A stretch of 64,000 nt of DNA, from positions 186,001-250,000 of the forward strand of contig JALHMI010000013.1 of assembly GCA_022844125.1 (NCBI GenBank), in the 5' to 3' direction. The notes under the pieces were generated by a model that worked only from the letters and a program-made list of their open reading frames with translations, was not told the DNA's origin and searched no databases. Every line of letters starts with the position of its first letter. Position 1 is the first letter of the stretch. Source of the DNA: Pirellulales bacterium (lineage in GTDB: Bacteria > Planctomycetota > Planctomycetia > Pirellulales > PALSA-1355). The position numbers were made by a program, and so were the translations under genes. Below are positions 1-64,000 of the stretch, piece by piece.

Positions 1-36
1 CAAAACGGCATGGCTCGTTCCAGGGCAGTTTCTCAA

Positions 37-108
37 CGCTTTCCGCAGGAAAGCGACTACCGGGAACGCTAGCAGCCAAGCGGCATGGGGCCGGCAGCCA
101 GCCCCATG
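37..108 (+). promoter_or_regulatory. two leader hairpins upstream of the DUF1570 gene
   Basis: Two perfect inverted repeats lie close together before the first gene. CGCTTTCC (37-44) pairs with GGAAAGCG (48-55) across a 3-nt loop. CATGGGGC (84-91) pairs with GCCCCATG (101-108) across a 9-nt loop. Neither is followed by a T tract, so they are not classical terminators. A TATGAT hexamer (110-115) directly follows the second hairpin and could be a -10 box, but no -35 is evident. They may be the end of an upstream gene outside the window or a structured leader. The structures are seen; the role is unknown. Confidence 0.4.
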
Positions 109-169
109 TTATGATCGAGGTTTACGCATCTCTCCCATCTCCCAAAGCGTAGGCCACAAGGGTTTGCAA

Positions 170-1309
170 GTGTTTCGGCCGTGGTTCGTCATCCTGTTCG
201 CCCTCTGGGCCGCTCCACGGGCGATGGCTCTTGAACATGTAACGTTCCGGCACGAAGGCGCCGAACGCGAGGTCGTCGGCGAAGTCCTGGTGACTGCGGC
301 CGATGGTGGTATCCTGCTACTGGCTGCCGATGGTGTGATGTGGGCGATCGAACCCGACGACCTGCTGAAGCGATTTGATGATGCGGCCAAGCTCTCGCCG
401 CTGACGCCCGAGGAAATGGGCCGTCAATTGCTGGCTGATCTGCCTGCCGGATTTGACGTCTACACGACCAATCATTACGTGATCTGCCACGACACCTCGC
501 GCGAGTATGCTGCCTGGTGCGGCGCACTGTTCGAGCGACTCTATCGAGGTTTCACGAACTACTGGTCGCGCAAGGGGCTGAAGCTCGAAGAGCCGAGATT
601 CCCGCTCGTAGCGGTGATCTTCAGCTCCCGCGAGGCATATGCCCGGTATGCGAAAGCAGAGCTCGGCGAGGCGGCGGACTCGATTGTCGGCTACTACAGC
701 TTTCGCACCAATCGGATCACGATGTGCGACTTGACAGGCGTCCAGTCGCTGCGAGCCTCGGGCGATCGCCGCTCCAGCGAAGCGCAGATCAACCTGATGC
801 TGTCTCGTCCGGAAGCCGAACATTCGGTGGCCACGATCATTCACGAGGCGACCCATCAGATCGCCTTCAACAGCGGACTGCAGACCCGCTTTGCCGACAT
901 CCCCTTGTGGGTCAGCGAAGGCCTGGCCGTATTTTTCGAGACGCCCGACCTGGCGAGCGCCCGAGGCTGGCGCACCATCGGCGCGTTGCATCGAAACCGG
1001 CTCACGCAGTTTCGGCAATACCTGGCGACTCGCCCCTCAACCTCGCTCAAGACGCTGATCGCCGACGATAAACGGCTTCGCGACACGCGAACTTCGCTTG
1101 ACGCCTACGCAGAGGCCTGGGCCCTGAACTACTACCTGCTCAATCACCACCCCAGGCAGTACGCCGAGTATCTGAAGCTGCTCTCGGCCAAGCCGCCCCT
1201 GGTGTGGGATGACCCGGAAACGCGTTTGACGGAATTCCAACAGGCATTCGGGAAAAACTTGAGCCAGCTCGACGCCGACTTTCTGCGTTACATGCAGCGG
1301 CTGAAGTAG
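170..1309 (+). CDS. exported DUF1570-type putative metallopeptidase
   Basis: 379-residue protein with an N-terminal signal peptide (hydrophobic FVILFALWAAPRAMA, cleavage expected after AMA), so it should act outside the cytoplasm. It carries the gluzincin-like motif HEATH (HExxH) in IIHEATHQIAF, followed about 30 residues later by WVSEGLAVFFE, whose Glu sits where the third zinc ligand of this class lies. This is the layout of the planctomycete DUF1570 family, whose substrate is unknown. A GTG start at 170 is preferred over the TTG at 164 because AAGGG (158-162) is 7 nt from the GTG but only 1 nt from the TTG. Neighbours give no functional hint. Peptidase activity is inferred from the motif only. 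Confidence 0.8.
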   Translation: MFRPWFVILFALWAAPRAMALEHVTFRHEGAEREVVGEVLVTAADGGILLLAADGVMWAIEPDDLLKRFDDAAKLSPLTPEEMGRQLLADLPAGFDVYTTNHYVICHDTSREYAAWCGALFERLYRGFTNYWSRKGLKLEEPRFPLVAVIFSSREAYARYAKAELGEAADSIVGYYSFRTNRITMCDLTGVQSLRASGDRRSSEAQINLMLSRPEAEHSVATIIHEATHQIAFNSGLQTRFADIPLWVSEGLAVFFETPDLASARGWRTIGALHRNRLTQFRQYLATRPSTSLKTLIADDKRLRDTRTSLDAYAEAWALNYYLLNHHPRQYAEYLKLLSAKPPLVWDDPETRLTEFQQAFGKNLSQLDADFLRYMQRLK

Positions 1310-1422
1310 AGCATCGTGGGTGCTTGTCGACCGGATCACAGGCTTTCAACCGATGCGGCCGTGTGGCTATAATCGGTAGCATCCTTCCGCTCCCGTCGAA
1401 ACCCTCGCAAGGATCCCACCTC

Positions 1423-2706
1423 ATGGCCGAACGTCCCTCGGATTCCGCCGCCACGCGTCGCTCGTTTCTCAAGTCGTCCGCACTATTCGCCGGCGGCACC
1501 CTGGCCGCGGGAGTGTTCGCGCCGCGCGTGCACGCCGCGGGAAGTGACGTCCTGAAACTTGGCCTGATCGGTTGCGGCGGACGGGGCACGGGCGCGGTGG
1601 GGAATGCCTTCGCTGCTGACCCGAACACTCAGCTCACGGCGATTGCAGACGCCTTCGCCGATCGCACGGACCGGGCCCTTGTCCAGCTTCGCAAAGAAAG
1701 CGCCGAGCGGGTCAATGTTCCGGGCGAACAGGTATTCACCGGCTTTGACGCGTTCGAGAAACTGCTGGCGACGGACGTGGACGTCGTGATCCTGGCGACG
1801 CCGCCGCATTTTCGGCCCAAGCACCTGAAGGCGGCCATCGCTTCGGGCAAACACGTGTTCTGCGAAAAGCCGGTCGCCGTGGATGCTCCTGGCGTCCGCA
1901 GCGTGCTCGAATCGTGCGAAGAGGCAAAGAAGAAGGGCCTGACCGTCGTTTCAGGACTTTGCTATCGGTATGATCCGCCGAAGGTCGAAACCATCAAGAA
2001 GATTCACGACGGCGCAGTGGGCGACATCCACACCATGCACGTCAGCTACAACACGGGCACGCTCTGGCATCACGGCCGCGAGCCGTCGTGGAGCGACATG
2101 GAGTTCCAACTTCGAAACTGGCTGTACTTCACCTGGCTCTCGGGCGACTTCAATGTCGAGCAGCACGTGCACAGCCTGGATAAGGCCGCCTGGGTGATGA
2201 AGGACGTGCCGCCGGTGCGAGCCACGGGGCTCGGCGGTCGTCAGGTTCGCACCGGTAACGATTTCGGCAACGTGTACGACCACTTTGCCGTGGTGTACGA
2301 GTACGAGAACGGCACCAAGTTATTCGCCAACTGCCGGCAAATGGCTGGCTGCTCAGTGGACGTGTCCGATCACATTGTCGGCTCCCAGGGCAAGGCCGAG
2401 TTGATGCGGGCCGTAATCGAAGGCGAACAGCCGTGGCGCTATCGCGGCGAGAAGCCGAACATGTACGAGGAAGAGCACCGCGCAATGTTCCAGGCCATTC
2501 GCTCGGCAAACCCGCTCAACAACGGCGATTACATGGCCAAGAGCACGATGCTGGCGATCATGGGCCGCATGGCCGCCTACACGGGCCAGACGCTTACCTG
2601 GGACCAGTGTATGAGCTCCAGCGAAGATCTCTCTCCGGCCAAGTATGAATGGGCCGAAGTGAGCCTACCGCCGGTCGCCATGCCAGGACTGACACGGTTT
2701 GCGTGA
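1423..2706 (+). CDS. Tat-exported Gfo/Idh/MocA family oxidoreductase
   Basis: 427-residue NAD(P)-dependent oxidoreductase of the Gfo/Idh/MocA class. A twin-arginine leader (ATRRSFLKSSALFAGG) opens the protein, so it should be folded with cofactor and exported. The Rossmann motif GLIGCGGRGTGAVG follows the leader, then the conserved CEKPVAVDAPGVR (EKP motif), and the C-terminal substrate domain includes QHVHSLDKAAW with the usual histidine. Planctomycetes carry many such exported paralogues, thought to act on sugars or polyols; the substrate here cannot be told. The ATG at 1423 was chosen because AAGGA (1409-1413) is 9 nt upstream and the Tat leader starts there; the frame is open further upstream. 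A terminator follows at 2738. Confidence 0.9.
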   Translation: MAERPSDSAATRRSFLKSSALFAGGTLAAGVFAPRVHAAGSDVLKLGLIGCGGRGTGAVGNAFAADPNTQLTAIADAFADRTDRALVQLRKESAERVNVPGEQVFTGFDAFEKLLATDVDVVILATPPHFRPKHLKAAIASGKHVFCEKPVAVDAPGVRSVLESCEEAKKKGLTVVSGLCYRYDPPKVETIKKIHDGAVGDIHTMHVSYNTGTLWHHGREPSWSDMEFQLRNWLYFTWLSGDFNVEQHVHSLDKAAWVMKDVPPVRATGLGGRQVRTGNDFGNVYDHFAVVYEYENGTKLFANCRQMAGCSVDVSDHIVGSQGKAELMRAVIEGEQPWRYRGEKPNMYEEEHRAMFQAIRSANPLNNGDYMAKSTMLAIMGRMAAYTGQTLTWDQCMSSSEDLSPAKYEWAEVSLPPVAMPGLTRFA

Positions 2707-2737
2707 AAGCGGAAAAACGTCGTGTTCACAAAGATGT

Positions 2738-2785
2738 CCCGGGGAAGGTATTCCCCGGGCTTTAAGGTATTCCCCGGGCTTTTTT
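2738..2785 (+). terminator. rho-independent terminator with a 19-bp tandem duplication
   Basis: CCCGGGG (2738-2744) pairs with CCCCGGG (2753-2759) around an AAGGTATT loop. The 19-bp unit AAGGTATTCCCCGGGCTTT is then repeated exactly (2745-2763 and 2764-2782), so a second 3' arm (2772-2778) is followed by the real T run (2780-2785). Either 3' arm can close the stem. It ends the oxidoreductase gene and lies before the convergent dnaA stop at 2812. Confidence 0.75.
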
Positions 2786-2811
2786 GTGGAGTCGCTCAGC
2801 ATTGAGTGGCG

Positions 2812-4296
2812 TCAGCTCGCGCGGAGCTGCGCCTCGACGCGGCGGATGGCTTCTTCGAGGTTTAGCGCCGCCGTGCGCGGTTGCTCACCGCCGGTGGCCA
2901 TGAGGCTTTCGATCTTCTTCTGCGCCGAGATCACGGTGCTGTGGCTGCGCTTGCCGAAGAAGGTGCCGATCTCCGAGAGTGGCGCTCGCGTGTACTTGCG
3001 GGCCAGATACATCGCCAGCATGCGCGGATGGCTCACCACGCGGCTCTTGCGATCGGACTGCAGCGAATCCGCTTCGAGGCCAAAAACCTCACAGACTGCC
3101 TTGGCAATGTCCGGTAGCTTAACCACACGCTGCTGATCGATCAGGTCGACGAGCGATTGTTCGGCGAGCGTGAGCGAAATGGGCCGCTCATGCGCGAGGC
3201 TTTCGGCCTGCAGGCGTTTGAGTGCGCCGATCAACTCGCGGGCTTGCGATGTGAGCGTGGCCGCGAGGTAAGCCTGCACGTCCTCTGGCACCTGCATGCC
3301 GAGTTGTGACGCCTGATTGCGGACGATTCCCAGGCGGGTCGCGTACTCGGCCGGCTCGAGCCGGCAAACCATCCCGCCCGAAAGGCGCGAGGTGAGTTCG
3401 GGGCCGAGTACCTTGAGCGCGGCAGGCGAGCGATCGGCAGCGAACACGAGTTGTTTGCCGCCTCGCAGGAGCACATCGATGGTGTGCTGCAGTTCGCCGA
3501 TCGTAGCTTTCTTGCCGGCCAGGAAATGCAGGTCGTCAATCACCAGCAGATCGAGCTCGCGATACTTGGCGCGAAAGCTGGCCATGCCGCTCTTGTGCAG
3601 CGCATGCAGGAACTGACTTGTGAACTGCTCGGCCGATAGATAGACGGCCACGGCCCGCGGCTGCGTTTTGCGGAAGGCGGAATAGATGCCTTCGAGCAAG
3701 TGCGTCTTGCCGGTCCCGGCAGGACCATGCACGAAGAGCGGCGAGTATCCACCCGGCTGCATCAGGGCCATTTGCGCCGCCTTATGTGCGAGGCAGTTCG
3801 ACGTGCCGACCACGAACGAATCGAGTGAGTTCAGCTTACGCCGGAGCGGCGCTTCAGCACCCGGAGCCGGACTCGGTGGGGCAGCCACCTGTTTGAGGAC
3901 GACCGGCGCGGGCTCCGCAATCAGCTTTAGCTGGGCGGGCGCGGCAGCAGCGATCGGCGGAAGGGGCGATGTACTGCCCGGCGCGGCATGCACATGACTT
4001 TGCGTCTGGCCATTCGGCGTGACTTCGGAGGAGGCCAAAGAAGCCGGCGTCTCGACGCGAAACTCGACGGCCATCGCGCGGCCGCAGACCTCGGCGGCGC
4101 TGGCCTCCAGATCCTTGCGAAAGTTCGATCGGAGCCAATCCTGATAGAACAGGCTCGGCACGGAAACTTGCAGCGAGTCGCTACGCAACAGAAGCTGCGT
4201 GGTCGGGCCAAACCAAACTTCGTAGCGGTCAACGCCGACGCGTTCGGCAAGTCGCGCACGAATGGCAGAGATGTGTTCTCGATCGTCCGTGATCAC
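2812..4296 (-). CDS. dnaA: chromosomal replication initiator protein DnaA
   Basis: 494-residue initiator ATPase that binds DnaA boxes and opens the origin. Domain I is at residues 1-80 (DDREHISAIRARL...RYEVWFGP), followed by an Ala/Pro-rich linker at about 85-150. The AAA+ domain shows Walker A GPAGTGKTH (191-199) and Walker B LLVIDD (250-255). The C-terminal DNA-binding domain at about 410-465 ends in GKRSHSTVISAQKKI, the DnaA signature with Ser in place of the Asp of the usual RDHTTV. Length fits the family. Start is GTG, matching the DDRE-type N-terminus. It is not beside dnaN, recF or gyrB, so this is not the classic dnaA-dnaN origin block. Domain evidence is strong; whether it is the only DnaA in the genome is unknown. 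Confidence 0.93.
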   Translation of the reverse strand: MITDDREHISAIRARLAERVGVDRYEVWFGPTTQLLLRSDSLQVSVPSLFYQDWLRSNFRKDLEASAAEVCGRAMAVEFRVETPASLASSEVTPNGQTQSHVHAAPGSTSPLPPIAAAAPAQLKLIAEPAPVVLKQVAAPPSPAPGAEAPLRRKLNSLDSFVVGTSNCLAHKAAQMALMQPGGYSPLFVHGPAGTGKTHLLEGIYSAFRKTQPRAVAVYLSAEQFTSQFLHALHKSGMASFRAKYRELDLLVIDDLHFLAGKKATIGELQHTIDVLLRGGKQLVFAADRSPAALKVLGPELTSRLSGGMVCRLEPAEYATRLGIVRNQASQLGMQVPEDVQAYLAATLTSQARELIGALKRLQAESLAHERPISLTLAEQSLVDLIDQQRVVKLPDIAKAVCEVFGLEADSLQSDRKSRVVSHPRMLAMYLARKYTRAPLSEIGTFFGKRSHSTVISAQKKIESLMATGGEQPRTAALNLEEAIRRVEAQLRAS

Positions 4297-4752
4297 CGCC
4301 TGCGCTCCCGATGCCTGCGCGCAACACGACCATCAAACCGCTGAACCTAAGAACACGCGCTCGAGACTTGATCAGCCTCGGCCTACCTGATGCGTTTGAT
4401 GAGTGTTACTTACTGTCGCTCGCGGTTCATCCGCCTCGCGACGTTTCGTTGTCACCCGAGACGCCGATTGTACGGTCGCTAGCAACGCTGTCAAAGGCCC
4501 CGCGTGGCACCGCGCCGAGTTGCGCTTGGTGCGAGTGCGTCGGCTGCCGCAAATCGCCGAGAAATGTTTTGGTCGCGTGAGCGCAAGTCGCGCTCGAAAA
4601 ATTTTTCGCACTCAATTTTCGCGCGTGGAAAACCTGTTCGCGCGCCGCAGCGAAGCGCACAGTGGGCCGCGCAAGCCAAAGTGAGAACGAGACTTGCGCG
4701 CGCCGCGAGATTTCCGCGGGCTCAATGCTCGTGTTTCTCCGCTGCGGGGCGC
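4297..4752. other. 456-bp gene-free region upstream of dnaA
   Basis: No credible gene is seen. The region must carry the dnaA promoter (minus strand). It holds a perfect 14-bp palindrome CGAAAAATTTTTCG (4595-4608) in an AT-rich patch followed by CTCAATTTTC, flanked by many CGCG/GCGC steps. One 7/9 match to a DnaA box (CGTGGAAAA, 4624-4632) lies just beyond. A single weak box is not enough to call an origin. DnaA autoregulation is possible but unproved. Confidence 0.4.
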
Positions 4753-5658
4753 TCACAGTGCGCACCAGAACACGCTCTGCCTGTTCCATTCAATAAAACC
4801 GCACGCTTCGTACACGGCCAGCGCGGGCGCATTTTTCGCATCCACGGCGACTGCCAAGCGCGACCGCCCTGCACAGCGCGTCATCCACTGCGCATGCCGC
4901 ACAAGCTGAACCGCGAGCCCACCGCCGCGAGCCGCCGGCACGACGCCGAGGTACGTGAGTTCCCACTCTGGCGAATCCTGAACTTCGGTGAGGATCAGAC
5001 ATCCCACATCCTGGCCACCACGGCTCGCCACGAGCCAGCGAGCCGCCGCGAACGGTCCGGCGGCCCGATAGCCAGCTAGGACGTCATCGATTGCTCGAGC
5101 GCCTTCGATCTGAGGGCAATCCAACGAACCTTCGTAAGTGCGGCTCACGATCGTGCCAATCCGCTGCTCGCCGACCTGGCTGACGTCGTGAAGCTCGACG
5201 TCCAATGGTGGCCGCTCGACAGGGAACTGTACTGGCAAACTCACTAGAAGCACCAGCTCTGCTACATGCCTCAGTCCGCCCAGGCTCAGAAGCTGCGCAT
5301 CATGCCCCTGTGAATCCGGTAATAGCGCGTGCAGCACCTGGCAGCCAGCCTCCCGGCAGAAGCCCCGAGCTCGCTTAATCAGCTCGACAGCCGTCTCCAG
5401 AGGTTCACCCTCGGCAAGCCGGGGCGGTGCGAGCGTTGCCGTGCGTCCAGCCTGAACATGCAGACGCATGGCGCCCACTAGCCGCCCTGCACGCGATGCT
5501 CCCCACATGGTCGAAACTAGACTCCCCGTGCTGGCGAGTTGGTATTGCCGCGGCCGCTCCGCCGCGACCAATTCGGGCCAACAGAGTGCAAACGCCTCGG
5601 CTTGGCGCTCCGGTGCAACCTGGGCAAACAGCAAAGCTGGGTCGTGCTGGCGATTCAT
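4753..5658 (-). CDS. GNAT family N-acetyltransferase
   Basis: 301-residue protein whose C-terminal half is a GNAT domain. The acetyl-CoA loop is seen in LGVVPAARGGGLAVQLV (R-G-G-G-L in place of the common QxxGxG/A), followed by the helix and the closing NAPALAVYEACGF pattern typical of GNAT enzymes. The N-terminal half resembles a degenerate second acetyltransferase fold (GRLVGAMRLHVQ). The acceptor substrate is unknown. ATG at 5658; no clear ribosome-binding site. It is divergent from the PDZ gene and upstream of dnaA on the same strand, but the 456-bp gap argues against one operon. Confidence 0.8.
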   Translation of the reverse strand: MNRQHDPALLFAQVAPERQAEAFALCWPELVAAERPRQYQLASTGSLVSTMWGASRAGRLVGAMRLHVQAGRTATLAPPRLAEGEPLETAVELIKRARGFCREAGCQVLHALLPDSQGHDAQLLSLGGLRHVAELVLLVSLPVQFPVERPPLDVELHDVSQVGEQRIGTIVSRTYEGSLDCPQIEGARAIDDVLAGYRAAGPFAAARWLVASRGGQDVGCLILTEVQDSPEWELTYLGVVPAARGGGLAVQLVRHAQWMTRCAGRSRLAVAVDAKNAPALAVYEACGFIEWNRQSVFWCAL

Positions 5659-5671
5659 ACGGAAGGAAAGT

Positions 5672-5699
5672 TTGGCAATCCTGCGTCGACTGTTATGTT
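5672..5699 (+). promoter_or_regulatory. candidate sigma-70-type promoter for the PDZ gene
   Basis: TTGGCA (5672-5677, 5/6 match to the -35) and TATGTT (5694-5699, 4/6 match to the -10) are separated by 16 bp, in the 88-bp space between the divergent GNAT and PDZ genes. The -10 ends 47 nt before the PDZ start codon. Prediction by eye only. Confidence 0.35.
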
Positions 5700-5746
5700 A
5701 ATAGAGGCGATTGTTGCTTGCTCGCTTCGCAAATCAGGTGGCTTCC

Positions 5747-6742
5747 ATGATTCGCATCCTGTTGCCGGCCATGACGATGATCGTGTCCCTCCTGCTCGCC
5801 GCGTCCCCGGCCCAGGCCCAACCCATTCTAAAACGCGTCGAGGAAATGCTGCGCGATCAGTTGGGCGGCGCGCGACCGGTCGACGCTGCCGCCGAACGAG
5901 GATACCTGGGTATGATCGGCGATGATACGCCCGATGGCACGGGGGTCGTCGTACTCGAAGTCTATCCCGGTCAGCCGGCAGTTCAGGGGGGGCTCGCAGC
6001 GGGCGACGTCATCACCTCGGTCGATGGCCGGCAGATTCGCACGATGGATGAGCTCGTGACAGCCGCGCTCGACAAGCCCGTGGGAACGAAGCTGGCCATG
6101 ACCATCAGCCGCGACGGAGAAGCCCGTAAGCTGCAGATCACCTTGGGACGGCGCCCTGCGGAACCGGGCGCCCCGGCCAATGAGCTGCCGGCTCCGGCTG
6201 CGATGCCCAATCTGGTTCCGCCCAGTGGGCCGCGCCTTGGCGTTCGCAGCGTGGCCGTGACGCCGGACGTGCAACAACAGCACAATCTGGCGGAAGCGGC
6301 CGGAGCGCATGTGATTCACGTGGCGCCGGACTCTCCGGCAGCGAAAGCGAACGTGCCGCTGGGAGCGGTGATCACGGCCGTCGACAAGTTTCCGATCAAG
6401 TCGCCCGAGGAACTGGCAGACGTGATTCGCAGCTCCAGCACCCCCACGGTCGAACTGACGTATGTTCATGCAGGCCGAACGCAGCGGGTGACCGCTGATC
6501 TGGGGCAAGCGGCCGACGCGCCGCCGGCACTCGTGGAAACACAAGCCCGCAAGGCTCAAGGTCCGGCGCTCGTTGCTCCGAACAATCCATCATCAACGCC
6601 GGCGGCTACGACGACGCCACCACCTCCGCAGCCAAATCCGCCGACGCCCGCTGCCAAGGATCGGCTGGATGAACTGCTCGATCGTATTGAAGCGCTCGAA
6701 CGTCGCCTCGAGGCGATCGAGACCAGGCAGAGTAGTCCATAG
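5747..6742 (+). CDS. exported two-PDZ-domain protein without a protease domain
   Basis: 331-residue protein. A signal peptide (MIRILLPAMTMIVSLLLAASPAQAQ) is followed by two PDZ domains, the first containing LAAGDVITSVDGRQI and the second VPLGAVITAVDKFPI. A Pro/Thr-rich linker follows, and a C-terminal coiled coil (DRLDELLDRIEALERRLEAIE) that could oligomerise it. There is no trypsin-like catalytic domain, so it is not DegP/HtrA; it is more likely a periplasmic scaffold or adaptor. The ATG at 5747 was chosen because AGGTGG (5736-5741) is 5 nt upstream and the signal peptide starts there. It ends 12 bp before the convergent next gene. Confidence 0.85.
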   Translation: MIRILLPAMTMIVSLLLAASPAQAQPILKRVEEMLRDQLGGARPVDAAAERGYLGMIGDDTPDGTGVVVLEVYPGQPAVQGGLAAGDVITSVDGRQIRTMDELVTAALDKPVGTKLAMTISRDGEARKLQITLGRRPAEPGAPANELPAPAAMPNLVPPSGPRLGVRSVAVTPDVQQQHNLAEAAGAHVIHVAPDSPAAKANVPLGAVITAVDKFPIKSPEELADVIRSSSTPTVELTYVHAGRTQRVTADLGQAADAPPALVETQARKAQGPALVAPNNPSSTPAATTTPPPPQPNPPTPAAKDRLDELLDRIEALERRLEAIETRQSSP

Positions 6743-6754
6743 CCGGACCGTGGC

Positions 6755-7450
6755 TCAAGACCGTTTGAGCGCCAACTCGACTGCAAAGCGCGAGTAAGGC
6801 TCGTCGGATCGCAGCACGCTCGCGCTTTGCACGCGCAGCTCGCTGACGGGCTTGCCATTCCATTTCACCTGGTAGAGCTGCAGGGCGGGGTCGCCGGTCG
6901 GCTGCGGCAGGAAGCTGTACTGCTGCATCACAAGCCCGACGATCTTGCGGGGATCGCCGGTCGTACCGCGAAAATGAATCAGCCTGACGCGCTGATCGTT
7001 GTCGAAGTAGTACGTGAGCGATCCGGCCAGGTCGTCGTAGCCCGTACCAGTGACGAGCGGGACGCGATAGCCTTGCATGTCGAGTTCCGCCAGGCCCACG
7101 GTCACGCGAGGCCAGCGCATCATGATCCATTGAGGCGTGGCGTTGAAGTTGATCACATCCGACAGGTTCTGTGCGGCATAACCTTCGACCGGCAGCTTGC
7201 TGGGCTGATGCGCTCCCCCCAGCGAATGACCGGCCAGCGAGGCGTGAATGCCGGGATCGTGCGCGACGCTCGCCGAGGACAGATCTGCCGGAGCGGCCGG
7301 ATTGGCCGGCGCCGAAGTCGTCATGGATGAAACCTTCGACTTGATCGTCGTCCACCACTCGGAGCCGGTGGACATGACGTACGGCACGACCACCGCGCTG
7401 AGCATCACGCCAGAAAACATGAATTTTCGCAACATGGCCGGCATAGGCAT
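6755..7450 (-). CDS. membrane-anchored protein of unknown function
   Basis: Up to 231 residues. An N-terminal hydrophobic segment (FMFSGVMLSAVVVPYVM) acts as anchor or uncleaved signal, then an Ala/Pro/Ser-rich linker. A globular part follows, with features such as NFNATPQWIMMRWPRV and LTYYFDNDQRVRLIHFRG; the latter reads like a beta-sheet domain. I do not recognise a characterised family; it resembles hypothetical proteins of planctomycetes. Start is uncertain: ATG codons lie at 7450, 7444 and 7435 and none has a clear ribosome-binding site, so 7450 is a compromise. It is a single gene, convergent with the PDZ gene. Confidence 0.65.
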   Translation of the reverse strand: MPMPAMLRKFMFSGVMLSAVVVPYVMSTGSEWWTTIKSKVSSMTTSAPANPAAPADLSSASVAHDPGIHASLAGHSLGGAHQPSKLPVEGYAAQNLSDVINFNATPQWIMMRWPRVTVGLAELDMQGYRVPLVTGTGYDDLAGSLTYYFDNDQRVRLIHFRGTTGDPRKIVGLVMQQYSFLPQPTGDPALQLYQVKWNGKPVSELRVQSASVLRSDEPYSRFAVELALKRS

Positions 7451-7709
7451 GCGTGTCTTAGATCGATCGTAGACTCGTTTGATCCGTGGCGCCTGCCGGG
7501 GCGCAGGCACGCTCTATCCGAGTTCATCGACAACAGCGGGCGAGAGAGATCAAACTTCGATACGGCGCGCGCCACACGCTACGCAGCAGTGCAAACCGCT
7601 AGATCGCGGGCGTCTCCTACAACGCGTGCCTTCCGACTCGTGCCGGAGCGAACAGTCGCTAGAGGTGGCAGAGCTTCGCGCAGGGGCGGGATCACAGCCG
7701 GAGTATTCC

Positions 7710-8291
7710 CTACGGCGCAGCCTGTGCCGCGATGGCGACTGCGGCCAGGAGCAACAATCCCCCCAGGAACGGCAGCCAGACGCTGAGCCGCTGGCGGGCG
7801 GTCGTGAGACGAGTCGGCTGCGGATCGGCGAACACCCCGGCAGCGCTGAATGGTTCGGCCAGGACAGCAGATCTGCCCAGCGGCTGGGACAACACGTCGT
7901 CGATCGCTTCGGGACGCGTATCAAGCAGCGCGGCCGCATACTCGGTATCGCTGAAGTAGGCCGCCCGTTCGCGACCCATTTCGATACCCAGCGAAGCCAG
8001 CATGTGCTCAACCTTTTCGGGTGAATAGCGCCGCCGCAGTTGCTTGACGTGCGATTGGAACGCTTCCGTCCGAACCGCTTCACCGACAGTCGGCCAGCGC
8101 CGCACGAGGTGCCGGGGATTCTGTGCGAGGACACGGTGCCGACAGAGCGCCGCGATCTGGTCGAGCCCCATTTCGTCAGCCTGCACACTGGCCAGGATCA
8201 ACAGTTTCGCCCGCACGAGCGGCTGTCGGCGTAGCCGGCTGGCCCGGGCGAGGTGCAGATACATTCCGAGCAAATGGTCGGCACTCGCCAT
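7710..8291 (-). CDS. single-TM protein of unknown function
   Basis: 193 residues. The first 150 are soluble, helical and Arg-rich (LHLARASRLRRQPLVRAKLLILASV, then VKQLRRRYSPEKVEHMLASLGIE). One C-terminal transmembrane helix (WLPFLGGLLLLAAVAIAAQ) ends the protein, as in tail-anchored proteins, so the body probably faces the cytoplasm. I do not recognise the family. The ATG at 8291 is preferred over upstream in-frame starts because the sequence before it looks non-coding, with GCGGAAG just upstream. Divergent from the methyltransferase gene at 8414. The 259 bp between 7451 and 7709 hold nothing I can name. Confidence 0.6.
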   Translation of the reverse strand: MASADHLLGMYLHLARASRLRRQPLVRAKLLILASVQADEMGLDQIAALCRHRVLAQNPRHLVRRWPTVGEAVRTEAFQSHVKQLRRRYSPEKVEHMLASLGIEMGRERAAYFSDTEYAAALLDTRPEAIDDVLSQPLGRSAVLAEPFSAAGVFADPQPTRLTTARQRLSVWLPFLGGLLLLAAVAIAAQAAP

Positions 8292-8413
8292 GCTTCCGCA
8301 GCCTGTTTGATTCCGGAACTCACCAATTCGCGATCCCACGTCGTTGTGGGACTGGCGACCATATGGTAATGATCGGGCTTGCCACAGGGAATTCAAGGGT
8401 ATGAGAGAAAGTC

Positions 8414-9607
8414 GTGGACATTCAAGTCGCCCGCTGGCTGGTCGGTTCCGGAGGCGCGAACGCGATTGCCGTTGCCGCTGAACTCTCCGGCGAACTGACC
8501 ACGCGTCTCAAACGTCTGCGCGAGTTTTTATCGCCTGAGCAGGCGGCTGCCGCAATCCAGCAATGCGAGTTGCGCGAGCGGGCGCGGGCAAAATTTACGG
8601 CGGCCGAGCGGATGTTCTTCACCCCCCTCGGATTGCAACAGGCCACCGACGAAGCCGTTGCCCGCTACAAGGCCCAGCGGTTTGCAGGGCATGCGCGAGC
8701 TTTCGACCTGTGCACCGGAATTGGCGGCGACCTGATGGCTTTGGCGGCTGTCGCCAATGTGACGGGACACGACCGCGACGAGGTCTCCGCCGTGTTTGCG
8801 GAAGCAAACGCGGCAGCGTCGCATTACGATGGCGTCGTTGTGCGCGGTTGTGACGTGACGTCGCTTGACCTTAAGGAATGCGATGCCTGGCACCTTGACC
8901 CGGATCGTCGACCGGAAGGGCGGCGCACGACGCGCGTCGAGCTGCACGAACCTCCGGCCGACGCGATCTCGGCGATGGTTGCACAGAACGCTAATGCCGC
9001 GGTCAAGCTCGCGCCGGCGGCCGCCTGGCCAGACGCTTGGACCACTGCGGCCGAATGGGAATGGATCAGCCGCGGGCGCCAATGCCGGCAGCTTGTGGCC
9101 TGGTTCGGCGCACTCGGCCATGCCGCAGGGCGGCGACGGGCCACCTTGCTAACCGACGACGGAAAGCTGGCCGGCTCGATCGTGGGAGACGCGGACATTC
9201 AAACAGCACGAACAGATTCGGTCGATCGCTTGATCATGGAACCGGATGTCGCCGTGCAGGCCGCGAAGCTCAGCGGAGCGATTGCCCACAAGCATGGCTT
9301 GATGGCGCTCGCCAACGGCGCAGCGTTTCTTACCGGGCCGCAAGTGATCGACGATCCGCTGCTCACCTGCTTCGAAGTGGAAGACGTGCTGCCACTGGAT
9401 CTTAAGAAACTCAAGAGCATGCTGCGCGAGCGCAGCGTGGGTCAGCTTGAAATCAAGGTGCGCGGCATCGAGCAGGATCCGCTTGCCGTTCGCAAGCGAC
9501 TCGCGCTCCAAGGGACGCTTGCCAAAACTCTGTTGCTCACACGGGTTGGCGAACGACACATGGCGATCCTGGCTCGCCGCATCAGTTCAGACAGCCCACG
9601 CTTCTGA
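8414..9607 (+). CDS. class I SAM methyltransferase with THUMP-like C-terminus
   Basis: 397 residues. The SAM-binding motif I is FDLCTGIGGDLMALA (about 97-111), and the expected acidic/catalytic region reads WHLDPDRRPEGRR, matching the DPxRR motif of the THUMP_like-associated methyltransferase family. The C-terminal part (LEIKVRGIEQDPLAVRKRL...LLTRVG) fits the THUMP-like domain, which suggests RNA as the substrate. The exact target nucleotide is unknown. GTG start at 8414 with a purine-rich AGAGAAAG upstream. Monocistronic; convergent with sbtA. Family call is good; RNA substrate is inference. Confidence 0.8.
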   Translation: MDIQVARWLVGSGGANAIAVAAELSGELTTRLKRLREFLSPEQAAAAIQQCELRERARAKFTAAERMFFTPLGLQQATDEAVARYKAQRFAGHARAFDLCTGIGGDLMALAAVANVTGHDRDEVSAVFAEANAAASHYDGVVVRGCDVTSLDLKECDAWHLDPDRRPEGRRTTRVELHEPPADAISAMVAQNANAAVKLAPAAAWPDAWTTAAEWEWISRGRQCRQLVAWFGALGHAAGRRRATLLTDDGKLAGSIVGDADIQTARTDSVDRLIMEPDVAVQAAKLSGAIAHKHGLMALANGAAFLTGPQVIDDPLLTCFEVEDVLPLDLKKLKSMLRERSVGQLEIKVRGIEQDPLAVRKRLALQGTLAKTLLLTRVGERHMAILARRISSDSPRF

Positions 9608-9635
9608 ACCGACGCAAGCGAGCCAGCGGTGGTGA

Positions 9636-10985
9636 CTACACGACCGGAAAGCTCGTCGTCACCGCTTTGGCAATCAGGATATAGACGGGAATGCCGATCG
9701 TCACGTTGTAGGTGAATGTCAATCCCAGCGACGCGGCGAGTGGCAAAGTCGGGCTGGCTTCGGGAATCGCGATCCGCTGCACGGCCGGCACGGCGATGTA
9801 CGAGGCCGCGCCGCACAACACCGCGAACAACACATAGGTACCCAGTTCGAATTGTGTGCCGAGCGCCATCGCATACAGATGAGCGATCGTGATGCCGAAG
9901 GCGGCAAACAGGTTTGGCGCTAACAGTCCAAACAGAATAAACCGCCAGCCGGCAGTCTTAAGATCAGCCAATCGCTTGGACGCGGTAATGCCCATCTCGA
10001 GCAGGAACAGGCAGAGGATGCCCTGGAACAGCGTGACGAACAGCGTGTCATCCGGCGCGGTGACGGCGGCCCCTTGCAGCCGGCTGATGAAACCGATAGC
10101 GATTCCGCCAAAGAGCAGATAGATGCCGGGGTTCAGGAATACCTCGTGCAACAACTCCCAGCTAATCCCGCCCTGGGGAGCGTGGCCTGCCTCGGCCAGC
10201 TCGCCCTCGATCTTTTCGAGTGCCATCCTGGCTTCGAAGTCGATTTTTTTGGCGTCTGAGTCGCTCGGTCCATGACTGCCGCCATGGGAGTTATCATCGT
10301 TGAGAACTGTCTCGGCATCGATCTCGTACGATTCGACGTATTCGCTCTCGCTGTCAAAACCATTCGAGTGGCCGCCGTGAGCGGCACCCACCGTGGCTCG
10401 AGAATGGCTCACGCGGCGCGAAACGCTGCGGGTGGCCGTTGCGGCCTGATAGCCGGGTTCATCCCAGGCATTCCCTTGGGCATCGAGCCCTTGCCGGCGA
10501 AGCCGTGAAACCAGCAACAACGCGCTCAGGCAGCCAGGAATCTCCATCACGGCGAGCATCACTGGCATGTACGCGTCGAAGGCAATCCCCGCAGCGGTGA
10601 GCACACCCACGCAGGTGACAAACGTGCCAGCCGAGTCGGAACCGTAGTAGCCAGCCACAGTGGCCGCATCGATTTTCCGCAGCGCCGTGCAGCGACGGAG
10701 CAGCTGATAGGCCACGGTCCCCACGATCAGATTCGTGATGAAACCGATGACCATGAACCCGAGAGCTTCGCTGAGCGAGCTAAGTGGAAGGCTCGCGAGC
10801 TCTTCGCCGCCATGCCATCCAATGGCAATCAACAAGTACATCGTGAGCCCCTGGTAGATCACGTAGGGGAACTCGAAGGATACCCGCAGCACCGGCACCA
10901 AAAAGCCCAGATAGAAGAACAGCAGGAGCGGCTTAAAGAGATTGTGCGAAACGTTGTGGACGAATTCATTGAGCAAAGCGGACAT
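9636..10985 (-). CDS. sbtA: SbtA-type sodium-dependent bicarbonate permease
   Basis: 449-residue polytopic membrane protein of the SbtA (Sbt_1, formerly DUF897) family, which in cyanobacteria imports bicarbonate with sodium. Two halves of about five helices each are seen. The first contains YYGSDSAGTFVTCVGVLTAAG and YMPVMLAVMEIPG, matching the conserved SbtA substrate regions; the second contains NPGIYLLFGGIAIGF and LEMGITASKRL. Between them is a long hydrophilic loop (about 185-265) rich in His, Ser and Asp, longer than I expect for SbtA. ATG at 10985 has AAGGAG 7 nt upstream. No PII-like sbtB is visible next to it. Bicarbonate as substrate is by family only. Confidence 0.82.
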   Translation of the reverse strand: MSALLNEFVHNVSHNLFKPLLLFFYLGFLVPVLRVSFEFPYVIYQGLTMYLLIAIGWHGGEELASLPLSSLSEALGFMVIGFITNLIVGTVAYQLLRRCTALRKIDAATVAGYYGSDSAGTFVTCVGVLTAAGIAFDAYMPVMLAVMEIPGCLSALLLVSRLRRQGLDAQGNAWDEPGYQAATATRSVSRRVSHSRATVGAAHGGHSNGFDSESEYVESYEIDAETVLNDDNSHGGSHGPSDSDAKKIDFEARMALEKIEGELAEAGHAPQGGISWELLHEVFLNPGIYLLFGGIAIGFISRLQGAAVTAPDDTLFVTLFQGILCLFLLEMGITASKRLADLKTAGWRFILFGLLAPNLFAAFGITIAHLYAMALGTQFELGTYVLFAVLCGAASYIAVPAVQRIAIPEASPTLPLAASLGLTFTYNVTIGIPVYILIAKAVTTSFPVV

Positions 10986-11083
10986 TCCGGCTCCTTCAGT
11001 CTCGAATCAGTGTTATTTTGGGTGGGGCACGCGTGTGGAGGGAACGCGGCGGAAACAAAGCGGCGCAAACCGCGGTTGGTTGG

Positions 11084-11392
11084 CTAGTTGTGTTCCCAGC
11101 CGCCTCCTGCGGCTCGGGTGCCCGGTTGCGGCGGTAATGAGGCCCGGTTCAGCAGTGGCCAGGGAATCGGCTGCATCGCCAGCGAGGATTTTCTCCAGCG
11201 GGCACCGCACAGCGCGAGCACGAAGTAGAAACCGCCCACCAGCGCGATTCCCTGTGCCGAGTGCAGCGAGTCGATCGTCGTGCTGCAAAGCGCGAGCGCG
11301 CCGGCCGAGGCCAGGCATCCGGAACCGGTTGCTAACGACAACCGAAACGCGTCGCTCTGCATGTTCCAGAAGGATTGCGAATACTGCGTCAT
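11084..11392 (-). CDS. small hypothetical membrane protein
   Basis: 102 residues starting MTQYSQSFWNMQ, with two hydrophobic stretches (LASAGALALCST and GIALVGGFYFVLALCG) that could form a helical hairpin, and a Pro/Gly-rich tail. AGGGAG lies 12 nt before the ATG at 11392. It is 98 bp upstream of sbtA on the same strand and could be co-transcribed with it. No family recognised. It is not an SbtB/PII-like protein. Coding status is moderately likely. Confidence 0.45.
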   Translation of the reverse strand: MTQYSQSFWNMQSDAFRLSLATGSGCLASAGALALCSTTIDSLHSAQGIALVGGFYFVLALCGARWRKSSLAMQPIPWPLLNRASLPPQPGTRAAGGGWEHN

Positions 11393-11976
11393 GAGGTGTA
11401 GGCACTCCCTGAAGGAAATGTCAGCTTCGTCCACTGACCGTGTGCCAACTTCGCAACTGATGTGCCTGTCTGAGAGAACTGACGCTCTTGTAATGCGAGC
11501 CGAAAATGGCAGGCGCCTCGCACTGCAGCGTGCTGCGGAAGACAGATCGGGCCCCTCATGGGCGCCGCCACATCGTGGCAAAGCACCGCAGGAAACGTGG
11601 CGATGCAGCTGAAGTGCACTTCGCCAAGTCCGAGGGTTTCGGCAGCTTGCACGAGCGCCGCGGCGGGCCACCTCACGAGGACCTCGCTAGCCCAGCGGTA
11701 CGAGGACGATGTGTGCGCTGCGGTCAGTTGCGCTCACCCGACATGAACAAAAACTGTACGCAGCGCTCGCCAACGCGTCTAAAAACTGCTCAACGCGCGA
11801 ACCATCAGCGCGTGGGAAGGCCGCAAATCAGCCATGGAGGAAATGAAACTTTCGCAAGGTTCAAAACCTGTGCAGACAGACTGCCGCCGAGTTTCGAGAA
11901 TAATCGTAGCAACACATTGGCGGCTGCGTCCCAATGAGCCATTCCAAACCCGCCAGACCCACACATGAAGTGCGCC
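11393..11976. other. gene-poor region between sbtA operon and the response regulator
   Basis: About 580 bp without a gene I would defend. Open frames exist on both strands but their translations are Arg/Ala-rich, lack domains and have no ribosome-binding site. A short inverted repeat ACGCGC (11793-11798) / GCGCGT (11808-11813) is seen. Promoters for both divergent flanking genes must lie here, but no convincing -35/-10 pair or -24/-12 element was found. Confidence 0.4.
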
Positions 11977-13428
11977 ATGCCACGTTTGATTGTTGTCGAT
12001 GAAGAGGCAGGGCTGCTGGCCGCCTGCCGGAGCAGCCTTCAATCGCTAGAATTGGAGATTACCACCTGCACCGGCGCCAGCGACGTGCTGCAAGCCGTGC
12101 AAGGACAACGGGTCGATGTTGCGATAGTCGATCTCAGTCCGCCGAACCTCGCTGGGCTGGAAGTCTACGAGCTACTGCGACGGGCGCTGCCCGACGTACC
12201 CGTGATCGTTACTTCCGCGACGTTCAACACGCAGACGGCTATTGAAGCCATGAAACGCGGCGCGTTCGATTACCTGGTCAAGCCGCTCGATGGCAACCGC
12301 TTGCGAGGGGTCGTCTGCCGCGCGCTCGAACTCATGCAGCTGAGCATGACCACGGTCAGCAACGTCAGCGTCGCCCCCGGCACCGTGGAAGCCGCCGGTG
12401 AACCGATGATCGGTCAGTCCCCCGCCATGCAAGAGGTGTATAAGGCCATCGGCCGCGTCGCCTCGCAGGATGTCAACGTTCTGGTGCTGGGCGAGAGCGG
12501 CACCGGCAAGGAACTCGTGGCCCGCGCGGTGCATCACTATAGCCGTCGCGGTGAACGACCGTTCGTGCCGATCAACTGTGCCGCGATTCCCGAGGCGCTG
12601 CTCGAAAGCGAACTGTTCGGCCACGAAAAGGGCGCATTCACCGGCGCGGAACATCGCCGCACCGGCAAGTTCGAGCATGCCCATGGCGGTACGGTGTTTC
12701 TCGATGAGATCGCTGATATGTCGCCCGCCACGCAGGCCAAAGTGCTGCGGCTGATTCAACAACAGCAGTTCGAGCGTGTGGGCGGTACGGAGACGGTCGC
12801 CACGGACGTGCGCATCATTGCGGCGACGAACCGCAACCTGACTGAGATGGTGGCCGAGAGCTCCTTTCGCCAGGACCTGTTCTATCGAATCAATGGCTTC
12901 ACGATCGAACTGCCCCCACTGCGTAAACGGCCCGGCGATGTGGCCTTGCTCACAGATCACTACATCCAGCGATTCAATCGTGAGATGAGCCGGCATGTCC
13001 GTGCCGTCGCGCCCGAGGCGCTACACTGGCTGCAAATGAATGCCTGGCCGGGCAATGTTCGCGAGCTGCAGAGCACCATCAAGTACGCGATGATCAAGGC
13101 GGCGGGAGACGTCTTGACGCTGGGCTGCTTTCCGCCGAATCCGCTATCGGAAGCACCCCACGTGCCGGACACCGCGCACCGCAGCGAGCTTGCGTCGCTG
13201 GAGAAACTGACTCGTGACCTGTTGCGCAGCCAACCGGGGATGGCCTACCGCCGCATCTCGGCCCTGGTGGACGAGGTCGTCGTGCAAGAATCGCTGGCAT
13301 ACGCCAATGGTAATCAATTGCAGGCGGCCGCGCTGTTGGGTATCTCACGCACCACGCTGCGGGCCAAACTCCGCAGCATGGGTCTGACCGTGCAAAAACA
13401 GATTGCGATCGACCGTGACGCAGGCTAG
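11977..13428 (+). CDS. NtrC-type sigma-54-dependent response regulator
   Basis: About 483 residues in three domains. The receiver (1-120) shows the acidic pair in IVVDEE, the phospho-acceptor Asp in VAIVDLSPP, the switch Ser/Thr in VTSATF and Lys in DYLVKPLDG. The AAA+ domain has Walker A GESGTGKE, the sigma-54 contact loop GAFTGA, Walker B VFLDEIADM and the R-finger region FRQDLFYRIN. A Fis-type helix-turn-helix closes it (NGNQLQAAALLGISRTTLRAKL). It should activate RpoN promoters after phosphorylation. No sensor kinase is adjacent, so it is an orphan here. ATG at 11965 is an alternative start; 11977 fits the receiver N-terminus. Ends 3 bp before the convergent next gene. Confidence 0.92.
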   Translation: MPRLIVVDEEAGLLAACRSSLQSLELEITTCTGASDVLQAVQGQRVDVAIVDLSPPNLAGLEVYELLRRALPDVPVIVTSATFNTQTAIEAMKRGAFDYLVKPLDGNRLRGVVCRALELMQLSMTTVSNVSVAPGTVEAAGEPMIGQSPAMQEVYKAIGRVASQDVNVLVLGESGTGKELVARAVHHYSRRGERPFVPINCAAIPEALLESELFGHEKGAFTGAEHRRTGKFEHAHGGTVFLDEIADMSPATQAKVLRLIQQQQFERVGGTETVATDVRIIAATNRNLTEMVAESSFRQDLFYRINGFTIELPPLRKRPGDVALLTDHYIQRFNREMSRHVRAVAPEALHWLQMNAWPGNVRELQSTIKYAMIKAAGDVLTLGCFPPNPLSEAPHVPDTAHRSELASLEKLTRDLLRSQPGMAYRRISALVDEVVVQESLAYANGNQLQAAALLGISRTTLRAKLRSMGLTVQKQIAIDRDAG

Positions 13429-13431
13429 CGC

Positions 13432-14370
13432 CTATTTGCGCTGGGGAGCGGAAGGGCTTTCGGCGGTCTCATCGGCAGCCGGTTTGGATGGAGCATCTTC
13501 CGACTTCGACGCGGATGCGTCGCCTTCACCCAGCAGAGTCTCAGTGACTCGCGTGACGTAGTGCATGCTGCTCGCGGGACCATTGAAGCCGACAATATGC
13601 TTGTCGAGTTCCAGTTGCTGCGAGACGATGCGGCCGGCATCAAGATCGAACTTCACCCAGCCGCTCGACATGCGTTGCACGAGCTGGGCTTCGATCGAAG
13701 GATCGTTAATCGGCGTGAGCACCTGCGAGTCGAGGGCAACGTGAGCAATGCCGTCGGTGACACTTTCCAGAGTGAACTGCTGCCGAGTCTGCACTTTCTT
13801 GAACGAGCCGTCCTGAAGCGAGACTTCCACTTCGATGGGGGTCGACCAGGTTTCTCCGATCGCGATCGGCTCTTCAGGCAACGGCATCGTGATCTGCGTG
13901 GAAACATTCATGGCGCCCTTGTGGGCGATCTCGCGCTTGACGATCGTGCCCCGCGGGTCCATCGTGACGATCGAGAGCGGCACGCCAACGCTCCGGGCAA
14001 CTTCTTCATATCCGGGCGGCGGGGTCTCGTCGGTCTGGCTGTTGTAGCTAATCTCCTGGCGACCACTGGCCTTCTGCCACATCTCGATGTTGTCGACCAG
14101 GTGCGTGAACGTCGCCACGCCGGCATCGTCGACGCTTTCGATCTTCCAAGTTTTGGTCGAGCAGCTCCGCGTTTCGGCGGTCTGGGTGGTGCCTTGAATC
14201 GTGGTGCGGACGTTGGCCCGATGCACGACCTCGGTCATGACGACTTCGCCGGGCTTGAACTTGTAGCGGAGTTCGTACTTCGCGGTGCCGGCGGGTACTT
14301 CGCCAGCGAGCGATTGAATCAGCCCTAGAAACAGCAAGCCGGCGAGCGCCGGGGCGAAGCATCGTTTCAT
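13432..14370 (-). CDS. exported protein of unknown function (DUF6263-like)
   Basis: 312 residues with a signal peptide (MKRCFAPALAGLLFLGLIQSLAG). The mature part begins KYELRYKFKPGEVVMTEVVHR, then alternates beta strands, with PLPEEPIAIGETWS and a C-terminal Ser/Ala/Glu-rich tail. This pattern resembles planctomycete DUF6263 proteins, which have no known function; that label is from memory of the family and should be checked. ATG at 14370 is chosen because AAGGA is 8 nt upstream; the ATG at 14379 has no spacing to that site. It follows nadK by 53 bp on the same strand and may be co-transcribed. Confidence 0.65.
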   Translation of the reverse strand: MKRCFAPALAGLLFLGLIQSLAGEVPAGTAKYELRYKFKPGEVVMTEVVHRANVRTTIQGTTQTAETRSCSTKTWKIESVDDAGVATFTHLVDNIEMWQKASGRQEISYNSQTDETPPPGYEEVARSVGVPLSIVTMDPRGTIVKREIAHKGAMNVSTQITMPLPEEPIAIGETWSTPIEVEVSLQDGSFKKVQTRQQFTLESVTDGIAHVALDSQVLTPINDPSIEAQLVQRMSSGWVKFDLDAGRIVSQQLELDKHIVGFNGPASSMHYVTRVTETLLGEGDASASKSEDAPSKPAADETAESPSAPQRK

Positions 14371-14423
14371 CACTTCCATCCTTGTCAGTGAGTGATCTGT
14401 GGTCAGCGGCTAGTTCGCGAGAA

Positions 14424-15329
14424 CTAGCTAGTACTCTTCTTACCCGCCAACCGGCCACCCCAACCAAGCTTCTCTCGCAGGGTGCCGTAATACGTGTGTC
14501 CGGGAAAGGCAACCAGCTTGAAACAGGCCTCCGACCGTTCGATTCGCACGCGATCGCCCGGCTCGAGCGTGGCGAGCGTCCGACCGTCGGTAACGACGGT
14601 AGTGCCCGGGTGCGGCTCGCGCACTTCCAATTCGTACACCCGTTCCGCCGAGTCGACCACTGGCCGAACCGTCAGCGTGTGCGGGCTGATCGGCGAGATG
14701 ACGAAGGCCTGCAACTCTTGCCGCAGGATCGGTCCGCCCGCCGAAAGGCTGTGTGCCGTCGAGCCGATCGGAGTGCTCACGATCAAGCCGTCGCAACTAT
14801 AGGTAGTCGCTAATTCTGAGTCAACGTAAAGATCGATGTCGAGAATCGCGAAGGGGGGGCCAGCCAGCACGGCGACTTCGTTGAGACCCAGCCACTCGGC
14901 CACGACTCGCTCTCCGCGCCGGACCGTGCACTCGTACATGACGTGCTGGCGGATCGGCAGCTCGGCGCCTCCGACCTGGCCTGCTGCGATTAACGGCAGC
15001 TGGGCGAGGAACTCGTCCGGCGACAGATCGGCCAGGAAACCCAGCTTCCCCAGGTTCACGCCCAGCACGGGACGCTGGCGTCTTCCCATCTGATGCGCCG
15101 AGCGAAGCATCGAGCCGTCGCCCCCGAGCACGACCGCCAGATCGAACTCGAGCGCCGATAGGTCCTCGTTTGAGCCGAGATCGCGCACGAGCACCTTGGC
15201 GTACTTGTCGATCAGTGGCGCCAGCCGCGCGGCTTCGGACGCAAGTTGCTGCTGGTCCATGATGGCCAAGAGCAGCAACGTTGGTCGGCGGCCGGTAGAT
15301 CGCTCGGTGCTGGAATCGGCTGAGTTCAT
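14424..15329 (-). CDS. nadK: NAD kinase
   Basis: 301 residues. Phosphorylates NAD to NADP in the cytoplasm, using ATP or polyphosphate. The hallmark GGDG motif is in FDLAVVLGGDGSMLRSA, preceded by a Rossmann-like N-terminus. The second conserved region SCDGLIVSTPIGSTAHSLSAGGPIL holds the NAD-binding Asp and Thr/Ser residues, and SPISPHTLTVRPVV follows. Length is typical (about 290-305). The ATG at 15329 gives the expected N-terminus; the frame stays open upstream but that part looks non-coding. Neighbour downstream is the DUF6263-like protein. nadB lies elsewhere in the window (27356), so NAD metabolism genes are not clustered. Confidence 0.93.
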   Translation of the reverse strand: MNSADSSTERSTGRRPTLLLLAIMDQQQLASEAARLAPLIDKYAKVLVRDLGSNEDLSALEFDLAVVLGGDGSMLRSAHQMGRRQRPVLGVNLGKLGFLADLSPDEFLAQLPLIAAGQVGGAELPIRQHVMYECTVRRGERVVAEWLGLNEVAVLAGPPFAILDIDLYVDSELATTYSCDGLIVSTPIGSTAHSLSAGGPILRQELQAFVISPISPHTLTVRPVVDSAERVYELEVREPHPGTTVVTDGRTLATLEPGDRVRIERSEACFKLVAFPGHTYYGTLREKLGWGGRLAGKKSTS

Positions 15330-15683
15330 GCAGAAATCATAGGTTACCGGGCAGGGGGGAAGGTAGTGCCGAGTCCATACATTCGAGCGACGACAAGGCG
15401 AACAGGGCGATTGCTTGGCCGGTTCGCGCAAACTCTGCGGCCGCTCGCGGATTCCGCCCATACGATTTCCGGCCTCGCTAGAATCCGGGTAGCTCCTCAC
15501 CTCCAGCGTCAACGCGTCGTGGCAGCCGCTCGAGGCACTTTCTGTTTGGGCCAGGCCTGGCCTCGCGCTGCCGCCGCTAGCGTTCCACTCTCCTGGTGAG
15601 AACGCTCACATCTTCGCGTGTTCGGCGTGTTTCCTGGGCCATTCACATCTCATTTGGGCCTGACCTCTATAAGGAGCCGTGCC
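15330..15683. other. divergent intergenic region between nadK and the pseudopilin-leader gene
   Basis: 354 bp without a gene. It contains a perfect 14-bp GC palindrome GGCCAGGCCTGGCC (15549-15562) and an inverted repeat AGCGTT (15579-15584) / AACGCT (15601-15606). Either could be an operator, but nothing confirms it. A TATAAG stretch lies just before the AAGGAG ribosome-binding site (15671-15676) of the plus-strand gene, with no matching -35. Confidence 0.35.
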
Positions 15684-16910
15684 ATGCTGCGCTACAAGAG
15701 TCGTTGTGCGTTTACGATCGTGGAACTCTTGGTCGTGGTGTTCATCATCGCGATCGTGATCTCGTTACTCCTGCCCGCCGTGCAGTCCGCGCGCGAGGCA
15801 GCGCGACGTTCGAAACTTGCGGGCTACGAACGTGAAATGGAGATGGAAGCCGCAGCGCAGGCAGAAGCAACTCCTTCGCTGCCAGCGGCACGACTCACCG
15901 TCTATCAAACCGAAGTCACGCTCACTCCGCGACTCAGTATCGGAACCGCTGCGCCCGAGTCGATTTACGAGGCTCGCTTCAAGGGGCAGATTCGCGCCGC
16001 GCACCCCAGTGGTCGGGAAGGGGACTGCGAGATCGCGCTGCCGCTGCCGCCGCAGATCATCTCGCTTTCGGACCTGCGGATCCGCGTGGGCGCTGTCGTG
16101 ATTGAAGACGTTGTCATTTGCAATGGCCGATTGCTGTGGCGTGGAAAGCTGCCCGGGGAGCCTACCACGATCGACGTGAACTACGCGGCCGTCGGCAAGG
16201 GGCTGTACGAACTGGCCGTCGCTCAAAGTGGCATCCTCGATGGCTTCGATGTTTCGCTGACTGCGAACGGCTCGGACGTTCGGTTGCTCGAGCTTTCTCT
16301 GCAACCGACGAGCCTTACCCGCGCGGCCGGCGCCAGCACCTATCGCTGGAAGTACGATCACCTGCTGTTCGGTCAGCCGGTGCGAGTCGATGTGCTGGGG
16401 ATTGCGCCGATCGATCGGCTTGGTGAACTCACCTGGCTGGGCCCGATCAGCGTGCTGGCCTTTGGCCTCTTGGTCGGTCTCGCCGTGCAGGCCGCGGGCG
16501 CCACCCGGTTTGATGTGTGGATGCTGCTGCTGACGGTAGGCACCTTCGCCGGAGCCTATCCGCTGATGTATTTCGCTCAGGAGTACATTTCGCTGGGTCT
16601 GGCGGTCGTCGCCAGCGCGGCGGTGGCAATCGCCATCATCGGCGTTCGGGCGGTCACACTGATGGGCTTCAAACACGGTATCGCGGGCGTCGTGATCCCC
16701 GCCGTGCTGATTATGAGCGCGGCACTTGTGGCGGCCATCTGGCCGGCGCTGCAAGGACTGATGCTGACCTGCCTGGCCTTGGGATTCTTCATCGCGGCGA
16801 TGCTGCTGATGCCCATGGTGAACGCCGCGGCGAATCGGTTCTGGATCTTTAATCGTCCGCAGATCGAGCCGGCGAAGGGAGAACTCGCCGCGGGCGGGGC
16901 CGGGGTGTGA
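15684..16910 (+). CDS. pseudopilin-leader protein fused to a CreD-like membrane domain
   Basis: 408 residues. It opens with a type IV prepilin-like N-terminus, [19 protein letters not shown] followed by [14 protein letters not shown], the pattern common on planctomycete DUF1559 pseudopilins (prepilin peptidase site before F, Glu at +5). Instead of a pilin body it continues with a beta-rich region ([14 protein letters not shown]...) and then about six C-terminal helices from [13 protein letters not shown] to [12 protein letters not shown]. That C-terminal layout and the YEARFKGQI region recall the inner-membrane protein CreD. AAGGAG (15671-15676) precedes the ATG. Function unknown; the CreD link is by pattern, not alignment. 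Confidence 0.7.
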
Positions 16911-17135
16911 GCAAGGGCTAAGCGGCGTAAGCGGTGGCTCTGGCCTCACCGCGAGGAGGTCGGAGCCACCACTCGCCATTGCGTCCCGCCGCAAACACTG
17001 CCCGTCTGGAGTTGCCCTGCCTGGGTTTGGCTGATCTAGTACAATTCCGACGTGCGGTCGAGGCGAGCCGCGCGTACTTGCGCCCCACCACCATAGCCTC
17101 CCCCCCAATACAGCCTGCCTTCGGAGAAGATTCTG

Positions 17136-18422
17136 ATGCTTGCACGCCCTTCGCGTCTCGCGATTGCTTGTGGAACGTTCCTAGTCTCACTCACCAGTAC
17201 CCTGGCCGCTTCGCCTGAGAAAGATTGGCCGACCTTCCGCGGTCCGCAGCGCACCGGCAATTCACCCGACACTGGCCTCTTGGCAAAGTGGCCTGCAGAG
17301 GGTCCTGAACTTCTGTGGCAAACGGCCGGAGCGGGCCGGGGCTACTCAAGCCTGGCGATTGCCGGGGGCAAGATCTACACACTGGGCGATGCCCCCTCCA
17401 CGGCCGAGGACGAAGCTGAGTACCTCGTCTGCTTCGACCAGGCGAGTGGCAAGCCGCTGTGGAAGTTGAAAACCGGCGCCCCCTGGACCGAAGGCCAGCC
17501 GGCGTGGCAGAGTTCGCGCAGCACTCCAACGGCCGATGGCGACCGCGTGTACGCGGTTACTCCGCATGGCGTCCTCGTGTGCGCCAAGACCAACGGCGCC
17601 GAACTGTGGCGACGCGACCTGATGAAGGAATTCGAAGGCAACAAGGCCGACGGCTGGGGCTACAGCGAGTCGGTACTGGTCGACGGCGACAACGTGATCT
17701 GCACGCCGGGCGGGCCCAAGAACACCATGGTCGCCCTCGACAAACGGTCCGGCGAGACGCGCTGGACGACATCGCGTGAAGGCGATCGCGGTGCCGGGCA
17801 CTCGTCGGTCGTGATCACGAAAGTAAATGGTACTAAGGTATATGTGCAATCGACTGGCAGCGGCGCGATGGGGGTTCGGGCCAGCGACGGCAAGCTGCTC
17901 TGGACTTTTGACATCGACCAAACCACGGCGGTGATTCCGACGCCAATCGTCCGCGATGACCTGGTGTTCTTCGTGGCCGGTTATGGTCGCGGCGGCGCTC
18001 TGCTCAAGCAGGTGCCCGGCGACGACGGCGAAGTGACCGTCGATACGGTTTACCCGCTGAACCCCGACTTGGGCAACAAGCACGGCGGCGTGGTGTTGGT
18101 GGGCGACTATCTCTACGGCGATTCAGAGGATCGCGGTATTCCCTACTGCGCCGACCTGATGACCGGCGAGGTGAAGTGGAAGTCGCGCGGAACTGGGCGC
18201 GATTCGGCTTCGATCGTAGCCGCCGACGGACATCTTTACATCCACTTTGCCGACGGCACGATGTCGCTGGCCAAGGCTTCGCCCGAAGCGTTTGAAGAAG
18301 TTGGCACGTTCAAGCTTCCGGTCGAAGGCGACCGCCCGAGCTGGTCGCATCCCGTGGTTGTGGACGGCAAGCTGTTCGTCCGAGAAGGGGATGCGATCTT
18401 GTGTTACGACTTGCGGGGGTAG
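17136..18422 (+). CDS. exported PQQ-type beta-propeller protein
   Basis: 428 residues with a signal peptide (ARPSRLAIACGTFLVSLTSTLAA). The mature protein starts DWPTFRGPQRTGNSPDTGL, the usual opening of planctomycete PQQ-repeat proteins, and has repeated blades such as ELLWQTAGAGRGYSSLAIAG, PLWKLKTGAPW, ELWRRDLMKEF and KLLWTFDIDQTT. It probably forms an eight-bladed propeller in the periplasm. No quinoprotein dehydrogenase heme domain is present, so enzyme activity is doubtful; a scaffold or binding role is as likely. GGAGAAGA (17123-17130) precedes the ATG. Ends 1 bp from the convergent uxaA-like gene. Confidence 0.88.
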   Translation: MLARPSRLAIACGTFLVSLTSTLAASPEKDWPTFRGPQRTGNSPDTGLLAKWPAEGPELLWQTAGAGRGYSSLAIAGGKIYTLGDAPSTAEDEAEYLVCFDQASGKPLWKLKTGAPWTEGQPAWQSSRSTPTADGDRVYAVTPHGVLVCAKTNGAELWRRDLMKEFEGNKADGWGYSESVLVDGDNVICTPGGPKNTMVALDKRSGETRWTTSREGDRGAGHSSVVITKVNGTKVYVQSTGSGAMGVRASDGKLLWTFDIDQTTAVIPTPIVRDDLVFFVAGYGRGGALLKQVPGDDGEVTVDTVYPLNPDLGNKHGGVVLVGDYLYGDSEDRGIPYCADLMTGEVKWKSRGTGRDSASIVAADGHLYIHFADGTMSLAKASPEAFEEVGTFKLPVEGDRPSWSHPVVVDGKLFVREGDAILCYDLRG

Positions 18423-18423
18423 G

Positions 18424-19974
18424 CTACAACGTCGGCCCGATGTTCCAGGGCACGAACTCCTCCTGGCCGATGCCGTGCTGCTCGCTCTTGGTCCGCTTGC
18501 CGCTGGCGACGGCGATGATCTCGTCGAAGATTTCCCGCCCTACGGCGTCGACGCTCTTACCGGCCAGAATCGTGCCGGCGTCGAGATCCATGTCGTCAAT
18601 CATCCGCTCGTACATCGGCGTATTCGTCGCCACCTTGATCGACGGCGTGGGTTTGCAGCCAAAGCAGCTGCCGCGGCCGGTGGTGAAGACCATCATCTGC
18701 GCGCCACCGGCGACGATGCCCGTTACGCTCACCGGGTCGAGCCCCGGCGTGTCCATCACGACGAAGCCGCGTTCCTTCACTTGCTCGGCATACTGATAGA
18801 CTTCGGTCATCGCGGTGCCGCCTGCCTTGGCGATCGCGCCCAGCGACTTTTCATAGATCGTCGTCAGGCCGCCTTCCTTGTTGCCGGGCGAAGGATTGTT
18901 GTCCGGTGTGCAACCGAACAGGCCCGTATACCACTCCCACCAGTGAATGCGATCGATCAGCTTTTGCGCGACGGCGGGCGTGCGTGCGCGGCGCGTGAGC
19001 AACTGCTCGGCGCCGTAAATTTCGGTGGTCTCACCCAGAATCACGGTGCCGCCCGCCGCAACGAGCAGGTCGCTGGCCACGCCAAGCGCGGGATTGGCCG
19101 TGATCCCAGAATTGCCGTCCGAGCCGCCGCAATTCGTCCCTAGCACGAGCTCGGAGAGTGGCACGCTCTCGCGGCGGACGTCGTTCGCTCGCGGCAACAT
19201 CTCGGCCACGAGTTGGCAAGCCGCTTCGATCGTCTTGGTGGTCCCGCCGACATCCTGCATGCTGAGCACGGGCGGACGATTCGCCTTGCCGCTGCTGCCG
19301 CCAATCTGCACGAGCTTCTGATCTTCCATCAAGTAGCCGAGCGTGGCGGTCTCACAGCCGAGGCCGATCAGGACATATCCACCGATGTTCGGATGGCGTG
19401 CGATCCCACCCATGACGCGATTGAGTGTGGTATGGCCCTCGCCGCCGAATTGCATGCCGCAACCCGTCCCGTGCGTGAATGCCACGACGCCGTCGAGATT
19501 GGGAAACGCTTTAAGGGCATCGGCGTTGAACCGCGCCGCCACGGCTTTGCTCACCGTGGCCGAGCAGTTGACTGTCGAGATCACGGCAAGGTAATTGCGA
19601 GTTCCCGGTTTACGGTCAGGACGCTGATATCCCTGGAACGTGTGGCCGGTGAGGGGCGCGGGATCGGGGGGGACTTCGGTCGACGCGGCGTAATCGCGGG
19701 CGAACTCGCCCGCCGTGAGGTTATGCGAGTGAATCCACGAACCCGGCGCAACCTCCACCGTGGTGAAGCCGATGATCTGGCCGTACTTGATTACTTGTTG
19801 TCCAGCGGCGAGCCGCGTGAGAGCGACCTTGTGACCCAGCCGGATGGCCTCGCGCAGTTCCACCGTGTAATCGCCGGCCGAGACGATCGTGCCTACTGGT
19901 AGATCGCGTGTGGCAACGCAGACGTTGTCGGCCGGATGAAGATAGATGATGTCGACAGCGGGGGCTTTGAGCAT
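18424..19974 (-). CDS. UxaA family altronate/galactarate-type dehydratase
   Basis: 516 residues. Cytoplasmic metal-dependent dehydratase of the UxaA/GarD family, which removes water from sugar acids such as altronate. The N-terminal SAF domain (about 1-90) has DLPVGTIVSAGDYTV. The main domain has FQGYQRPDRKPGTRNYLAVISTV... with conserved NCS and HGTGCGMQF, then VLGTNCGGSDGNSGITANPA and SCFGCKPTPSIKVATN, whose cysteines fit the family's metal site. Both domains are on one chain, as in E. coli UxaA. No uronate isomerase or oxidoreductase gene is adjacent, so the substrate is not fixed. ATG at 19974. Confidence 0.88.
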   Translation of the reverse strand: MLKAPAVDIIYLHPADNVCVATRDLPVGTIVSAGDYTVELREAIRLGHKVALTRLAAGQQVIKYGQIIGFTTVEVAPGSWIHSHNLTAGEFARDYAASTEVPPDPAPLTGHTFQGYQRPDRKPGTRNYLAVISTVNCSATVSKAVAARFNADALKAFPNLDGVVAFTHGTGCGMQFGGEGHTTLNRVMGGIARHPNIGGYVLIGLGCETATLGYLMEDQKLVQIGGSSGKANRPPVLSMQDVGGTTKTIEAACQLVAEMLPRANDVRRESVPLSELVLGTNCGGSDGNSGITANPALGVASDLLVAAGGTVILGETTEIYGAEQLLTRRARTPAVAQKLIDRIHWWEWYTGLFGCTPDNNPSPGNKEGGLTTIYEKSLGAIAKAGGTAMTEVYQYAEQVKERGFVVMDTPGLDPVSVTGIVAGGAQMMVFTTGRGSCFGCKPTPSIKVATNTPMYERMIDDMDLDAGTILAGKSVDAVGREIFDEIIAVASGKRTKSEQHGIGQEEFVPWNIGPTL

Positions 19975-20093
19975 GGCGTGGGGGCACTCGAATCGGGAGC
20001 GGAAGATTATTCGCTGCGATTCAGGATAGTGCTCGCCCGCACCAGACGCAATTTAACGCGCGGAAAGCGAGTGCCGCGGGAAGCAGAGACCTA

Positions 20094-20903
20094 TTATCGC
20101 GGGGGCGGCGGCGTCAGGCCGGCCGAAGCCGAGAAGTTGGCCGGAGGAGAACTGGCTTCGAAGTTCAGGCTATTCAGAAAGTTGCGAGCCGCGATGTATT
20201 GATTCGTTTCGTACTGACGGATCAGCGACTTCAAGGTGGCCAGCATCGCATTGATTGAAATTGTGATCTGAGCATGAGTTTGCGGGCCGATAGCGCCATG
20301 CGCGAGCGCACGATCTGCAAACAGCTCGTCGACTTTCTGTCGGTCCGTCGCGTAAACCTCGTTGAGAAGTCCGGGCGGCCAATTGATGCGGCCAGTCACT
20401 GGATCCAGTTCGCTGGGAGAAAGGCGCTGCGGCGTCCCGGCCTGAGCCAGTCGAACCCAGGTTTCGGAGTTGCCGGCCGGGCGGCGCTGCGAGTCGCGAT
20501 ATGCCTGGTTGATCCGCCGCTTTTCGAAAAAGGTCTCGGTCCAGAGCTTGCTGTTCTCGATGCGGCGGCGCTCGGCCTCGGTCATGTTGATTGCCGCAGC
20601 CGAAGTGTCCAGATTGAATTGGCCCTGCGAACGGATCGCGTTTCCAAGTCCAGTGTAGTAGCTGCCAGCCGCTGTGGAGCCGACACCCCAGCCGCCCATA
20701 CCCCAACCCCAGCCACCCATCCCACCACCGCCCCAACCACCGCCACCGCCGTAGTAGGGCGGATAGAATTGCCCGGGCTGATAGGTTTCTGGTGCCTGTC
20801 TGACCGTGCCTTGTTGAGCGACCACCGGCGAAGCGAGAGCCAACGCCGCGAAAACAATTCCGGCTGCAAACCCACGGGTTAGCGACATCGGTTTGCAAAT
20901 CAT
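20094..20903 (-). CDS. exported Gly/Trp-rich protein of unknown function
   Basis: 269 residues. Signal peptide ending ALALASPVVAQQ. Right after it comes a low-complexity Gly/Trp/Met tract (GGGGGWGGGGMGGWGWGMGG) of about 30 residues, then a helical region with Arg/Glu-rich segments (MTEAERRRIENSKLW) and RLSPSELDPVTGRINWP. No characterised domain recognised; planctomycetes have exported proteins of this style. ATG at 20903 is chosen over 20888 because AGGGAG is about 8 nt upstream. Single gene, divergent from the HEAT-repeat gene. Confidence 0.68.
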   Translation of the reverse strand: MICKPMSLTRGFAAGIVFAALALASPVVAQQGTVRQAPETYQPGQFYPPYYGGGGGWGGGGMGGWGWGMGGWGVGSTAAGSYYTGLGNAIRSQGQFNLDTSAAAINMTEAERRRIENSKLWTETFFEKRRINQAYRDSQRRPAGNSETWVRLAQAGTPQRLSPSELDPVTGRINWPPGLLNEVYATDRQKVDELFADRALAHGAIGPQTHAQITISINAMLATLKSLIRQYETNQYIAARNFLNSLNFEASSPPANFSASAGLTPPPPR

Positions 20904-21286
20904 CGGAAAACTCCCTGGGCGACAGGCAAATCTGGAAAACAAAACGATCGAAGTGCGATTCACCGAATACAACGACTTCAACGACGGCCCTGAAAACTAT
21001 TCGTATTCTAGGCGCGCGTTAGCGCCGAGGCACGTCCAGGCGACCTATAAAACTTGTATACATCGCCAACTGGTGAGGTACAATAGTTGCTGACGTTCAA
21101 GGCCGATGAACCCGCGTTTTCTCAGGGTTTTCAGCCGCTGCACGACGTTACAAGTCACCCGACACTGGCAATTTAAACAGCTCTTTACTCGCGCGCGGTC
21201 TCGGACCGGGTCCCCGGGTAGCGCGGCTGCCTTGTGTGGGCACCCTACGCGTGCCGTTTCCTTAAGAACTTTCAATCAGGCGTGCC
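20904..21286. other. divergent intergenic region before the HEAT-repeat gene
   Basis: 383 bp without a gene. It is more AT-rich than its surroundings. A possible weak plus-strand promoter TTGTAT (21054-21059) / TACAAT (21079-21084) has an overlong 19-bp spacer. A small hairpin GGCGC (21011-21015) / GCGCC (21022-21026) lies upstream. Short frames inside have no ribosome-binding site or recognisable sequence. Confidence 0.35.
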
Positions 21287-23011
21287 ATGCGAAGTCCTTT
21301 TGGGTTTGATGTGCGGATTGTGTCGTTCGTTCTTGTGAGCGCTGTTCTGTTCGGCGCGTTGAGCACCGGTGCTTTCGCGGCCGACGCCGAATCGGTCGAC
21401 AAGCTACTCGCCGGCCTGAAGTCGAACGACGAGAAAGCCAAAGTCGCCGCGATCGACGCCTTAGGCCATATGGGACCCGGCGCCGCCAAGGCGACTGAAG
21501 CGCTGGCCGCTCAGCTCGGCGACAAGTCGGCTACGGTTCGCGCACACGCGGCATTCGCACTCATGGAGATCGGGCCTGAAGCCTCGGCTGCAGCGCCGGC
21601 TTTGGCCAAGGCGCTCAGCGATTCCGATTTTCACGTGCGTCGGATGTCGGTCGCCGCGCTCGAACGCATTCATCCCGATCCGAAACTCGTGATCGAGGCT
21701 CTCGGCAAGGCGCTGTCCGATGCCGATCCCTCGGTACGCATCGCGGCCCTGCACACGCTGACCGAATACAGCGAATCGGCCGTACCGGTGTTGTCAAACG
21801 CGCTAGGGGCGGAAGACACTCGTTACTGGGCGGCCCTGGCGTTTGGCGAACTCGGCCCGAAGGCCAAGGACGCCGTGCCCGCGATCGCCAAGGCACTCGA
21901 CGATAAACGGCCCGAAGTGAAGCGTGAACTTCTGATCGCGCTGGCTCGCATCGGTGCGGATGCCGCATCGGCCGTGCCCCAAATCACTCCCCTTCTGGAA
22001 GACCAGGACGAATCCGTCGCCCACGCGGCAGGCTTCGCACTCGGCAGCATCGGTCCCGGCGCCGCCAGCGCCATCGACGCTCTCCAGAGCGCCAAAGACG
22101 GCAAAGATCCGCTGGAAGCCTGTATCAATTGCTGGGCGATCGCCCGCATCCAGCCGGAAAATGAACAAGCTCGCACGCATGCCATCGAGATGTTGCTCGA
22201 GACCGTGAAGGACAAAAACCCCCGGGTGCAAAGCGCTGCGATTCGCGGCCTGATGGACCTGAAGGCACCGCCCCAGCAGTTGGTTCCCGCCTTGGCCTAT
22301 GTCGTGCTGAACGGCGAAGAACCGGCCGTGGGTGAAGCACTCGGCGGACTGTCCGTGATGGGCGATGCCGCCGCCGAAGTGCTCGACGAGGCGCTTGCTC
22401 GCCCGGAAGCTCGCGGGCGAGCAGCGATGCTGATCACGTATCTGGGCGATAAAGCCAAGGCGACGGTGCCAGCCCTCGTGGGAGCGCTCGCTGACGAGAA
22501 TCCCGACGTGCGACGCGAAGTGCTGTTTGCCCTGGCGGCGATCGGACCCGATTCGGCGCAGGCCACGCCAGTCCTGGAACAGGAATTGGCCGATCCCAAC
22601 GCCGCCAATCGGGCGGTCGCGGCTTACGCACTCGGTAAGATTGGTCCGGCGGCGAAGGCCGCTCTTCCCGGTTTGCAGGATGCGCTCCGAAGCGACGATC
22701 CACTGGTCCGTGTGGCCAGCGCATTCGCCCTGGTGAATATCGCTCCGCAAAGCGAGCCCATGGTCCGCGCGGCGATTCCGGTCCTGGTGCAAGGTTTGCA
22801 AAGCCCCGTCGCCGCCGCGCGGCGAGGTTCGGCCGAAGCGCTGGGCATGATCGGCAAGCCGGCTCGGCAGGCCGCCGAAGGCGCGCTCAAGGCCGCGGCC
22901 AACGACCCTGACGACACCGTTCGCAAGGCCGTGCTGGCTGCGCTTGAGCAATTGGGCGTGGTGGTCGACGCACCCGCAGCAAAGCCTCCCGTTCCGCTCA
23001 AGCAGCGGTAG
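21287..23011 (+). CDS. exported HEAT-repeat protein
   Basis: 574 residues. Signal peptide (RIVSFVLVSAVLFGALSTGAFAA) followed by a continuous solenoid of about 13-14 HEAT (PBS-lyase-like) repeats of roughly 37 residues. Each follows the pattern (V)xxAxxALGxxGPxAxxAxPxLxxxLxDxDxxVR; examples are AAPALAKALSDSDFHVRRMS and AVPAIAKALDDKRPEVKREL. Such solenoids bind other proteins; partner and role are unknown, and location should be periplasmic. Start ATG at 21287 with AGG 6 nt upstream. No catalytic residues seen. The next gene on the strand is 205 bp away. Confidence 0.88.
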   Translation: MRSPFGFDVRIVSFVLVSAVLFGALSTGAFAADAESVDKLLAGLKSNDEKAKVAAIDALGHMGPGAAKATEALAAQLGDKSATVRAHAAFALMEIGPEASAAAPALAKALSDSDFHVRRMSVAALERIHPDPKLVIEALGKALSDADPSVRIAALHTLTEYSESAVPVLSNALGAEDTRYWAALAFGELGPKAKDAVPAIAKALDDKRPEVKRELLIALARIGADAASAVPQITPLLEDQDESVAHAAGFALGSIGPGAASAIDALQSAKDGKDPLEACINCWAIARIQPENEQARTHAIEMLLETVKDKNPRVQSAAIRGLMDLKAPPQQLVPALAYVVLNGEEPAVGEALGGLSVMGDAAAEVLDEALARPEARGRAAMLITYLGDKAKATVPALVGALADENPDVRREVLFALAAIGPDSAQATPVLEQELADPNAANRAVAAYALGKIGPAAKAALPGLQDALRSDDPLVRVASAFALVNIAPQSEPMVRAAIPVLVQGLQSPVAAARRGSAEALGMIGKPARQAAEGALKAAANDPDDTVRKAVLAALEQLGVVVDAPAAKPPVPLKQR

Positions 23012-23049
23012 CAGGAAACCAGCCGTCCAGGGCCGGTGAAAGCCTTAAC

Positions 23050-23102
23050 GGGACAAGGCACTGCTATGCCGTGCAAGTGTCCCGGTAAGGATATTCGCCG
23101 GG
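23050..23102 (+). repeat. stem-loops after the HEAT gene; diverged copy of the 2738 terminator
   Basis: GGGACA (23050-23055) pairs with TGTCCC (23078-23083), with an inner GCAC (23058-23061) / GTGC (23071-23074) pair. Overlapping it, CCCGG (23081-23085) can pair with CCGGG (23098-23102). The second part, 23078-23108, reads like a mutated copy of the terminator at 2736-2763: both have TGTCCCGG, AAGG, TATTC, CCGGGC and a short T run. The T run here is only three, so termination may be weak. Confidence 0.5.
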
Positions 23103-23216
23103 CCATTTAATTGGCGCACGCGGGGCTTGCGCTTGCCCATCGCTTATACTTAAGCAGACGCGACATATGCCGCACTGCTAACTTTGCAGGGCGGTCCCTG
23201 GCGGTGGAGCACCGTA

Positions 23217-26200
23217 ATGGCAGTCGGAAGCCACGGAACAAAAAGTGAATCGGGCGCGGACTTTGTCGCCAGCGGTGCGCAGTTTGTCGAATACGAAGCG
23301 TTCATCGAAGCTCAACTGCGCAAGACACGCAGCCACGTGCGCGGTGTCGACATTGCCGCCGCCACCATGGTGCTGTTGGCCGGCACGGTGGGCTACTTTT
23401 TCGTGGCCGTGCTCATTGATCACTGGCTTGTCAGTGGTGGACTCGGCTTTTGGGGACGCGCGATTCTGCTCGTGCTCTATCTGGCCGTCGCAGGCTGGTG
23501 GACCATCGCGCAGATCATGCCGCTGCTCTTGCGGCGAATCAATCCGCTGTACGCCGCGCAGACGATCGAACACAGCCGCCCCACTCTGAAGAATGCGCTG
23601 GTCAATTTCCTGCTCTTTCGTTCCGACCCGCAGGCGGTGCATCAGCGTGTGTTCGAGCAGATCGAACAGCAGGCGGCCACGAGTCTGGTTGGTGTCGAGG
23701 TGGAATCGACCGTCGATCGCTCGCGACTCGTGACGATCGGCTATGTGCTCGTGGCCCTCGTGGCCTTGGGCGCGATCTATGCGCTGGTCTCTCCAAAGAG
23801 CCCGTTCAAGACCGTCAGCCGGGTGTTCATGCCCTGGGCCGACATCGCTCCACCCACCAGCACCGTGATCGACGAGATCGAGCCCGGCAGCACGCAGGCC
23901 TTTCGCGGCCAGCAGGTCACGGTCAAGGCGCGCGTGCAGGGGCTGCCCGATGACGAGCAGGTGCTCCTCTATTACACGACCGCCGACCGGCAGATCGTCG
24001 ACCGCGCGGTTGAGATGGCGCGTCCCAGTGGCGATTATCGGCACACTGCCGTACTGCCGGCGGGAGATGCTGCACTGCAGCAGACGATCACCTATCGCAT
24101 CGAGGCGGGCGACGCTCAGTCGCGCGACTATGAGATCACGGTCGTCGCCGCCCCCACCATCGTCGTGCAGGCCATCGAATACAAGTATCCTGCCTACACG
24201 GGACTGCTCGCCCAGCGGCTGGAACATCAGGGCGACCTGAAGGCCATCGAGGGCACGGAAGTCGTGCTCGAGGGGCTCGCAAATCAGCCGATCGCGCAGG
24301 CCTATGTCGACTTTGACGCCAACGGCTCGCTCGATTTGACAATGCGCGCCGACGGGACAACTGCTCGGACCAGCTTCCGCCTGGGAATGAGCGAAGATCG
24401 CAAGAAGCCCGAATACGAGCTTTATCAGTTGCTCTTCAAGAACGCGGAAGGAAAGCAGAACCCTCAGCCGGTGCGACACCGGATTGAAGTCGTGGCCGAT
24501 CTCGCGCCCGAGATTCAATTTGTCGAACCGACGCGTGAGGAGATCGAGGTTCCGCTGGATGGTTCGGCCGGGTTGGAACTCGTGGCCAGCGACCCGGACT
24601 TCGCCCTGGCCGAGGTTCGGCTGGTCGTGCGACACGGCGAGAAGCCGCTACGCGACGAGAAGCTGCTGAACGAATCCTGGCGCGGTCAGTTCGTGAAGAA
24701 GCTACGGTTCTCACCGAATGACCACAAACTCGCAGTCGGCGAAGTCGTCGAATACTACGCAGTGGCCGTGGACAACAAAACTCCGCGGCCAAACCAGACC
24801 GAGACCTCGCGGCGGCGAATACGCATAACTTCGCCGACCGGCCGTGAAGGGGGCGATCAGCTCGCTCAGAAAAATGCCGGCGACGAGCAGGGCGACGGCG
24901 ATCGCGCCCAGTCGCAACCCGGCGGCGATAGTGATCGCCCGCGCGAAGAACAGGCTCCAGCGGCAGATCAAGAATCACAGGCCACTGAACCGGGGGAGAC
25001 CAGTTCGCCTGAGGATTCCGCCGCGCGTAATGAGCGCGAACCGGTGCCAGCCGATGAGCCGCAGGACGATCCGTCGGACGACCAGCAGGATCAGCCGAGT
25101 GACCCGCGCAATGAGTCAGGCAATCAGCGTGGCGATCAGAAATCCGCGGACGATCGCCAGGATCAGGCCGGCGAACGGAATGAGCCGCAGCCCTCCAGCG
25201 CGGAACAACAGGCCGGCGACGATTCCAATTCAGGCGAGTCCTCGGACAGCGGCTCACAGCAGGGCAGCAAGTCTGACGACAAGCAGTCGGGTGAACAACA
25301 AGAGCGAGGGCAATCAGACAAACAACCCTCTGGCAGCGAACAGGGGGGCGACGAACAAGGTGCATCGGGCCAACAACAGGGAGGTTCGGCGGGTCAATCC
25401 GGAAAAGAACAAGGTAAACAGAGCAGCGATCAATCCGGCGCGGGCCAGTCGGGAAAGCAAGAGTCGGACAACGTGGCCAGCGACGGCACGAACGATGGCG
25501 ATGCCATCGAACGTATTCTGAAGCATCGTGATCAACAGGATCCGAATGCCGGTGGCGAGGCTGGTGAAAAGTCCGCCGCCCAGGATCGGCAGAACTCCGA
25601 GCGATCGGCTGGCGATAAGGCAGACGCCGACAAGCCGCAAGGCGAGCAGCAGGACGAACCAAGCAACGGTCAGCCTGGCCAAAATTCCTCCGCCAGCAAA
25701 CAGCCAGGGAAACAACAAGGCAGCCAGCGTGGCTCCGGCCAGGAGCAAGGAAGCAAGTCAGACGCAAACCACGCCGCACAGCAGCAAGAGGGTGGTGGAA
25801 ACGCCGACGACAAGCAACAGAGCGGTCAGCAGCAGAAGGATAAGGCGGGCGACGCCAAGTCAACCTCCGGCAACCAGGCCGACAAATCAAAACAAGGTCA
25901 ACCCGCGGATACGAACGAACAGTCGAGCGATCAACAAGGTGCGAGCGATGCCGGCGAGCGTGCTGGCGATCAGTCAGGCTCGAAGGCAGGAGAAAAGCAG
26001 CAGACTGAGCGCACGCCGGGCGAAGGCCAACAGGGAACCGAGAACTCAGCGGGCAAAAAGGACGGCGGCAAGCAGCAGGATCCAGGCTCGCCCAAAGGCA
26101 ACCAAGGTCAACAAGGCGCCACGCGCGACAACAACACACGCGAGGACGGCTCGCCGCAGAATGCCGACACGAAGGGGCAGGGGGGGCAATCCAAGGACGA

Positions 26201-27263
26201 TCCCACCCGGGCTCCCGACCAGCAGCCCCAGCAGAGTAGCGAGCAGCGCCCCGACGCCAAGGGCGGCGACGGCCAGCAGGAGAAGGGCGAGTCCGGAGCG
26301 GGCAAAAAATCGGACGACAACGCAGGTTCGCCCAGTCCGCAGGAATCCAATCAACCGCGTGAGAAGTCGCAGCAGCCCGGCAGCGAAAACTCGCAGGAGA
26401 AGCCCGAGGGAGACGAACAGTCCCCTTCCACCAGCAAGCGCGAGTCGGACTCCAGCGGCGAATCGGATGGCGATCGATCCGGCGGCGGCGAAAAGGGAGG
26501 TGGGCAAAAAGCGAATCAATCGGGCACCGGCGGCGCCGGCCAGAACACCGCGGCCGATGAGGGCGCCGGTCAGTCGGACGAAGCCGGCGACGGCGACACC
26601 AGCGATCGCGCAGGCGGTGACCGCCAGTCGCAGAATCAAACTGGCCAACAGGGTAAGCAGCCGGGCCAAGGCTCCGACACGAAGGGTGGCCAGGGACAAG
26701 AGCAGGCGGGCGGCGATCAGGCCCCCAGCCAACCGACGGGCGAACCTTCGAATGACCGAAAAAGCGGCGGAGAAGGCGGCGGCACGCCCGGTGGCGAGCA
26801 GGGCGGAGCAGATACGCCTAAGGGCGCCGGTAACTCCGCGCCGGACAAGCAGTGGAAGCCAGGAGTCGATCGCGCGGCCGACCCGAACCTCGAGTACACC
26901 CGCAAGGCAACCGACCTGGCGATTGACCATCTCAAGAATCAACTCTCCGACGGTCGCGACGACAGCGAATTGCTCAAGCAACTCGGGTGGACCCGCGAAG
27001 AGGCGGACGCGTTCATCCAGCGGTGGGAAGCCATGCGCGGCCAGTCGCAGGCTGCCGGGCCGAAAGGTGACGCCGCCCGTCGCGAGTTGGACGAAACATT
27101 GCGAAGCCTTGGACTGCGGCCACGTGGCAGTGCGATTCGTTCGGGCGGCAAGGCCGACGATCGCGCGACCGGTCTCCAAGAATCTCGTCGCACGACGCCT
27201 CCGCCCGAATACTCCGAGGCCTTCAAAGCCTATACTCAGGGAACGTCTCGCGGCGGCAAATAG
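23217..27263 (+). CDS. giant membrane protein with a ~670-residue Gln/Gly/Ser/Asp-rich region (DUF4175-like N-terminus)
   Basis: 1348 residues. Two close helices (ATMVLLAGTVGYFFVAVLI and AILLVLYLAVAGWWTIAQIM) and a third at about 180-200 anchor it. A beta-rich region follows with TQAFRGQQVTVKARVQGLP, VVQAIEYKYPAYTGL and LKAIEGTEVVLEGLA, which match the DUF4175-type proteins seen near MoxR/DUF58 genes. Residues about 541-1213 are almost entirely Q, G, S, D, E, K, N, P and A without order. A short helical domain (LAIDHLKNQLSDGRDDSELL...) ends it. ATG at 23217 was chosen because GGTGGAG (23203-23209) is 7 nt upstream. Function unknown; nadB follows 92 bp downstream. Confidence 0.82.
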   Translation: MAVGSHGTKSESGADFVASGAQFVEYEAFIEAQLRKTRSHVRGVDIAAATMVLLAGTVGYFFVAVLIDHWLVSGGLGFWGRAILLVLYLAVAGWWTIAQIMPLLLRRINPLYAAQTIEHSRPTLKNALVNFLLFRSDPQAVHQRVFEQIEQQAATSLVGVEVESTVDRSRLVTIGYVLVALVALGAIYALVSPKSPFKTVSRVFMPWADIAPPTSTVIDEIEPGSTQAFRGQQVTVKARVQGLPDDEQVLLYYTTADRQIVDRAVEMARPSGDYRHTAVLPAGDAALQQTITYRIEAGDAQSRDYEITVVAAPTIVVQAIEYKYPAYTGLLAQRLEHQGDLKAIEGTEVVLEGLANQPIAQAYVDFDANGSLDLTMRADGTTARTSFRLGMSEDRKKPEYELYQLLFKNAEGKQNPQPVRHRIEVVADLAPEIQFVEPTREEIEVPLDGSAGLELVASDPDFALAEVRLVVRHGEKPLRDEKLLNESWRGQFVKKLRFSPNDHKLAVGEVVEYYAVAVDNKTPRPNQTETSRRRIRITSPTGREGGDQLAQKNAGDEQGDGDRAQSQPGGDSDRPREEQAPAADQESQATEPGETSSPEDSAARNEREPVPADEPQDDPSDDQQDQPSDPRNESGNQRGDQKSADDRQDQAGERNEPQPSSAEQQAGDDSNSGESSDSGSQQGSKSDDKQSGEQQERGQSDKQPSGSEQGGDEQGASGQQQGGSAGQSGKEQGKQSSDQSGAGQSGKQESDNVASDGTNDGDAIERILKHRDQQDPNAGGEAGEKSAAQDRQNSERSAGDKADADKPQGEQQDEPSNGQPGQNSSASKQPGKQQGSQRGSGQEQGSKSDANHAAQQQEGGGNADDKQQSGQQQKDKAGDAKSTSGNQADKSKQGQPADTNEQSSDQQGASDAGERAGDQSGSKAGEKQQTERTPGEGQQGTENSAGKKDGGKQQDPGSPKGNQGQQGATRDNNTREDGSPQNADTKGQGGQSKDDPTRAPDQQPQQSSEQRPDAKGGDGQQEKGESGAGKKSDDNAGSPSPQESNQPREKSQQPGSENSQEKPEGDEQSPSTSKRESDSSGESDGDRSGGGEKGGGQKANQSGTGGAGQNTAADEGAGQSDEAGDGDTSDRAGGDRQSQNQTGQQGKQPGQGSDTKGGQGQEQAGGDQAPSQPTGEPSNDRKSGGEGGGTPGGEQGGADTPKGAGNSAPDKQWKPGVDRAADPNLEYTRKATDLAIDHLKNQLSDGRDDSELLKQLGWTREEADAFIQRWEAMRGQSQAAGPKGDAARRELDETLRSLGLRPRGSAIRSGGKADDRATGLQESRRTTPPPEYSEAFKAYTQGTSRGGK

Positions 27264-27355
27264 TCCCTGCTGTTTGACCTGGCGGTAGGGCTGACGGCAA
27301 ACAGGGCCGACGGCGCGTCGCACAGCCGCTGTTCAATGTCCCGCCGGAAATAGAC

Positions 27356-28966
27356 ATGCTTGAGCGCACCAGCCGATTTCTCACCGCCTTTCATCCCAAG
27401 CGCGTTCCGCACCGTTTCGCCGACGTGATCATCATCGGCGGCGGCCTCGCGGGCTTACGTGCGGCGCTGGCGGTGCCCGAGTCGCAGTCGGTGCTGGTGA
27501 TCACCAAGGGGGGGCTCCGGCAGTCGAACAGCAACTATGCCCAAGGCGGCATCGCCGGCGTGCTTGATCCTGAGGATCGCTTTGAAGATCACATCGCCGA
27601 CACGCTGAAGGCGGGCGGCAACCTTTGCGATCCGTCCGTGGTCGAGTTTGTGGTGCGCGAAGCGCCGGCCAGGATCAATGAGCTGATCGAGTGGGGCACG
27701 AACTTCGACCAGGTCGCCGGCGGGCTCGCGCTCGGTCGAGAAGGCGGGCACAGCCATCACCGCATCGTGCACGCACTGGGTGATGCGACGGGCAAAGAAG
27801 TAATGCGTGCCGTCATCGATCGCACGCTCGCGCGGCCGAATGTTGATGTTTGGGAACACGCCTTCACGCTCGACCTGCTCACACACGAAGGTCGCTGCCG
27901 CGGAGCCCTCGTCTGGAGCGAAGAGTCGGGCCAAACGCTGGTCTGGGGCAAGCAAACCATTCTTTGCACCGGCGGCACGGGCCAGATCTATCGCGAGACG
28001 ACGAACCCCGAAGTTGCCACTGGCGACGGCCTGGCAATCGCATATCGTGCCGGCGCGGAACTGCGCGACATGGAGTTCATGCAGTTCCATCCCACGGTGC
28101 TGTACATCGCCGGCAGCAGCCGGAGCCTGATCACCGAGGCGATGCGCGGCGAAGGCGCCCGGCTGGTCGATCGCAACGGCCATCGCTTCATGCCCGAATA
28201 TGACGAGCGGGCGGAGCTCGCCCCGCGCGACGTCGTGAGCCGGGCGATCGTCACGCAGATGGAACGCACGCGGCATCCGAACGTGTACCTCGATCTCACG
28301 CATCTTGACCCGACGATGGTGCGCGGCCGATTCCCGGGCATTGCCGCCACCTGCGCGGAGTTCGCGCTCGACATCACGCAGGACTGGATTCCGGTTCGCC
28401 CCGGCGCTCACTACATGATTGGCGGTGTGACCGTCGACCTGGAAGGACGCACGACGCTGCCGGGGCTGTGGGGCGCAGGCGAATGTACCAGTAGCGGCCT
28501 GCATGGGGCGAATCGCCTGGCCTCGAACAGTTTACTCGAAGGCCTCGTATTTGGTGCCTACGCGGGCGAGGCCGCATCCCGGGCGGCGGCCGACATGCCA
28601 GATGATTTTCGCGCGGTGCCGCTGTCGAACGCGGAGGTCGACAACGGCGTGGAACTGTTGGATCTCGCCGACATTCGCAACTCGCTCAAGAGCGTGGTGT
28701 GGCGCGGAGCGGGCGTGCGGCGCAGTAGCGAGTCGCTGGTCGAGGCGGCCGAGAATGTCGATCGCTGGTGCGAGTATGTGCTGGCCCGGCAGTTTGCTCA
28801 CGTACATGGCTGGGAATTGCAGAACATGCTCACGGTGGCGCGAATCGTGATCGAGGCCGCTACGCTGCGTGAAGAGACGCGCGGCGTGCACTACCGCACC
28901 GATTTTCCCGCGACAGACGACGTTCACTGGCAGCGGCGGATCGCGTTTCGGCGGGCCGAGCGATGA
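27356..28966 (+). CDS. nadB: L-aspartate oxidase
   Basis: 536 residues. FAD enzyme that oxidises L-aspartate to iminoaspartate, the first step of de novo NAD synthesis, in the cytoplasm. The dinucleotide motif is VIIIGGGLAGLRAAL near the N-terminus; SNYAQGGIAGVL, GREGGHSHHRIVHA, the catalytic region EFMQFHPTVLY and HYMIGGVTVDLEGRTTLPG, then GANRLASNSLLEGLVFG are all conserved in NadB. The C-terminal helical domain is present and length is normal. ATG at 27356 with GGAA 6 nt upstream. nadA and nadC are not in the window. The stop overlaps the next start by 4 bp (ATGA). Confidence 0.95.
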   Translation: MLERTSRFLTAFHPKRVPHRFADVIIIGGGLAGLRAALAVPESQSVLVITKGGLRQSNSNYAQGGIAGVLDPEDRFEDHIADTLKAGGNLCDPSVVEFVVREAPARINELIEWGTNFDQVAGGLALGREGGHSHHRIVHALGDATGKEVMRAVIDRTLARPNVDVWEHAFTLDLLTHEGRCRGALVWSEESGQTLVWGKQTILCTGGTGQIYRETTNPEVATGDGLAIAYRAGAELRDMEFMQFHPTVLYIAGSSRSLITEAMRGEGARLVDRNGHRFMPEYDERAELAPRDVVSRAIVTQMERTRHPNVYLDLTHLDPTMVRGRFPGIAATCAEFALDITQDWIPVRPGAHYMIGGVTVDLEGRTTLPGLWGAGECTSSGLHGANRLASNSLLEGLVFGAYAGEAASRAAADMPDDFRAVPLSNAEVDNGVELLDLADIRNSLKSVVWRGAGVRRSSESLVEAAENVDRWCEYVLARQFAHVHGWELQNMLTVARIVIEAATLREETRGVHYRTDFPATDDVHWQRRIAFRRAER

Positions 28967-29778
28967 ATGCAGGTCGCCAAGAGTTGGTGAGGCCATGGCT
29001 GGCAGTACTGCTGTCCGCCGACTTGTTGTTGCCTAAGTTCTATTTGCTCATCGATCCAATCGATGTCGCGTTCAGCCTGTATTTCGGTTTCACTGCGGCG
29101 CAGGTTGCCTTGCACGCGGGCTGGACGATACTTGGTCCGGGCAGTCTGCTGTTGCGCATCATCAGCATTCCGCTAGCAATGATCGTCATGCTTTGGTTCT
29201 GGCATGGAATCGATCACGACGGGGAGCGTCTAGTGCTTCAGTTGGCATTTGCTTGCCAATGGCTTCTTGTAGCGACGGCCAGTCTATTTCTCGTGGGCGT
29301 TGGCTTCCGCTTGGTTTCCAAGCAAGGAGATCCAGAGCCGCCATCTAACTCGAACCGGCAGTACTCACTTCGCCATCTCGTGGCCGTGCTAACCGTCGCC
29401 AGCATCTTGGCCGCTTTTGCGAATCGCGTGGAGAATCTCGGACCACGGCTCATGGATCCACTTTGCTGGTTAACTGCAGCCACCATGTCTTTCGTCACGA
29501 TTCCCACGATTCCAAGCGTGCTGATCGCGAGGCACTTTGTCGCCGCGGCCTGCTCCTGCCTTGTCATTCCGTGCATTCTGACGTTTCTTCTCCCGGCCTT
29601 ACTGGGACCCATCGACGCAGTCCTGATGTGGTTGCTCTTCGGGGCAAGCCTTGGACTGTCGATCGCCGTTCTTGCAACGCTGCGCCGAGATGGGTTCCGT
29701 TTGCGCCGAATCCAGGATCCGGCCGTTGCTTCGCACCCCAACTTTCGGCTGGGATCCCCCGCAGCACCTCTGCGATAG
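28963..29778 (+). CDS. polytopic membrane protein of unknown function
   Basis: 271 residues with about seven hydrophobic helices (for example LLLRIISIPLAMIVMLWFW and WLLVATASLFLVGVGFRLV). In the middle is RQYSLRHLVAVLTVASILAA, a segment common in planctomycete membrane proteins (the xFSLRxLLxxxT pattern). No transporter or enzyme motif is seen. Its ATG overlaps the nadB stop (ATGA), so translation is probably coupled to nadB. A role in NAD or aspartate metabolism would be only a guess from position. Confidence 0.7.
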   Translation: MNAGRQELVRPWLAVLLSADLLLPKFYLLIDPIDVAFSLYFGFTAAQVALHAGWTILGPGSLLLRIISIPLAMIVMLWFWHGIDHDGERLVLQLAFACQWLLVATASLFLVGVGFRLVSKQGDPEPPSNSNRQYSLRHLVAVLTVASILAAFANRVENLGPRLMDPLCWLTAATMSFVTIPTIPSVLIARHFVAAACSCLVIPCILTFLLPALLGPIDAVLMWLLFGASLGLSIAVLATLRRDGFRLRRIQDPAVASHPNFRLGSPAAPLR

Positions 29779-29903
29779 TCGCCATCGGAACATCTGGCCC
29801 AAAAAACTCCTCACCGCCCGATCCCTTTCCGGGTCGGATGCGTAGTCTGGACAGGGAAGCTACGTTCGTAGTACCTTCTAGAACGCTTTGGCATGCCGCA
29901 ACC

Positions 29904-29991
29904 GCCCCCAAATTGGAGGGGGCACCCGGCGTTTGCCTGCCGGGCCCGTTTCCTGTTGCGGGCCTGGCTTTCCGAAAACCAACGCAACAGG
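29904..29991 (+). repeat. three consecutive hairpins before the Gld-type ATPase gene
   Basis: Within 88 bp there are three perfect stems: GCCCCC (29904-29909) / GGGGGC (29918-29923) with an 8-nt loop; CCCGGC (29925-29930) / GCCGGG (29939-29944) with an 8-nt loop; and CCTGTTGCG (29952-29960) / CGCAACAGG (29983-29991) with a 22-nt loop that itself holds TTTCC...GAAAA. No T tract follows any of them. They sit 41 bp upstream of the ATPase start codon, so they may form a structured leader or a REP-like cluster. Confidence 0.55.
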
Positions 29992-30031
29992 CTCGTTTCC
30001 CCCCGATAGTGCACGCGGAGTGAATCCACTG

Positions 30032-30778
30032 ATGAGCGAACAGCCTTCGAAAGCCAGCCACGGCCCGGCCATGATCGAGGCCGTCGGGTTGGCCAAGTAC
30101 TACGGCGACTTTGCCGCCATCGAAGATGTTTCTTTCAGCATTCCTCAGGGCCAGGTGGTGGCCTTCCTCGGCCCCAACGGCGCCGGCAAGAGCACCACGA
30201 TGAAGCTGCTCACCGGCTATCTGGCCCCCAGCCGGGGTGTCGCCCGGATCGCCGGCCACGACATGACGGTCGACCGGATCGCCGGATCGTCGCGGCTCGG
30301 CTACCTGCCGGAAAACGGTCCCCTGTATCCCGACATGACCCCGCGGACGTTGCTCGAGTTCTTCGCCGATGCTCGGGGCATGACGGCCCAGCGCAAGCGG
30401 CAGCGGATCGAGGCCGTGGTCCAGCTGTGCGATCTCGGCTCGGTGATCGGTAAAGCGATCGGCAAGCTCTCGAAGGGCTATCGCCAGCGCGTCGGCATGG
30501 CGCAGGCCCTGCTGCACGAGCCGGACGTCCTGATCCTTGACGAACCCACGGCGGGTCTCGACCCGAACCAGATTCGCGACGTGCGCAATACGATCCGCAC
30601 GCTTGGCGAGAATAAAACCATCCTGCTCTCGACGCACATTTTGCAAGAGGTCGAGGCCATTGCCAGCCGCGTGATCTTCATTAACGAAGGCCGGCTGGTT
30701 TACGACGGGTCCGTGGCCGGCCTGACAGCCTCGGGCGAATCGCTCGCACAGCGATTCCACGAACTTACGGCCCACTAA
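30032..30778 (+). CDS. ABC transporter ATP-binding protein (GldA-like)
   Basis: 248 residues. Nucleotide-binding subunit of an ABC-2 type exporter. Walker A is FLGPNGAGKSTTM, the signature reads KLSKGYRQRVGMAQALL (LSKGY in place of LSGGQ, usual for this branch), and Walker B is DVLILDEPTAGLDPNQI, with the switch His in LLSTHILQEV. The next two genes encode a permease fused to a GldG-like domain and a DUF4340 protein, so it belongs to the Gld-type cluster found in bacteria that do not glide as well. ATG at 30032 has GGAG 11 nt upstream; the frame is open further upstream through the hairpins. Confidence 0.92.
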   Translation: MSEQPSKASHGPAMIEAVGLAKYYGDFAAIEDVSFSIPQGQVVAFLGPNGAGKSTTMKLLTGYLAPSRGVARIAGHDMTVDRIAGSSRLGYLPENGPLYPDMTPRTLLEFFADARGMTAQRKRQRIEAVVQLCDLGSVIGKAIGKLSKGYRQRVGMAQALLHEPDVLILDEPTAGLDPNQIRDVRNTIRTLGENKTILLSTHILQEVEAIASRVIFINEGRLVYDGSVAGLTASGESLAQRFHELTAH

Positions 30779-30792
30779 CGTTCGATTCCAGC

Positions 30793-30840
30793 GGGCGATT
30801 GGAGCAGCCGCGGCTATCGCAGTTATCTCCAAACCCGCCC
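30793..30840 (+). promoter_or_regulatory. intercistronic hairpin between the ATPase and permease genes
   Basis: GGGCG (30793-30797) and TTGGAG (30799-30804) pair with CTCCAA (30827-30832) and CGCCC (30836-30840), an 11-bp interrupted stem. The loop contains the perfect palindrome AGCCGCGGCT (30806-30815). It fills most of the 104-bp gap between the two genes. No T tract. It could stabilise one mRNA segment or reduce read-through; that is inference. Confidence 0.5.
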
Positions 30841-30882
30841 GACAGAACATCCCTCACCAGGAAATAAGCGGAACAACTAGCT

Positions 30883-33768
30883 ATGAACTTGCACGTCGTC
30901 GGCGCCATTTTTCGCCGGAACTTCATCAGCTACTTCAGCAATCCCACGGGCTATGTGTTCATTTGCGTGTTTGTGCTGTTGAGTTCGTTTGCCGCCTTCT
31001 GGCCGAACGAATTCTTCAACGCGAACCTGGCGAATCTCGACCAGCTGAACAAGTACCTGCCGTACATCCTGCTCGTGTTCATCCCGGCCATCACGATGAG
31101 CGTGTGGGCCGAAGAGCGCCGGCAGGGAACGGACGAGCTCTTGCTCACGATCCCAGCGGCTGACTTCGACGTCGTGCTGGGCAAGTACCTGGCCGCGGTG
31201 GCGATCTATAGCGTTTCGCTGGTGTTCTCGCTGATTTCCAACTGGCTGGTGCTGTTGACGCTGGGTGCACCCGACCTCGGCCTGCTGGTTGGCACCTACT
31301 TTGGCTACTGGATTGTCGGACTGGCGATGCTGGCGATCGGGATGGTGGCTTCGTTCCTGACGGCCAACCTGACGGTCGGATTCATTCTGGGTGCGCTATT
31401 CAACGCACCGCTGGCCTTCGCCGAGTCGATGCCTGACTGGCCGATTCTGCGTCCGCTGAAGCAGCTGAGCATCAGCGAACAATTTCGCGATTTTGCCAGC
31501 GGCGTGATCAGCTTTGCCAGCGTGGGCTACTTCCTGGCGATCGTCGCCGTGATGCTTTATCTATCGGTGGTCCTGATCGGACGCCGGCACTGGCGCGGTG
31601 GAGCCGAAGGCAACAAAACGATGCTGCACTACCTGGTGCGTTTCGGAGCGCTGGCGCTGGTGGTCGTGTGCCTGAACATCTTTCTCACCCGACACGACAC
31701 CCTGCGGGCCGACGTGACGACTGAGGGCATCAATTCGCTGGCGCCGGAGACGCGCGAACTAATTGCGAACTTGAAGCCGGCCCGGCCGGTTACGATCGAG
31801 TACTTCGTGAGCCCCACGGTACCTGAGTCTTACGTGCAGACGCGGTTAAACCTGCTCTCCACGCTGCGCGAGATCCAGGCTCTTGGCGGCGATAAGATCC
31901 GCGTGATCGGGCACGAAGTGGAGCCCTTCAGCGAAGACGCCACGATTGCCGAACAGCAATATGGAATCGTGCCGGTGCCGGTGGAGGGCCGGGCGCGCGG
32001 CACTTTCACACGCGATGAAATTTTCATGGGCCTGGCAATCAGCAGCGGTTTGGACAAGATCGTGATCCCGTTCCTCGATCGCGGCATCCCTGCCGAGTAC
32101 GAACTGGTTCGCTCGATTGCCACAGTCAGCCAAGAGACTCGCAAGAAAGTAGGCGTGCTGCAAACCGATGCACAGCTCTATGCCAGCTTCGACATGCAGT
32201 CGATGACGCCGGGACGGAACCAGCAAATCATCGAAGAGCTCGAAAAGCAGTACGAGGTCGTTCAGGTCGATCCGGCCGGCCCGATCACGGAGAAGTTCGA
32301 CGTGCTGCTCGCGGTGCAGCCTTCTTCGCTCGGTCCGGATCAGATGAAAAACTTCATCGCGGCTGTGAAGAGCGGCCAGCGGACGGCGATTTTCGAAGAC
32401 CCGTTCCCGCTGTTAAACCCCAGCATTCCCGGCACCGCCGCGCCGAAGATGCCGCCTGGCGGCAACAATCCTTTCATGCAGCAGCAACAGCCCCCGCAGC
32501 CCAAAGGGGACATCACTGAATTGTGGCGGCTGTTGGGCGTCGACTTCGACGGCGACACGGTCATCTGGCAGGAATACAACCCCTTTCCGAAGCTACAGGA
32601 ACTACCGCCCGAATGGGTCTTCGTCGATACTGGTTCCGGCGCGACCGAGCCGTTCAATCTCGACAGCCCGATCACGCAGGACCTGCAACAGGTGCTGTAC
32701 CTGTTTCCTGGCAGCGTGCGAGGCTTGAACACCTCGACGATGAAGTTTGAGCGGCTGGTGAACACGAACAACAAGACCGGAACCATTCGGGCCGACCAGA
32801 TCATGCAGCGGAGCTTCATGGGCCCCCCGCAGTTCAATCCAGACATCGCGCTGCTCCGCAAGCGGACGGGCGACGCCTACATTCTGGCCGCCCAGATTCG
32901 TGGCAAGGCGCCCAAGGACGAAATCTCGGCCGAGGACGCACTCCAGGGTCTGCCAGGCGGACATCCGCCGCTCAATGTGCCGATGTCGGACCAGGAAGCC
33001 AAGGTCGAGGATGCACCGGCGGAGAAAACGGACGTCGCGAAAGAAGCTGACGCCGGCAAGGAAGCGAACGCTGCGGAGCCGGCAGCGGAAGGTGATGCCG
33101 CCAAGGACGCCGCCACAGCGAAGCCCGCGGCCAAGCCCGCAGACGTCGAGATCAACGTCGTGCTGGTGGCGGACATCGACTGTCTGTTCGGCGAGTTCTT
33201 CAACCTGCGTTCGCGCGGGACCAGCCCAACCGACGAGATCGAGTTCCAATTCGACAACGTGCCGTTCGTGCTGAACGTGCTCGACGTGCTAGCCGACGAC
33301 GACCGGTTCGTCGAGATTCGCACCCGCCGCCCGCTGCATCGCTCGCTGCACAAGCTGCAGGACGCGACGGCAGGGGCCCAGGACAAAGCCGCCAAGGCTC
33401 GCGAGAAGTTTCAAAAAGACTTCGACAATGCCCAGCTCAAGGCCCAGAAGGAGTTCGAGGCCAAGATCGACAAGCTGCGGCAGCGTGAAGGCATCAACCA
33501 GCAGCAGGCGGCGATTGATATCCTGGCCGCACAGCAGCAAGGCCAGCGCGAACTGGACGTCCGGCTGGAGACGCTCCGCAAGGAACGCGACGAGGCGCTC
33601 AAGAGTGCCCAGCGCGAACTCGACCGCGAGGTCCACGCCCAGCAGGATTGGTACAAGTTGTGGGCAATTCTGCTGCCGCCGATTCCGCCGCTCATTGTGG
33701 GATTGATCGTGTTTTTCAATCGCCGCGCCCGCGAACGCGAAGGCGTCTCGCGAGCCCGCTTGCGGTAG
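30883..33768 (+). CDS. fused ABC-2 permease (GldF-like) and GldG-like protein
   Basis: 961 residues. Residues about 1-245 are a six-helix ABC-2 permease (ISYFSNPTGYVFICVFVLLS, then MLAIGMVASFLTANLTVGFI). A helix at about 250 (FGALALVVVCLNIFLTRHD) starts the GldG-like region: LRADVTTEGINSLAPETREL, VTIEYFVSPTVPESYV, GTFTRDEIFMGLAISSG, and a long periplasmic part with an Ala/Glu/Lys-rich insertion (about 705-755) and a coiled coil (830-920). A C-terminal helix (WAILLPPIPPLIVGLIVFF) closes it. In Bacteroidetes GldF and GldG are separate chains. It forms an operon with the ATPase upstream and the DUF4340 gene 67 bp downstream. Substrate unknown. Confidence 0.88.
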   Translation: MNLHVVGAIFRRNFISYFSNPTGYVFICVFVLLSSFAAFWPNEFFNANLANLDQLNKYLPYILLVFIPAITMSVWAEERRQGTDELLLTIPAADFDVVLGKYLAAVAIYSVSLVFSLISNWLVLLTLGAPDLGLLVGTYFGYWIVGLAMLAIGMVASFLTANLTVGFILGALFNAPLAFAESMPDWPILRPLKQLSISEQFRDFASGVISFASVGYFLAIVAVMLYLSVVLIGRRHWRGGAEGNKTMLHYLVRFGALALVVVCLNIFLTRHDTLRADVTTEGINSLAPETRELIANLKPARPVTIEYFVSPTVPESYVQTRLNLLSTLREIQALGGDKIRVIGHEVEPFSEDATIAEQQYGIVPVPVEGRARGTFTRDEIFMGLAISSGLDKIVIPFLDRGIPAEYELVRSIATVSQETRKKVGVLQTDAQLYASFDMQSMTPGRNQQIIEELEKQYEVVQVDPAGPITEKFDVLLAVQPSSLGPDQMKNFIAAVKSGQRTAIFEDPFPLLNPSIPGTAAPKMPPGGNNPFMQQQQPPQPKGDITELWRLLGVDFDGDTVIWQEYNPFPKLQELPPEWVFVDTGSGATEPFNLDSPITQDLQQVLYLFPGSVRGLNTSTMKFERLVNTNNKTGTIRADQIMQRSFMGPPQFNPDIALLRKRTGDAYILAAQIRGKAPKDEISAEDALQGLPGGHPPLNVPMSDQEAKVEDAPAEKTDVAKEADAGKEANAAEPAAEGDAAKDAATAKPAAKPADVEINVVLVADIDCLFGEFFNLRSRGTSPTDEIEFQFDNVPFVLNVLDVLADDDRFVEIRTRRPLHRSLHKLQDATAGAQDKAAKAREKFQKDFDNAQLKAQKEFEAKIDKLRQREGINQQQAAIDILAAQQQGQRELDVRLETLRKERDEALKSAQRELDREVHAQQDWYKLWAILLPPIPPLIVGLIVFFNRRAREREGVSRARLR

Positions 33769-33835
33769 GCATTTCACAACGGAATTTATCCGCCGCCGAT
33801 AACCGGCAGCGAGCTCGTCATCAGGATCTGTAGCC

Positions 33836-35626
33836 ATGCAAGACAAAGAATCGAAAAAGACGCTGATCTACGTGCTCGTGGCCGGCATGGCCCTGCTCGT
33901 GGCCTGGGAACCGTGGCGCCCCGCGCCGGCAGACACCAGCGTTCCCGAACGTGTGGGCCAGAAGCTGTTTCCCGACTTCAGTAATCCGTTGGCGGCCAAA
34001 AGCCTGGAAGTGATGACGTTCAACGAGGCCGACGCAACGCTGCGCGACTTCAAGGTAGCGCAGCAAAACGGCTTGTGGTCGATTCCCTCGCAAAGCGGCT
34101 ACCCGGCCGATGCGAAGGAGCACATGGCCAAGGCGGCCACGGCGCTGATGGACATCAAAATCCTGGGCGTGGCCAGCGATTTGCCCGGCGACCAGAAGGT
34201 CTATGGCGTCATTACTCCCGACCCTGCCAAGCTCAAGGTCGGCGAAACCGGCGTCGGCACGCGGGTCACGGTGCGCGACGGTTCAGATAAAGTCCTGGCG
34301 GACCTCGTGATCGGCAAACCCGTCAAGGACGCGCCGCAACAGCGTTACGTCCGCGAGGCAGGGCGAGACGCAATCTATACGGTGGCCGTCAGCACCAATG
34401 AGTTCTCCACAAAGTTTGGCGACTGGATTGAGAAGGATCTCTTGAAGCTCAACGCCGCAGACGTCAAACGGATCGAGTTGAACGACTATTCGTCGCAGGC
34501 CCGAGCCACGCGCGAGGGGCAGTTCCTGGCCCTCGACCAGCGGAGCGAAATCGATCTCGGTTTCGACGATGCCAAGAACCAGTGGTCGCTGCTCGAAATG
34601 AAGGAGTTTGACGCCGAAGGAAAGCCCACGACGATCACGCTCTCGGACACCGAGGAGCTGGATGCCGAAAAACTGAACGCATTGAAAACGGCGCTGGTTG
34701 ACCTCAAGATCATTGACGTCGAGCGAAAGCCCAGCGGCCTGAGCCAGGACCTCAAGGCCTCGGAAGAGTTTGTGAAAAACCGCGAAGCCGCGGTTTCATT
34801 GCAGCAGCGAGGCTTCTTCCCGGCTTCCACGCAAGAAGGCGGGTTGCAAATCTATTCCTCCGAAGGCGAAGTCATGGCCTCGACCAAGGAGGGTGTGAAG
34901 TACATCCTGCGATTCGGCAACCTGGCCGACGCGGGCACCGACGGCGAAAAGCCGGCTGAAGGCGGCGCCGATGCGAAGCTCGACGAGAGCGAGAGCACCG
35001 GACCCAGCCGCTATTTGTTCCTCACGGCGCAGTTTGACGAATCCATGATCGCGAAGCCCGAACGGCTGCCGCAGCCCGGCGAAGCCAAGCCGGCGGAGGC
35101 AGCCGCGGAGGAAGCATCTACGGAAGAGCAGCCAGCCACCGAAACTCCGGCCGATGCTCCCGCGAGCGACGCGCCATCTGATGAAGCGAAGCCGGTTGAG
35201 GATGCACTCGAAGGTGATAAGCCTGCGGAAGAAGCGGCGGTTCCCGAAACCAAGACCGCCGGCCAGGAGCCCGCCACTGCCGAGGCCGCTGACACTGCTA
35301 AGGCTGAAGAGCCGCCAGCCGACGCGGAGAAGCCGGCGGAAGCCGAAAAGAAAGAGCCCACGGCCGAAGAGGCCGAGCGACTGGCGGTCGAGAAGGAAAA
35401 CAAGCGGCGTCAGGACGACTACGACGCCAAGGTTAAGGCCGGGCAGGAGAAGGTCAAGCAGCTCAATGAACGGTTCGCCGATTGGTATTACATCATCTCG
35501 GACGACACCTACAAGAAGATCCACCTCGGCCGCAAGGACATTATTAAGGCCAAGCCGGTCGATACCAAGGAGGTTGGCAACCTCAAGGAATTGAACCAAG
35601 GACTCGAAGCGCCGGCCGTGCCTTAA
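33836..35626 (+). CDS. DUF4340 domain protein of the Gld-type ABC cluster
   Basis: 596 residues. One N-terminal helix (TLIYVLVAGMALLVAW) followed by DUF4340 repeats: VAQQNGLWSIPSQSGYPADA, VLADLVIGKPVKDAPQQRYV, and the second unit LALDQRSEIDLGFDDAKNQW. A long Ala/Glu/Pro-rich insertion (about 395-520) precedes a helical C-terminus with FADWYYIISDDTYKKIHLGR. DUF4340 proteins regularly follow GldG-like genes and are thought to be periplasmic partners of the exporter. Starts 67 bp after the fusion gene; a strong terminator follows at 35660, marking the end of the operon. Confidence 0.88.
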   Translation: MQDKESKKTLIYVLVAGMALLVAWEPWRPAPADTSVPERVGQKLFPDFSNPLAAKSLEVMTFNEADATLRDFKVAQQNGLWSIPSQSGYPADAKEHMAKAATALMDIKILGVASDLPGDQKVYGVITPDPAKLKVGETGVGTRVTVRDGSDKVLADLVIGKPVKDAPQQRYVREAGRDAIYTVAVSTNEFSTKFGDWIEKDLLKLNAADVKRIELNDYSSQARATREGQFLALDQRSEIDLGFDDAKNQWSLLEMKEFDAEGKPTTITLSDTEELDAEKLNALKTALVDLKIIDVERKPSGLSQDLKASEEFVKNREAAVSLQQRGFFPASTQEGGLQIYSSEGEVMASTKEGVKYILRFGNLADAGTDGEKPAEGGADAKLDESESTGPSRYLFLTAQFDESMIAKPERLPQPGEAKPAEAAAEEASTEEQPATETPADAPASDAPSDEAKPVEDALEGDKPAEEAAVPETKTAGQEPATAEAADTAKAEEPPADAEKPAEAEKKEPTAEEAERLAVEKENKRRQDDYDAKVKAGQEKVKQLNERFADWYYIISDDTYKKIHLGRKDIIKAKPVDTKEVGNLKELNQGLEAPAVP

Positions 35627-35659
35627 ATCACAAAGTCGTTCACATGACGGAACAACCCG

Positions 35660-35696
35660 AGCCCTGGGAAATGTCCTCCCTGGGCTTTTTGTTTTT
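35660..35696 (+). terminator. rho-independent terminator of the Gld-type operon
   Basis: AGCCC (35660-35664) pairs with GGGCT (35682-35686), then after one T-T mismatch GGG (35666-35668) pairs with CCC (35678-35680), followed by a T-rich tail (TTTTTGTTTTT to 35696). Located 34 bp after the DUF4340 stop and before the convergent DUF971 gene. The best terminator in the window. Confidence 0.85.
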
Positions 35697-35716
35697 CACG
35701 CGCTATCAATCGCGGG

Positions 35717-36037
35717 CTACATCTGGGATCCCAGTTCCCGCAGCAGTTCGAGCGTGAAGATGCCCGTGTCGTGGCCATCGGAAAACTCGATGTTGTAGGC
35801 GTAATTTCCGACGGGGTTCATGGCCTGGATCTTCAGCGGCTGGGCCTCGGCCATGGAAATCACCTGCAGTCCGCCGCTGGGCTGGGGCGGGGCCTTGCGT
35901 TGTTCGCGGCAATTCGCACAAGGACATGCCTTGCGCAGCTCGCCGAACGCGATTTCGCGCACCACTCCATCGCTCCAGGTGATGACAAGCTTCTTGCCTT
36001 CGGCAACTTCGAGCTTCGTGGGTCGGGGATCAGACAT
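35717..36037 (-). CDS. DUF971 (GBBH-like N-terminal domain) protein
   Basis: 106 residues, a complete small DUF971 domain. The conserved pattern is seen in LVITWSDGVVREIAFGELRKACPCANCREQ split over the N-terminal half (key residues WSDG, LR, CPCANC), and GNYAYNIEFSDGHDTGIFT in the second half. The domain also forms the N-terminus of gamma-butyrobetaine hydroxylase, where the Cys/His residues bind zinc; stand-alone bacterial copies are often linked with Mrp/ApbC Fe-S assembly. No such partner is adjacent here. ATG at 36037. Function unproved. Confidence 0.85.
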   Translation of the reverse strand: MSDPRPTKLEVAEGKKLVITWSDGVVREIAFGELRKACPCANCREQRKAPPQPSGGLQVISMAEAQPLKIQAMNPVGNYAYNIEFSDGHDTGIFTLELLRELGSQM

Positions 36038-36192
36038 CGGTCTTTCGGTGAAAAGCGTGAAGGTGCGGCGAACCGAGTTTTACCGCCACACACTCGGTTG
36101 TCGCAAGCGGGTCGCGCAGAATAAAAGAAGCCACGAGCGGCAGGCCGCCCATGGCTTGATGGTGAATCATCCCGCTTTTCGTTCGATTCGCC

Positions 36193-36786
36193 TCAGGTCG
36201 TATGCCCATTGCCGGCATGCACCAGTGGCACGTCCACAACGTGCTGCGAAACGAACCAGACTTGCATCTCATTCAGGCGAATGACGTCGCTGACCAGCAG
36301 ATCGTTCGTCCCGTCGTCGCCGCTGTCGGCCGCTTGTTTGGCCATGCTGCGGGCTTCCAACAGGATAATCTCATGGGCTTGGAGCAGCCGCGAGATCTGC
36401 ACCGGAGCCTCCTCACGGCCTTTCGGCGGGCGCGGAATCGAGGTCGTTTCGGCCACGTCCGGCGCCATTGCAATCGAAACGCCACCTAACAATTGAACTC
36501 GCTCGGCAATTGAGTCGATCAGCGCCGTCTGCTCGCCGGCGTGTTTGTCGAACAGCTCGTGTAATTGCAGGAACGTCGGGCCGGTCACTTGCCAGTGATG
36601 CTTCTTGTACATGTCGCGAAGCGTGATGCTGTCGGCCAACACCTGGTTGAGGTTCTCGCAACTCGTGCGGCGTTCCTTATCGCCCAGCGCCAGCGGCATC
36701 TGCACCACGTGACCGTACTGCTGGATCTCGTGCGCCTTCTGGCCGGTGATTGGGGTGGCCCGGCTCGCATCTTTCGTGGTCGGCAT
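36193..36786 (-). CDS. dps: Dps family DNA-protection / mini-ferritin protein
   Basis: 197 residues. Dps proteins form 12-subunit shells that oxidise and store iron with peroxide and protect DNA. The ferroxidase region is clear: MYKKHHWQVTGPTFLQLHEL with the His and later FDKHAGEQTALIDSIAERV with Asp and Glu ligands, followed by LLGG. Helix D at LLQAHEIILLEARSMAKQAA and the C-terminal VVDVPLVHA complete the four-helix fold. The N-terminal 35 residues are an extension that could bind DNA. ATG at 36786 with a strong AAGGAG site. Monocistronic. Confidence 0.93.
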   Translation of the reverse strand: MPTTKDASRATPITGQKAHEIQQYGHVVQMPLALGDKERRTSCENLNQVLADSITLRDMYKKHHWQVTGPTFLQLHELFDKHAGEQTALIDSIAERVQLLGGVSIAMAPDVAETTSIPRPPKGREEAPVQISRLLQAHEIILLEARSMAKQAADSGDDGTNDLLVSDVIRLNEMQVWFVSQHVVDVPLVHAGNGHTT

Positions 36787-36997
36787 GAATCTCTCCTTAC
36801 GTATTGGTCATGAACCCTAAATGGCAGTGTGGTTTCGCGTGTCTTTGAAAGGTGCAAATCTCGCGCCGCCAACGACGGACGCTACATTCCAGCACCTCGG
36901 TCAATTATAGGGCCGCAGTCCAATCGGCCAAGAAAAATGCGACGCCACCAGAGTGTGCGAATCCGTACCCGCGCGGTGCCGAACTGCAGCGTTTCCG

Positions 36998-37666
36998 TTA
37001 GACGTCCTCTTCCGTCAGGTCTTCAGCGTATCCCGGCGGGAACGGGTTGCCCGCGGGAGCATCCCTGAGCTTTTCGCCCGGCGGCCCGAAAGATCGCACG
37101 TCGGACGGCGTACTCTCCGCCGGAGATGCAAGCGGCGGTGCTTCCACGGCCGCTTTATCGTCCAGTTCTTGCAGAACGCCAAACTCGCGCAGCCAGAACT
37201 GCACTTCCACTTCGCTGATCGGCCCCGTCGGTTTTCCGGCGTGCTTCTTCGCTCGGGAGCGCTCGATCCGCAGGCGAATCACGTCGCCATACCACACGTC
37301 ACTGTCGATGGCTCTGGCTCGGCGGCGGCGCGCGGCGCGATGCAAGCGATGATCGCTCGAGACGACTGTCAATCGCCGCGGCGAATTTTCGGCCTCGATC
37401 AACTCCTCGATCACGGTATCGGCATCCAGGCCCTTGGGAGCGAAGCGAACTGTCATCCCACGGTGCAAGATCGTTCGCGGTAAGCCAGGCGGTGCCTCGC
37501 GAGCATCGAAGACCACGATCGTGCGCGAGAGCTGCTTCTCAACCAGCGATTCGGCGAGAAAGTTCAACAGCGCATTGCGCGAACGTTCGAGCGAGCCCGG
37601 CCCGATGCCGCGTCCGAGTATGCCGCTCGCGTGCAGCAGGTTGTAACCGTCGATGAGCAGCGACAT
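36998..37666 (-). CDS. NYN domain protein (YacP-like)
   Basis: 222 residues. Residues 1-150 are a YacP-type NYN domain, a PIN-like fold with acidic metal-binding residues seen in LLIDGYNLLHA, IVVFDAREAPPG, GLDADTVIEELIE and VVSSDHRLHRAARRR. B. subtilis YacP (Rae1) is a ribosome-associated mRNA endonuclease, so RNA cleavage is a fair guess. The C-terminal 70 residues are Pro/Ser/Ala-rich and probably disordered. It lies 62 bp after pyrC on the same strand and is likely the third gene of the pyr operon. Confidence 0.85.
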   Translation of the reverse strand: MSLLIDGYNLLHASGILGRGIGPGSLERSRNALLNFLAESLVEKQLSRTIVVFDAREAPPGLPRTILHRGMTVRFAPKGLDADTVIEELIEAENSPRRLTVVSSDHRLHRAARRRRARAIDSDVWYGDVIRLRIERSRAKKHAGKPTGPISEVEVQFWLREFGVLQELDDKAAVEAPPLASPAESTPSDVRSFGPPGEKLRDAPAGNPFPPGYAEDLTEEDV

Positions 37667-37728
37667 CGTGTTCTCGAGCGTGCCCCGGTAATCCAGCGGG
37701 CGGACGAGCGGAATCCGAGCGAACCGAT

Positions 37729-39054
37729 CTACCGCGCTCGCACCGGTTGGCGACTCGGCTGATCTGCCCCATCGGCTTGATACTTGATTCGCCCGCCGAC
37801 GATGACGGTGTCTGCGCGGCCGCGCAACTTCCAGCCACCGAACGGCGTATTCGTGCTCTTGGAACGGGACTTTGCCGGATCGACGGTCCAGGCCACATTG
37901 GGATCGATGATCGTAATGTCGGCGTCGGCGCCGATGGCCAGCGTCCCCTTGGGGATGCCGAGGATTCGGGCCGGATTGATCGTCATCTTGGCGATCGCCT
38001 GTGGCCAGTCGAGATGCCCTGGCTCGATGAGTTGTGTCACGACCAGCCCCAGGGCCGTCTCCAGCCCCACGATGCCGAATGGCGCTTGATCGAGCTCACG
38101 CATCTTTTTTTCGCGGGCATGCGGAGCGTGATCGGTGCAGATGACGTCGATCGTGCCGTCCACAAGCCCGGCAATGCAGGCCTCGACGTGAGATTGTCCC
38201 CGCAGCGGCGGGCTCATCTTGAAGTTTGAATCGAACGAGCGAAGGCATTCGTCCGAGAGCGTGAAGTGGTGCGGACAAACTTCCGTGGTCACGCGCACGC
38301 CGCGTCCCTTGGCCCGGCGGATCAAGTCGATGCTGCCGCTGGTCGAAACATGCATCATGTGCACGCGGCCGCCAGTCGCATCCGCGAGCGCAATGTCGCG
38401 GGCGGTCATCACGTCCTCGGCCGAAGCAGGCATTCCCGGCAGGCCGAGGACCATCGAGACCAGCCCCTCATGCATCACGCCGCCCTGCGTCAACTCACGC
38501 ACTTCCGCGTGATTGAGAATGGGCTTATCGAACATCTGGCAGTATTCCAGGGCACGCCGCATGAGCTCGGCGTCGTAGACCGGGGCCCCGTCGTCGCTGA
38601 ACGCGACGGCGCCGGCCTGCACGAGTTGGCCGATCTCGGCCAGTTCCTTACCTTCGCGATTCTTACTGACACACGCGACGACATACACATTGCACTGATC
38701 GGCCCGCGAGGCGAGATGCTGGATGAACTCGACGGTGGCCTGAGTGTCGATCGGCGGTTCGGTGTTGGGAATGCAGGCAATCGACGTGAATCCACCCGCG
38801 ATCGCGGCGCTGGCGCCGGTGAGGATCGTCTCGTCCTCCTCGCGACCCGGCTCGCGGAGGTGCACGTGCATATCGATGAGGCCGGGCGCAACGATCTTGC
38901 CCTGGGCGTCAACGGTGCGCACATCGCCGGTGGCCATCGCATCGAAGGCGGCGACGCGGCCGTTCTCGATCAGCACGTTGGTGATGCGGTCGATTCCCTG
39001 GCTGGGATCGATCACGCGACCACCTTCAATGAGCAGCGAACTCGAGCTTGCCAC
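37729..39054 (-). CDS. pyrC: dihydroorotase
   Basis: 441 residues, class I dihydroorotase. Closes carbamoyl-aspartate to dihydroorotate in de novo pyrimidine synthesis. The metal-binding motif is IDMHVHLREPG; further ligands and catalytic residues are in ACIPNTEPPIDT, FSDDGAPVYDAELM, EVCPHHFTLSDE and DVICTDHAPHAREKK (catalytic Asp). Length and order fit class I enzymes. Start is GTG at 39054 with AAGGAA about 6 nt upstream. It follows pyrB by 30 bp, so the two are co-transcribed; in many bacteria these form a complex. Confidence 0.95.
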   Translation of the reverse strand: MASSSSLLIEGGRVIDPSQGIDRITNVLIENGRVAAFDAMATGDVRTVDAQGKIVAPGLIDMHVHLREPGREEDETILTGASAAIAGGFTSIACIPNTEPPIDTQATVEFIQHLASRADQCNVYVVACVSKNREGKELAEIGQLVQAGAVAFSDDGAPVYDAELMRRALEYCQMFDKPILNHAEVRELTQGGVMHEGLVSMVLGLPGMPASAEDVMTARDIALADATGGRVHMMHVSTSGSIDLIRRAKGRGVRVTTEVCPHHFTLSDECLRSFDSNFKMSPPLRGQSHVEACIAGLVDGTIDVICTDHAPHAREKKMRELDQAPFGIVGLETALGLVVTQLIEPGHLDWPQAIAKMTINPARILGIPKGTLAIGADADITIIDPNVAWTVDPAKSRSKSTNTPFGGWKLRGRADTVIVGGRIKYQADGADQPSRQPVRAR

Positions 39055-39084
39055 GCGGTTTCCTTTCGAACAATCCCTTGGGAA

Positions 39085-40062
39085 TCACCCTTGGGCCGTG
39101 AGTTCACCTTGTGCGCCAAGGGTGAGCCAGAGCACGGCCATGCGCACCGCCAGTCCGTTGGTGACCTGGTCGAGGATGGCGGAGTGCGAACCGTCGGCCA
39201 CGTCGGCGGTCACTTCAACACCGCGATTAATCGGCCCCGGCGCGAGGATCAGAATATTATCCTTGGCCCGTTCCAGCCGCTCGCGCGTCATGGCATAGAG
39301 CAGGGCATATTCTCGAATGCCTGGGAACGGCCGGGTCGACTGCCGCTCAAATTGAATTCTTAGCAGATTGAGCACGTCGCAGCGGTGCAGGATCTTGTCC
39401 AGATCGTAAACCACCTCCACGCCAAACTCTTCCCACCGCTTCGAGACCAGCGTCGATGGTCCGCAGAGGATCACATGCGCGCCGAGTTTCTGCAGCCCCC
39501 AGATGTTGCTGCGTGCCGTTCGGCTGTGCGAGATATCACCCACCAGCGCGACGGTGAGTCCCGCGATGCGGCCCAACCGCTGCCGGATCGTGAGAATATC
39601 CAAAAGTCCCTGCGTGGGATGTTCGTGCGGCCCATCGCCGGCGTTAATCACCGACACGTCAAGATTCTGCGCTAGCAACTGCGCTGTGCCGGGCGTGCGG
39701 TGACGAACCACCACGGCGTCGATCCCCATGGCCTCGATGTTCTTGGCCGTGTCGATGAAAGTCTCACCCTTGGAGAGGCTCGAAGTCGAGGCGGCGAAGT
39801 CGATCGTGTCGGCCCCCAGGCGGCGGGCACTGAGCGCAAAGCTGGTGCGAGTGCGCGTCGAGTTCTCGAAGAACAGGTTCGCCACCGTGCGGCCGGTAAG
39901 AATCGGTAGTTTTTGCGTGCAGCCGGCCGTCGCTTCTTTGAACTGCGTGGCAGTGTCGAGAATGATGTTCAGTTCTTCAGCCGACAGGCTTTCCAAATCC
40001 AACAGATGCCGCCGGGTCCAGGCGGCCGGAACCGCTCCAATATCCCACACCTCGGTGCTCAT
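39085..40062 (-). CDS. pyrB: aspartate carbamoyltransferase catalytic subunit
   Basis: 325 residues. Joins carbamoyl phosphate and aspartate, the committed step of pyrimidine synthesis. The carbamoyl-phosphate loop is [12 protein letters not shown], the lid Lys is in [14 protein letters not shown], the HPTQ motif is in [13 protein letters not shown], and the aspartate-binding end is [13 protein letters not shown]. Length matches the catalytic chain; no regulatory chain PyrI is present. ATG at 40062 is chosen because GGGAAGG is 7 nt upstream; the open frame continues to 40140. First gene of the pyrB-pyrC-NYN operon. No PyrR-type leader was recognised. Confidence 0.95.
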
Positions 40063-40204
40063 GCGGTTACCTTCCCATTGGCTTTTTTCACGCGCTCGCC
40101 AAATTCTAACGCACACCCCCGGTGCTGAAAAGCAACCCACGACCGCCGCTGCGATTTGCCCAGGAAATGCATGTCTTCTACGTCAATGCATGGTGCGACA
40201 ATCC

Positions 40205-40210
40205 TATAAT
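40205..40210 (+). promoter_or_regulatory. perfect -10 hexamer 6 nt before the diguanylate cyclase ATG
   Basis: TATAAT at 40205-40210 matches the -10 consensus fully and ends 6 nt before the ATG at 40217. Transcription would then start at or beside the start codon, giving a leaderless mRNA. Consistent with this, no Shine-Dalgarno sequence precedes the ATG. No good -35 is visible 17 bp upstream (near 40182). Confidence 0.4.
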
Positions 40211-40216
40211 GAAACC

Positions 40217-41050
40217 ATGTCCAGCGATTTGCAGATTCGAGTCTTGATCCGGGTCAATGATCCGCAGTTGCGCGATCGGGCAGCCGCGGCGCTCGACGCG
40301 GGCAGTTTTCGGATCAACACCAAAGTGGCGAACAGCCCAAGCGGTAACGATTGGCAAGTCATCGTCACGGATCAAGCTGTCGACGAGCATTTCGACAGGG
40401 GTAGGGCAGGGCGGGGGAGTTCGGCAATCGTCGGACTAGGCGTCACGGAGAACGTCGATGTCGACCTACCTGTCGACTTCACCGGCCGAGAACTGAGAAT
40501 CGCCGTCCGGCTCGTGCGGCAGATGGCTGAACTGCGGGCCGAGCGAGACGAGCTAGTCGAGGCGCATTCGGCTGTCCGTCAGCTTGCCGAGACTGATCCG
40601 CTCACTGGCTTGCCGAACCGCCGGGCCTGGGAGAGGCGAATCCCGGCGCTCCTGGCTCTGGCGGCGCGCACGGCTGAGCCGGCCTGGCTGGCACTGCTCG
40701 ATTTGGATGGATTCAAACAGATCAACGACCATCTCGGTATGAACCGTGGCGATCAGGTGCTTAGGCAGTGTGCACTATCGCTGTCATCCGCGCTGCGGCG
40801 GGATGATCTCGTGGCGCGATTGGGCGGTGACGAGTTCGGTATCCTCCTGGTCGGAGTTGGAGAAGACCGAGTGCTGGAAATCTGCGAAAGACTGCGAGAC
40901 AGCATTGCCAACGGTGGCGAAGTGTCGGCGAGCATTGGCCTGACTCGCGCAGACGGCCGGGCGAGCGAAGCGGCTCTCTTAAGTGCAGCGGAAGTCGCGA
41001 TGCGAGAGGCCAAGAGAGCAGGTGGCAACCGAGTCACTCTTCGGAACTAG
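40217..41050 (+). CDS. GGDEF diguanylate cyclase with receiver-like N-terminus
   Basis: 277 residues. The C-terminal GGDEF domain makes cyclic di-GMP from two GTP. The active-site motif is ARLGGDEFGIL and the substrate region is DPLTGLPNRRAWERR. The inhibitory I-site RxxD (RRDD) lies five residues before GGDEF, so product inhibition is expected. The first 90 residues look like a degenerate receiver ([28 protein letters not shown]), and a short coiled coil (RLVRQMAELRAERDELVEA) links the two. No transmembrane helix. ATG at 40217; the open frame continues upstream but without homology. Divergent from pyrB. Confidence 0.9.
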   Translation: MSSDLQIRVLIRVNDPQLRDRAAAALDAGSFRINTKVANSPSGNDWQVIVTDQAVDEHFDRGRAGRGSSAIVGLGVTENVDVDLPVDFTGRELRIAVRLVRQMAELRAERDELVEAHSAVRQLAETDPLTGLPNRRAWERRIPALLALAARTAEPAWLALLDLDGFKQINDHLGMNRGDQVLRQCALSLSSALRRDDLVARLGGDEFGILLVGVGEDRVLEICERLRDSIANGGEVSASIGLTRADGRASEAALLSAAEVAMREAKRAGGNRVTLRN

Positions 41051-41227
41051 GAATCGCTGGTCGAGCGATTGCTTGTGCGAACATTCATCACTCGGCCAGG
41101 CGATGGTGCGAATCTCGTGCGAATTGCATGCTGGGCTGTATTTTTCTACCATCCGTCCGCTTTCGTCCTCAAAAGGCGTCTAGAGGGATAGTGCCGCGAC
41201 CGCCCTCAAATACGAAGGGAAACGCTA

Positions 41228-42250
41228 ATGAGACACACCCTAGCTTCGCTATTCTTCGCCGGCGCACTGATATTCCCTATTCATGCCACTCTTGCCGCGC
41301 TGATTACTGTCGACACTGTGCCTGTGGGCGACCCCGGAAATGCCGGGGATGTGCAGCCCCAAGGCGTCTTCGGCGCCGTCGCTCATGAGTACCGCATCGG
41401 TACTTTTGAGGTCACGAATGATCAGTATGCCGCCTTTCTTAACGCCAAGGCGGCAAGCGACCCACTGATCCTCTACACAGTCAACATGGCCACGAACCCG
41501 CGCGGCGGCATTGTCCGCAGCGGTGTGAGTGGCAGTTACACGTATGCGGTCAAGCCCGATATGGGCAATAAGCCGGTCAACTATGTGAACTGGTTTGATG
41601 CCGTTCGATTTTCGAACTGGCTGCATAACGGACAGGGTAGCGGCGATACGGAAACCGGGGCTTACACGCTCCTGGGCGGCACACCTTTGCCGTCAAACAG
41701 TGCCTCGATCGCTCGTAATCCTGGTGCCATTTGGTTCCTGCCCAGCGAAGACGAGTGGTACAAGGCTGCGTACTATCAGCCGGCCCTGCTGGGTGGCGAC
41801 GTCGACGACTACTGGGATTACCCGACGGCGACGAACACGCTCCCAACAATGGCGAGCGCCGACGCTTTCGGAAACATCAACAATCCGGGAGTCAATGTCG
41901 CGAATTATGATTTCGGCGCCGACTGGAACGCTCTAAACGGCAACGTCACCACCGTCGGCAGCGCGGGCCCGCTGAGCACCAGCTATTATGGAACTTACGA
42001 TCAGGGCGGCAACGTGCTCGAGTGGAACGAATCGCTAGTCAGCAGCCCCTTGCGAGGCATGCGCGGAGGCGGCTGGGGACTCTCCGGTGCGCCCCTCGCA
42101 GCCGACTTTCGGTTTCAGGTCGGTCCCCTCAGCAAGAACGGTGGCACCTTTGGTTTCCGGGTGGCAACCGTGCCCGAGCCGTCGACGCTGGTGCTGGCGG
42201 GGCTGGCCGGACTGGCGATGCTGAGCGCACGCCGGCGTCGGATGTCCTGA
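41228..42250 (+). CDS. exported FGE-sulfatase-fold (SUMF1-like) protein with PEP-CTERM anchor
   Basis: 340 residues. Signal peptide (LFFAGALIFPIHATLAA), then a formylglycine-generating-enzyme-like fold: YRIGTFEVTNDQYAAFLNA, KPVNYVNWFDAVRFSNWLHN, FLPSEDEWYKAAYY, GGNVLEWNE and LRGMRGGGWG, all typical of the family. The catalytic cysteine pair of true FGE is not seen, so sulfatase activation is unlikely; C-type-lectin-like binding is an alternative. The tail VPEPSTLVLAGLAGLAMLSARRRR is a PEP-CTERM sorting signal. AAGGGAA precedes the ATG. No exosortase is in the window. Planctomycetes have many paralogues. Confidence 0.88.
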   Translation: MRHTLASLFFAGALIFPIHATLAALITVDTVPVGDPGNAGDVQPQGVFGAVAHEYRIGTFEVTNDQYAAFLNAKAASDPLILYTVNMATNPRGGIVRSGVSGSYTYAVKPDMGNKPVNYVNWFDAVRFSNWLHNGQGSGDTETGAYTLLGGTPLPSNSASIARNPGAIWFLPSEDEWYKAAYYQPALLGGDVDDYWDYPTATNTLPTMASADAFGNINNPGVNVANYDFGADWNALNGNVTTVGSAGPLSTSYYGTYDQGGNVLEWNESLVSSPLRGMRGGGWGLSGAPLAADFRFQVGPLSKNGGTFGFRVATVPEPSTLVLAGLAGLAMLSARRRRMS

Positions 42251-42394
42251 AACGACGTTTTCTCATAACGTTTCTGAAACTTCAGCAAGCGCTGTTTTCG
42301 CGCAGTTCAGCGCACGCCTCACCGCCTGAGTTTCAGACAGCAGATCGTTCTCTGCAGCGATCCTCTGGTGCCCCCTGCCGTAACTCTGGCTTTA

Positions 42395-42430
42395 CCGATC
42401 AGAACCACCCGATTAAGGTGGTTTTATCGG
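42395..42430 (+). promoter_or_regulatory. hairpin between the two PEP-CTERM genes
   Basis: AACCACC (42403-42409) pairs with GGTGGTT (42417-42423) around a 7-nt loop, and the stem can extend through an internal loop with CCGAT (42395-42399) / ATCGG (42426-42430). The TTTT inside the 3' side makes a weak terminator for the upstream gene possible; a leader structure for the next gene, whose ATG is 61 nt away, is the alternative. Confidence 0.5.
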
Positions 42431-42490
42431 ATGACTCACGGAACACGAGTCGATCCGGAGTTCCGTTTTATCGATGAGAGGCCTCCACGC

Positions 42491-43384
42491 ATGCGTTTCT
42501 CGGAGCGGCTACTCGCCGCCTTGTTGTCGCTGCCCGGCGGACTGTTGTTCGCCAGCCACGCACAGGCGGATTTCACCCTAGTCGACAATTTCGAAGCATA
42601 TGTCGCCGGCTGCCCGATTCACGGGCAAGGGGACTGGCACGCCGAGCGCACTGGCGATCCGGTTTCTGCCGGCGTGACCGTCGATCCGTTAAATCCCACG
42701 AATCGCGTGATGAACATTGGTGACGGCGGCTTTGTCGGCGGCCGCCTTGGTCACCGCGAGACGATCAACACCGATTCTGCCCTGAAAATTACGCAAGGCA
42801 CGACCGCCACGCTGTTTTTTCGCCTGGCCTGGAACACAAGCGAGGTCGATCTGTCCGTTGGCATGACCGACGTTAACAATCCGATCAACGACGCGATCTT
42901 CAACTCCTTCACCCAGTTCGAAAGCCAGTTGCAACTCGCCTTTTCTCCGGGCTTCGACAAACTTGCCGCCCGCGATGGCGGGAGCTTCGACACGCTGACC
43001 ACCGCTGTCTCTCCGCTCGAGTGGTACAACGTCTGGATGGTGATCGACAACGCGGCGGACACGACACAGATGTTCTTACAGGGCGGAGCGTTCGCCGCAC
43101 CAACACTGCTCGACGCTGGCGGACAAACTTCTTTCGCGTTTCGAAATGGGGTCGCAGGCAACGACCTCGTCACTTTCTTCATCGCAACTGGCCGCAACAC
43201 GGATAATCTGCCGCCGAATCCCACCGAGAACATCGGGCCGGTCTATTTCGATGACCTTTATATCGACACGACGGGCGTCAATCTGGCGAACCCGGTGCCG
43301 GAGCCGGGCAGCATCGTGCTCGGGCTGCTCGGCGCGTGCACACTTGCCATCACGGCCTTTCGCTGCCGACGTCTGCGTCAATAA
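42491..43384 (+). CDS. exported PEP-CTERM protein of unknown function
   Basis: 297 residues. Signal peptide (LLAALLSLPGGLLFASHAQA), a beta-rich body beginning FTLVDNFEAYVAGCPIHGQG that reads like a concanavalin/laminin-G type jelly roll (VMNIGDGGFVGGRL, YNVWMVIDNAADTTQMFL, VYFDDLYIDTTG), and the C-terminal sorting signal VPEPGSIVLGLLGACTLA ending in an Arg-rich tail. The jelly-roll fold is an inference from strand pattern. ATG at 42491 is chosen with GAGAGG about 9 nt upstream. The last 7 bp overlap the end of the convergent permease gene. Confidence 0.82.
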   Translation: MRFSERLLAALLSLPGGLLFASHAQADFTLVDNFEAYVAGCPIHGQGDWHAERTGDPVSAGVTVDPLNPTNRVMNIGDGGFVGGRLGHRETINTDSALKITQGTTATLFFRLAWNTSEVDLSVGMTDVNNPINDAIFNSFTQFESQLQLAFSPGFDKLAARDGGSFDTLTTAVSPLEWYNVWMVIDNAADTTQMFLQGGAFAAPTLLDAGGQTSFAFRNGVAGNDLVTFFIATGRNTDNLPPNPTENIGPVYFDDLYIDTTGVNLANPVPEPGSIVLGLLGACTLAITAFRCRRLRQ

Positions 43385-45003
43385 TCCTGCCGCCAGCGGA
43401 GATTGAAGAGCCAACTCATCGCCGCCAGCAGCCCCCCATTGAACAGCACGTAAAACCCGATGAACCGGGCGAGAAAGCCCCAGTCTGGCGGCACGTATTC
43501 AATCTCCACAATGCGTGCGTCGATCGGCAGCTTGAATGCCGTCAGAAAAGGGCTCGCGAAGCTCAGTTCGCCAATCCAGCCGGTCGCCGACTCGCCCGGA
43601 AAGAAGTTCTGGGCGAAGAACGTCACCGCCACAGGCAGCGTGAACAACGTTACGATTGCCAGGTAAGTCGTCATCAGCGCGATCGACGTCTTGTGAAACA
43701 TCACGGAACCAAAGAGCGCGACCGTGGCCGTCGTCAGGCACACGATCAGCACGACGACGAAGTAGCCCAGCACGGCGGGCAGGTTCGACCAGTAGGCACT
43801 GACCATCACCGTCGCCAGCACTACGGGCCACATCAGAAACATCGTGAGCACGCTCGACACGCGCAGTCCTGATAGCAGTTTCGGCCACAGAATCTGCCCC
43901 GGCGAGAGGTTCGTCGTGAGCAGCAGATCGAGCGTCTCGCGTTCGCGTTCGCTGGTTACGCTGCCCGCCGAAAATACCGGCCCGACGAGCATATTGAACA
44001 AAATCACGTACGACAGATACCACGGCGCGAGATACGGCCAAACGTACAGGAAAAGCGCCATCAGCGGGATCGCCAGGAGCATGCTCACCTGGATCACGAC
44101 GCGGAGCATCAGCGTCCCCTGGCTGAAGATCTCGCTCCGCATCTCCTTGTCGAAGACCGGATTCGCGCCGTCCGGCAACAAATCCGTACGTTTCGTCGGT
44201 GCGAACAACCAATCGGGAAATTGATCACTCTGAATTACCAGGCCCAACGCTTCACGTGCTTCGGTCTCCAGGTCGACGACTTCTTTGCCTTCGCTGCCGA
44301 CGTCCGGTGGATGCAGGAGCCGGGCTGTGATGTTGCGGAACAGGCTAACGCAGATCGCCAGGCTGACGATCGGCAGGACGATCAGAGTCAGCAGCAGCCG
44401 GGCCTCGCCCTGACCTTCGAACAGCATCCACAGCGCGACGCCAGCCAGTGAGAGCGGGAGAATGATCAGGTAGGTGACAACCAGCGCCGAGGATGTTCGG
44501 GCGAAGTAACTGCTGGCCCAAAGGCTGATCATGCCGAACGTGAGCACCGAGAGCACAAGTCCCAGGTACATCGCCAGGACTTCGTACAGCGAGACTCCTC
44601 CCAGCGGCAGGCAGAGCATCACGATCGGCAGCGACGCCACGATCAGGAGTAGCAAGTGGCAGAGCGAGGCGAGCAGTTTACCGAGCACAATCGCGCCCGG
44701 CTTCAGCGGGCTGGCCAGCAGCATCTCGTAGCTCTTGCGTTCCTTCTCACCGGTGATCGAGCCTGCCGCAAAGCTCGGCGCCATGAGCGAAGCGAGCAGA
44801 TACTGACCCAGGAACACCAGGTTTACCAGCCGCCGAGCGGCTTCAGGATTAGTCGTTAGATCAAGCTGTCGTTCCTGCGGCCATGCCAACAGCACGACCA
44901 GCCCCAACAGTCCCAAATACACAAACAGCAACATGAACGCCCGCGACATGCGGAGGTTCGTCACGAGTTCGCGCTGCAGGACAGGGTTTTCGAGAAGGTA
45001 CAT
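43378..45003 (-). CDS. ABC-2 type transporter permease, duplicated
   Basis: 541 residues with about 12 helices in two similar halves. Both halves carry the same permease signature: PSFAAGSITGEKERKSYEMLLASPL in the first and PVFSAGSVTSERERETLDLLLTT in the second (shared AGSxTxExER). A hydrophilic linker of about 80 residues lies between them. Such two-in-one permeases work with a separate ATPase, which is not adjacent here. Substrate unknown. ATG at 45003 without a clear ribosome-binding site. The stop lies inside the end of the convergent PEP-CTERM gene (7-bp overlap). Confidence 0.85.
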   Translation of the reverse strand: MYLLENPVLQRELVTNLRMSRAFMLLFVYLGLLGLVVLLAWPQERQLDLTTNPEAARRLVNLVFLGQYLLASLMAPSFAAGSITGEKERKSYEMLLASPLKPGAIVLGKLLASLCHLLLLIVASLPIVMLCLPLGGVSLYEVLAMYLGLVLSVLTFGMISLWASSYFARTSSALVVTYLIILPLSLAGVALWMLFEGQGEARLLLTLIVLPIVSLAICVSLFRNITARLLHPPDVGSEGKEVVDLETEAREALGLVIQSDQFPDWLFAPTKRTDLLPDGANPVFDKEMRSEIFSQGTLMLRVVIQVSMLLAIPLMALFLYVWPYLAPWYLSYVILFNMLVGPVFSAGSVTSERERETLDLLLTTNLSPGQILWPKLLSGLRVSSVLTMFLMWPVVLATVMVSAYWSNLPAVLGYFVVVLIVCLTTATVALFGSVMFHKTSIALMTTYLAIVTLFTLPVAVTFFAQNFFPGESATGWIGELSFASPFLTAFKLPIDARIVEIEYVPPDWGFLARFIGFYVLFNGGLLAAMSWLFNLRWRQDY

Positions 45004-45063
45004 GCGAGCGTTACCGGACTAGTCCCAACGTGCCGGCGCCCCTGACGCCTGCGGACCAACTCA

Positions 45064-45870
45064 TCATATCGTGGCCGGAGCTGATGTGCTGCCTGCAGTG
45101 GGTTTTCGGGCGTCGCTTTCGATCGGATCTGGCCACCGGGTGCGGATCGCCGCGATCACGGCCACGCCGCCCACAGCCCAGACCGCGACGATGCCTTCAA
45201 TGATCCACAGGTGCAAGGGCGGTCCGAGGAAGCCGTGCGTGTGAGCTAAGGTCGCGACGCCGTCAATCGCGCTCTTGTAAACCAGCGCCCACCAAAACCA
45301 GCGGGCGAGTGGCATACGGGCCGCATAGAAAACCATGACGCAGGTTGCCAGGTGCCCCAGGCAGGTAAAAAATCGTTCAGAAATGGGCGCAAGCTGCACG
45401 ACCAAAAGATCGGCCTTGGCGAGTTCCGTTAGCGCCACTTCAGGCAGAACGTCAGGAGAGAACATTCCCAACAAGGCGGCCGTGAGCGAGCCGACGCCGA
45501 GTAGGAGCGATTCGATGGCGCCAAAGCCGATACCGAAGGCGACGACGCGCGACCAGGGTACAAGCGCCAATCGCGTATAACGCAGAACGATCCAGACAAG
45601 CAGCACTTCGGTCAGGCCGGTCATAAGGCCGCCGTACAGAAACAACAGGATTGCTTTCCAGGGTTCGGCAAGTTCAGCGGTTGCATTCAGAACTAAGGGA
45701 TTGACCGGAATCGCAAACGCAAACTTCACCGCGACCGTGACCACCCAACCGAGCATCCCCAGCAGCAAATATCCCCAGCCCAGGCGGCGGAACAGGGCGT
45801 AGGCAACGAAGCCTAACGCGACGGCGATCATCCCCACTCCGCCCAGGAGCGCAACAGGGGAAAGTGCCAT
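45064..45870 (-). CDS. YhfC family putative intramembrane protease
   Basis: 268 residues, about seven helices. It resembles the YhfC family of glutamic-type intramembrane proteases: FLYGGLMTGLTEVLLVWIVL, VVAFGIGFGAIESLLLGVG with the conserved Glu, and FTCLGHLATCVMVFYA with a His in a later helix. Proteolytic activity is inferred from family placement. The frame is open to an ATG at 45930 that has its own AAGGGAAG site; 45870 is preferred because the family begins directly with a helix and GGAG lies 9 nt upstream. It is 60 bp upstream of the ABC permease gene on the same strand, so an operon is possible. Confidence 0.7.
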   Translation of the reverse strand: MALSPVALLGGVGMIAVALGFVAYALFRRLGWGYLLLGMLGWVVTVAVKFAFAIPVNPLVLNATAELAEPWKAILLFLYGGLMTGLTEVLLVWIVLRYTRLALVPWSRVVAFGIGFGAIESLLLGVGSLTAALLGMFSPDVLPEVALTELAKADLLVVQLAPISERFFTCLGHLATCVMVFYAARMPLARWFWWALVYKSAIDGVATLAHTHGFLGPPLHLWIIEGIVAVWAVGGVAVIAAIRTRWPDPIESDARKPTAGSTSAPATI

Positions 45871-46027
45871 CGGCGAAGACTCCGTTGAAGAAAAGCAAAG
45901 TCTGACTAGCTCGTGGAAGGCGTATGGCATTCTATTTCTTCCCTTGGCTAGGAATCTTGCAGCGCATTAATCTCACGCCAGTCCACTTCGCGAAATGAAG
46001 AACTCCCGAAGGAAGATGCGAGCCCGG

Positions 46028-47113
46028 CTAAACTGCCGTTACAACGAGCATGATCATCTTCGCGAGCGTGCTCAGATAATCCTCGCTCGTCAGCCCGTCA
46101 ACGGTCGGCTCGGCAAGTCGGGTGCGTCCATCGACAGCGCCGGCGGCAACCAGAGTCTCTAGCAGAAGCTGCTGCCCGGCGGGCTGAAGCCAGGGACTGG
46201 TGAGCTTCTGCCCACGCAGATTCGCGACAGCCAAGGCCAGTGCATACGCCCCCCAATTGCTCGTCCCGGCGAGCAACGCCATGTCCGCGGCCACGCGACA
46301 GCAGATCTTGCCGGCTGGGCCCGTGGCGATTGAGGCCACCAGATCTTCCCACAAAAAGGTCCCCATTCCGAGTTCATTGCCCCCGTCACCAATCGCAATC
46401 GTCGTGATCGGCAGATTCAGCTCCGTGATGAGCTCAAACAACCGATGCGTTGGCGCGACGTGCACGTGGAGTGGTTCGCCCCGCATGTTGTGGCACCGAT
46501 CGCGGTCATCCTCCGGCACTGCCGTCTGAAAGGTCTCCAGCGGAATCGGCACGGGGCGCCGCTGGCCCTGAAACGATTCGACCGTGTGGCTTGGACCGGG
46601 GCGTTCGATGGCTATGAAGTGACTCCATGGCGAACCGGACCGGCGCATAAATTGCGCAAGCCAGCTTTCGCACTCCGCACTTGAAGCAGAATAGATTGGC
46701 AGCGGGCAGGCGTGCACGATGCCGGGATCGATCCCCATACAGGTCGCACCGGCCTGAAGAATTGGCGCCGCAGCCGGATCGGTCACGATTGCCACGCTGA
46801 CTCCAAGCGACTGCAGGACTTCGGCCAGATATAGCGCGCCGGGTGGTCCATCCGTTTCAGCGGTGACACGATCGGCGAGGTCAATTGGAAATCCTGTGAT
46901 GATGGCCACGGCCCGGGCGTGGGCAGCGAGTTCCCGACTGCCTAATTGAAGCGCACCAGCATCGAGTGGTTCGCCCGCGCTCAAGAAGCTGGCCAGTCCG
47001 CGGCCGCCGGGATCACGATGCGTCAACGACTCGAGTTCGCGCCAGGGAATTCTGGCCGCGGCGGCAGATAGTTGCGTGCTCGTTAACGGTCGGTTCGACG
47101 AGTCGTTGGGCAT
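46028..47113 (-). CDS. D-glutamate cyclase-like (DUF4392) protein
   Basis: 361 residues. The body matches the glutamate cyclase domain found at the C-terminus of vertebrate DGLUCY: AVAIITGFPIDLADRVTAETDGPPGALYLAEVL, with key residues TGFPI, ETDGPPG, then FIAIERPG, IAIGDGGNELGMG and SNWGAYALALAV. The reaction would turn D-glutamate into 5-oxo-D-proline. The first 60 residues are not part of the domain. The ATG at 47113 is chosen over the longer frame to 47227, whose extra sequence looks non-coding. Divergent from the respiratory operon; no link to it is evident. Confidence 0.8.
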   Translation of the reverse strand: MPNDSSNRPLTSTQLSAAAARIPWRELESLTHRDPGGRGLASFLSAGEPLDAGALQLGSRELAAHARAVAIITGFPIDLADRVTAETDGPPGALYLAEVLQSLGVSVAIVTDPAAAPILQAGATCMGIDPGIVHACPLPIYSASSAECESWLAQFMRRSGSPWSHFIAIERPGPSHTVESFQGQRRPVPIPLETFQTAVPEDDRDRCHNMRGEPLHVHVAPTHRLFELITELNLPITTIAIGDGGNELGMGTFLWEDLVASIATGPAGKICCRVAADMALLAGTSNWGAYALALAVANLRGQKLTSPWLQPAGQQLLLETLVAAGAVDGRTRLAEPTVDGLTSEDYLSTLAKMIMLVVTAV

Positions 47114-47381
47114 CAGAATCGTTAGGGCTCGAAGGTCGCGCGGCGAATTGCTACGATAATACCGCGATGGCAGCGCGAGCCGCGTCGGCGTGGGATGAAA
47201 AACTTTGCCGCCTACTCGAGGTGGCAAAGCGAGCGCGTCTGCGGTTTACCGACTAGGGACTGAGCAAAGACGCCCCGACAATCGTCGAGAAGGGTGGTAA
47301 ATCAGCCCACTACCCCCACGGGGTGGTACGGACGTTGCAGGATGCCAGCCGGCGCATGTTGTTGATAGGAAAAGGGGTGGG

Positions 47382-47411
47382 TTGACAGCGACCGGGAAAG
47401 TGAGTTACAAA
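47382..47411 (+). promoter_or_regulatory. candidate promoter of the Rieske-cytochrome b-oxidase operon
   Basis: A perfect -35 box TTGACA (47382-47387) and a 4/6 -10 box TACAAA (47406-47411) are 18 bp apart. It points into the Rieske gene and would give a leader of about 170 nt that includes the hairpin at 47436. Best promoter match in the window. Confidence 0.55.
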
Positions 47412-47435
47412 TTAAGGTAGATCGTGAAAAATGTC

Positions 47436-47460
47436 ACAATCCTGCTCACCGCAGGATTGT
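47436..47460 (+). promoter_or_regulatory. perfect 10-bp inverted repeat in the operon leader
   Basis: ACAATCCTGC (47436-47445), 5-nt spacer TCACC, then GCAGGATTGT (47451-47460). The symmetry is exact over 20 bases. Placed about 25 bp after the predicted -10, it could be a dimeric repressor operator or an RNA hairpin in the leader. No T tract follows, so it is not a terminator. Confidence 0.6.
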
Positions 47461-47591
47461 CGGCATTTCCAGGGGCTTTTCTCACCGGGCACACGCACTT
47501 CACAGGCGACCCTGCCGGCTCGAAGCTTCCCACCTCGATCGATCTCTCGCATGACGTTGATAGCAGCAGTCACGCCTCTAGGGTGTAGGGC

Positions 47592-48641
47592 ATGGCCGAA
47601 AAGAAAAAGTTGTCCGTAGCCGAGATTCTGGCTGCGGCTCGTAAACAAGATAGTGGTGGGGCCGCGGCAGATAAACCTGCCAGCGAGCCGGCGCCCGAGG
47701 CCGCTGCGCCACAGGCTCCGGCCGCGCCGCAGCCATCGGCCGCGAAGCCAAAGCCTGCAGCCAAGCCGGGCGGAGCACGCATGAGCGTCGCCGAGATGAT
47801 GGCGGCAGCTCGCGCTGAAAAGGCCGCCGGCGCCGCCGCTCCGAAGCCTGCTGCCGAAGCAGTTCCCAAGCCCGCGCCTGCCAAGAAAGAGCCCGTCGCC
47901 AAGAAAGAGACTGTGCCGGCTGAGCCCGCCGAGCCTAAAGACACCAGCAGCATTCTGGCTGCCGCGCGAAGCGCGACTAAGCCGGGCCCCATGAGCAAGG
48001 CCGAAGCGGCCGCGAAAGCTCCAGCCGCCAAGGCCGCTGCCCCGGCGAAGCCGAAGATCGTCGTGCCGCCGATGCCGGCCAAGCCAGACTACGCCAAGCC
48101 CAAGGCGAAGTCGGCCGCCGAGGCGGCAACCGATCGTCGCAGCTTCCTGACGACCGTTATGCTCGGTTCATTCCTGGGCATTGGCTTCACGTCGCTGGCG
48201 ACCACGTTCGGACTCTGGACGCTCGGCGTCGCCCGCTTCATGTTCCCGAACGTGCTGATGGAACCGCCGAGCCAGTTCAAGGTCGGCTTTCCGAGCAACT
48301 TCGCGCCGGGGCAAGTCGAGACGAAGTTCATCGCCCAGTTCGGCGTGTGGATCGTCAATTTCGAATACAACGGTCAGGCGGAAATCTATGCGTTGCGCTC
48401 GGTCTGCACGCATTTGGGTTGCACGCCCAACTGGCTGGAAGGCGAGCAGAAATTCAAGTGTCCCTGCCACGGCAGCGGATTCTACAAAGACGGCATCAAC
48501 TTCGAGGGACCGGCTCCCCGGCCACTCGAACGGTATGCCATTCGGGTCGCCGATGACGGCCAGTTGGAAGTCGACAAGAGCCGCCTCTTTCAGGAAGAAC
48601 TTGGGCAGTGGAACGATCCTGCTTCGTTCGTCGCGGTCTAG
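47592..48641 (+). CDS. Rieske iron-sulfur protein with long repetitive N-terminal extension
   Basis: 349 residues. The [2Fe-2S] motifs CTHLGC (272-277) and CPCHGSGF (290-297) are complete, so it should pass electrons from quinol at the Qo site. A twin-arginine signal (TDRRSFL, 180-186) and helix (to about 213) precede the Rieske domain. Before that lie 180 Ala/Pro/Lys-rich residues, normally absent, which hold three copies of a short motif: LSVAEILAAAR (7-17), MSVAEMMAAAR (64-74) and TSSILAAAR (118-126). This part should stay cytoplasmic. ATG at 47592. First gene of the respiratory operon; cytochrome b follows after 197 bp. Confidence 0.93.
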   Translation: MAEKKKLSVAEILAAARKQDSGGAAADKPASEPAPEAAAPQAPAAPQPSAAKPKPAAKPGGARMSVAEMMAAARAEKAAGAAAPKPAAEAVPKPAPAKKEPVAKKETVPAEPAEPKDTSSILAAARSATKPGPMSKAEAAAKAPAAKAAAPAKPKIVVPPMPAKPDYAKPKAKSAAEAATDRRSFLTTVMLGSFLGIGFTSLATTFGLWTLGVARFMFPNVLMEPPSQFKVGFPSNFAPGQVETKFIAQFGVWIVNFEYNGQAEIYALRSVCTHLGCTPNWLEGEQKFKCPCHGSGFYKDGINFEGPAPRPLERYAIRVADDGQLEVDKSRLFQEELGQWNDPASFVAV

Positions 48642-48838
48642 TTGCGGGCCGTTGTCGCCCCCAGCGGCCGCGCTGCGCACCTGCGGAAGCAGTGAAGGCC
48701 TGCGGCGGCGTGCCAGTCGTGTGCCAAGTTGTTCGCGAAGCATCGGTTTCCCGGCCAGCAGCAGTCCAACGGCGTTAAGTTCCGATAGTCAAACTCCAGT
48801 GCATTTTGATTCCCCTCCAGAAGGCGCGGTAGCAAACG

Positions 48839-49612
48839 ATGTCCATTGGTGAAATGATCCGCGAGTCGCAGGTGTGGAAGAGCATCTTCCGTCACCCCAT
48901 GCCGCAGGATCGCCGCAATCGCATTGTGGTGATGCTGACGAACTTCTTCCTGCACTTGCATCCCGTGTCGATCAAGAAGCAGGGCATCGCCCTCAGCTAT
49001 ACCTGGTGCATGGGCGGCGTGACGTTCTTCCTGTTCCTGGTCGAGACCGTCACTGGCGTGCTCCTGATGTTCTACTACCGGCCGACGCTGGAGTGGGCCT
49101 ACAACGACATTCTCGCCTTGCGCGACGTTACCTCGCTGGGCATCTTGCGCGAGGTGCATCGCTGGGGCGCTCACGCGATGGTGATTACCGTCTGGCTCCA
49201 CATGTACCGCGTGTTTTTGACGGGTAGTTATAAACCCCCGCGCGAATTCAACTGGGTCATCGGGGTGATCCTGCTACTGCTAACCCTGCTTTTATCTTTC
49301 ACCGGCTACCTGTTGCCCTGGGATCAGCTCGCGATCTGGGCCATCACGGTCGGTTCGAATATGGCCCGGGCCACGCCCATTTTGGGTCACGAGGGTCCCG
49401 GCCAACAGCTCCTGAATATTCAGGGGATCGACATGATCACCAACGCCTCGGACGCGCGGTTTGCCCTGTTGGGTGCGCGGTTCGTCGGCGAAGAGACTTT
49501 GAATCGTTTTTATATTTTGCACTGCATCGCCATACCCTTGGGTGTGGCGCTGCTGCTGGCGATCCATTTCTGGCGTGTGCGCAAGGATGGCGGCATCAGC
49601 GGACCGCTGTAA
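48839..49612 (+). CDS. cytochrome b (b6-type, N-terminal half)
   Basis: 257 residues, four helices. Quinol oxidation and reduction core of the bc complex in the inner membrane. Heme ligands are in [11 protein letters not shown] and WLHMYRVF on one helix (His pair with 13 residues between) and in [11 protein letters not shown] and LLAIHFWR on another (14 between). The 14-residue spacing is the cytochrome b6 pattern. Cys57 in SYTWCMGG aligns by context with the b6 cysteine that binds heme ci. The Qo-side helix has [11 protein letters not shown]. The C-terminal half is on a separate gene, as in b6f. Ribosome-binding site weak (AAGG). Confidence 0.93.
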
Positions 49613-49677
49613 GCAAGCGGACCGCGTTGCGGAAGTAGCCAGTCGATCTTCGGGGCGACTCAACGAGCAAAACAACT

Positions 49678-51000
49678 ATGCACGGTGTATCGGAAGCCGA
49701 CTTCCTGCGTGGTATCTCGCCGTTTCTGGGCGGGTTCTATCTGTTCCTCGGCATGGTCAACGGCATCTTTGCCTACCATCTGTGGCACAACCTGCACCGT
49801 ACGCGCGACGCCATTATTTGGATTGTCGTATCCATGTTTCTGGTGGTCATCGCCGCAGCGGCCATGGGGGGCAGTCCGCCGGGCCTGCCGCTGTCGCTCC
49901 GCAACTTTGCCAACTGGGCCACCGGGCCGGTCATTTACAGCGTAGGCACCACGGCGCTGCTGGTCGCGGCTTACCTGCTGCGCACCTGGCTCGTACGGCC
50001 GATGGTCGGCTGGTCGCTGCTGATGTTCTCGCTCGTGCTGCTTGGGTTTTCGATTGCCGAGCCGAACTTCGCGGCGATCGTTACCAAGCCGGACAACGTG
50101 CCGATCGTGGGCCTGGTGTTCCTGCTGGGTTTCTTTACCTGGATCGCAACCGCCAAGGCGGTCGAAAACGACCGCCGCGACGCGGAAGGCCTGCCACCGA
50201 CCGAGAAGCTCGACGACGAGAAGGTCCTGGTCTGGCCGGATCTGGTCTATACCGAGCTGATCTGCATGATCGCCCTGACCGCGTTTCTCGTGGTCTGGGC
50301 CATCGCCCTGCAAGCTCCGCTGGAAGAACCCGCCTCGAGCGTGAAGACGCCGAACCCGTCGAAGGCTCCCTGGTACTTCCTCGGCCTGCAGGAAATGCTG
50401 GTCTACTACGACCCGTGGATGGCGGGCGTGGTGCTGCCGAGCCTGGTGCTCGTGGGCCTGGCCGCAATCCCGTACCTCGACTTCAACAAGAAGGGGAACG
50501 GCTACTACACAATCAACCAGCGCAAATTCGCTTACCTCGTGTTCCAGTTCGGATTCCTTGAACTGTGGATCACGCTGATCATTCTGGGCACGTTTTTCCG
50601 CGGTCCGAACTGGAACATCTTCGGCCCGTTCGAGTACTGGGATCCGCACAAGGTGCTCGCGCTCAATAACGTCGATCTGTCGCAGTACTTCTGGATCATG
50701 TTCATGGGGCAGTCGCTTCCCAAGGCGCCGCCCGATGCGACGCTTATCCAGCAACTCGGGACGATCCTGCTGCGCGAATGGCTGGGGATCGTGCTGGTAC
50801 TGGCCTACTTCATCGCGCTACCGCCATTGATGGCGACCACGATCTTCCGCGGGTTCTTCGCCAAGATGGGCTTCATCCGCTTCATGCTGATGGCGAACCT
50901 GCTGCTGTTCATGGCCTCGCTCCCGATCAAGATGGTGCTTCGCTGGACGGTGAACCTCAAGTACATCATCTCGATTCCCGAATTCTTCCTGAACTTCTAA
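49678..51000 (+). CDS. extended subunit-IV-like cytochrome b C-terminal protein (10 TM)
   Basis: 440 residues with about ten predicted helices. The C-terminal half, from YTELICMIALTAFLVVWAIAL on, is the subunit-IV/PetD part of cytochrome b. The Qo loop is KAPWYFLGLQEML, where APWY replaces the common PEWY; variants of this motif are associated with low-potential quinols such as menaquinone. The N-terminal 190 residues add about five helices (FLGGFYLFLGMVNGIFAYH, AIIWIVVSMFLVVIAAAAM and others) not present in PetD (about 160 residues). It lies 65 bp after the b6-type gene and 43 bp before the giant cytochrome gene. Confidence 0.85.
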   Translation: MHGVSEADFLRGISPFLGGFYLFLGMVNGIFAYHLWHNLHRTRDAIIWIVVSMFLVVIAAAAMGGSPPGLPLSLRNFANWATGPVIYSVGTTALLVAAYLLRTWLVRPMVGWSLLMFSLVLLGFSIAEPNFAAIVTKPDNVPIVGLVFLLGFFTWIATAKAVENDRRDAEGLPPTEKLDDEKVLVWPDLVYTELICMIALTAFLVVWAIALQAPLEEPASSVKTPNPSKAPWYFLGLQEMLVYYDPWMAGVVLPSLVLVGLAAIPYLDFNKKGNGYYTINQRKFAYLVFQFGFLELWITLIILGTFFRGPNWNIFGPFEYWDPHKVLALNNVDLSQYFWIMFMGQSLPKAPPDATLIQQLGTILLREWLGIVLVLAYFIALPPLMATTIFRGFFAKMGFIRFMLMANLLLFMASLPIKMVLRWTVNLKYIISIPEFFLNF

Positions 51001-51043
51001 GCACATTGCTTTTGACGCGCACCCACAGCGCGAGATACCGACT

Positions 51044-54000
51044 ATGCCAGCTACCGAATCAACTTGGCGCAACCAGAAGCTGTTGCACATCGTCTTCGGC
51101 GTATCCGCCTTGGCGATGCTCGTCGGCACGATCTGGATGTTCGCCGCAGATCATCGCCGGGAGTGGAAGACCTACCAGGGTAAGTTTCGTTCGATCGAAG
51201 CCTGGTCGGCCCAAGCCCGCTTGAGCCAGTCCGAGACCGAGCAGTACGAGAAGGAAGTGGCCGACGCGCATGATGCCCTGAAAAAGGCGCAGCAAGATGT
51301 GCCCGCGGCCGACCTGGTCATCGCGTTCAACGATCGCGTTCGCGCCGAAGCGGCGGAGAAGAAGGACGCACAACCGGCGGACGTCAAGCCGGTGGATGAC
51401 GCGTACATCGCCCTCAAGGACGCTCAACCCGAGCAGCGGCCGGAGCTTCGCAAGGACTTCCGAGAGACGCTGCAGAAGTACATCGATGACGCCCGGTTCG
51501 TCGAGAACAATGCGACATCGGAGAAGAAGTTCATCTCGGCCGAGTTAGATGTAGCCCGCAGCGAGTACGAACTTGGCGTTGGCAACGCGTTGCCGCAAAG
51601 TCAGCTCGACACGATGCAGGCTCGCGTCACCGACTTGCGCGATCGGGTTGCCGCGGCGAACGACAAAATGCAGGATGCCGCCGCGTACCGCAAAGATCTC
51701 GAGCAAATCCTCAACGGCATGTTTGCCGATGAAGCTGCCGCTCGCAAGCGTCTCGACGAACTGCAGACGCAACGCAAGCAGCTCGAGCTCGCCTTATATG
51801 AGCGCGAAAACAAGGTCATGAACGAAGTGATCGGCCTGCCGATTATCGACGCGTTTGCGCCGAAGAAGCTCGACCAGATCTGGCTTCCTAATCTGACGAT
51901 CAACAACAACTTCCGCGACGTGCCGCGTTTCGATCGCTGCACGAACTGCCACCAGGGCATCGACCGCACCGTTGCCGGTTCCGCGATTGAGCCGGCTTAT
52001 CCCGCTGAAAAGGCACTGCAGGTCTCTCTGGAAACTCCGGCGGAGCGGCCCGAGGCTCTCGACCAGAAGCCCGCTGATGGTGAGGAGCTTGCCAAGTTTT
52101 ATAGCGATCAACTTCACGCCATCTACGGTATCCGGCTGGCTCAACAAGGACTGATTGAAGAGAACGAAGCCGTGATCAGCGTCGTGCGCCCCGAATCGCT
52201 CGCTGCAAAAGCGGGTCTGCAAGTCGGCGATACGATTCTGGAAGTCGGCGGCGGCAAACTTCGCGGCAAGAATGAAGCCTATAACTACCTGATCGAATCG
52301 GCCCAATGGGGTCAGCCGCTTGCGCTCCAGATCCGCCGAGGTCTGCCGCACCCGTTTGCCTCGCACCCGCGCCTCGATCTGTTCGTCGGCTCGCTCAGCC
52401 CTCATACCATGGCCGGCGTAGGCTGCACGATCTGTCACGACGGGCAGGGGAGCGCAACCAGCTTCAAGTGGGCTTCACACTCGCCGAATGATCCGCTCGA
52501 TGCGGAGCGCTGGAAGCAGGAGTACGGCTGGTTCGACAACCATCACTGGATCTTTCCGATGTACCCCAAGCGGTTCTCGGAAAGCCTTTGTCTGAAGTGT
52601 CATCACGACGTCGTCGAGCTTCAGCCCAGCGCTCGGTTCCCCGAGCCGCCCGCGCCGAAGCTGGTGGCAGGCTTCAATCTGATTAAGGACGTCGGCTGCT
52701 TCGGCTGCCACGAAATCAACGGCTACGATGGCCCGAACCGCCGCATCGGACCCGATCTGCGTGCCGAGCCCAATTACTCTCCAGCCGCGCAAGGTCTCCT
52801 GGCCACCGGCGGCCTGAACGACCAGCAGCAGGAGTGGGCCAAGCAGGTGATTGCCGAGCCCGATCAGGCCGCCCCGCGTCACTCGCTGATGCAGTCGCTC
52901 AACGACGCCGAAGAGCTGCCGGGCGATCCAATGGTGACCCGTCGACTCGTGAACGTGCTGGCCGACGTCGAGACGCCCGGCAAGCTGCGGAAAGTGGGCC
53001 CCAGCCTGCGTCACGTTGCCAGCAAGCTCGACTTCGACTTTCTGTACTCGTGGATTCGCGAGCCGAAGGACTTCCGACCTTCGACCAAGATGCCTCAGTT
53101 CTTCGGTCTGTGGGACGCGCTCGATCCGCACAGTCTCGATATTTCCAAGAAGTTTGAGCCGGCTGAAATTCGCGGCATGACCGAGTTCCTGCTTTCGGGC
53201 AGCCAACCGTTCGAGTACATCGAGCCGGCCCAGGGAGCGGAAGCCGCCAGCGCCGAGCGCGGCAAGCTGGCCTTTGAAGTGCGCTGCCTGGCGTGCCACA
53301 AACAGGAGGCCTTTCCGCAAGCCGTGATGAATCAGGGCCCCGACCTTTCGCGGCTCGGTTCGAAGCTCGGCGCCGATCGCAATCCGAATGGGCCCAAGTG
53401 GCTCTACACCTGGCTGAAGAATCCCAGCGCGTATCATCCACGCACCTTAATGCCGAATACGATTCTCGATCCGGTAAAAGGCGTCGATGGCAAGACGACC
53501 GATCCGGCCGCGGATATCGCCGCCTTCCTGCTCGAAAGCAAAGGCTGGGAGCCCACCAACATTCCCGGCCGCGACCTGACGAAGGAAGAAGACGCCGCGC
53601 TCAACGAGCTCGCGCTTGAGCATTTGCAAAATACCTTCTCCAAGCGACAGGCCGACGAATTCCTCAAGACCGGTATTCCCGAACGGATGCGGGCCGATCT
53701 CAAGGGCGACGAGGTTGAACTGGTCGGCGACATGACGGTCGAAAAGAAGCTTCGCTATGTCGGCCGCCGCTCAATCAGCAAGTACGGCTGCTCCGGCTGC
53801 CACGACATTCCGAACTTCGAAGATGTGAAGCCGATCGGCACGGGTCTGGCCGACTGGGCGCGCAAGACGCCTGACAAGCTGGCGTTCGAGCAGATTGTCA
53901 AGTACATGGAAGAGGGACACGGCAAGCCGCACGCGCTCGAATACGCGGATAGCGACCCGCACGGAGTTGCCGCGACCGATGAGCGCATCGAAGAGGCCGA

Positions 54001-55447
54001 AACTCCGGGAGACGGCCATGGACACGGAATGGACTTCCTCAATTTGCCGCCGGAAATCGGCTACTTCATGGAAAAGCTGTTTGCCCACCAGCGCGAAGGC
54101 TTTATCTGGCAGAAGCTTCGCGAGCCGCGCAGCTACGACTTCGAAAAAACCCAGAACAAGTCGTACAACGAACGGCTGCGCATGCCGCTGTTCACTGTGC
54201 TCGATGACGCCCAGCGTGAGTCGGTGATCACCTTCGTGCTGGGTCTCGTCGCCGAGCCGCCGGCATCGCAGTACATATTCAAAGGTGACGAACGCCGCCG
54301 CGCAATCATCGCCGGCAATGAAGTCATCGAGAAGTACAACTGCATGGGCTGCCACACGCTCGAGATGGAGCAGTGGGATCTGGAATTCCCACCCGAGACA
54401 TTCGGCGAATCGGCCGAGATGGTGGACTATGACTTCCTCAAGCCGCATTTCACACCGCAACAGATCGAAGCGTCGACAAAGGTAAACGACCGCGGGATGC
54501 AAACGGCCAGCATCGTGGGGATGCCTGCCGTGAATCCCCAAGGCCAGTTGGTACGCATCGATGAAGACGGGGCTCCGATCGAGCCCGACGACACCGAGAC
54601 GCCCGCCTCGTACGTATTCACGCCTTGGGAGAATGTGCTTCTGGGTGGCAACGTCTGGCAAGAGGGCCTCCAGAACGTGATCATCCCCGAATCGGCAATC
54701 AAGAAGCGGTATGAGCCGGTCGGCGGGTATCTCGCGCGGCTTGCGTATCCGACCGTCGTGGCGGAAGAACAGAAGATCAATCCAAACGCCAAGCCTGATG
54801 AAGCCTGGGGCTGGTTGCCGCCGCCGCTGAAGGGCGAGGGCCGTAAAGTACAGACCGAGTGGCTACACAGCTTCCTGCTGGATCCGCACGAGATTCGGCC
54901 GGCGGCCGTACTGCGCATGCCGAAGTTCAACATGTCGAGCGATGAAGCCACGAAGCTCGTCAACTATTTCGCAGCCGTGGATGGCGTCGACTATCCGTAT
55001 GACTTCGATCCGCGCACGCGACAAGCTCATCTGGCTGCCGCCGAGTCGGAACATCCGCAGCGGATGGCTGACGCGCTGAAAATCGTCACCGACAACAACT
55101 TCTGCATCAAGTGCCACTTGCTGGGCGACTTCGCGCCCACGGGCGCCAATTCGGCGAAGGCCCCGCAGCTCAGCGAAGTGAGCCGCCGTTTGCGGCCCGA
55201 CTACGTGCTCGACTGGGTCGCCAATCCAAAGCGGATCTTGCCGTACACCGGTATGCCCGTGAATATTCCAGCAGACAAGCCGGTGAGCCAGGAGCTGTTC
55301 AAGGGAGACAGCCTGCAACAGCTTGAAGGAGTTGTTGATTTGCTGCTCAATTATGGCAAGTTCACCGAAAGCCAACTTTCGATCAAACCGATGATCAAGT
55401 CTCCGCCCCCGGCGGAAACGCCGCAGCCACAAGACGCGGCCCAATAA
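51044..55447 (+). CDS. giant octaheme cytochrome c with PDZ-like domain
   Basis: 1467 residues. An N-terminal helix (KLLHIVFGVSALAMLVGTIW) anchors it, with a long coiled coil at about 35-280. Eight CxxCH heme sites are seen, first Cys at residues 299, 461, 516, 552, 748, 916, 1100 and 1354. Between hemes 1 and 2 (about 365-440) is a PDZ-like domain (ENEAVISVVRPESLAAKAGL, VGDTILEVGGGKL). Repeated cytochrome-c-like units contain (R/K)xVGPxL and WI(R/K)xPK-type segments. It follows the cytochrome b genes directly, and no cytochrome c1 is encoded, so it is the likely electron acceptor from the Rieske protein. Function as c1 replacement is inference; heme count is direct. Confidence 0.88.
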   Translation: MPATESTWRNQKLLHIVFGVSALAMLVGTIWMFAADHRREWKTYQGKFRSIEAWSAQARLSQSETEQYEKEVADAHDALKKAQQDVPAADLVIAFNDRVRAEAAEKKDAQPADVKPVDDAYIALKDAQPEQRPELRKDFRETLQKYIDDARFVENNATSEKKFISAELDVARSEYELGVGNALPQSQLDTMQARVTDLRDRVAAANDKMQDAAAYRKDLEQILNGMFADEAAARKRLDELQTQRKQLELALYERENKVMNEVIGLPIIDAFAPKKLDQIWLPNLTINNNFRDVPRFDRCTNCHQGIDRTVAGSAIEPAYPAEKALQVSLETPAERPEALDQKPADGEELAKFYSDQLHAIYGIRLAQQGLIEENEAVISVVRPESLAAKAGLQVGDTILEVGGGKLRGKNEAYNYLIESAQWGQPLALQIRRGLPHPFASHPRLDLFVGSLSPHTMAGVGCTICHDGQGSATSFKWASHSPNDPLDAERWKQEYGWFDNHHWIFPMYPKRFSESLCLKCHHDVVELQPSARFPEPPAPKLVAGFNLIKDVGCFGCHEINGYDGPNRRIGPDLRAEPNYSPAAQGLLATGGLNDQQQEWAKQVIAEPDQAAPRHSLMQSLNDAEELPGDPMVTRRLVNVLADVETPGKLRKVGPSLRHVASKLDFDFLYSWIREPKDFRPSTKMPQFFGLWDALDPHSLDISKKFEPAEIRGMTEFLLSGSQPFEYIEPAQGAEAASAERGKLAFEVRCLACHKQEAFPQAVMNQGPDLSRLGSKLGADRNPNGPKWLYTWLKNPSAYHPRTLMPNTILDPVKGVDGKTTDPAADIAAFLLESKGWEPTNIPGRDLTKEEDAALNELALEHLQNTFSKRQADEFLKTGIPERMRADLKGDEVELVGDMTVEKKLRYVGRRSISKYGCSGCHDIPNFEDVKPIGTGLADWARKTPDKLAFEQIVKYMEEGHGKPHALEYADSDPHGVAATDERIEEAETPGDGHGHGMDFLNLPPEIGYFMEKLFAHQREGFIWQKLREPRSYDFEKTQNKSYNERLRMPLFTVLDDAQRESVITFVLGLVAEPPASQYIFKGDERRRAIIAGNEVIEKYNCMGCHTLEMEQWDLEFPPETFGESAEMVDYDFLKPHFTPQQIEASTKVNDRGMQTASIVGMPAVNPQGQLVRIDEDGAPIEPDDTETPASYVFTPWENVLLGGNVWQEGLQNVIIPESAIKKRYEPVGGYLARLAYPTVVAEEQKINPNAKPDEAWGWLPPPLKGEGRKVQTEWLHSFLLDPHEIRPAAVLRMPKFNMSSDEATKLVNYFAAVDGVDYPYDFDPRTRQAHLAAAESEHPQRMADALKIVTDNNFCIKCHLLGDFAPTGANSAKAPQLSEVSRRLRPDYVLDWVANPKRILPYTGMPVNIPADKPVSQELFKGDSLQQLEGVVDLLLNYGKFTESQLSIKPMIKSPPPAETPQPQDAAQ

Positions 55448-55465
55448 CGAGAGAGGTCTCCAACC

Positions 55466-56383
55466 ATGATTAAGACCACACGTTTCGTATTTGCTTCCCT
55501 GTTCATGGCCGCTGCGGCCGCGTTCACCGGCTGTGGCCAGGCCGCCTCGCCTCCGCCGGGCGCCCCTGACAAGGCCGAAGCTCCGCAAATCAACCAGGGC
55601 GAGGAAACCGCACCCGCCGCCGATCAATCCTCGGCCAGTGTGACGCAACCGGTCTTCGAGGTTCGCACCGCCGCTGCCGATGGCGATTGGGGCACCCTGA
55701 AGGGCCGCATCGTTTTCGACGGCAAGGCTCCGGCCCCGGCACCGGTCGACACCAGCAAAGATGCAGCGTGCAAAACTCCGCTCACCACCGAGAATTTGCT
55801 GGTCTCGCCGGACGGCGGCATTCAGAACGCAGTCATTATGCTGCGGACGAAGAATCCGAAGGTCCATCCCGACTACGAAAAGACGGCCAGTGATGAAGTC
55901 GTGCTTGATAACAAGAACTGCCGCTTCGAGCCCCACGTGCAGGTCGTCCGCTTGTCGCAGACGCTGATGCTGAAGAACTCGGACCCGACCGGTCATAACA
56001 GCAACATCACGCCGATTCTGGGCACTCCGATCAATCCGGTGCTTGCCGCCGGTGGCGAGCCCGTGCCGTACAAGTTTACGGCGGAAGAAGCCATTCCCGT
56101 GAAAGTTGGCTGCAACATCCATCCCTGGATGGGCGCTTACGTTGTGGCACGCAAGGATCCCTACGCAGCCGTGACCGACAAAGACGGCAACTTTGTGATC
56201 GAAAACCTGCCCGCTGGCAAGGAACTCGAATTCCGCCTCTGGCAGGAAAATGCCGGCTACCTGAAGAACGCGGCGTTCAAGGGTGGCAAGGCCGATGCCC
56301 GTGGCACATTCAAGCTGAAGATCAAGCCGGGCGACAACAACCTGGGTGACATCAAGGTGCCCGCCTCGGTTTTCAAGAAGTAG
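55466..56383 (+). CDS. cupredoxin-like lipoprotein 1
   Basis: 305 residues. Lipoprotein signal with lipobox AFTGCG, so it is tethered to a membrane outside the cytoplasm. After a short linker, a cupredoxin-like domain shows LKNSDPTGHNSN and VKVGCNIHPWMGAYV, placing His, Cys, His and Met in the order of a type 1 copper site. A carboxypeptidase-regulatory-like end (KDGNFVIENLPAGKELEFRLW) follows. Electron transfer between the giant cytochrome and the oxidase is a reasonable guess; copper delivery is the alternative. GAGAGG lies about 9 nt before the ATG. A paralogue follows 71 bp downstream. Confidence 0.82.
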   Translation: MIKTTRFVFASLFMAAAAAFTGCGQAASPPPGAPDKAEAPQINQGEETAPAADQSSASVTQPVFEVRTAAADGDWGTLKGRIVFDGKAPAPAPVDTSKDAACKTPLTTENLLVSPDGGIQNAVIMLRTKNPKVHPDYEKTASDEVVLDNKNCRFEPHVQVVRLSQTLMLKNSDPTGHNSNITPILGTPINPVLAAGGEPVPYKFTAEEAIPVKVGCNIHPWMGAYVVARKDPYAAVTDKDGNFVIENLPAGKELEFRLWQENAGYLKNAAFKGGKADARGTFKLKIKPGDNNLGDIKVPASVFKK

Positions 56384-56454
56384 AGCAGAAGTGTACGACG
56401 TTCCACAACAAGGATACCGAGCGAAGCGCGGTTTCCTGCGGAGAGGGAAGTAAG

Positions 56455-57363
56455 ATGTCCAAGAGCAACTTGTGTGGATGCGTGGGAATCGTTGCCCTGC
56501 TCGCGCTTGCGAGCAGCGGTTGCGGCCGCAGTGTTTCGGCCAGCCCCCGTCCGCAGTCGGCGGTCGCGGCCGATATCCGCAAGAACCTGTTGAGCGGCGC
56601 CAGCACCGAGGGTGGCGAAGAAGCCGTCGCGGCAGCCGGCACCGGCTGGGGAACGCTCCGCGGCAAGTTCGTCTTTGCCGGCGATCCTCCCCAGCCCGGC
56701 GCGCTGGACGTCAATCGCGACACCGAGGTCTGCACCGCGGATGGCCCGCTCGTGGACAACTCCCTGCAAGTCGGTCCCGACAAGGGCCTGGCAAACGTCG
56801 TGGTCTATGCACGTGCCAAACGAGTGCATGAGTCGGCTGCCCCGTTGGAGAAGGAAAACGAGCTCGCGCCACTCGTGTTCGATCAGAAGCACTGCATGTT
56901 CCTCACGCACGTGATGGCCTGCCAGGTGAATCAGAAGATCGACGTCAAGAACAGCGATCCGGTCGGTCACAACACAAAGATCGATCCGCAGAAGGGTGTG
57001 CCGATCAACCCGATCCTGCCGGCGAATGCCGTGATTCCCTACACGCCGACGGCCGAGGAGGCGATTCCGGCACCCGTCTCGTGCAGCATTCACCCCTGGA
57101 TGCGGGCGTACCTCCTGCCGCGCAAGGACAAGTACTTTGCGGTCACGACCAGCGACGGCTCGTTCGAGATTCCCAACTTGCCGGCTGGCGAAGAAGTCGA
57201 GTTGCAAGTGTGGCACGAGCGAGGAGCCGGCGCCGGCGGCGCACTAGTCCTTCCGCGAAAGGATCTGAAATGGTCGAACCGCGGACGATTCGTCGTGAAG
57301 CTTAACGACGGCGAGACCACCGACTTGGGCAATCTCGAAGTTCAACCCAGCGCGATCAATTAG
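56455..57363 (+). CDS. cupredoxin-like lipoprotein 2
   Basis: 302 residues, paralogue of the preceding gene with the same order: lipobox ASSGCG, WGTLRGKFVFAGDPP, DVKNSDPVGHNTK, VSCSIHPWMRAYLLP and SFEIPNLPAGEEVELQVW. The putative copper ligands (His, Cys, His, Met) are kept, while the flanking sequence has diverged, including a charged insertion (HESAAPLEKENE) and a Gly/Ala-rich loop near the C-terminus. This suggests an old duplication with different partners. A purine-rich GGAGAGGGAAG precedes the ATG. Same operon. Confidence 0.82.
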   Translation: MSKSNLCGCVGIVALLALASSGCGRSVSASPRPQSAVAADIRKNLLSGASTEGGEEAVAAAGTGWGTLRGKFVFAGDPPQPGALDVNRDTEVCTADGPLVDNSLQVGPDKGLANVVVYARAKRVHESAAPLEKENELAPLVFDQKHCMFLTHVMACQVNQKIDVKNSDPVGHNTKIDPQKGVPINPILPANAVIPYTPTAEEAIPAPVSCSIHPWMRAYLLPRKDKYFAVTTSDGSFEIPNLPAGEEVELQVWHERGAGAGGALVLPRKDLKWSNRGRFVVKLNDGETTDLGNLEVQPSAIN

Positions 57364-57491
57364 CAGAACCGTGTCGGCGGCGTTCGCTCGTGATCGCTGC
57401 GAATGCCCTGAGCCGACGCGAGCCTTGAACCTGAAAAACAAAGAGAATCGTGCACAACTCCCAACCGGTAATCGACTGCCGGACTAAAGAC

Positions 57492-58745
57492 ATGAATCGG
57501 ACTCTTTTGAATTACTCGTGGTTCACCGGATGCGTGGCGCTGTTGTCGCTCTTGACCGGCTGTGGTCAGGGCTCGCCCCCGCAGTTTCGCCTGGACACGG
57601 TCGCGCTTGCCGAGAAGCAGATTCCGGCCGAACAGGTCCAGGACATTTCCAACATCCTGGAAGCCATGTTCGGCACTCCGGACGATCCGTTCGTGCTGCC
57701 GGAAACGGGACTCGATTTGAACCTGGTGAAGATGTCTGCTGGACCGGTCGCCAGCGATGAGTTCGGTCGCGAGACAGGACTCTATCGCCGGCATTGTGCC
57801 CACTGTCACGGCACCACGGGCGATGGAATGGGGCCCACCGCGATGCTGTTGAATCCCTATCCGCGTGATTACCGGCGCGGCATCTTCAAGTTCAAGAGCA
57901 CCGAACGCGCGGCTAAGCCGACGACGCACGACCTGGACTATATCGTCCGCGAAGGCGTGCAGGGAACCGCGATGCCTGCATTTGGCTTGCTTCCCGAAGT
58001 GCAGATCAAGTCGCTTGTCGAATACGTGAAGTACCTCAGCATGCGAGGGCAGGTCGAGATTCGCCTTTCTGATGCGCTGCTCGACTTAAGCGAAGACGAA
58101 AAGTTACAGCCGACTCGGGAACTGTTGGTTGACGAGATTCTCACGCCGATCGCCGAGAGCTGGTCGGCCGCGGGCGACAGCATCATTCCGACCGACGGCG
58201 ATAACGCCCGGCCCGAGATGGAGCTGGCGGCTTCGATCGCCAAGGGGCAAGAGCTGTTCTACAGCACCAAGGCCAACTGTGTGAAGTGTCACGGCTTCGG
58301 CGCCCTGGGTGACGGTCAAAGCACCGACTTCGACGACTGGAGCAAGGCCATCGATGAAGCGCACAAGAGCTTGAATGGCGATATTGCCACGCTCGACGAT
58401 CCAGGAGAGATGACCTCCGAAGAGAAAGCCGAGCTTGCGCAGCGCATCGCCCGATTGTCGCTCGCGCTTGATACCGATTCACTGCCACCGCGCACCGCCA
58501 AGCCGCGTAACCTGCGGCAAGGGATCTATCGTGGTGGCCGCGCTCCTTACGATCTGTATCGTCGGTTTTATGCCGGCATCAACGGCACGCCGATGCCGGG
58601 CGTCGGTCCGCCGTCGCCGGGCGCGCCGGGTACGCTCACCAACGACGAGATCTGGAATCTCGTGGATTACGTTCTATCGCTTCCGTACGATCCGATCAGC
58701 AGCCCCCCGCGCCAACAGCAGCATGTCAGCCGGGCCGCACTGTAA
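57492..58745 (+). CDS. diheme cytochrome c lipoprotein
   Basis: 417 residues. Lipobox LLTGCG after a hydrophobic leader, so it is lipid-anchored outside the cytoplasm. Two cytochrome c domains: the first with CAHCH in YRRHCAHCHGTTGDGMGPTA, the second with CVKCH in KANCVKCHGFGALGDGQST. Probable Met ligands are in GTAMPAFGLL and GTPMPGVGPP. It lies directly before coxB and is the best candidate for the immediate electron donor to the CuA site. The ATG at 57492 starts the lipoprotein leader; the frame is open to 57450. Confidence 0.9.
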   Translation: MNRTLLNYSWFTGCVALLSLLTGCGQGSPPQFRLDTVALAEKQIPAEQVQDISNILEAMFGTPDDPFVLPETGLDLNLVKMSAGPVASDEFGRETGLYRRHCAHCHGTTGDGMGPTAMLLNPYPRDYRRGIFKFKSTERAAKPTTHDLDYIVREGVQGTAMPAFGLLPEVQIKSLVEYVKYLSMRGQVEIRLSDALLDLSEDEKLQPTRELLVDEILTPIAESWSAAGDSIIPTDGDNARPEMELAASIAKGQELFYSTKANCVKCHGFGALGDGQSTDFDDWSKAIDEAHKSLNGDIATLDDPGEMTSEEKAELAQRIARLSLALDTDSLPPRTAKPRNLRQGIYRGGRAPYDLYRRFYAGINGTPMPGVGPPSPGAPGTLTNDEIWNLVDYVLSLPYDPISSPPRQQQHVSRAAL

Positions 58746-58850
58746 GCGCGACCGTTCGGGTGTTTAACGTCAGAAAAACATTTACGCCGGCCGATCGTGC
58801 AACAGTCGCACGCGTCACCGGCCAAAGCCGTCAGGCTGGAGAACTGAGCC

Positions 58851-59663
58851 GTGGGTAAGTTTTGGGCCTTAGTGTTCTTGCTCGTGCCCGTTTTGGGCGT
58901 GGCCTGCTTTGTATTCGCGCCGGTCTATCAGCACTGGCTCCCGATCGATGTCTCGCAAGAGGGGCACACGATCGATCACTTGTTCTATTTCATTCTCTGG
59001 CTCACCGGCGTGGTGTTCGTTGGCACCGAAATCGCCCTCTTTTGGTTCATGCTTCGCTATGATGGCGCCGCGAACCGCAAAGTGAATTACACGCACGGCA
59101 GCCACAGCCTGGAAATCATCTGGACGATCATTCCCGCGGCGACTTTGCTGTTCATTGCGATCTACCAGATGAACGCCTGGGCCGACAGCAAGATTCGCAA
59201 CCCTGCGGCCGGCCCCGACGGCATCCTGGGCACGGCAGACGATATGCCGCCCACGGTGGAAGTGACCGCCCGGCAGTTCGAGTGGCGGTTGCGCTATCCC
59301 GGCAAGAACGGGATCCTGGGCGATCAGGACGACGTGCATGTGGTGAACGATCTGCGTCTGCCCGTGCAGGAAGAGATTCTGGTCGACCTGAAGAGCGCCG
59401 ACGTCCTGCACAGCTTCTTTCTGCCGAACCTGCGCGTGAAGCAGGATGCCGTACCGGGCATGAAGATTCCAGTCTGGTTCCGCGCTACCGAAAAGGGCTC
59501 CTTCGACATCGTCTGTGCGGAGCTGTGCGGTTGGGGACACTACAAAATGAAGGGCCGCGTCACGTTCGTCTCTCGCGGAGAGTTCGACGAGTGGCTCGAT
59601 GAAAAATATCGCGAGCAAACCGCCACGGTCGACTCGCAAGTGGCACAAGGGGACGTTGAATGA
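58851..59663 (+). CDS. coxB: cytochrome c oxidase subunit II
   Basis: 270 residues. Two N-terminal helices, the second leading to NYTHGSHSLEIIWTIIPAA, then a periplasmic cupredoxin domain. The binuclear CuA site is complete: His in DVLHSFFLPNLRVKQD and CAELCGWGHYKM with both Cys, Glu, His and Met. No cytochrome c domain is fused at the C-terminus, unlike caa3 oxidases. GTG start at 58851 with GGAG about 9 nt upstream. Its last 4 bp overlap coxA (ATGA), so the two are translationally coupled. Confidence 0.95.
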   Translation: MGKFWALVFLLVPVLGVACFVFAPVYQHWLPIDVSQEGHTIDHLFYFILWLTGVVFVGTEIALFWFMLRYDGAANRKVNYTHGSHSLEIIWTIIPAATLLFIAIYQMNAWADSKIRNPAAGPDGILGTADDMPPTVEVTARQFEWRLRYPGKNGILGDQDDVHVVNDLRLPVQEEILVDLKSADVLHSFFLPNLRVKQDAVPGMKIPVWFRATEKGSFDIVCAELCGWGHYKMKGRVTFVSRGEFDEWLDEKYREQTATVDSQVAQGDVE

Positions 59664-61444
59664 GCTCCATTACGGTCGGTCACGCACACGATGATCACGC
59701 CGCACACGCACACGCGGGTGGCTTTCTGAGCACCTATGTGTTCAGCAAGGATCACAAGATCATCGGCCTGCAGTTTTTGTTTTCGACGTTGATCTGGTTT
59801 CTGATCGGCGGGCTTTTGGCGCTGGGCATTCGCTGGCAAGTGGCGTGGCCCTGGGCCGAGATGCCTGTGATTGGCAAGATGCTGTTCGCCAACGAAGGTG
59901 GCCAGATCTCGCCCGAGTTTTACACGATCCTGTTCACCATGCACGCCACGGTGATGATCTTCTTCGTGATCATCCCGATCCTGGCCGGGGCCTTCGGCAA
60001 CTACCTGATTCCGCTGATGATCGGGGCCGACGATATGGCCTTCCCGACCATCAACATGCTCAGCTACTGGTTCATGTGGCCGGCGTTCATCGCCATCGGC
60101 TCCAGCTTCTTCGTCGAAGGGGGCGCCGCGAAAAGCGGCTGGACCAGCTATCCACCGCTTTCACTCACCGACTGGAACGGTCAGACGCTCTGGCTCATCG
60201 GGCTTACGCTGGTGGGCGTCTCGTCGATGATGGGTTCGGTCAACTACATGACCACGATCATCCAAATGCGTGCGCCGGGCATGACCATGTTCCGGCTGCC
60301 GATGACGATCTGGGGCATGTTCATCACGGCCATCCTGCAGGCCTTTGCGCTGCCGGTGCTCACCGCCGCCGGCTTCATGCAACTTACCGATCGCATGTTC
60401 GGCACCGGCTTTTTCATTCCGGAAGGCTGGAGCGTCAACAACGCCGCCGCGGCCTCGGGCGGTGGCCAGCCGCTGCTGTGGCAGCACTTGTTCTGGTTCT
60501 ATTCGCACCCGGCCGTATACATCATGATCCTGCCGGCGATGGGCATGGTTTCCGACATCATCGCCTGCTTCTCGCGCAAGCCGCTGTTCGGTTACAAGCC
60601 GATGGTGTACTCGATCGCCGGCATCGCGGGCCTGGGCTTCATCGTCTGGGGTCATCATATGTTCGTCTCGGGCATGAACCCCGCCCTGGGCATGACGTTC
60701 ATGGTGTCGACGATGATGATCGCGCTCCCCTCGGCCATTAAGACCTTCAACTGGCTGGGCACGGTCTGGGGCGGTCACATTCAGTTCACCACGCCGATGC
60801 TGTTCGCCCTGTCGTTCGTGGCCATGTTCATCATCGGCGGCCTGTCGGGCATCTTCATGGCTGCCACCCCGGTGGACATCTTCATTCACGACACCTACTT
60901 TATCGTCGCCCACTTCCACTACGTGCTGTTTGCTGGCACGGCGATGGGCGTGTTCGGCGCAATCTACTTCTGGTTCCCCAAAATGTTTGGCCGGATGATG
61001 AACGAGACGGCGGGGAAGATTCACTTCTTCTTCACGTTCCTGTTCCTCAACGGCACCTTCTTCACAATGCACATCCTGGGCGTGGTCGGGTTCCCGCGGC
61101 GACTCGCGGATCCGTACCACTACCAGACGTTCCACCACTTGCAGCCGCTGAACGAATTCATCACCTACTGTGCGATCGGCATGGTCGCCGTACAGGTGAT
61201 CTTCGCGGCGAACTTCATCCTGAGCATGTTCCTGGGGCCCAAGGCCGGCCGCAACCCGTGGCATGCCAACGGTCTGGAATGGCAAGCCCCTAGCCCGCCG
61301 GGCCACGGCAACTTCGACTTCCAGCCGGTGATCTACCGCGGCCCGTACGAGTACAACTCGCCCGAGTCGAGCAAGGATTACTATCCGCAGAACGAACCGC
61401 CCCCGGGCGCGCATCCCGAGCCGCCGTCGCCGCCGATTTATTAG
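59660..61444 (+). CDS. coxA: cytochrome c oxidase subunit I, A2-type
   Basis: 594 residues, at least 12 helices. Heme-copper oxidase core that reduces oxygen and pumps protons. Heme a and a3/CuB ligands are in TMHATVMIFFVI, FWFYSHPAVYIMIL, WGHHMFVSG and IVAHFHYVLF; the His-Tyr cross-link pair is in SHPAVY. Where A1 oxidases have GHPEVY with the D-channel Glu, this has YSHPAVY, the Tyr-Ser signature of the A2 subfamily. The N-terminus is His-rich (HAHDDHAAHAHAGG). The C-terminal 80 residues are Pro-rich and cytoplasmic. No subunit III is fused. Overlaps coxB by 4 bp. Confidence 0.96.
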   Translation: MSSITVGHAHDDHAAHAHAGGFLSTYVFSKDHKIIGLQFLFSTLIWFLIGGLLALGIRWQVAWPWAEMPVIGKMLFANEGGQISPEFYTILFTMHATVMIFFVIIPILAGAFGNYLIPLMIGADDMAFPTINMLSYWFMWPAFIAIGSSFFVEGGAAKSGWTSYPPLSLTDWNGQTLWLIGLTLVGVSSMMGSVNYMTTIIQMRAPGMTMFRLPMTIWGMFITAILQAFALPVLTAAGFMQLTDRMFGTGFFIPEGWSVNNAAAASGGGQPLLWQHLFWFYSHPAVYIMILPAMGMVSDIIACFSRKPLFGYKPMVYSIAGIAGLGFIVWGHHMFVSGMNPALGMTFMVSTMMIALPSAIKTFNWLGTVWGGHIQFTTPMLFALSFVAMFIIGGLSGIFMAATPVDIFIHDTYFIVAHFHYVLFAGTAMGVFGAIYFWFPKMFGRMMNETAGKIHFFFTFLFLNGTFFTMHILGVVGFPRRLADPYHYQTFHHLQPLNEFITYCAIGMVAVQVIFAANFILSMFLGPKAGRNPWHANGLEWQAPSPPGHGNFDFQPVIYRGPYEYNSPESSKDYYPQNEPPPGAHPEPPSPPIY

Positions 61445-61486
61445 TGATCTCGTTTCGCCCAACCGCAATCCAATCCGAATCGCACC

Positions 61487-62527
61487 GTGAACCCCGCCGC
61501 CCAACAACTTGAAAGCCCTTGGCCCCATCGCTGGGCCGTGGCGTTGGTCTGCGCGACGTTCCCGATGATTTGGATCGGCGGTCTGGTAACGACGACGGGC
61601 GCCGGCATGGCCGTGCCCGACTGGCCGAACACCTATGGATACAACCTGTTCCTGTATCCATGGCAGACCTGGGTCTTTGGCCCCTGGAAGCTGTTCATCG
61701 AGCATGGTCACCGGCTATTCGGCACCGTGGTCGGCATGATCGCGATCGGCTTCCTGGCGTCCGCGTTGTGGTGCCAGAAACGTGCGGCTTTACGCTGGCT
61801 GGCGCTCGTGGCGCTGGTCGGAGTTATAGGACAGGGAATCCTTGGCGGCATGCGAGTACGCATGAATGAGGTGACGCTGGCCCAGATTCACGGCTGCGTC
61901 GGCCCGGCCTTCTTCGCCTTCGCGGTCGTTTGTGCCGTGGTCACGTCTAGTCGCTGGCGTGAAGCTGAAGCGCCAACCGGTGCCGGCATTGCCAGGATCG
62001 AACGCCTCGCCGTGATCATCACACTGCTGGCAATGCTGCAAATCGTCCTCGGCTCATTCCTCAGGCATCTGCCCACGGGAGCGCGGCCGGGCGACTTTCG
62101 CCTCGCACTGTGGTTCCACCTGTTCGTGGCGGTCGGCCTGTGGGCTCACATTGCGTTGATCACGTTTCGCGTGTGGCGGGGGTTCCGCGATGAGCGTTGG
62201 CTGCGAGCGCCAGCGACTCGGCTCTCAATCCTGATCCTGTTGCAAGTCTTGCTGGGTCTCGGCACGTGGGTCGCCAAGTATGGTTTCCCCGGCTGGATGA
62301 GCGGTTTCGAATTTGCAGCCGCCTATCGCCCCACGGCCGACAGTATTGGCCAGGTCGTCATGGCCACGACGCATGTCGCGATCGGCTCGCTGATCCTGGC
62401 CACCAGCACATTGCTCGCGATGCGAGCCTGGCGGCTTAGTTCGCTGGCCGCCCTGGCGAACTCCAAGTCCGAACCAGTTCGACGAACTCTGAATACACCC
62501 AAGCTGCTGATGGAGGTTGCCCGATGA
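61487..62527 (+). CDS. ctaA: heme A synthase
   Basis: 346 residues, about eight helices. Converts heme O to heme A for subunit I. CtaA/COX15 features are seen: IGGLVTTTGAGMAVPDWPNT near the N-terminus, FIEHGHRLFGTVVGM with the conserved His pair, LGGMRVRMNEVTLAQIHGC with Glu and His, and in the second half WFHLFVAVGLWAHIA and ATTHVAIGSLILA. GTG start at 61487. It follows coxA by 42 bp and overlaps ctaB by 4 bp (ATGA), so heme A supply is coupled to oxidase synthesis. Confidence 0.93.
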   Translation: MNPAAQQLESPWPHRWAVALVCATFPMIWIGGLVTTTGAGMAVPDWPNTYGYNLFLYPWQTWVFGPWKLFIEHGHRLFGTVVGMIAIGFLASALWCQKRAALRWLALVALVGVIGQGILGGMRVRMNEVTLAQIHGCVGPAFFAFAVVCAVVTSSRWREAEAPTGAGIARIERLAVIITLLAMLQIVLGSFLRHLPTGARPGDFRLALWFHLFVAVGLWAHIALITFRVWRGFRDERWLRAPATRLSILILLQVLLGLGTWVAKYGFPGWMSGFEFAAAYRPTADSIGQVVMATTHVAIGSLILATSTLLAMRAWRLSSLAALANSKSEPVRRTLNTPKLLMEVAR

Positions 62528-63423
62528 GCATGCCGTCAGTCGCCATTACGGATCGGGCCGGCCTGCTTTCGCGCATCGCCGACTACGTTGAACTCACCAA
62601 GCCGAAGATCGCCGTGATGGTCCTGGTGACCGTGGCCGTGGCCGCGTTTGTCGCGAACTGGGGTCCGCCCGCCGGTTGGCTCCTGGCGCACACGCTCATC
62701 GGCACGGCGCTTGTTGCTGCCAGCGCCAGCGCGTTCAACCAATGGATCGAACGTGATACCGACGCACTGATGGTTCGCACAGCCGATCGGCCATTGCCGG
62801 CTGGCCGCCTGAGCGGCGCGCAGGTGATTACTTTCGGCGCCGTCACGATCGTGCTTGGCGTGATCTACCTGGCCGCCTGTGTCAGCCTGCTGACTGCGGC
62901 ATTGGGAGTGTTGACCTGGGCGATGTATGTCGTTATCTACACACCGCTCAAGCGACGCACTTCCGCGAATACTGCCGTCGGCGCTGTGGCCGGTGCGCTA
63001 CCCGTGCTGATGGGTTGGACTGCCGTCGGAGCGCCGCTCGACCTGCGTGCCTGGTCGCTGTTCCTGATCGTGTTTCTCTGGCAGTTCCCGCACTTCATGG
63101 CGATCGCCTGGATTTACCGGCGCGATTACGACGGCGCGGGACTGAAGATGCTCAGCACGGTCGACCCCAGTGGCATGCGTGCTGGCGTGCAGGCGATCCT
63201 GGCGGCTCTCGTGTTGGTTCCGGTGAGCCTGGTTCCGTGCCTGGCTTCGCCGGCGGGCGGGTTTTTGCTGGTGTGGGCGCTGGTGCTGGGCGTTGCTCAG
63301 TTTGCCTGTGCCGTCGCGTTCTTTGCACAGCTCAGTGACTCGTCAGCTCGACGTTTACTGTATGCGTCGCTGGTTTACCTGCCGGCAATGATGGGACTTC
63401 TCGCACTGGGCCCCTTGGCCTGA
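62524..63423 (+). CDS. ctaB: protoheme IX farnesyltransferase (heme O synthase)
   Basis: 299 residues, about nine helices, UbiA superfamily. Adds the farnesyl group to heme b. Typical motifs: YVELTKPKIAVMVLVTV, then the first Asp-rich site in SAFNQWIERDTDALMVRTADRPLPAGRL (key residues N, ERDTD, RT, RPLPAGR), YTPLKRRTSANTAVGAVAGALP, and the second site WIYRRDYDGAGLKML. Length is normal. ATG at 62524 has GGAGG 7 nt upstream and overlaps the ctaA stop. Confidence 0.95.
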   Translation: MSMPSVAITDRAGLLSRIADYVELTKPKIAVMVLVTVAVAAFVANWGPPAGWLLAHTLIGTALVAASASAFNQWIERDTDALMVRTADRPLPAGRLSGAQVITFGAVTIVLGVIYLAACVSLLTAALGVLTWAMYVVIYTPLKRRTSANTAVGAVAGALPVLMGWTAVGAPLDLRAWSLFLIVFLWQFPHFMAIAWIYRRDYDGAGLKMLSTVDPSGMRAGVQAILAALVLVPVSLVPCLASPAGGFLLVWALVLGVAQFACAVAFFAQLSDSSARRLLYASLVYLPAMMGLLALGPLA

Positions 63424-63501
63424 CGTGCTGACGATAATCAAAGCGAAGATAACAGAACCAAGCGAAGCTTAGGCGACTTTAGAGAGGTTAGAGAGAACAA
63501 C

Positions 63502-64000
63502 ATGGCCACTGCCCATGCAACCGCCCACGACGATCACGCACACGGCCACGTGGGCCTGGAGTATCACCCGGGCTTACCGATTTCCAACGGCAAGCTGATT
63601 GTGTGGTTGTTCTTGTCGACGGAGATCATGTTCTTCGCCGGGCTGATTGGCACGTACATCGTGCTGCGGTTCGGTGCTCCAACCTGGCCGCTGCCGCACG
63701 AAGTGCACTTGAGTGAGCCAATCGGGGCGTTCAACACCTTCGTGCTGATTTGTTCCAGCGTCAGCGTCGTGCTGTGCATGGAGTCGGCCAAGAAGAACAA
63801 CACCTCGGCCGCCAAGGGCTGGCTTTTGACCACCTTCGTGCTGGGCTGTGTCTTCCTCGGCGTGAAGATGTACGAATACAACGCCAAGTTCTCGCACGGC
63901 ATTTATCCTGCATTGCCTCACAGCCGGATCTACGAAAAGGCCAACTTGAACTACGCTTCCGCGGTTCGTCTACGGCTGGAGGCGCTTCGTAGCGGCCTCG
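63502..64000 (+). CDS. coxC: cytochrome c oxidase subunit III (partial, runs off the window)
   Basis: The first 166 codons of a subunit III gene that continues past the window end. The N-terminus is His-rich (HATAHDDHAHGHVG), like that of subunit I. The first helix region reads LIVWLFLSTEIMFFAGLIGT, a strong COX III signature, followed by FNTFVLICSSVSVVL and GCVFLGVKMYEYNAKFSHGI. ATG at 63502 with GAGAG a few bases upstream. It follows ctaB by 78 bp and belongs to the same operon. Subunit III supports proton pumping and stability of subunit I. Confidence 0.92.
   Translation, partial: MATAHATAHDDHAHGHVGLEYHPGLPISNGKLIVWLFLSTEIMFFAGLIGTYIVLRFGAPTWPLPHEVHLSEPIGAFNTFVLICSSVSVVLCMESAKKNNTSAAKGWLLTTFVLGCVFLGVKMYEYNAKFSHGIYPALPHSRIYEKANLNYASAVRLRLEALRSGL

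Follow-up and report, generated by a model that had tools for sequence, protein, structure and literature searches.

A PDZ domain within the octaheme cytochrome of a predicted b6f-like Rieske/cytochrome b complex of Planctomycetota

Introduction

What carries electrons away from a Rieske/cytochrome b complex when a giant octaheme protein stands where cytochrome c1 is expected, and what might a PDZ domain do within such a protein? These questions are raised by a locus in 64,000 nucleotides of DNA from a Pirellulales bacterium, the whole of which is called the window here. The Planctomycetota are abundant and mostly aerobic degraders, yet little work has addressed their main quinol-oxidising complex except in the anammox bacteria.

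The gene cluster

The genes that surround the octaheme gene all lie on the forward strand of the window:

47592..48641, +, Rieske iron-sulfur subunit with an Ala/Pro-rich N-terminal extension (Pfam Rieske, PF00355, 8.5e-10)
48839..49612, +, b6-type N-terminal half of cytochrome b; Cys57 lines up with the heme c_n cysteine of b6 (cytochrome b6 match, NCBIfam ExtP)
49678..51000, +, cytochrome b C-terminal half, subunit IV-like, enlarged to 440 aa (Pfam Cytochrom_B_C, 4e-5)
55466..56383, +, lipoprotein 1, predicted type 1 (blue) copper site H177/C216/H219/M222 (conserved ligands; amicyanin profile, 1.4e-5)
56455..57363, +, lipoprotein 2, paralogue of lipoprotein 1, predicted blue-copper (conserved ligands, profile match)
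57450..58745, +, diheme cytochrome c lipoprotein (two CxxCH; Pfam Cytochrom_C, 4.8e-18)
58851..59663, +, CoxB, CuA subunit of aa3 oxidase (Pfam COX2; TIGR02866 over cut-off)
59660..61444, +, CoxA (Pfam COX1, 5.9e-150)

As an earlier note on this DNA had stated, the octaheme gene directly follows split cytochrome b genes, with the Rieske gene upstream. The best solved match of the N-terminal half was cytochrome b6 (E 4e-43), and its WCMGG aligns with YCLGG of b6 at the heme c_n cysteine, where attachment is predicted. NCBIfam profiles for ExtQ (3.5e-16) and b6f subunit IV (9e-5) matched the other half, and the top-scoring models for the Rieske protein were PetC. An adjoining Rieske gene, a b6-like half with a separate subunit IV-like half, and the heme c_n cysteine place the complex among those of b6f type. 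A separate cytochrome c1, as expected of a canonical bc1 complex, was sought by profile search of the whole genome without a match to PF02167, which bears out the claim that none is encoded and that the octaheme stands in its place. The same genome contains two further Rieske/cytochrome b sets; therefore, the main route from quinol to oxygen may lie elsewhere than in the octaheme complex.

The cytochrome b6f complex of cyanobacteria and chloroplasts shares with the window a split cytochrome b, a b6-like half ending in GISGPL, the heme c_n cysteine and a relative of subunit IV, but in the window an octaheme unrelated to cytochrome f takes the latter's place and subunit IV is enlarged. In the Geobacter Ext cluster (ExtO Rieske, ExtP cytochrome b, ExtQ), the multiheme cytochromes ExtM/N/KL accompany the Rieske/cytochrome b genes (PMC5877670). 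The cytochrome b halves of the window score best with ExtP and ExtQ, below the cut-offs of those profiles, whereas the Ext cytochromes are separate proteins of 4 to 12 hemes in a selenite/iron context, with no member of this octaheme family and no PDZ reported among them.

The octaheme subunit

The octaheme gene and its parts are as follows:

51044..55447, +, octaheme c-type cytochrome subunit, predicted to replace cytochrome c1/f (1467 aa, ATG start)
51074..51154, +, N-terminal membrane helix, residues 11-37 (AlphaFold2 helix and hydrophobic sequence)
51428..51805, +, predicted long antiparallel helical hairpin, residues 129-180 and 185-254 (AlphaFold2, pLDDT 92)
51938..51952, +, heme 1 CxxCH, residues 299-303 (motif, invariant)
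52007..52357, +, PDZ insertion in the heme 1-2 linker, residues ~322-438 (Pfam PDZ_6, model and fold match)
52424..52438, +, heme 2 CxxCH, residues 461-465 (motif, ligand conservation)
52589..52603, +, heme 3 CxxCH, residues 516-520 (motif, ligand conservation)
52697..52711, +, heme 4 CxxCH, residues 552-556 (motif, ligand conservation)
53285..53299, +, heme 5 CxxCH, residues 748-752, in a SoxX-like class I domain, 722-834 (motif, fold match)
53789..53803, +, heme 6 CxxCH, residues 916-920 (motif, ligand conservation)
54341..54355, +, heme 7 CxxCH, residues 1100-1104 (motif, ligand conservation)
55103..55117, +, heme 8 CxxCH, residues 1354-1358 (motif, ligand conservation)

The length, the N-terminal anchor and the eight CxxCH sites described earlier were all found in this reading frame, the count being exactly eight with no attachment motif of another type. 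Of the 250-residue coiled coil that had been proposed, the long helices stand; the region looks rather like a run of helices ending in the hairpin, whose arms, judging from the helix order in the model, would pack antiparallel. Residues 268-1467 gave a compact and confident AlphaFold2 model (pLDDT 89.4, pTM 0.87), and comparison of the modelled heme 5 domain with SoxX (2c1d_B) gave a Z of 12.2. A PF14522 profile search of the genome returned no match, though hmmscan finds PF14522 in the octaheme reading frame itself.

Candidate distal ligands H441, H454, H479, M683, M803, M1047, M1292 and M1404, three His and five Met, are invariant in the alignment of homologues (88/88), from which a probable pairing of each with a given heme can be proposed. 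Because these eight candidates never vary, all eight hemes look six-coordinate, and the protein therefore appears to be an electron wire and not an enzyme, in keeping with the built-in wire that had been envisaged. The presence of eight hemes could also suggest an enzyme fed by the quinol pool, for instance an HAO/NrfA-type reductase of nitrite or hydroxylamine, and the anammox complex R/b-3 does have an HAO-like octaheme attached (PMC12954380). We regard such an enzyme as highly improbable here, since beyond the invariant ligands every motif is CxxCH, neither an open (five-coordinate) heme nor a CxxCK as in that catalytic type was found, and the models matched by its domains are those of class I cytochrome c, C7/c3 and SoxX, HAO not being among them.

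Occurrence in the phylum and the anammox relatives

Most of 39 loci from across the phylum have the gene order Rieske, cytochrome b N-terminal half, cytochrome b C-terminal half and octaheme, with exactly eight hemes. Since eight-heme homologues in this order occur throughout the phylum, the octaheme is not a chance product, and the wire is standard across most of the Planctomycetota searched rather than an oddity of one genome. Its size had been thought unusual, but lengths in the family run from about 945 to 1865 aa, and neither the length nor the number of hemes departs from what is standard in the phylum. Among the Pirellulales the order extends to the lipoproteins, the diheme cytochrome, CoxB, CoxA, CtaA and CtaB in nearly all loci with enough flank; in a scan of named genomes, the best 80 of 421 relatives were all Pirellulales-like. 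These data suggest that the octaheme complex is a standard form of complex III in Planctomycetota and that, in the Pirellulales, it comes in a set arrangement with genes for copper carriers and an aa3 oxidase.

Multiheme proteins next to Rieske/cytochrome b genes are known in some bacteria, anammox planctomycetes among them, and the gene-order survey finds them there and across the phylum. The complex already described as R/b-2 (Kuenenia Kustd1480-1485, octaheme Kustd1485) shares the gene order and the b6-type cytochrome b, and it too has a subunit IV-like protein and N-terminal helices on its octaheme. Homologous octahemes occur in three loci (L040, L042, L046) of the anammox family, in which hydrazine synthase is found, and across these and the window the heme columns are invariant, with all eight CxxCH at homologous positions. 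R/b-2 differs in that a gene for an NAD(P) oxidoreductase (3541-5241 in L040) separates the two cytochrome b genes, which are adjacent in the window with the oxidoreductase absent, and in having a shorter octaheme (about 950 aa) with no PDZ and no adjoining aa3 oxidase, whereas the window has both the PDZ and the oxidase cluster. In an AlphaFold3 model of Kustd1485, long helices wrap the Rieske/cytochrome b core (PMC12954380); this model, and the long N-terminal region of anammox members with no aa3 gene nearby, speak against the proposal that the coiled coil docks the oxidase.

The PDZ domain and its repeated insertion

The domain between hemes 1 and 2, earlier called PDZ-like, is a genuine PDZ by sequence profile and by predicted fold: Pfam PDZ_6 matched residues 377-419 over its curated cut-off (E=1.2e-8), and VIA-align superposed 89 residues of the modelled segment 322-438 on Scribble PDZ1 (Z 10.9, 2.7 A). 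The AlphaFold2 model has an extra helix, 346-361, in the loop preceding the equivalent of the YG(I/L/F) ligand loop, and with a helix inserted where a PDZ usually holds the ligand carboxylate, peptide binding may be altered or lost. The PDZ is kept at this site in 30 of the 31 Pirellulales members scanned, and core positions, among them G362, A390 and D396, do not vary within the set for the order. At least one Pirellulales member (L240) is without a PDZ.

In f4, another family of the same class, a PDZ lies between hemes 5 and 6 (as in L233) or between hemes 6 and 7 (as in L188), and some members have none. Position, PDZ type and tree imply at least three separate insertions, and so the sequences indicate that PDZ domains probably entered the octaheme independently, three times or more, at three different linkers in related groups. 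Long inserts between hemes 1 and 2 outside the Pirellulales (L039, L055, L062, L065) gave no PDZ match. PDZ and c-type heme sites also share one protein in MamP and MamE (PMC3971196), which differ in having mini 20-residue magnetochrome domains devoted to magnetosome iron chemistry and are unrelated to Rieske/cytochrome b complexes. A search of the literature, including few subscription journals, found no paper pairing "PDZ domain" with "multiheme cytochrome", which does not prove the case undescribed. What is new here is the PDZ part and its repeated insertion; the octaheme type itself is already known.

Possible partners of the PDZ domain

The earlier note had the PDZ docking the terminal oxidase, which would mean binding of a CoxB or CoxA C-terminal peptide in a supercomplex of complexes III and IV, wired internally by the octaheme. 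Other bacteria do have supercomplexes that dispense with a soluble carrier, mycobacterial bcc-aa3 being one, and the cox genes share the cluster in nearly all Pirellulales. Nevertheless, the CoxB C-termini are unconserved and CoxA mostly ends in His rather than a hydrophobic residue, so that their comparison yielded no conserved PDZ-ligand motif; at least one Pirellulales locus of family f3 (L035) retains the PDZ with no CoxA or CoxB in the cluster, octahemes without a PDZ likewise adjoin cox genes (L038, L044, L056), and direct contact is unnecessary because copper and diheme carriers are co-encoded. This docking, for which the comparisons gave no evidence, is accordingly quite improbable. 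Binding of a C-terminus within the complex itself, for example the Rieske tail, with a role in movement of the Rieske head or in assembly, fares slightly better and is still unlikely. The Pirellulales Rieske tail, [VI]-x-[VA], resembles a class II PDZ ligand (V/I at -2 and V/A at the end, each in 61/62), and the subunit IV tail is mostly LNF within the Pirellulales as against FNI outside. Yet both tails are similar, and hydrophobic too, in PDZ-free relatives, and the Rieske C-terminus of b6f and bc1 complexes belongs to the folded head. As ligands, the co-encoded C-termini are suggestive in the Pirellulales, but in f4 they do not vary with the presence or site of the PDZ, and we therefore claim no PDZ ligand.

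The PDZ might instead be a passenger, a common and easily inserted domain in exposed inter-heme linkers that tolerate small periplasmic domains. Non-PDZ insertions do sit in the same linkers (between hemes 1 and 2 in L055, L062 and L065; a weak rotamase-like match between hemes 6 and 7 in L200), and the PDZ-free L240 fits as well. Against this, the PDZ recurs at three sites where other recognisable domains hardly do, and its near-complete retention and invariant core in the Pirellulales are not what a passenger would lead one to expect; we consider passive insertion somewhat unlikely, though less so than either binding proposal.

Proposed electron path and significance

We favor, with a probability of roughly 0.7, a reading in which a b6f-like Rieske/cytochrome b complex oxidises menaquinol and has the octaheme as its c-type cytochrome subunit, the latter combining a wire, a clamp and an accessory PDZ docking module. 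Quinol, presumably menaquinol, would be oxidised at cytochrome b, and the Rieske cluster would pass one electron to the octaheme in the place of cytochrome c1/f. The electron would then run along a fixed chain, through three hemes with two His ligands each (1-3) and then five class I domains with His/Met ligation (4-8), and would leave to the adjoining blue-copper lipoproteins and/or the diheme cytochrome and from there to CuA of the aa3 oxidase; these downstream proteins are the likely exit, in the direction drawn here. By analogy with the published Kustd1485 model, the membrane helix and hairpin would clamp the subunit onto the Rieske/cytochrome b core. The PDZ would hang on an inter-heme linker, outside the wire, because the set of hemes is identical in relatives that lack it, and most likely it would hold a protein partner (a carrier, the oxidase, a neighbouring complex or an envelope protein) near the complex.

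The repeated insertion of a PDZ at different sites of one electron wire amounts to a natural experiment, and it argues that docking to the octaheme subunit is useful. It is tempting to propose, tentatively and at somewhat less than even odds, that separate planctomycete lineages, by repeatedly gaining PDZ domains in different octaheme linkers, obtained a peptide-gated docking platform on the quinol-oxidising complex, to which electron acceptors or further proteins of the envelope are recruited. If true, these lineages would have converged on one way of wiring a respiratory chain.

The octaheme gene and its neighbours

The octaheme lies between Rieske/cytochrome b genes and an oxidase cluster:

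51044-55447, + strand: octaheme cytochrome c, 1467 residues
directly adjoining upstream: Rieske protein, cytochrome b N-terminal half (cytbN) and subunit IV-like C-terminal half (cytbC)
47616 and 47787: Rieske repeat motif
downstream: two lipoproteins, diheme cytochrome, CoxB, CoxA, CtaA and a CtaB-type protein (called CtaB from sequence)

A motif scan found exactly eight CxxCH sites in the octaheme (residues 299, 461, 516, 552, 748, 916, 1100 and 1354), and Pfam matched PDZ_6 to residues 377-419 (E 1.2e-8), between hemes 1 and 2, both as the earlier note had described. The remaining Pfam matches were to class I cytochrome c, C7/c3-like and FixO-like domains. The claim that no cytochrome c1 is encoded holds genome-wide, as a profile search of the whole 6.44 Mb genome gave no match to PF02167. 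Two other cytochrome b genes occur in this genome, each with an adjoining Rieske gene (contig C16, ~85.6 kb, and contig C2, ~121.5 kb; loci L183 and L184). The C2 cytochrome b includes a fused c-type heme site of its own and has a diheme cytochrome and oxidase subunits as neighbours.

The N-terminus of the Rieske protein (47592-48100) carries an Ala/Pro-rich extension with short repeats (SVAE[IM][LM]AAAR / ILAAAR). Similar repeats are present in many Pirellulales Rieske proteins and in some from f4, another family within the class. The DNA pattern of the motif is absent elsewhere in the window's genome. The repeat may be a cytoplasmic-side docking motif. The subunit IV-like half (49678-51000) has 440 aa, ~80 aa more than most other planctomycetes (around 360 aa), with, by eye, several additional N-terminal hydrophobic stretches; the f4 proteins are of this longer form too.

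Distribution and known counterparts

Octaheme matches, some of them weak, were found in 136 of 196 Planctomycetota genomes. Among the 40 loci fetched, 39 proteins had exactly eight CxxCH sites and ranged from 945 to 1865 aa; the order Rieske-cytbN-cytbC-octaheme was seen in most. The window octaheme is thus neither oversized nor specific to its genome, and the size thought unusual in the earlier note lies within the family range. The match was much stronger within the window's own order, and the named relatives among the best 80 of 421 (Adhaeretor mobilis, Bythopirellula, Pirellula and Rhodopirellula, with many MAGs) place it in the Pirellulales. The order Rieske-cytbN-cytbC-octaheme-lipoprotein-lipoprotein-diheme-CoxB-CoxA-CtaA-CtaB was nearly always intact in Pirellulales loci with sufficient flank.

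Seven MAG records titled 'Candidatus Kuenenia stuttgartiensis' (L108, L119, L130, L136, L139, L170 and L178) contain Pirellulales-type octahemes, with the oxidase cluster where the flank suffices, and these names look wrong. A distant multiheme protein with a weak octaheme match (L070, 4839-8513 on contig C1 of genome G167; 1224 aa, five CxxCH) comes from a genome that also encodes a full octaheme.

Replacement of cytochrome c1/f by an octaheme in a Rieske/cytochrome b complex is already known from anammox bacteria. Family f41 carries hydrazine synthase and is therefore anammox; its octahemes (L040, L042 and L046) are homologous to that of the window. Between its two cytochrome b genes, L040 has a pyridine-nucleotide oxidoreductase of 566 aa that contains 4Fe-4S domains, in agreement with the described Kuenenia complex Kustd1480-1485, so that the anammox parallel drawn initially was right, and closer than supposed. 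That Rieske proteins may have multiheme acceptors is a general proposal (Dibrova 2013, as cited in PMC5317091), the Geobacter Ext cluster being a further proposed case (PMC5877670). MamP and MamE combine PDZ domains with c-type heme sites (PMC3971196), but in an unrelated setting. Our literature search, of limited coverage, found neither a PDZ octaheme nor its repeated insertion described.

Cytochrome b type, candidate heme ligands and probable electron path

The window cytochrome b belongs to the b6 type: cytochromes b6 rank first among its solved relatives (E about 1e-43 to 1e-41), its C-terminal GISGPL is identical to that of b6, and Cys57 aligns with the heme c_n cysteine. In an alignment of 88 diverse octahemes, exactly eight His/Met columns other than the heme-motif His were 100% invariant (H441, H454, H479, M683, M803, M1047, M1292 and M1404). 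From chain order, we infer that hemes 1-3 would take the three His, and hemes 4-8 the five Met, as distal ligands. Since each heme has an invariant candidate ligand and no site is left open, an electron-transfer role is favoured over a catalytic one.

AlphaFold2 modelled residues 268-1467 with confidence (pLDDT 89.4, pTM 0.87), and residues 722-834 matched SoxX (Z 12.2). In the N-terminal 331 residues (pLDDT 92) a membrane helix (11-37) is followed by helices up to a long hairpin (129-180, 185-254). By analogy with the AlphaFold3 model of Kustd1485, the Kuenenia octaheme (PMC12954380), this region likely holds the octaheme on the Rieske/cytochrome b core. The adjacent lipoproteins have a type 1 copper ligand set (H177, C216, H219 and M222, invariant or nearly so) and a profile match to amicyanin (E 1.4e-5); these predicted blue-copper proteins are plausible acceptors between the octaheme and CuA.

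PDZ domains and their insertion

Structure prediction bore out the PDZ fold: residues 322-438 matched Scribble PDZ1 (VIA-align Z 10.9, 2.7 A, 89 residues), with an inserted helix (346-361) directly ahead of the strand coming after the usual carboxylate-binding loop. PDZ_6 was matched in 30 of 31 aligned members of the order. Nearly all complete copies there space hemes 1 and 2 about 150-200 residues apart, compared with 39-113 in most other planctomycetes. Long heme 1-2 inserts elsewhere in the phylum (L039, L055, L062 and L065) gave no PDZ match.

L240, from the Pirellulales family f3 (3937-7362, - strand), lacks the PDZ though it falls inside the Pirellulales clade; its heme 1-2 spacing is 46 and its N-terminus is short, with the first heme at 135. 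L035 and L242, also of f3, carry the PDZ, and their N-terminal region is shortened as well.

Unexpectedly, PDZ domains were found in f4 at other linkers: L031, L036 and L037 gave PDZ matches between hemes 5 and 6, with equal spacing in L032 and L033, and L034 gave one between hemes 6 and 7; in alignment the two inserts flank heme 6 on opposite sides. A survey of 150 f4 genomes plus the fetched copies showed three states, namely no insert (about 1230-1385 aa), a heme 6-7 insert and a heme 5-6 insert. Pfam PDZ matches in these segments were:

L188, heme 6-7 segment: 6.5e-10
L233, heme 5-6 segment: 9.3e-17
L229, insert segment: 5.9e-11
L234, insert segment: 3.1e-11

The heme 6-7 inserts of L199 and L200 gave no Pfam PDZ match, that of L200 matching rotamase weakly (PF13145, E 1e-3). 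Large non-PDZ inserts occur in f4 at heme 6-7 and heme 7-8 (L200-L202) and at heme 7-8 (L215, L229 and L231), hinting that inter-heme linkers may be general insertion sites.

A tree of 74 octahemes (796 core columns; quick method, with SH-aLRT support and no bootstrap) was scored for insert state by Pfam where tested and by linker spacing otherwise. The Pirellulales octahemes formed one clade (SH-aLRT 100), as did those with a heme 6-7 PDZ (99), and the heme 5-6 state changed, by gain or loss, at least three times. Over the whole tree the states changed eight times, compared with an average of 38 when shuffled. HtrA-like in appearance, the f4 domains have PDZ_2 as their best match in most cases; for those of Pirellulales it is PDZ_6. 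Movement of one PDZ within the gene, from linker to linker, is possible, but position, PDZ type and clade all differ, and we argue from these sequence comparisons for at least three independent insertions.

As for the partner, the Pirellulales Rieske tail is [VI]-x-[VA] and the subunit IV tail mostly LNF, and judged by sequence both are acceptable PDZ ligands, but relatives without the PDZ show similar tails. The oxidase, proposed in the earlier note as the docking target, is one candidate, without support and not borne out here, as CoxB tails show no conservation and most CoxA tails have a terminal His. Given these tails, the best reading of the PDZ is that it would serve as a docking module for some partner protein.
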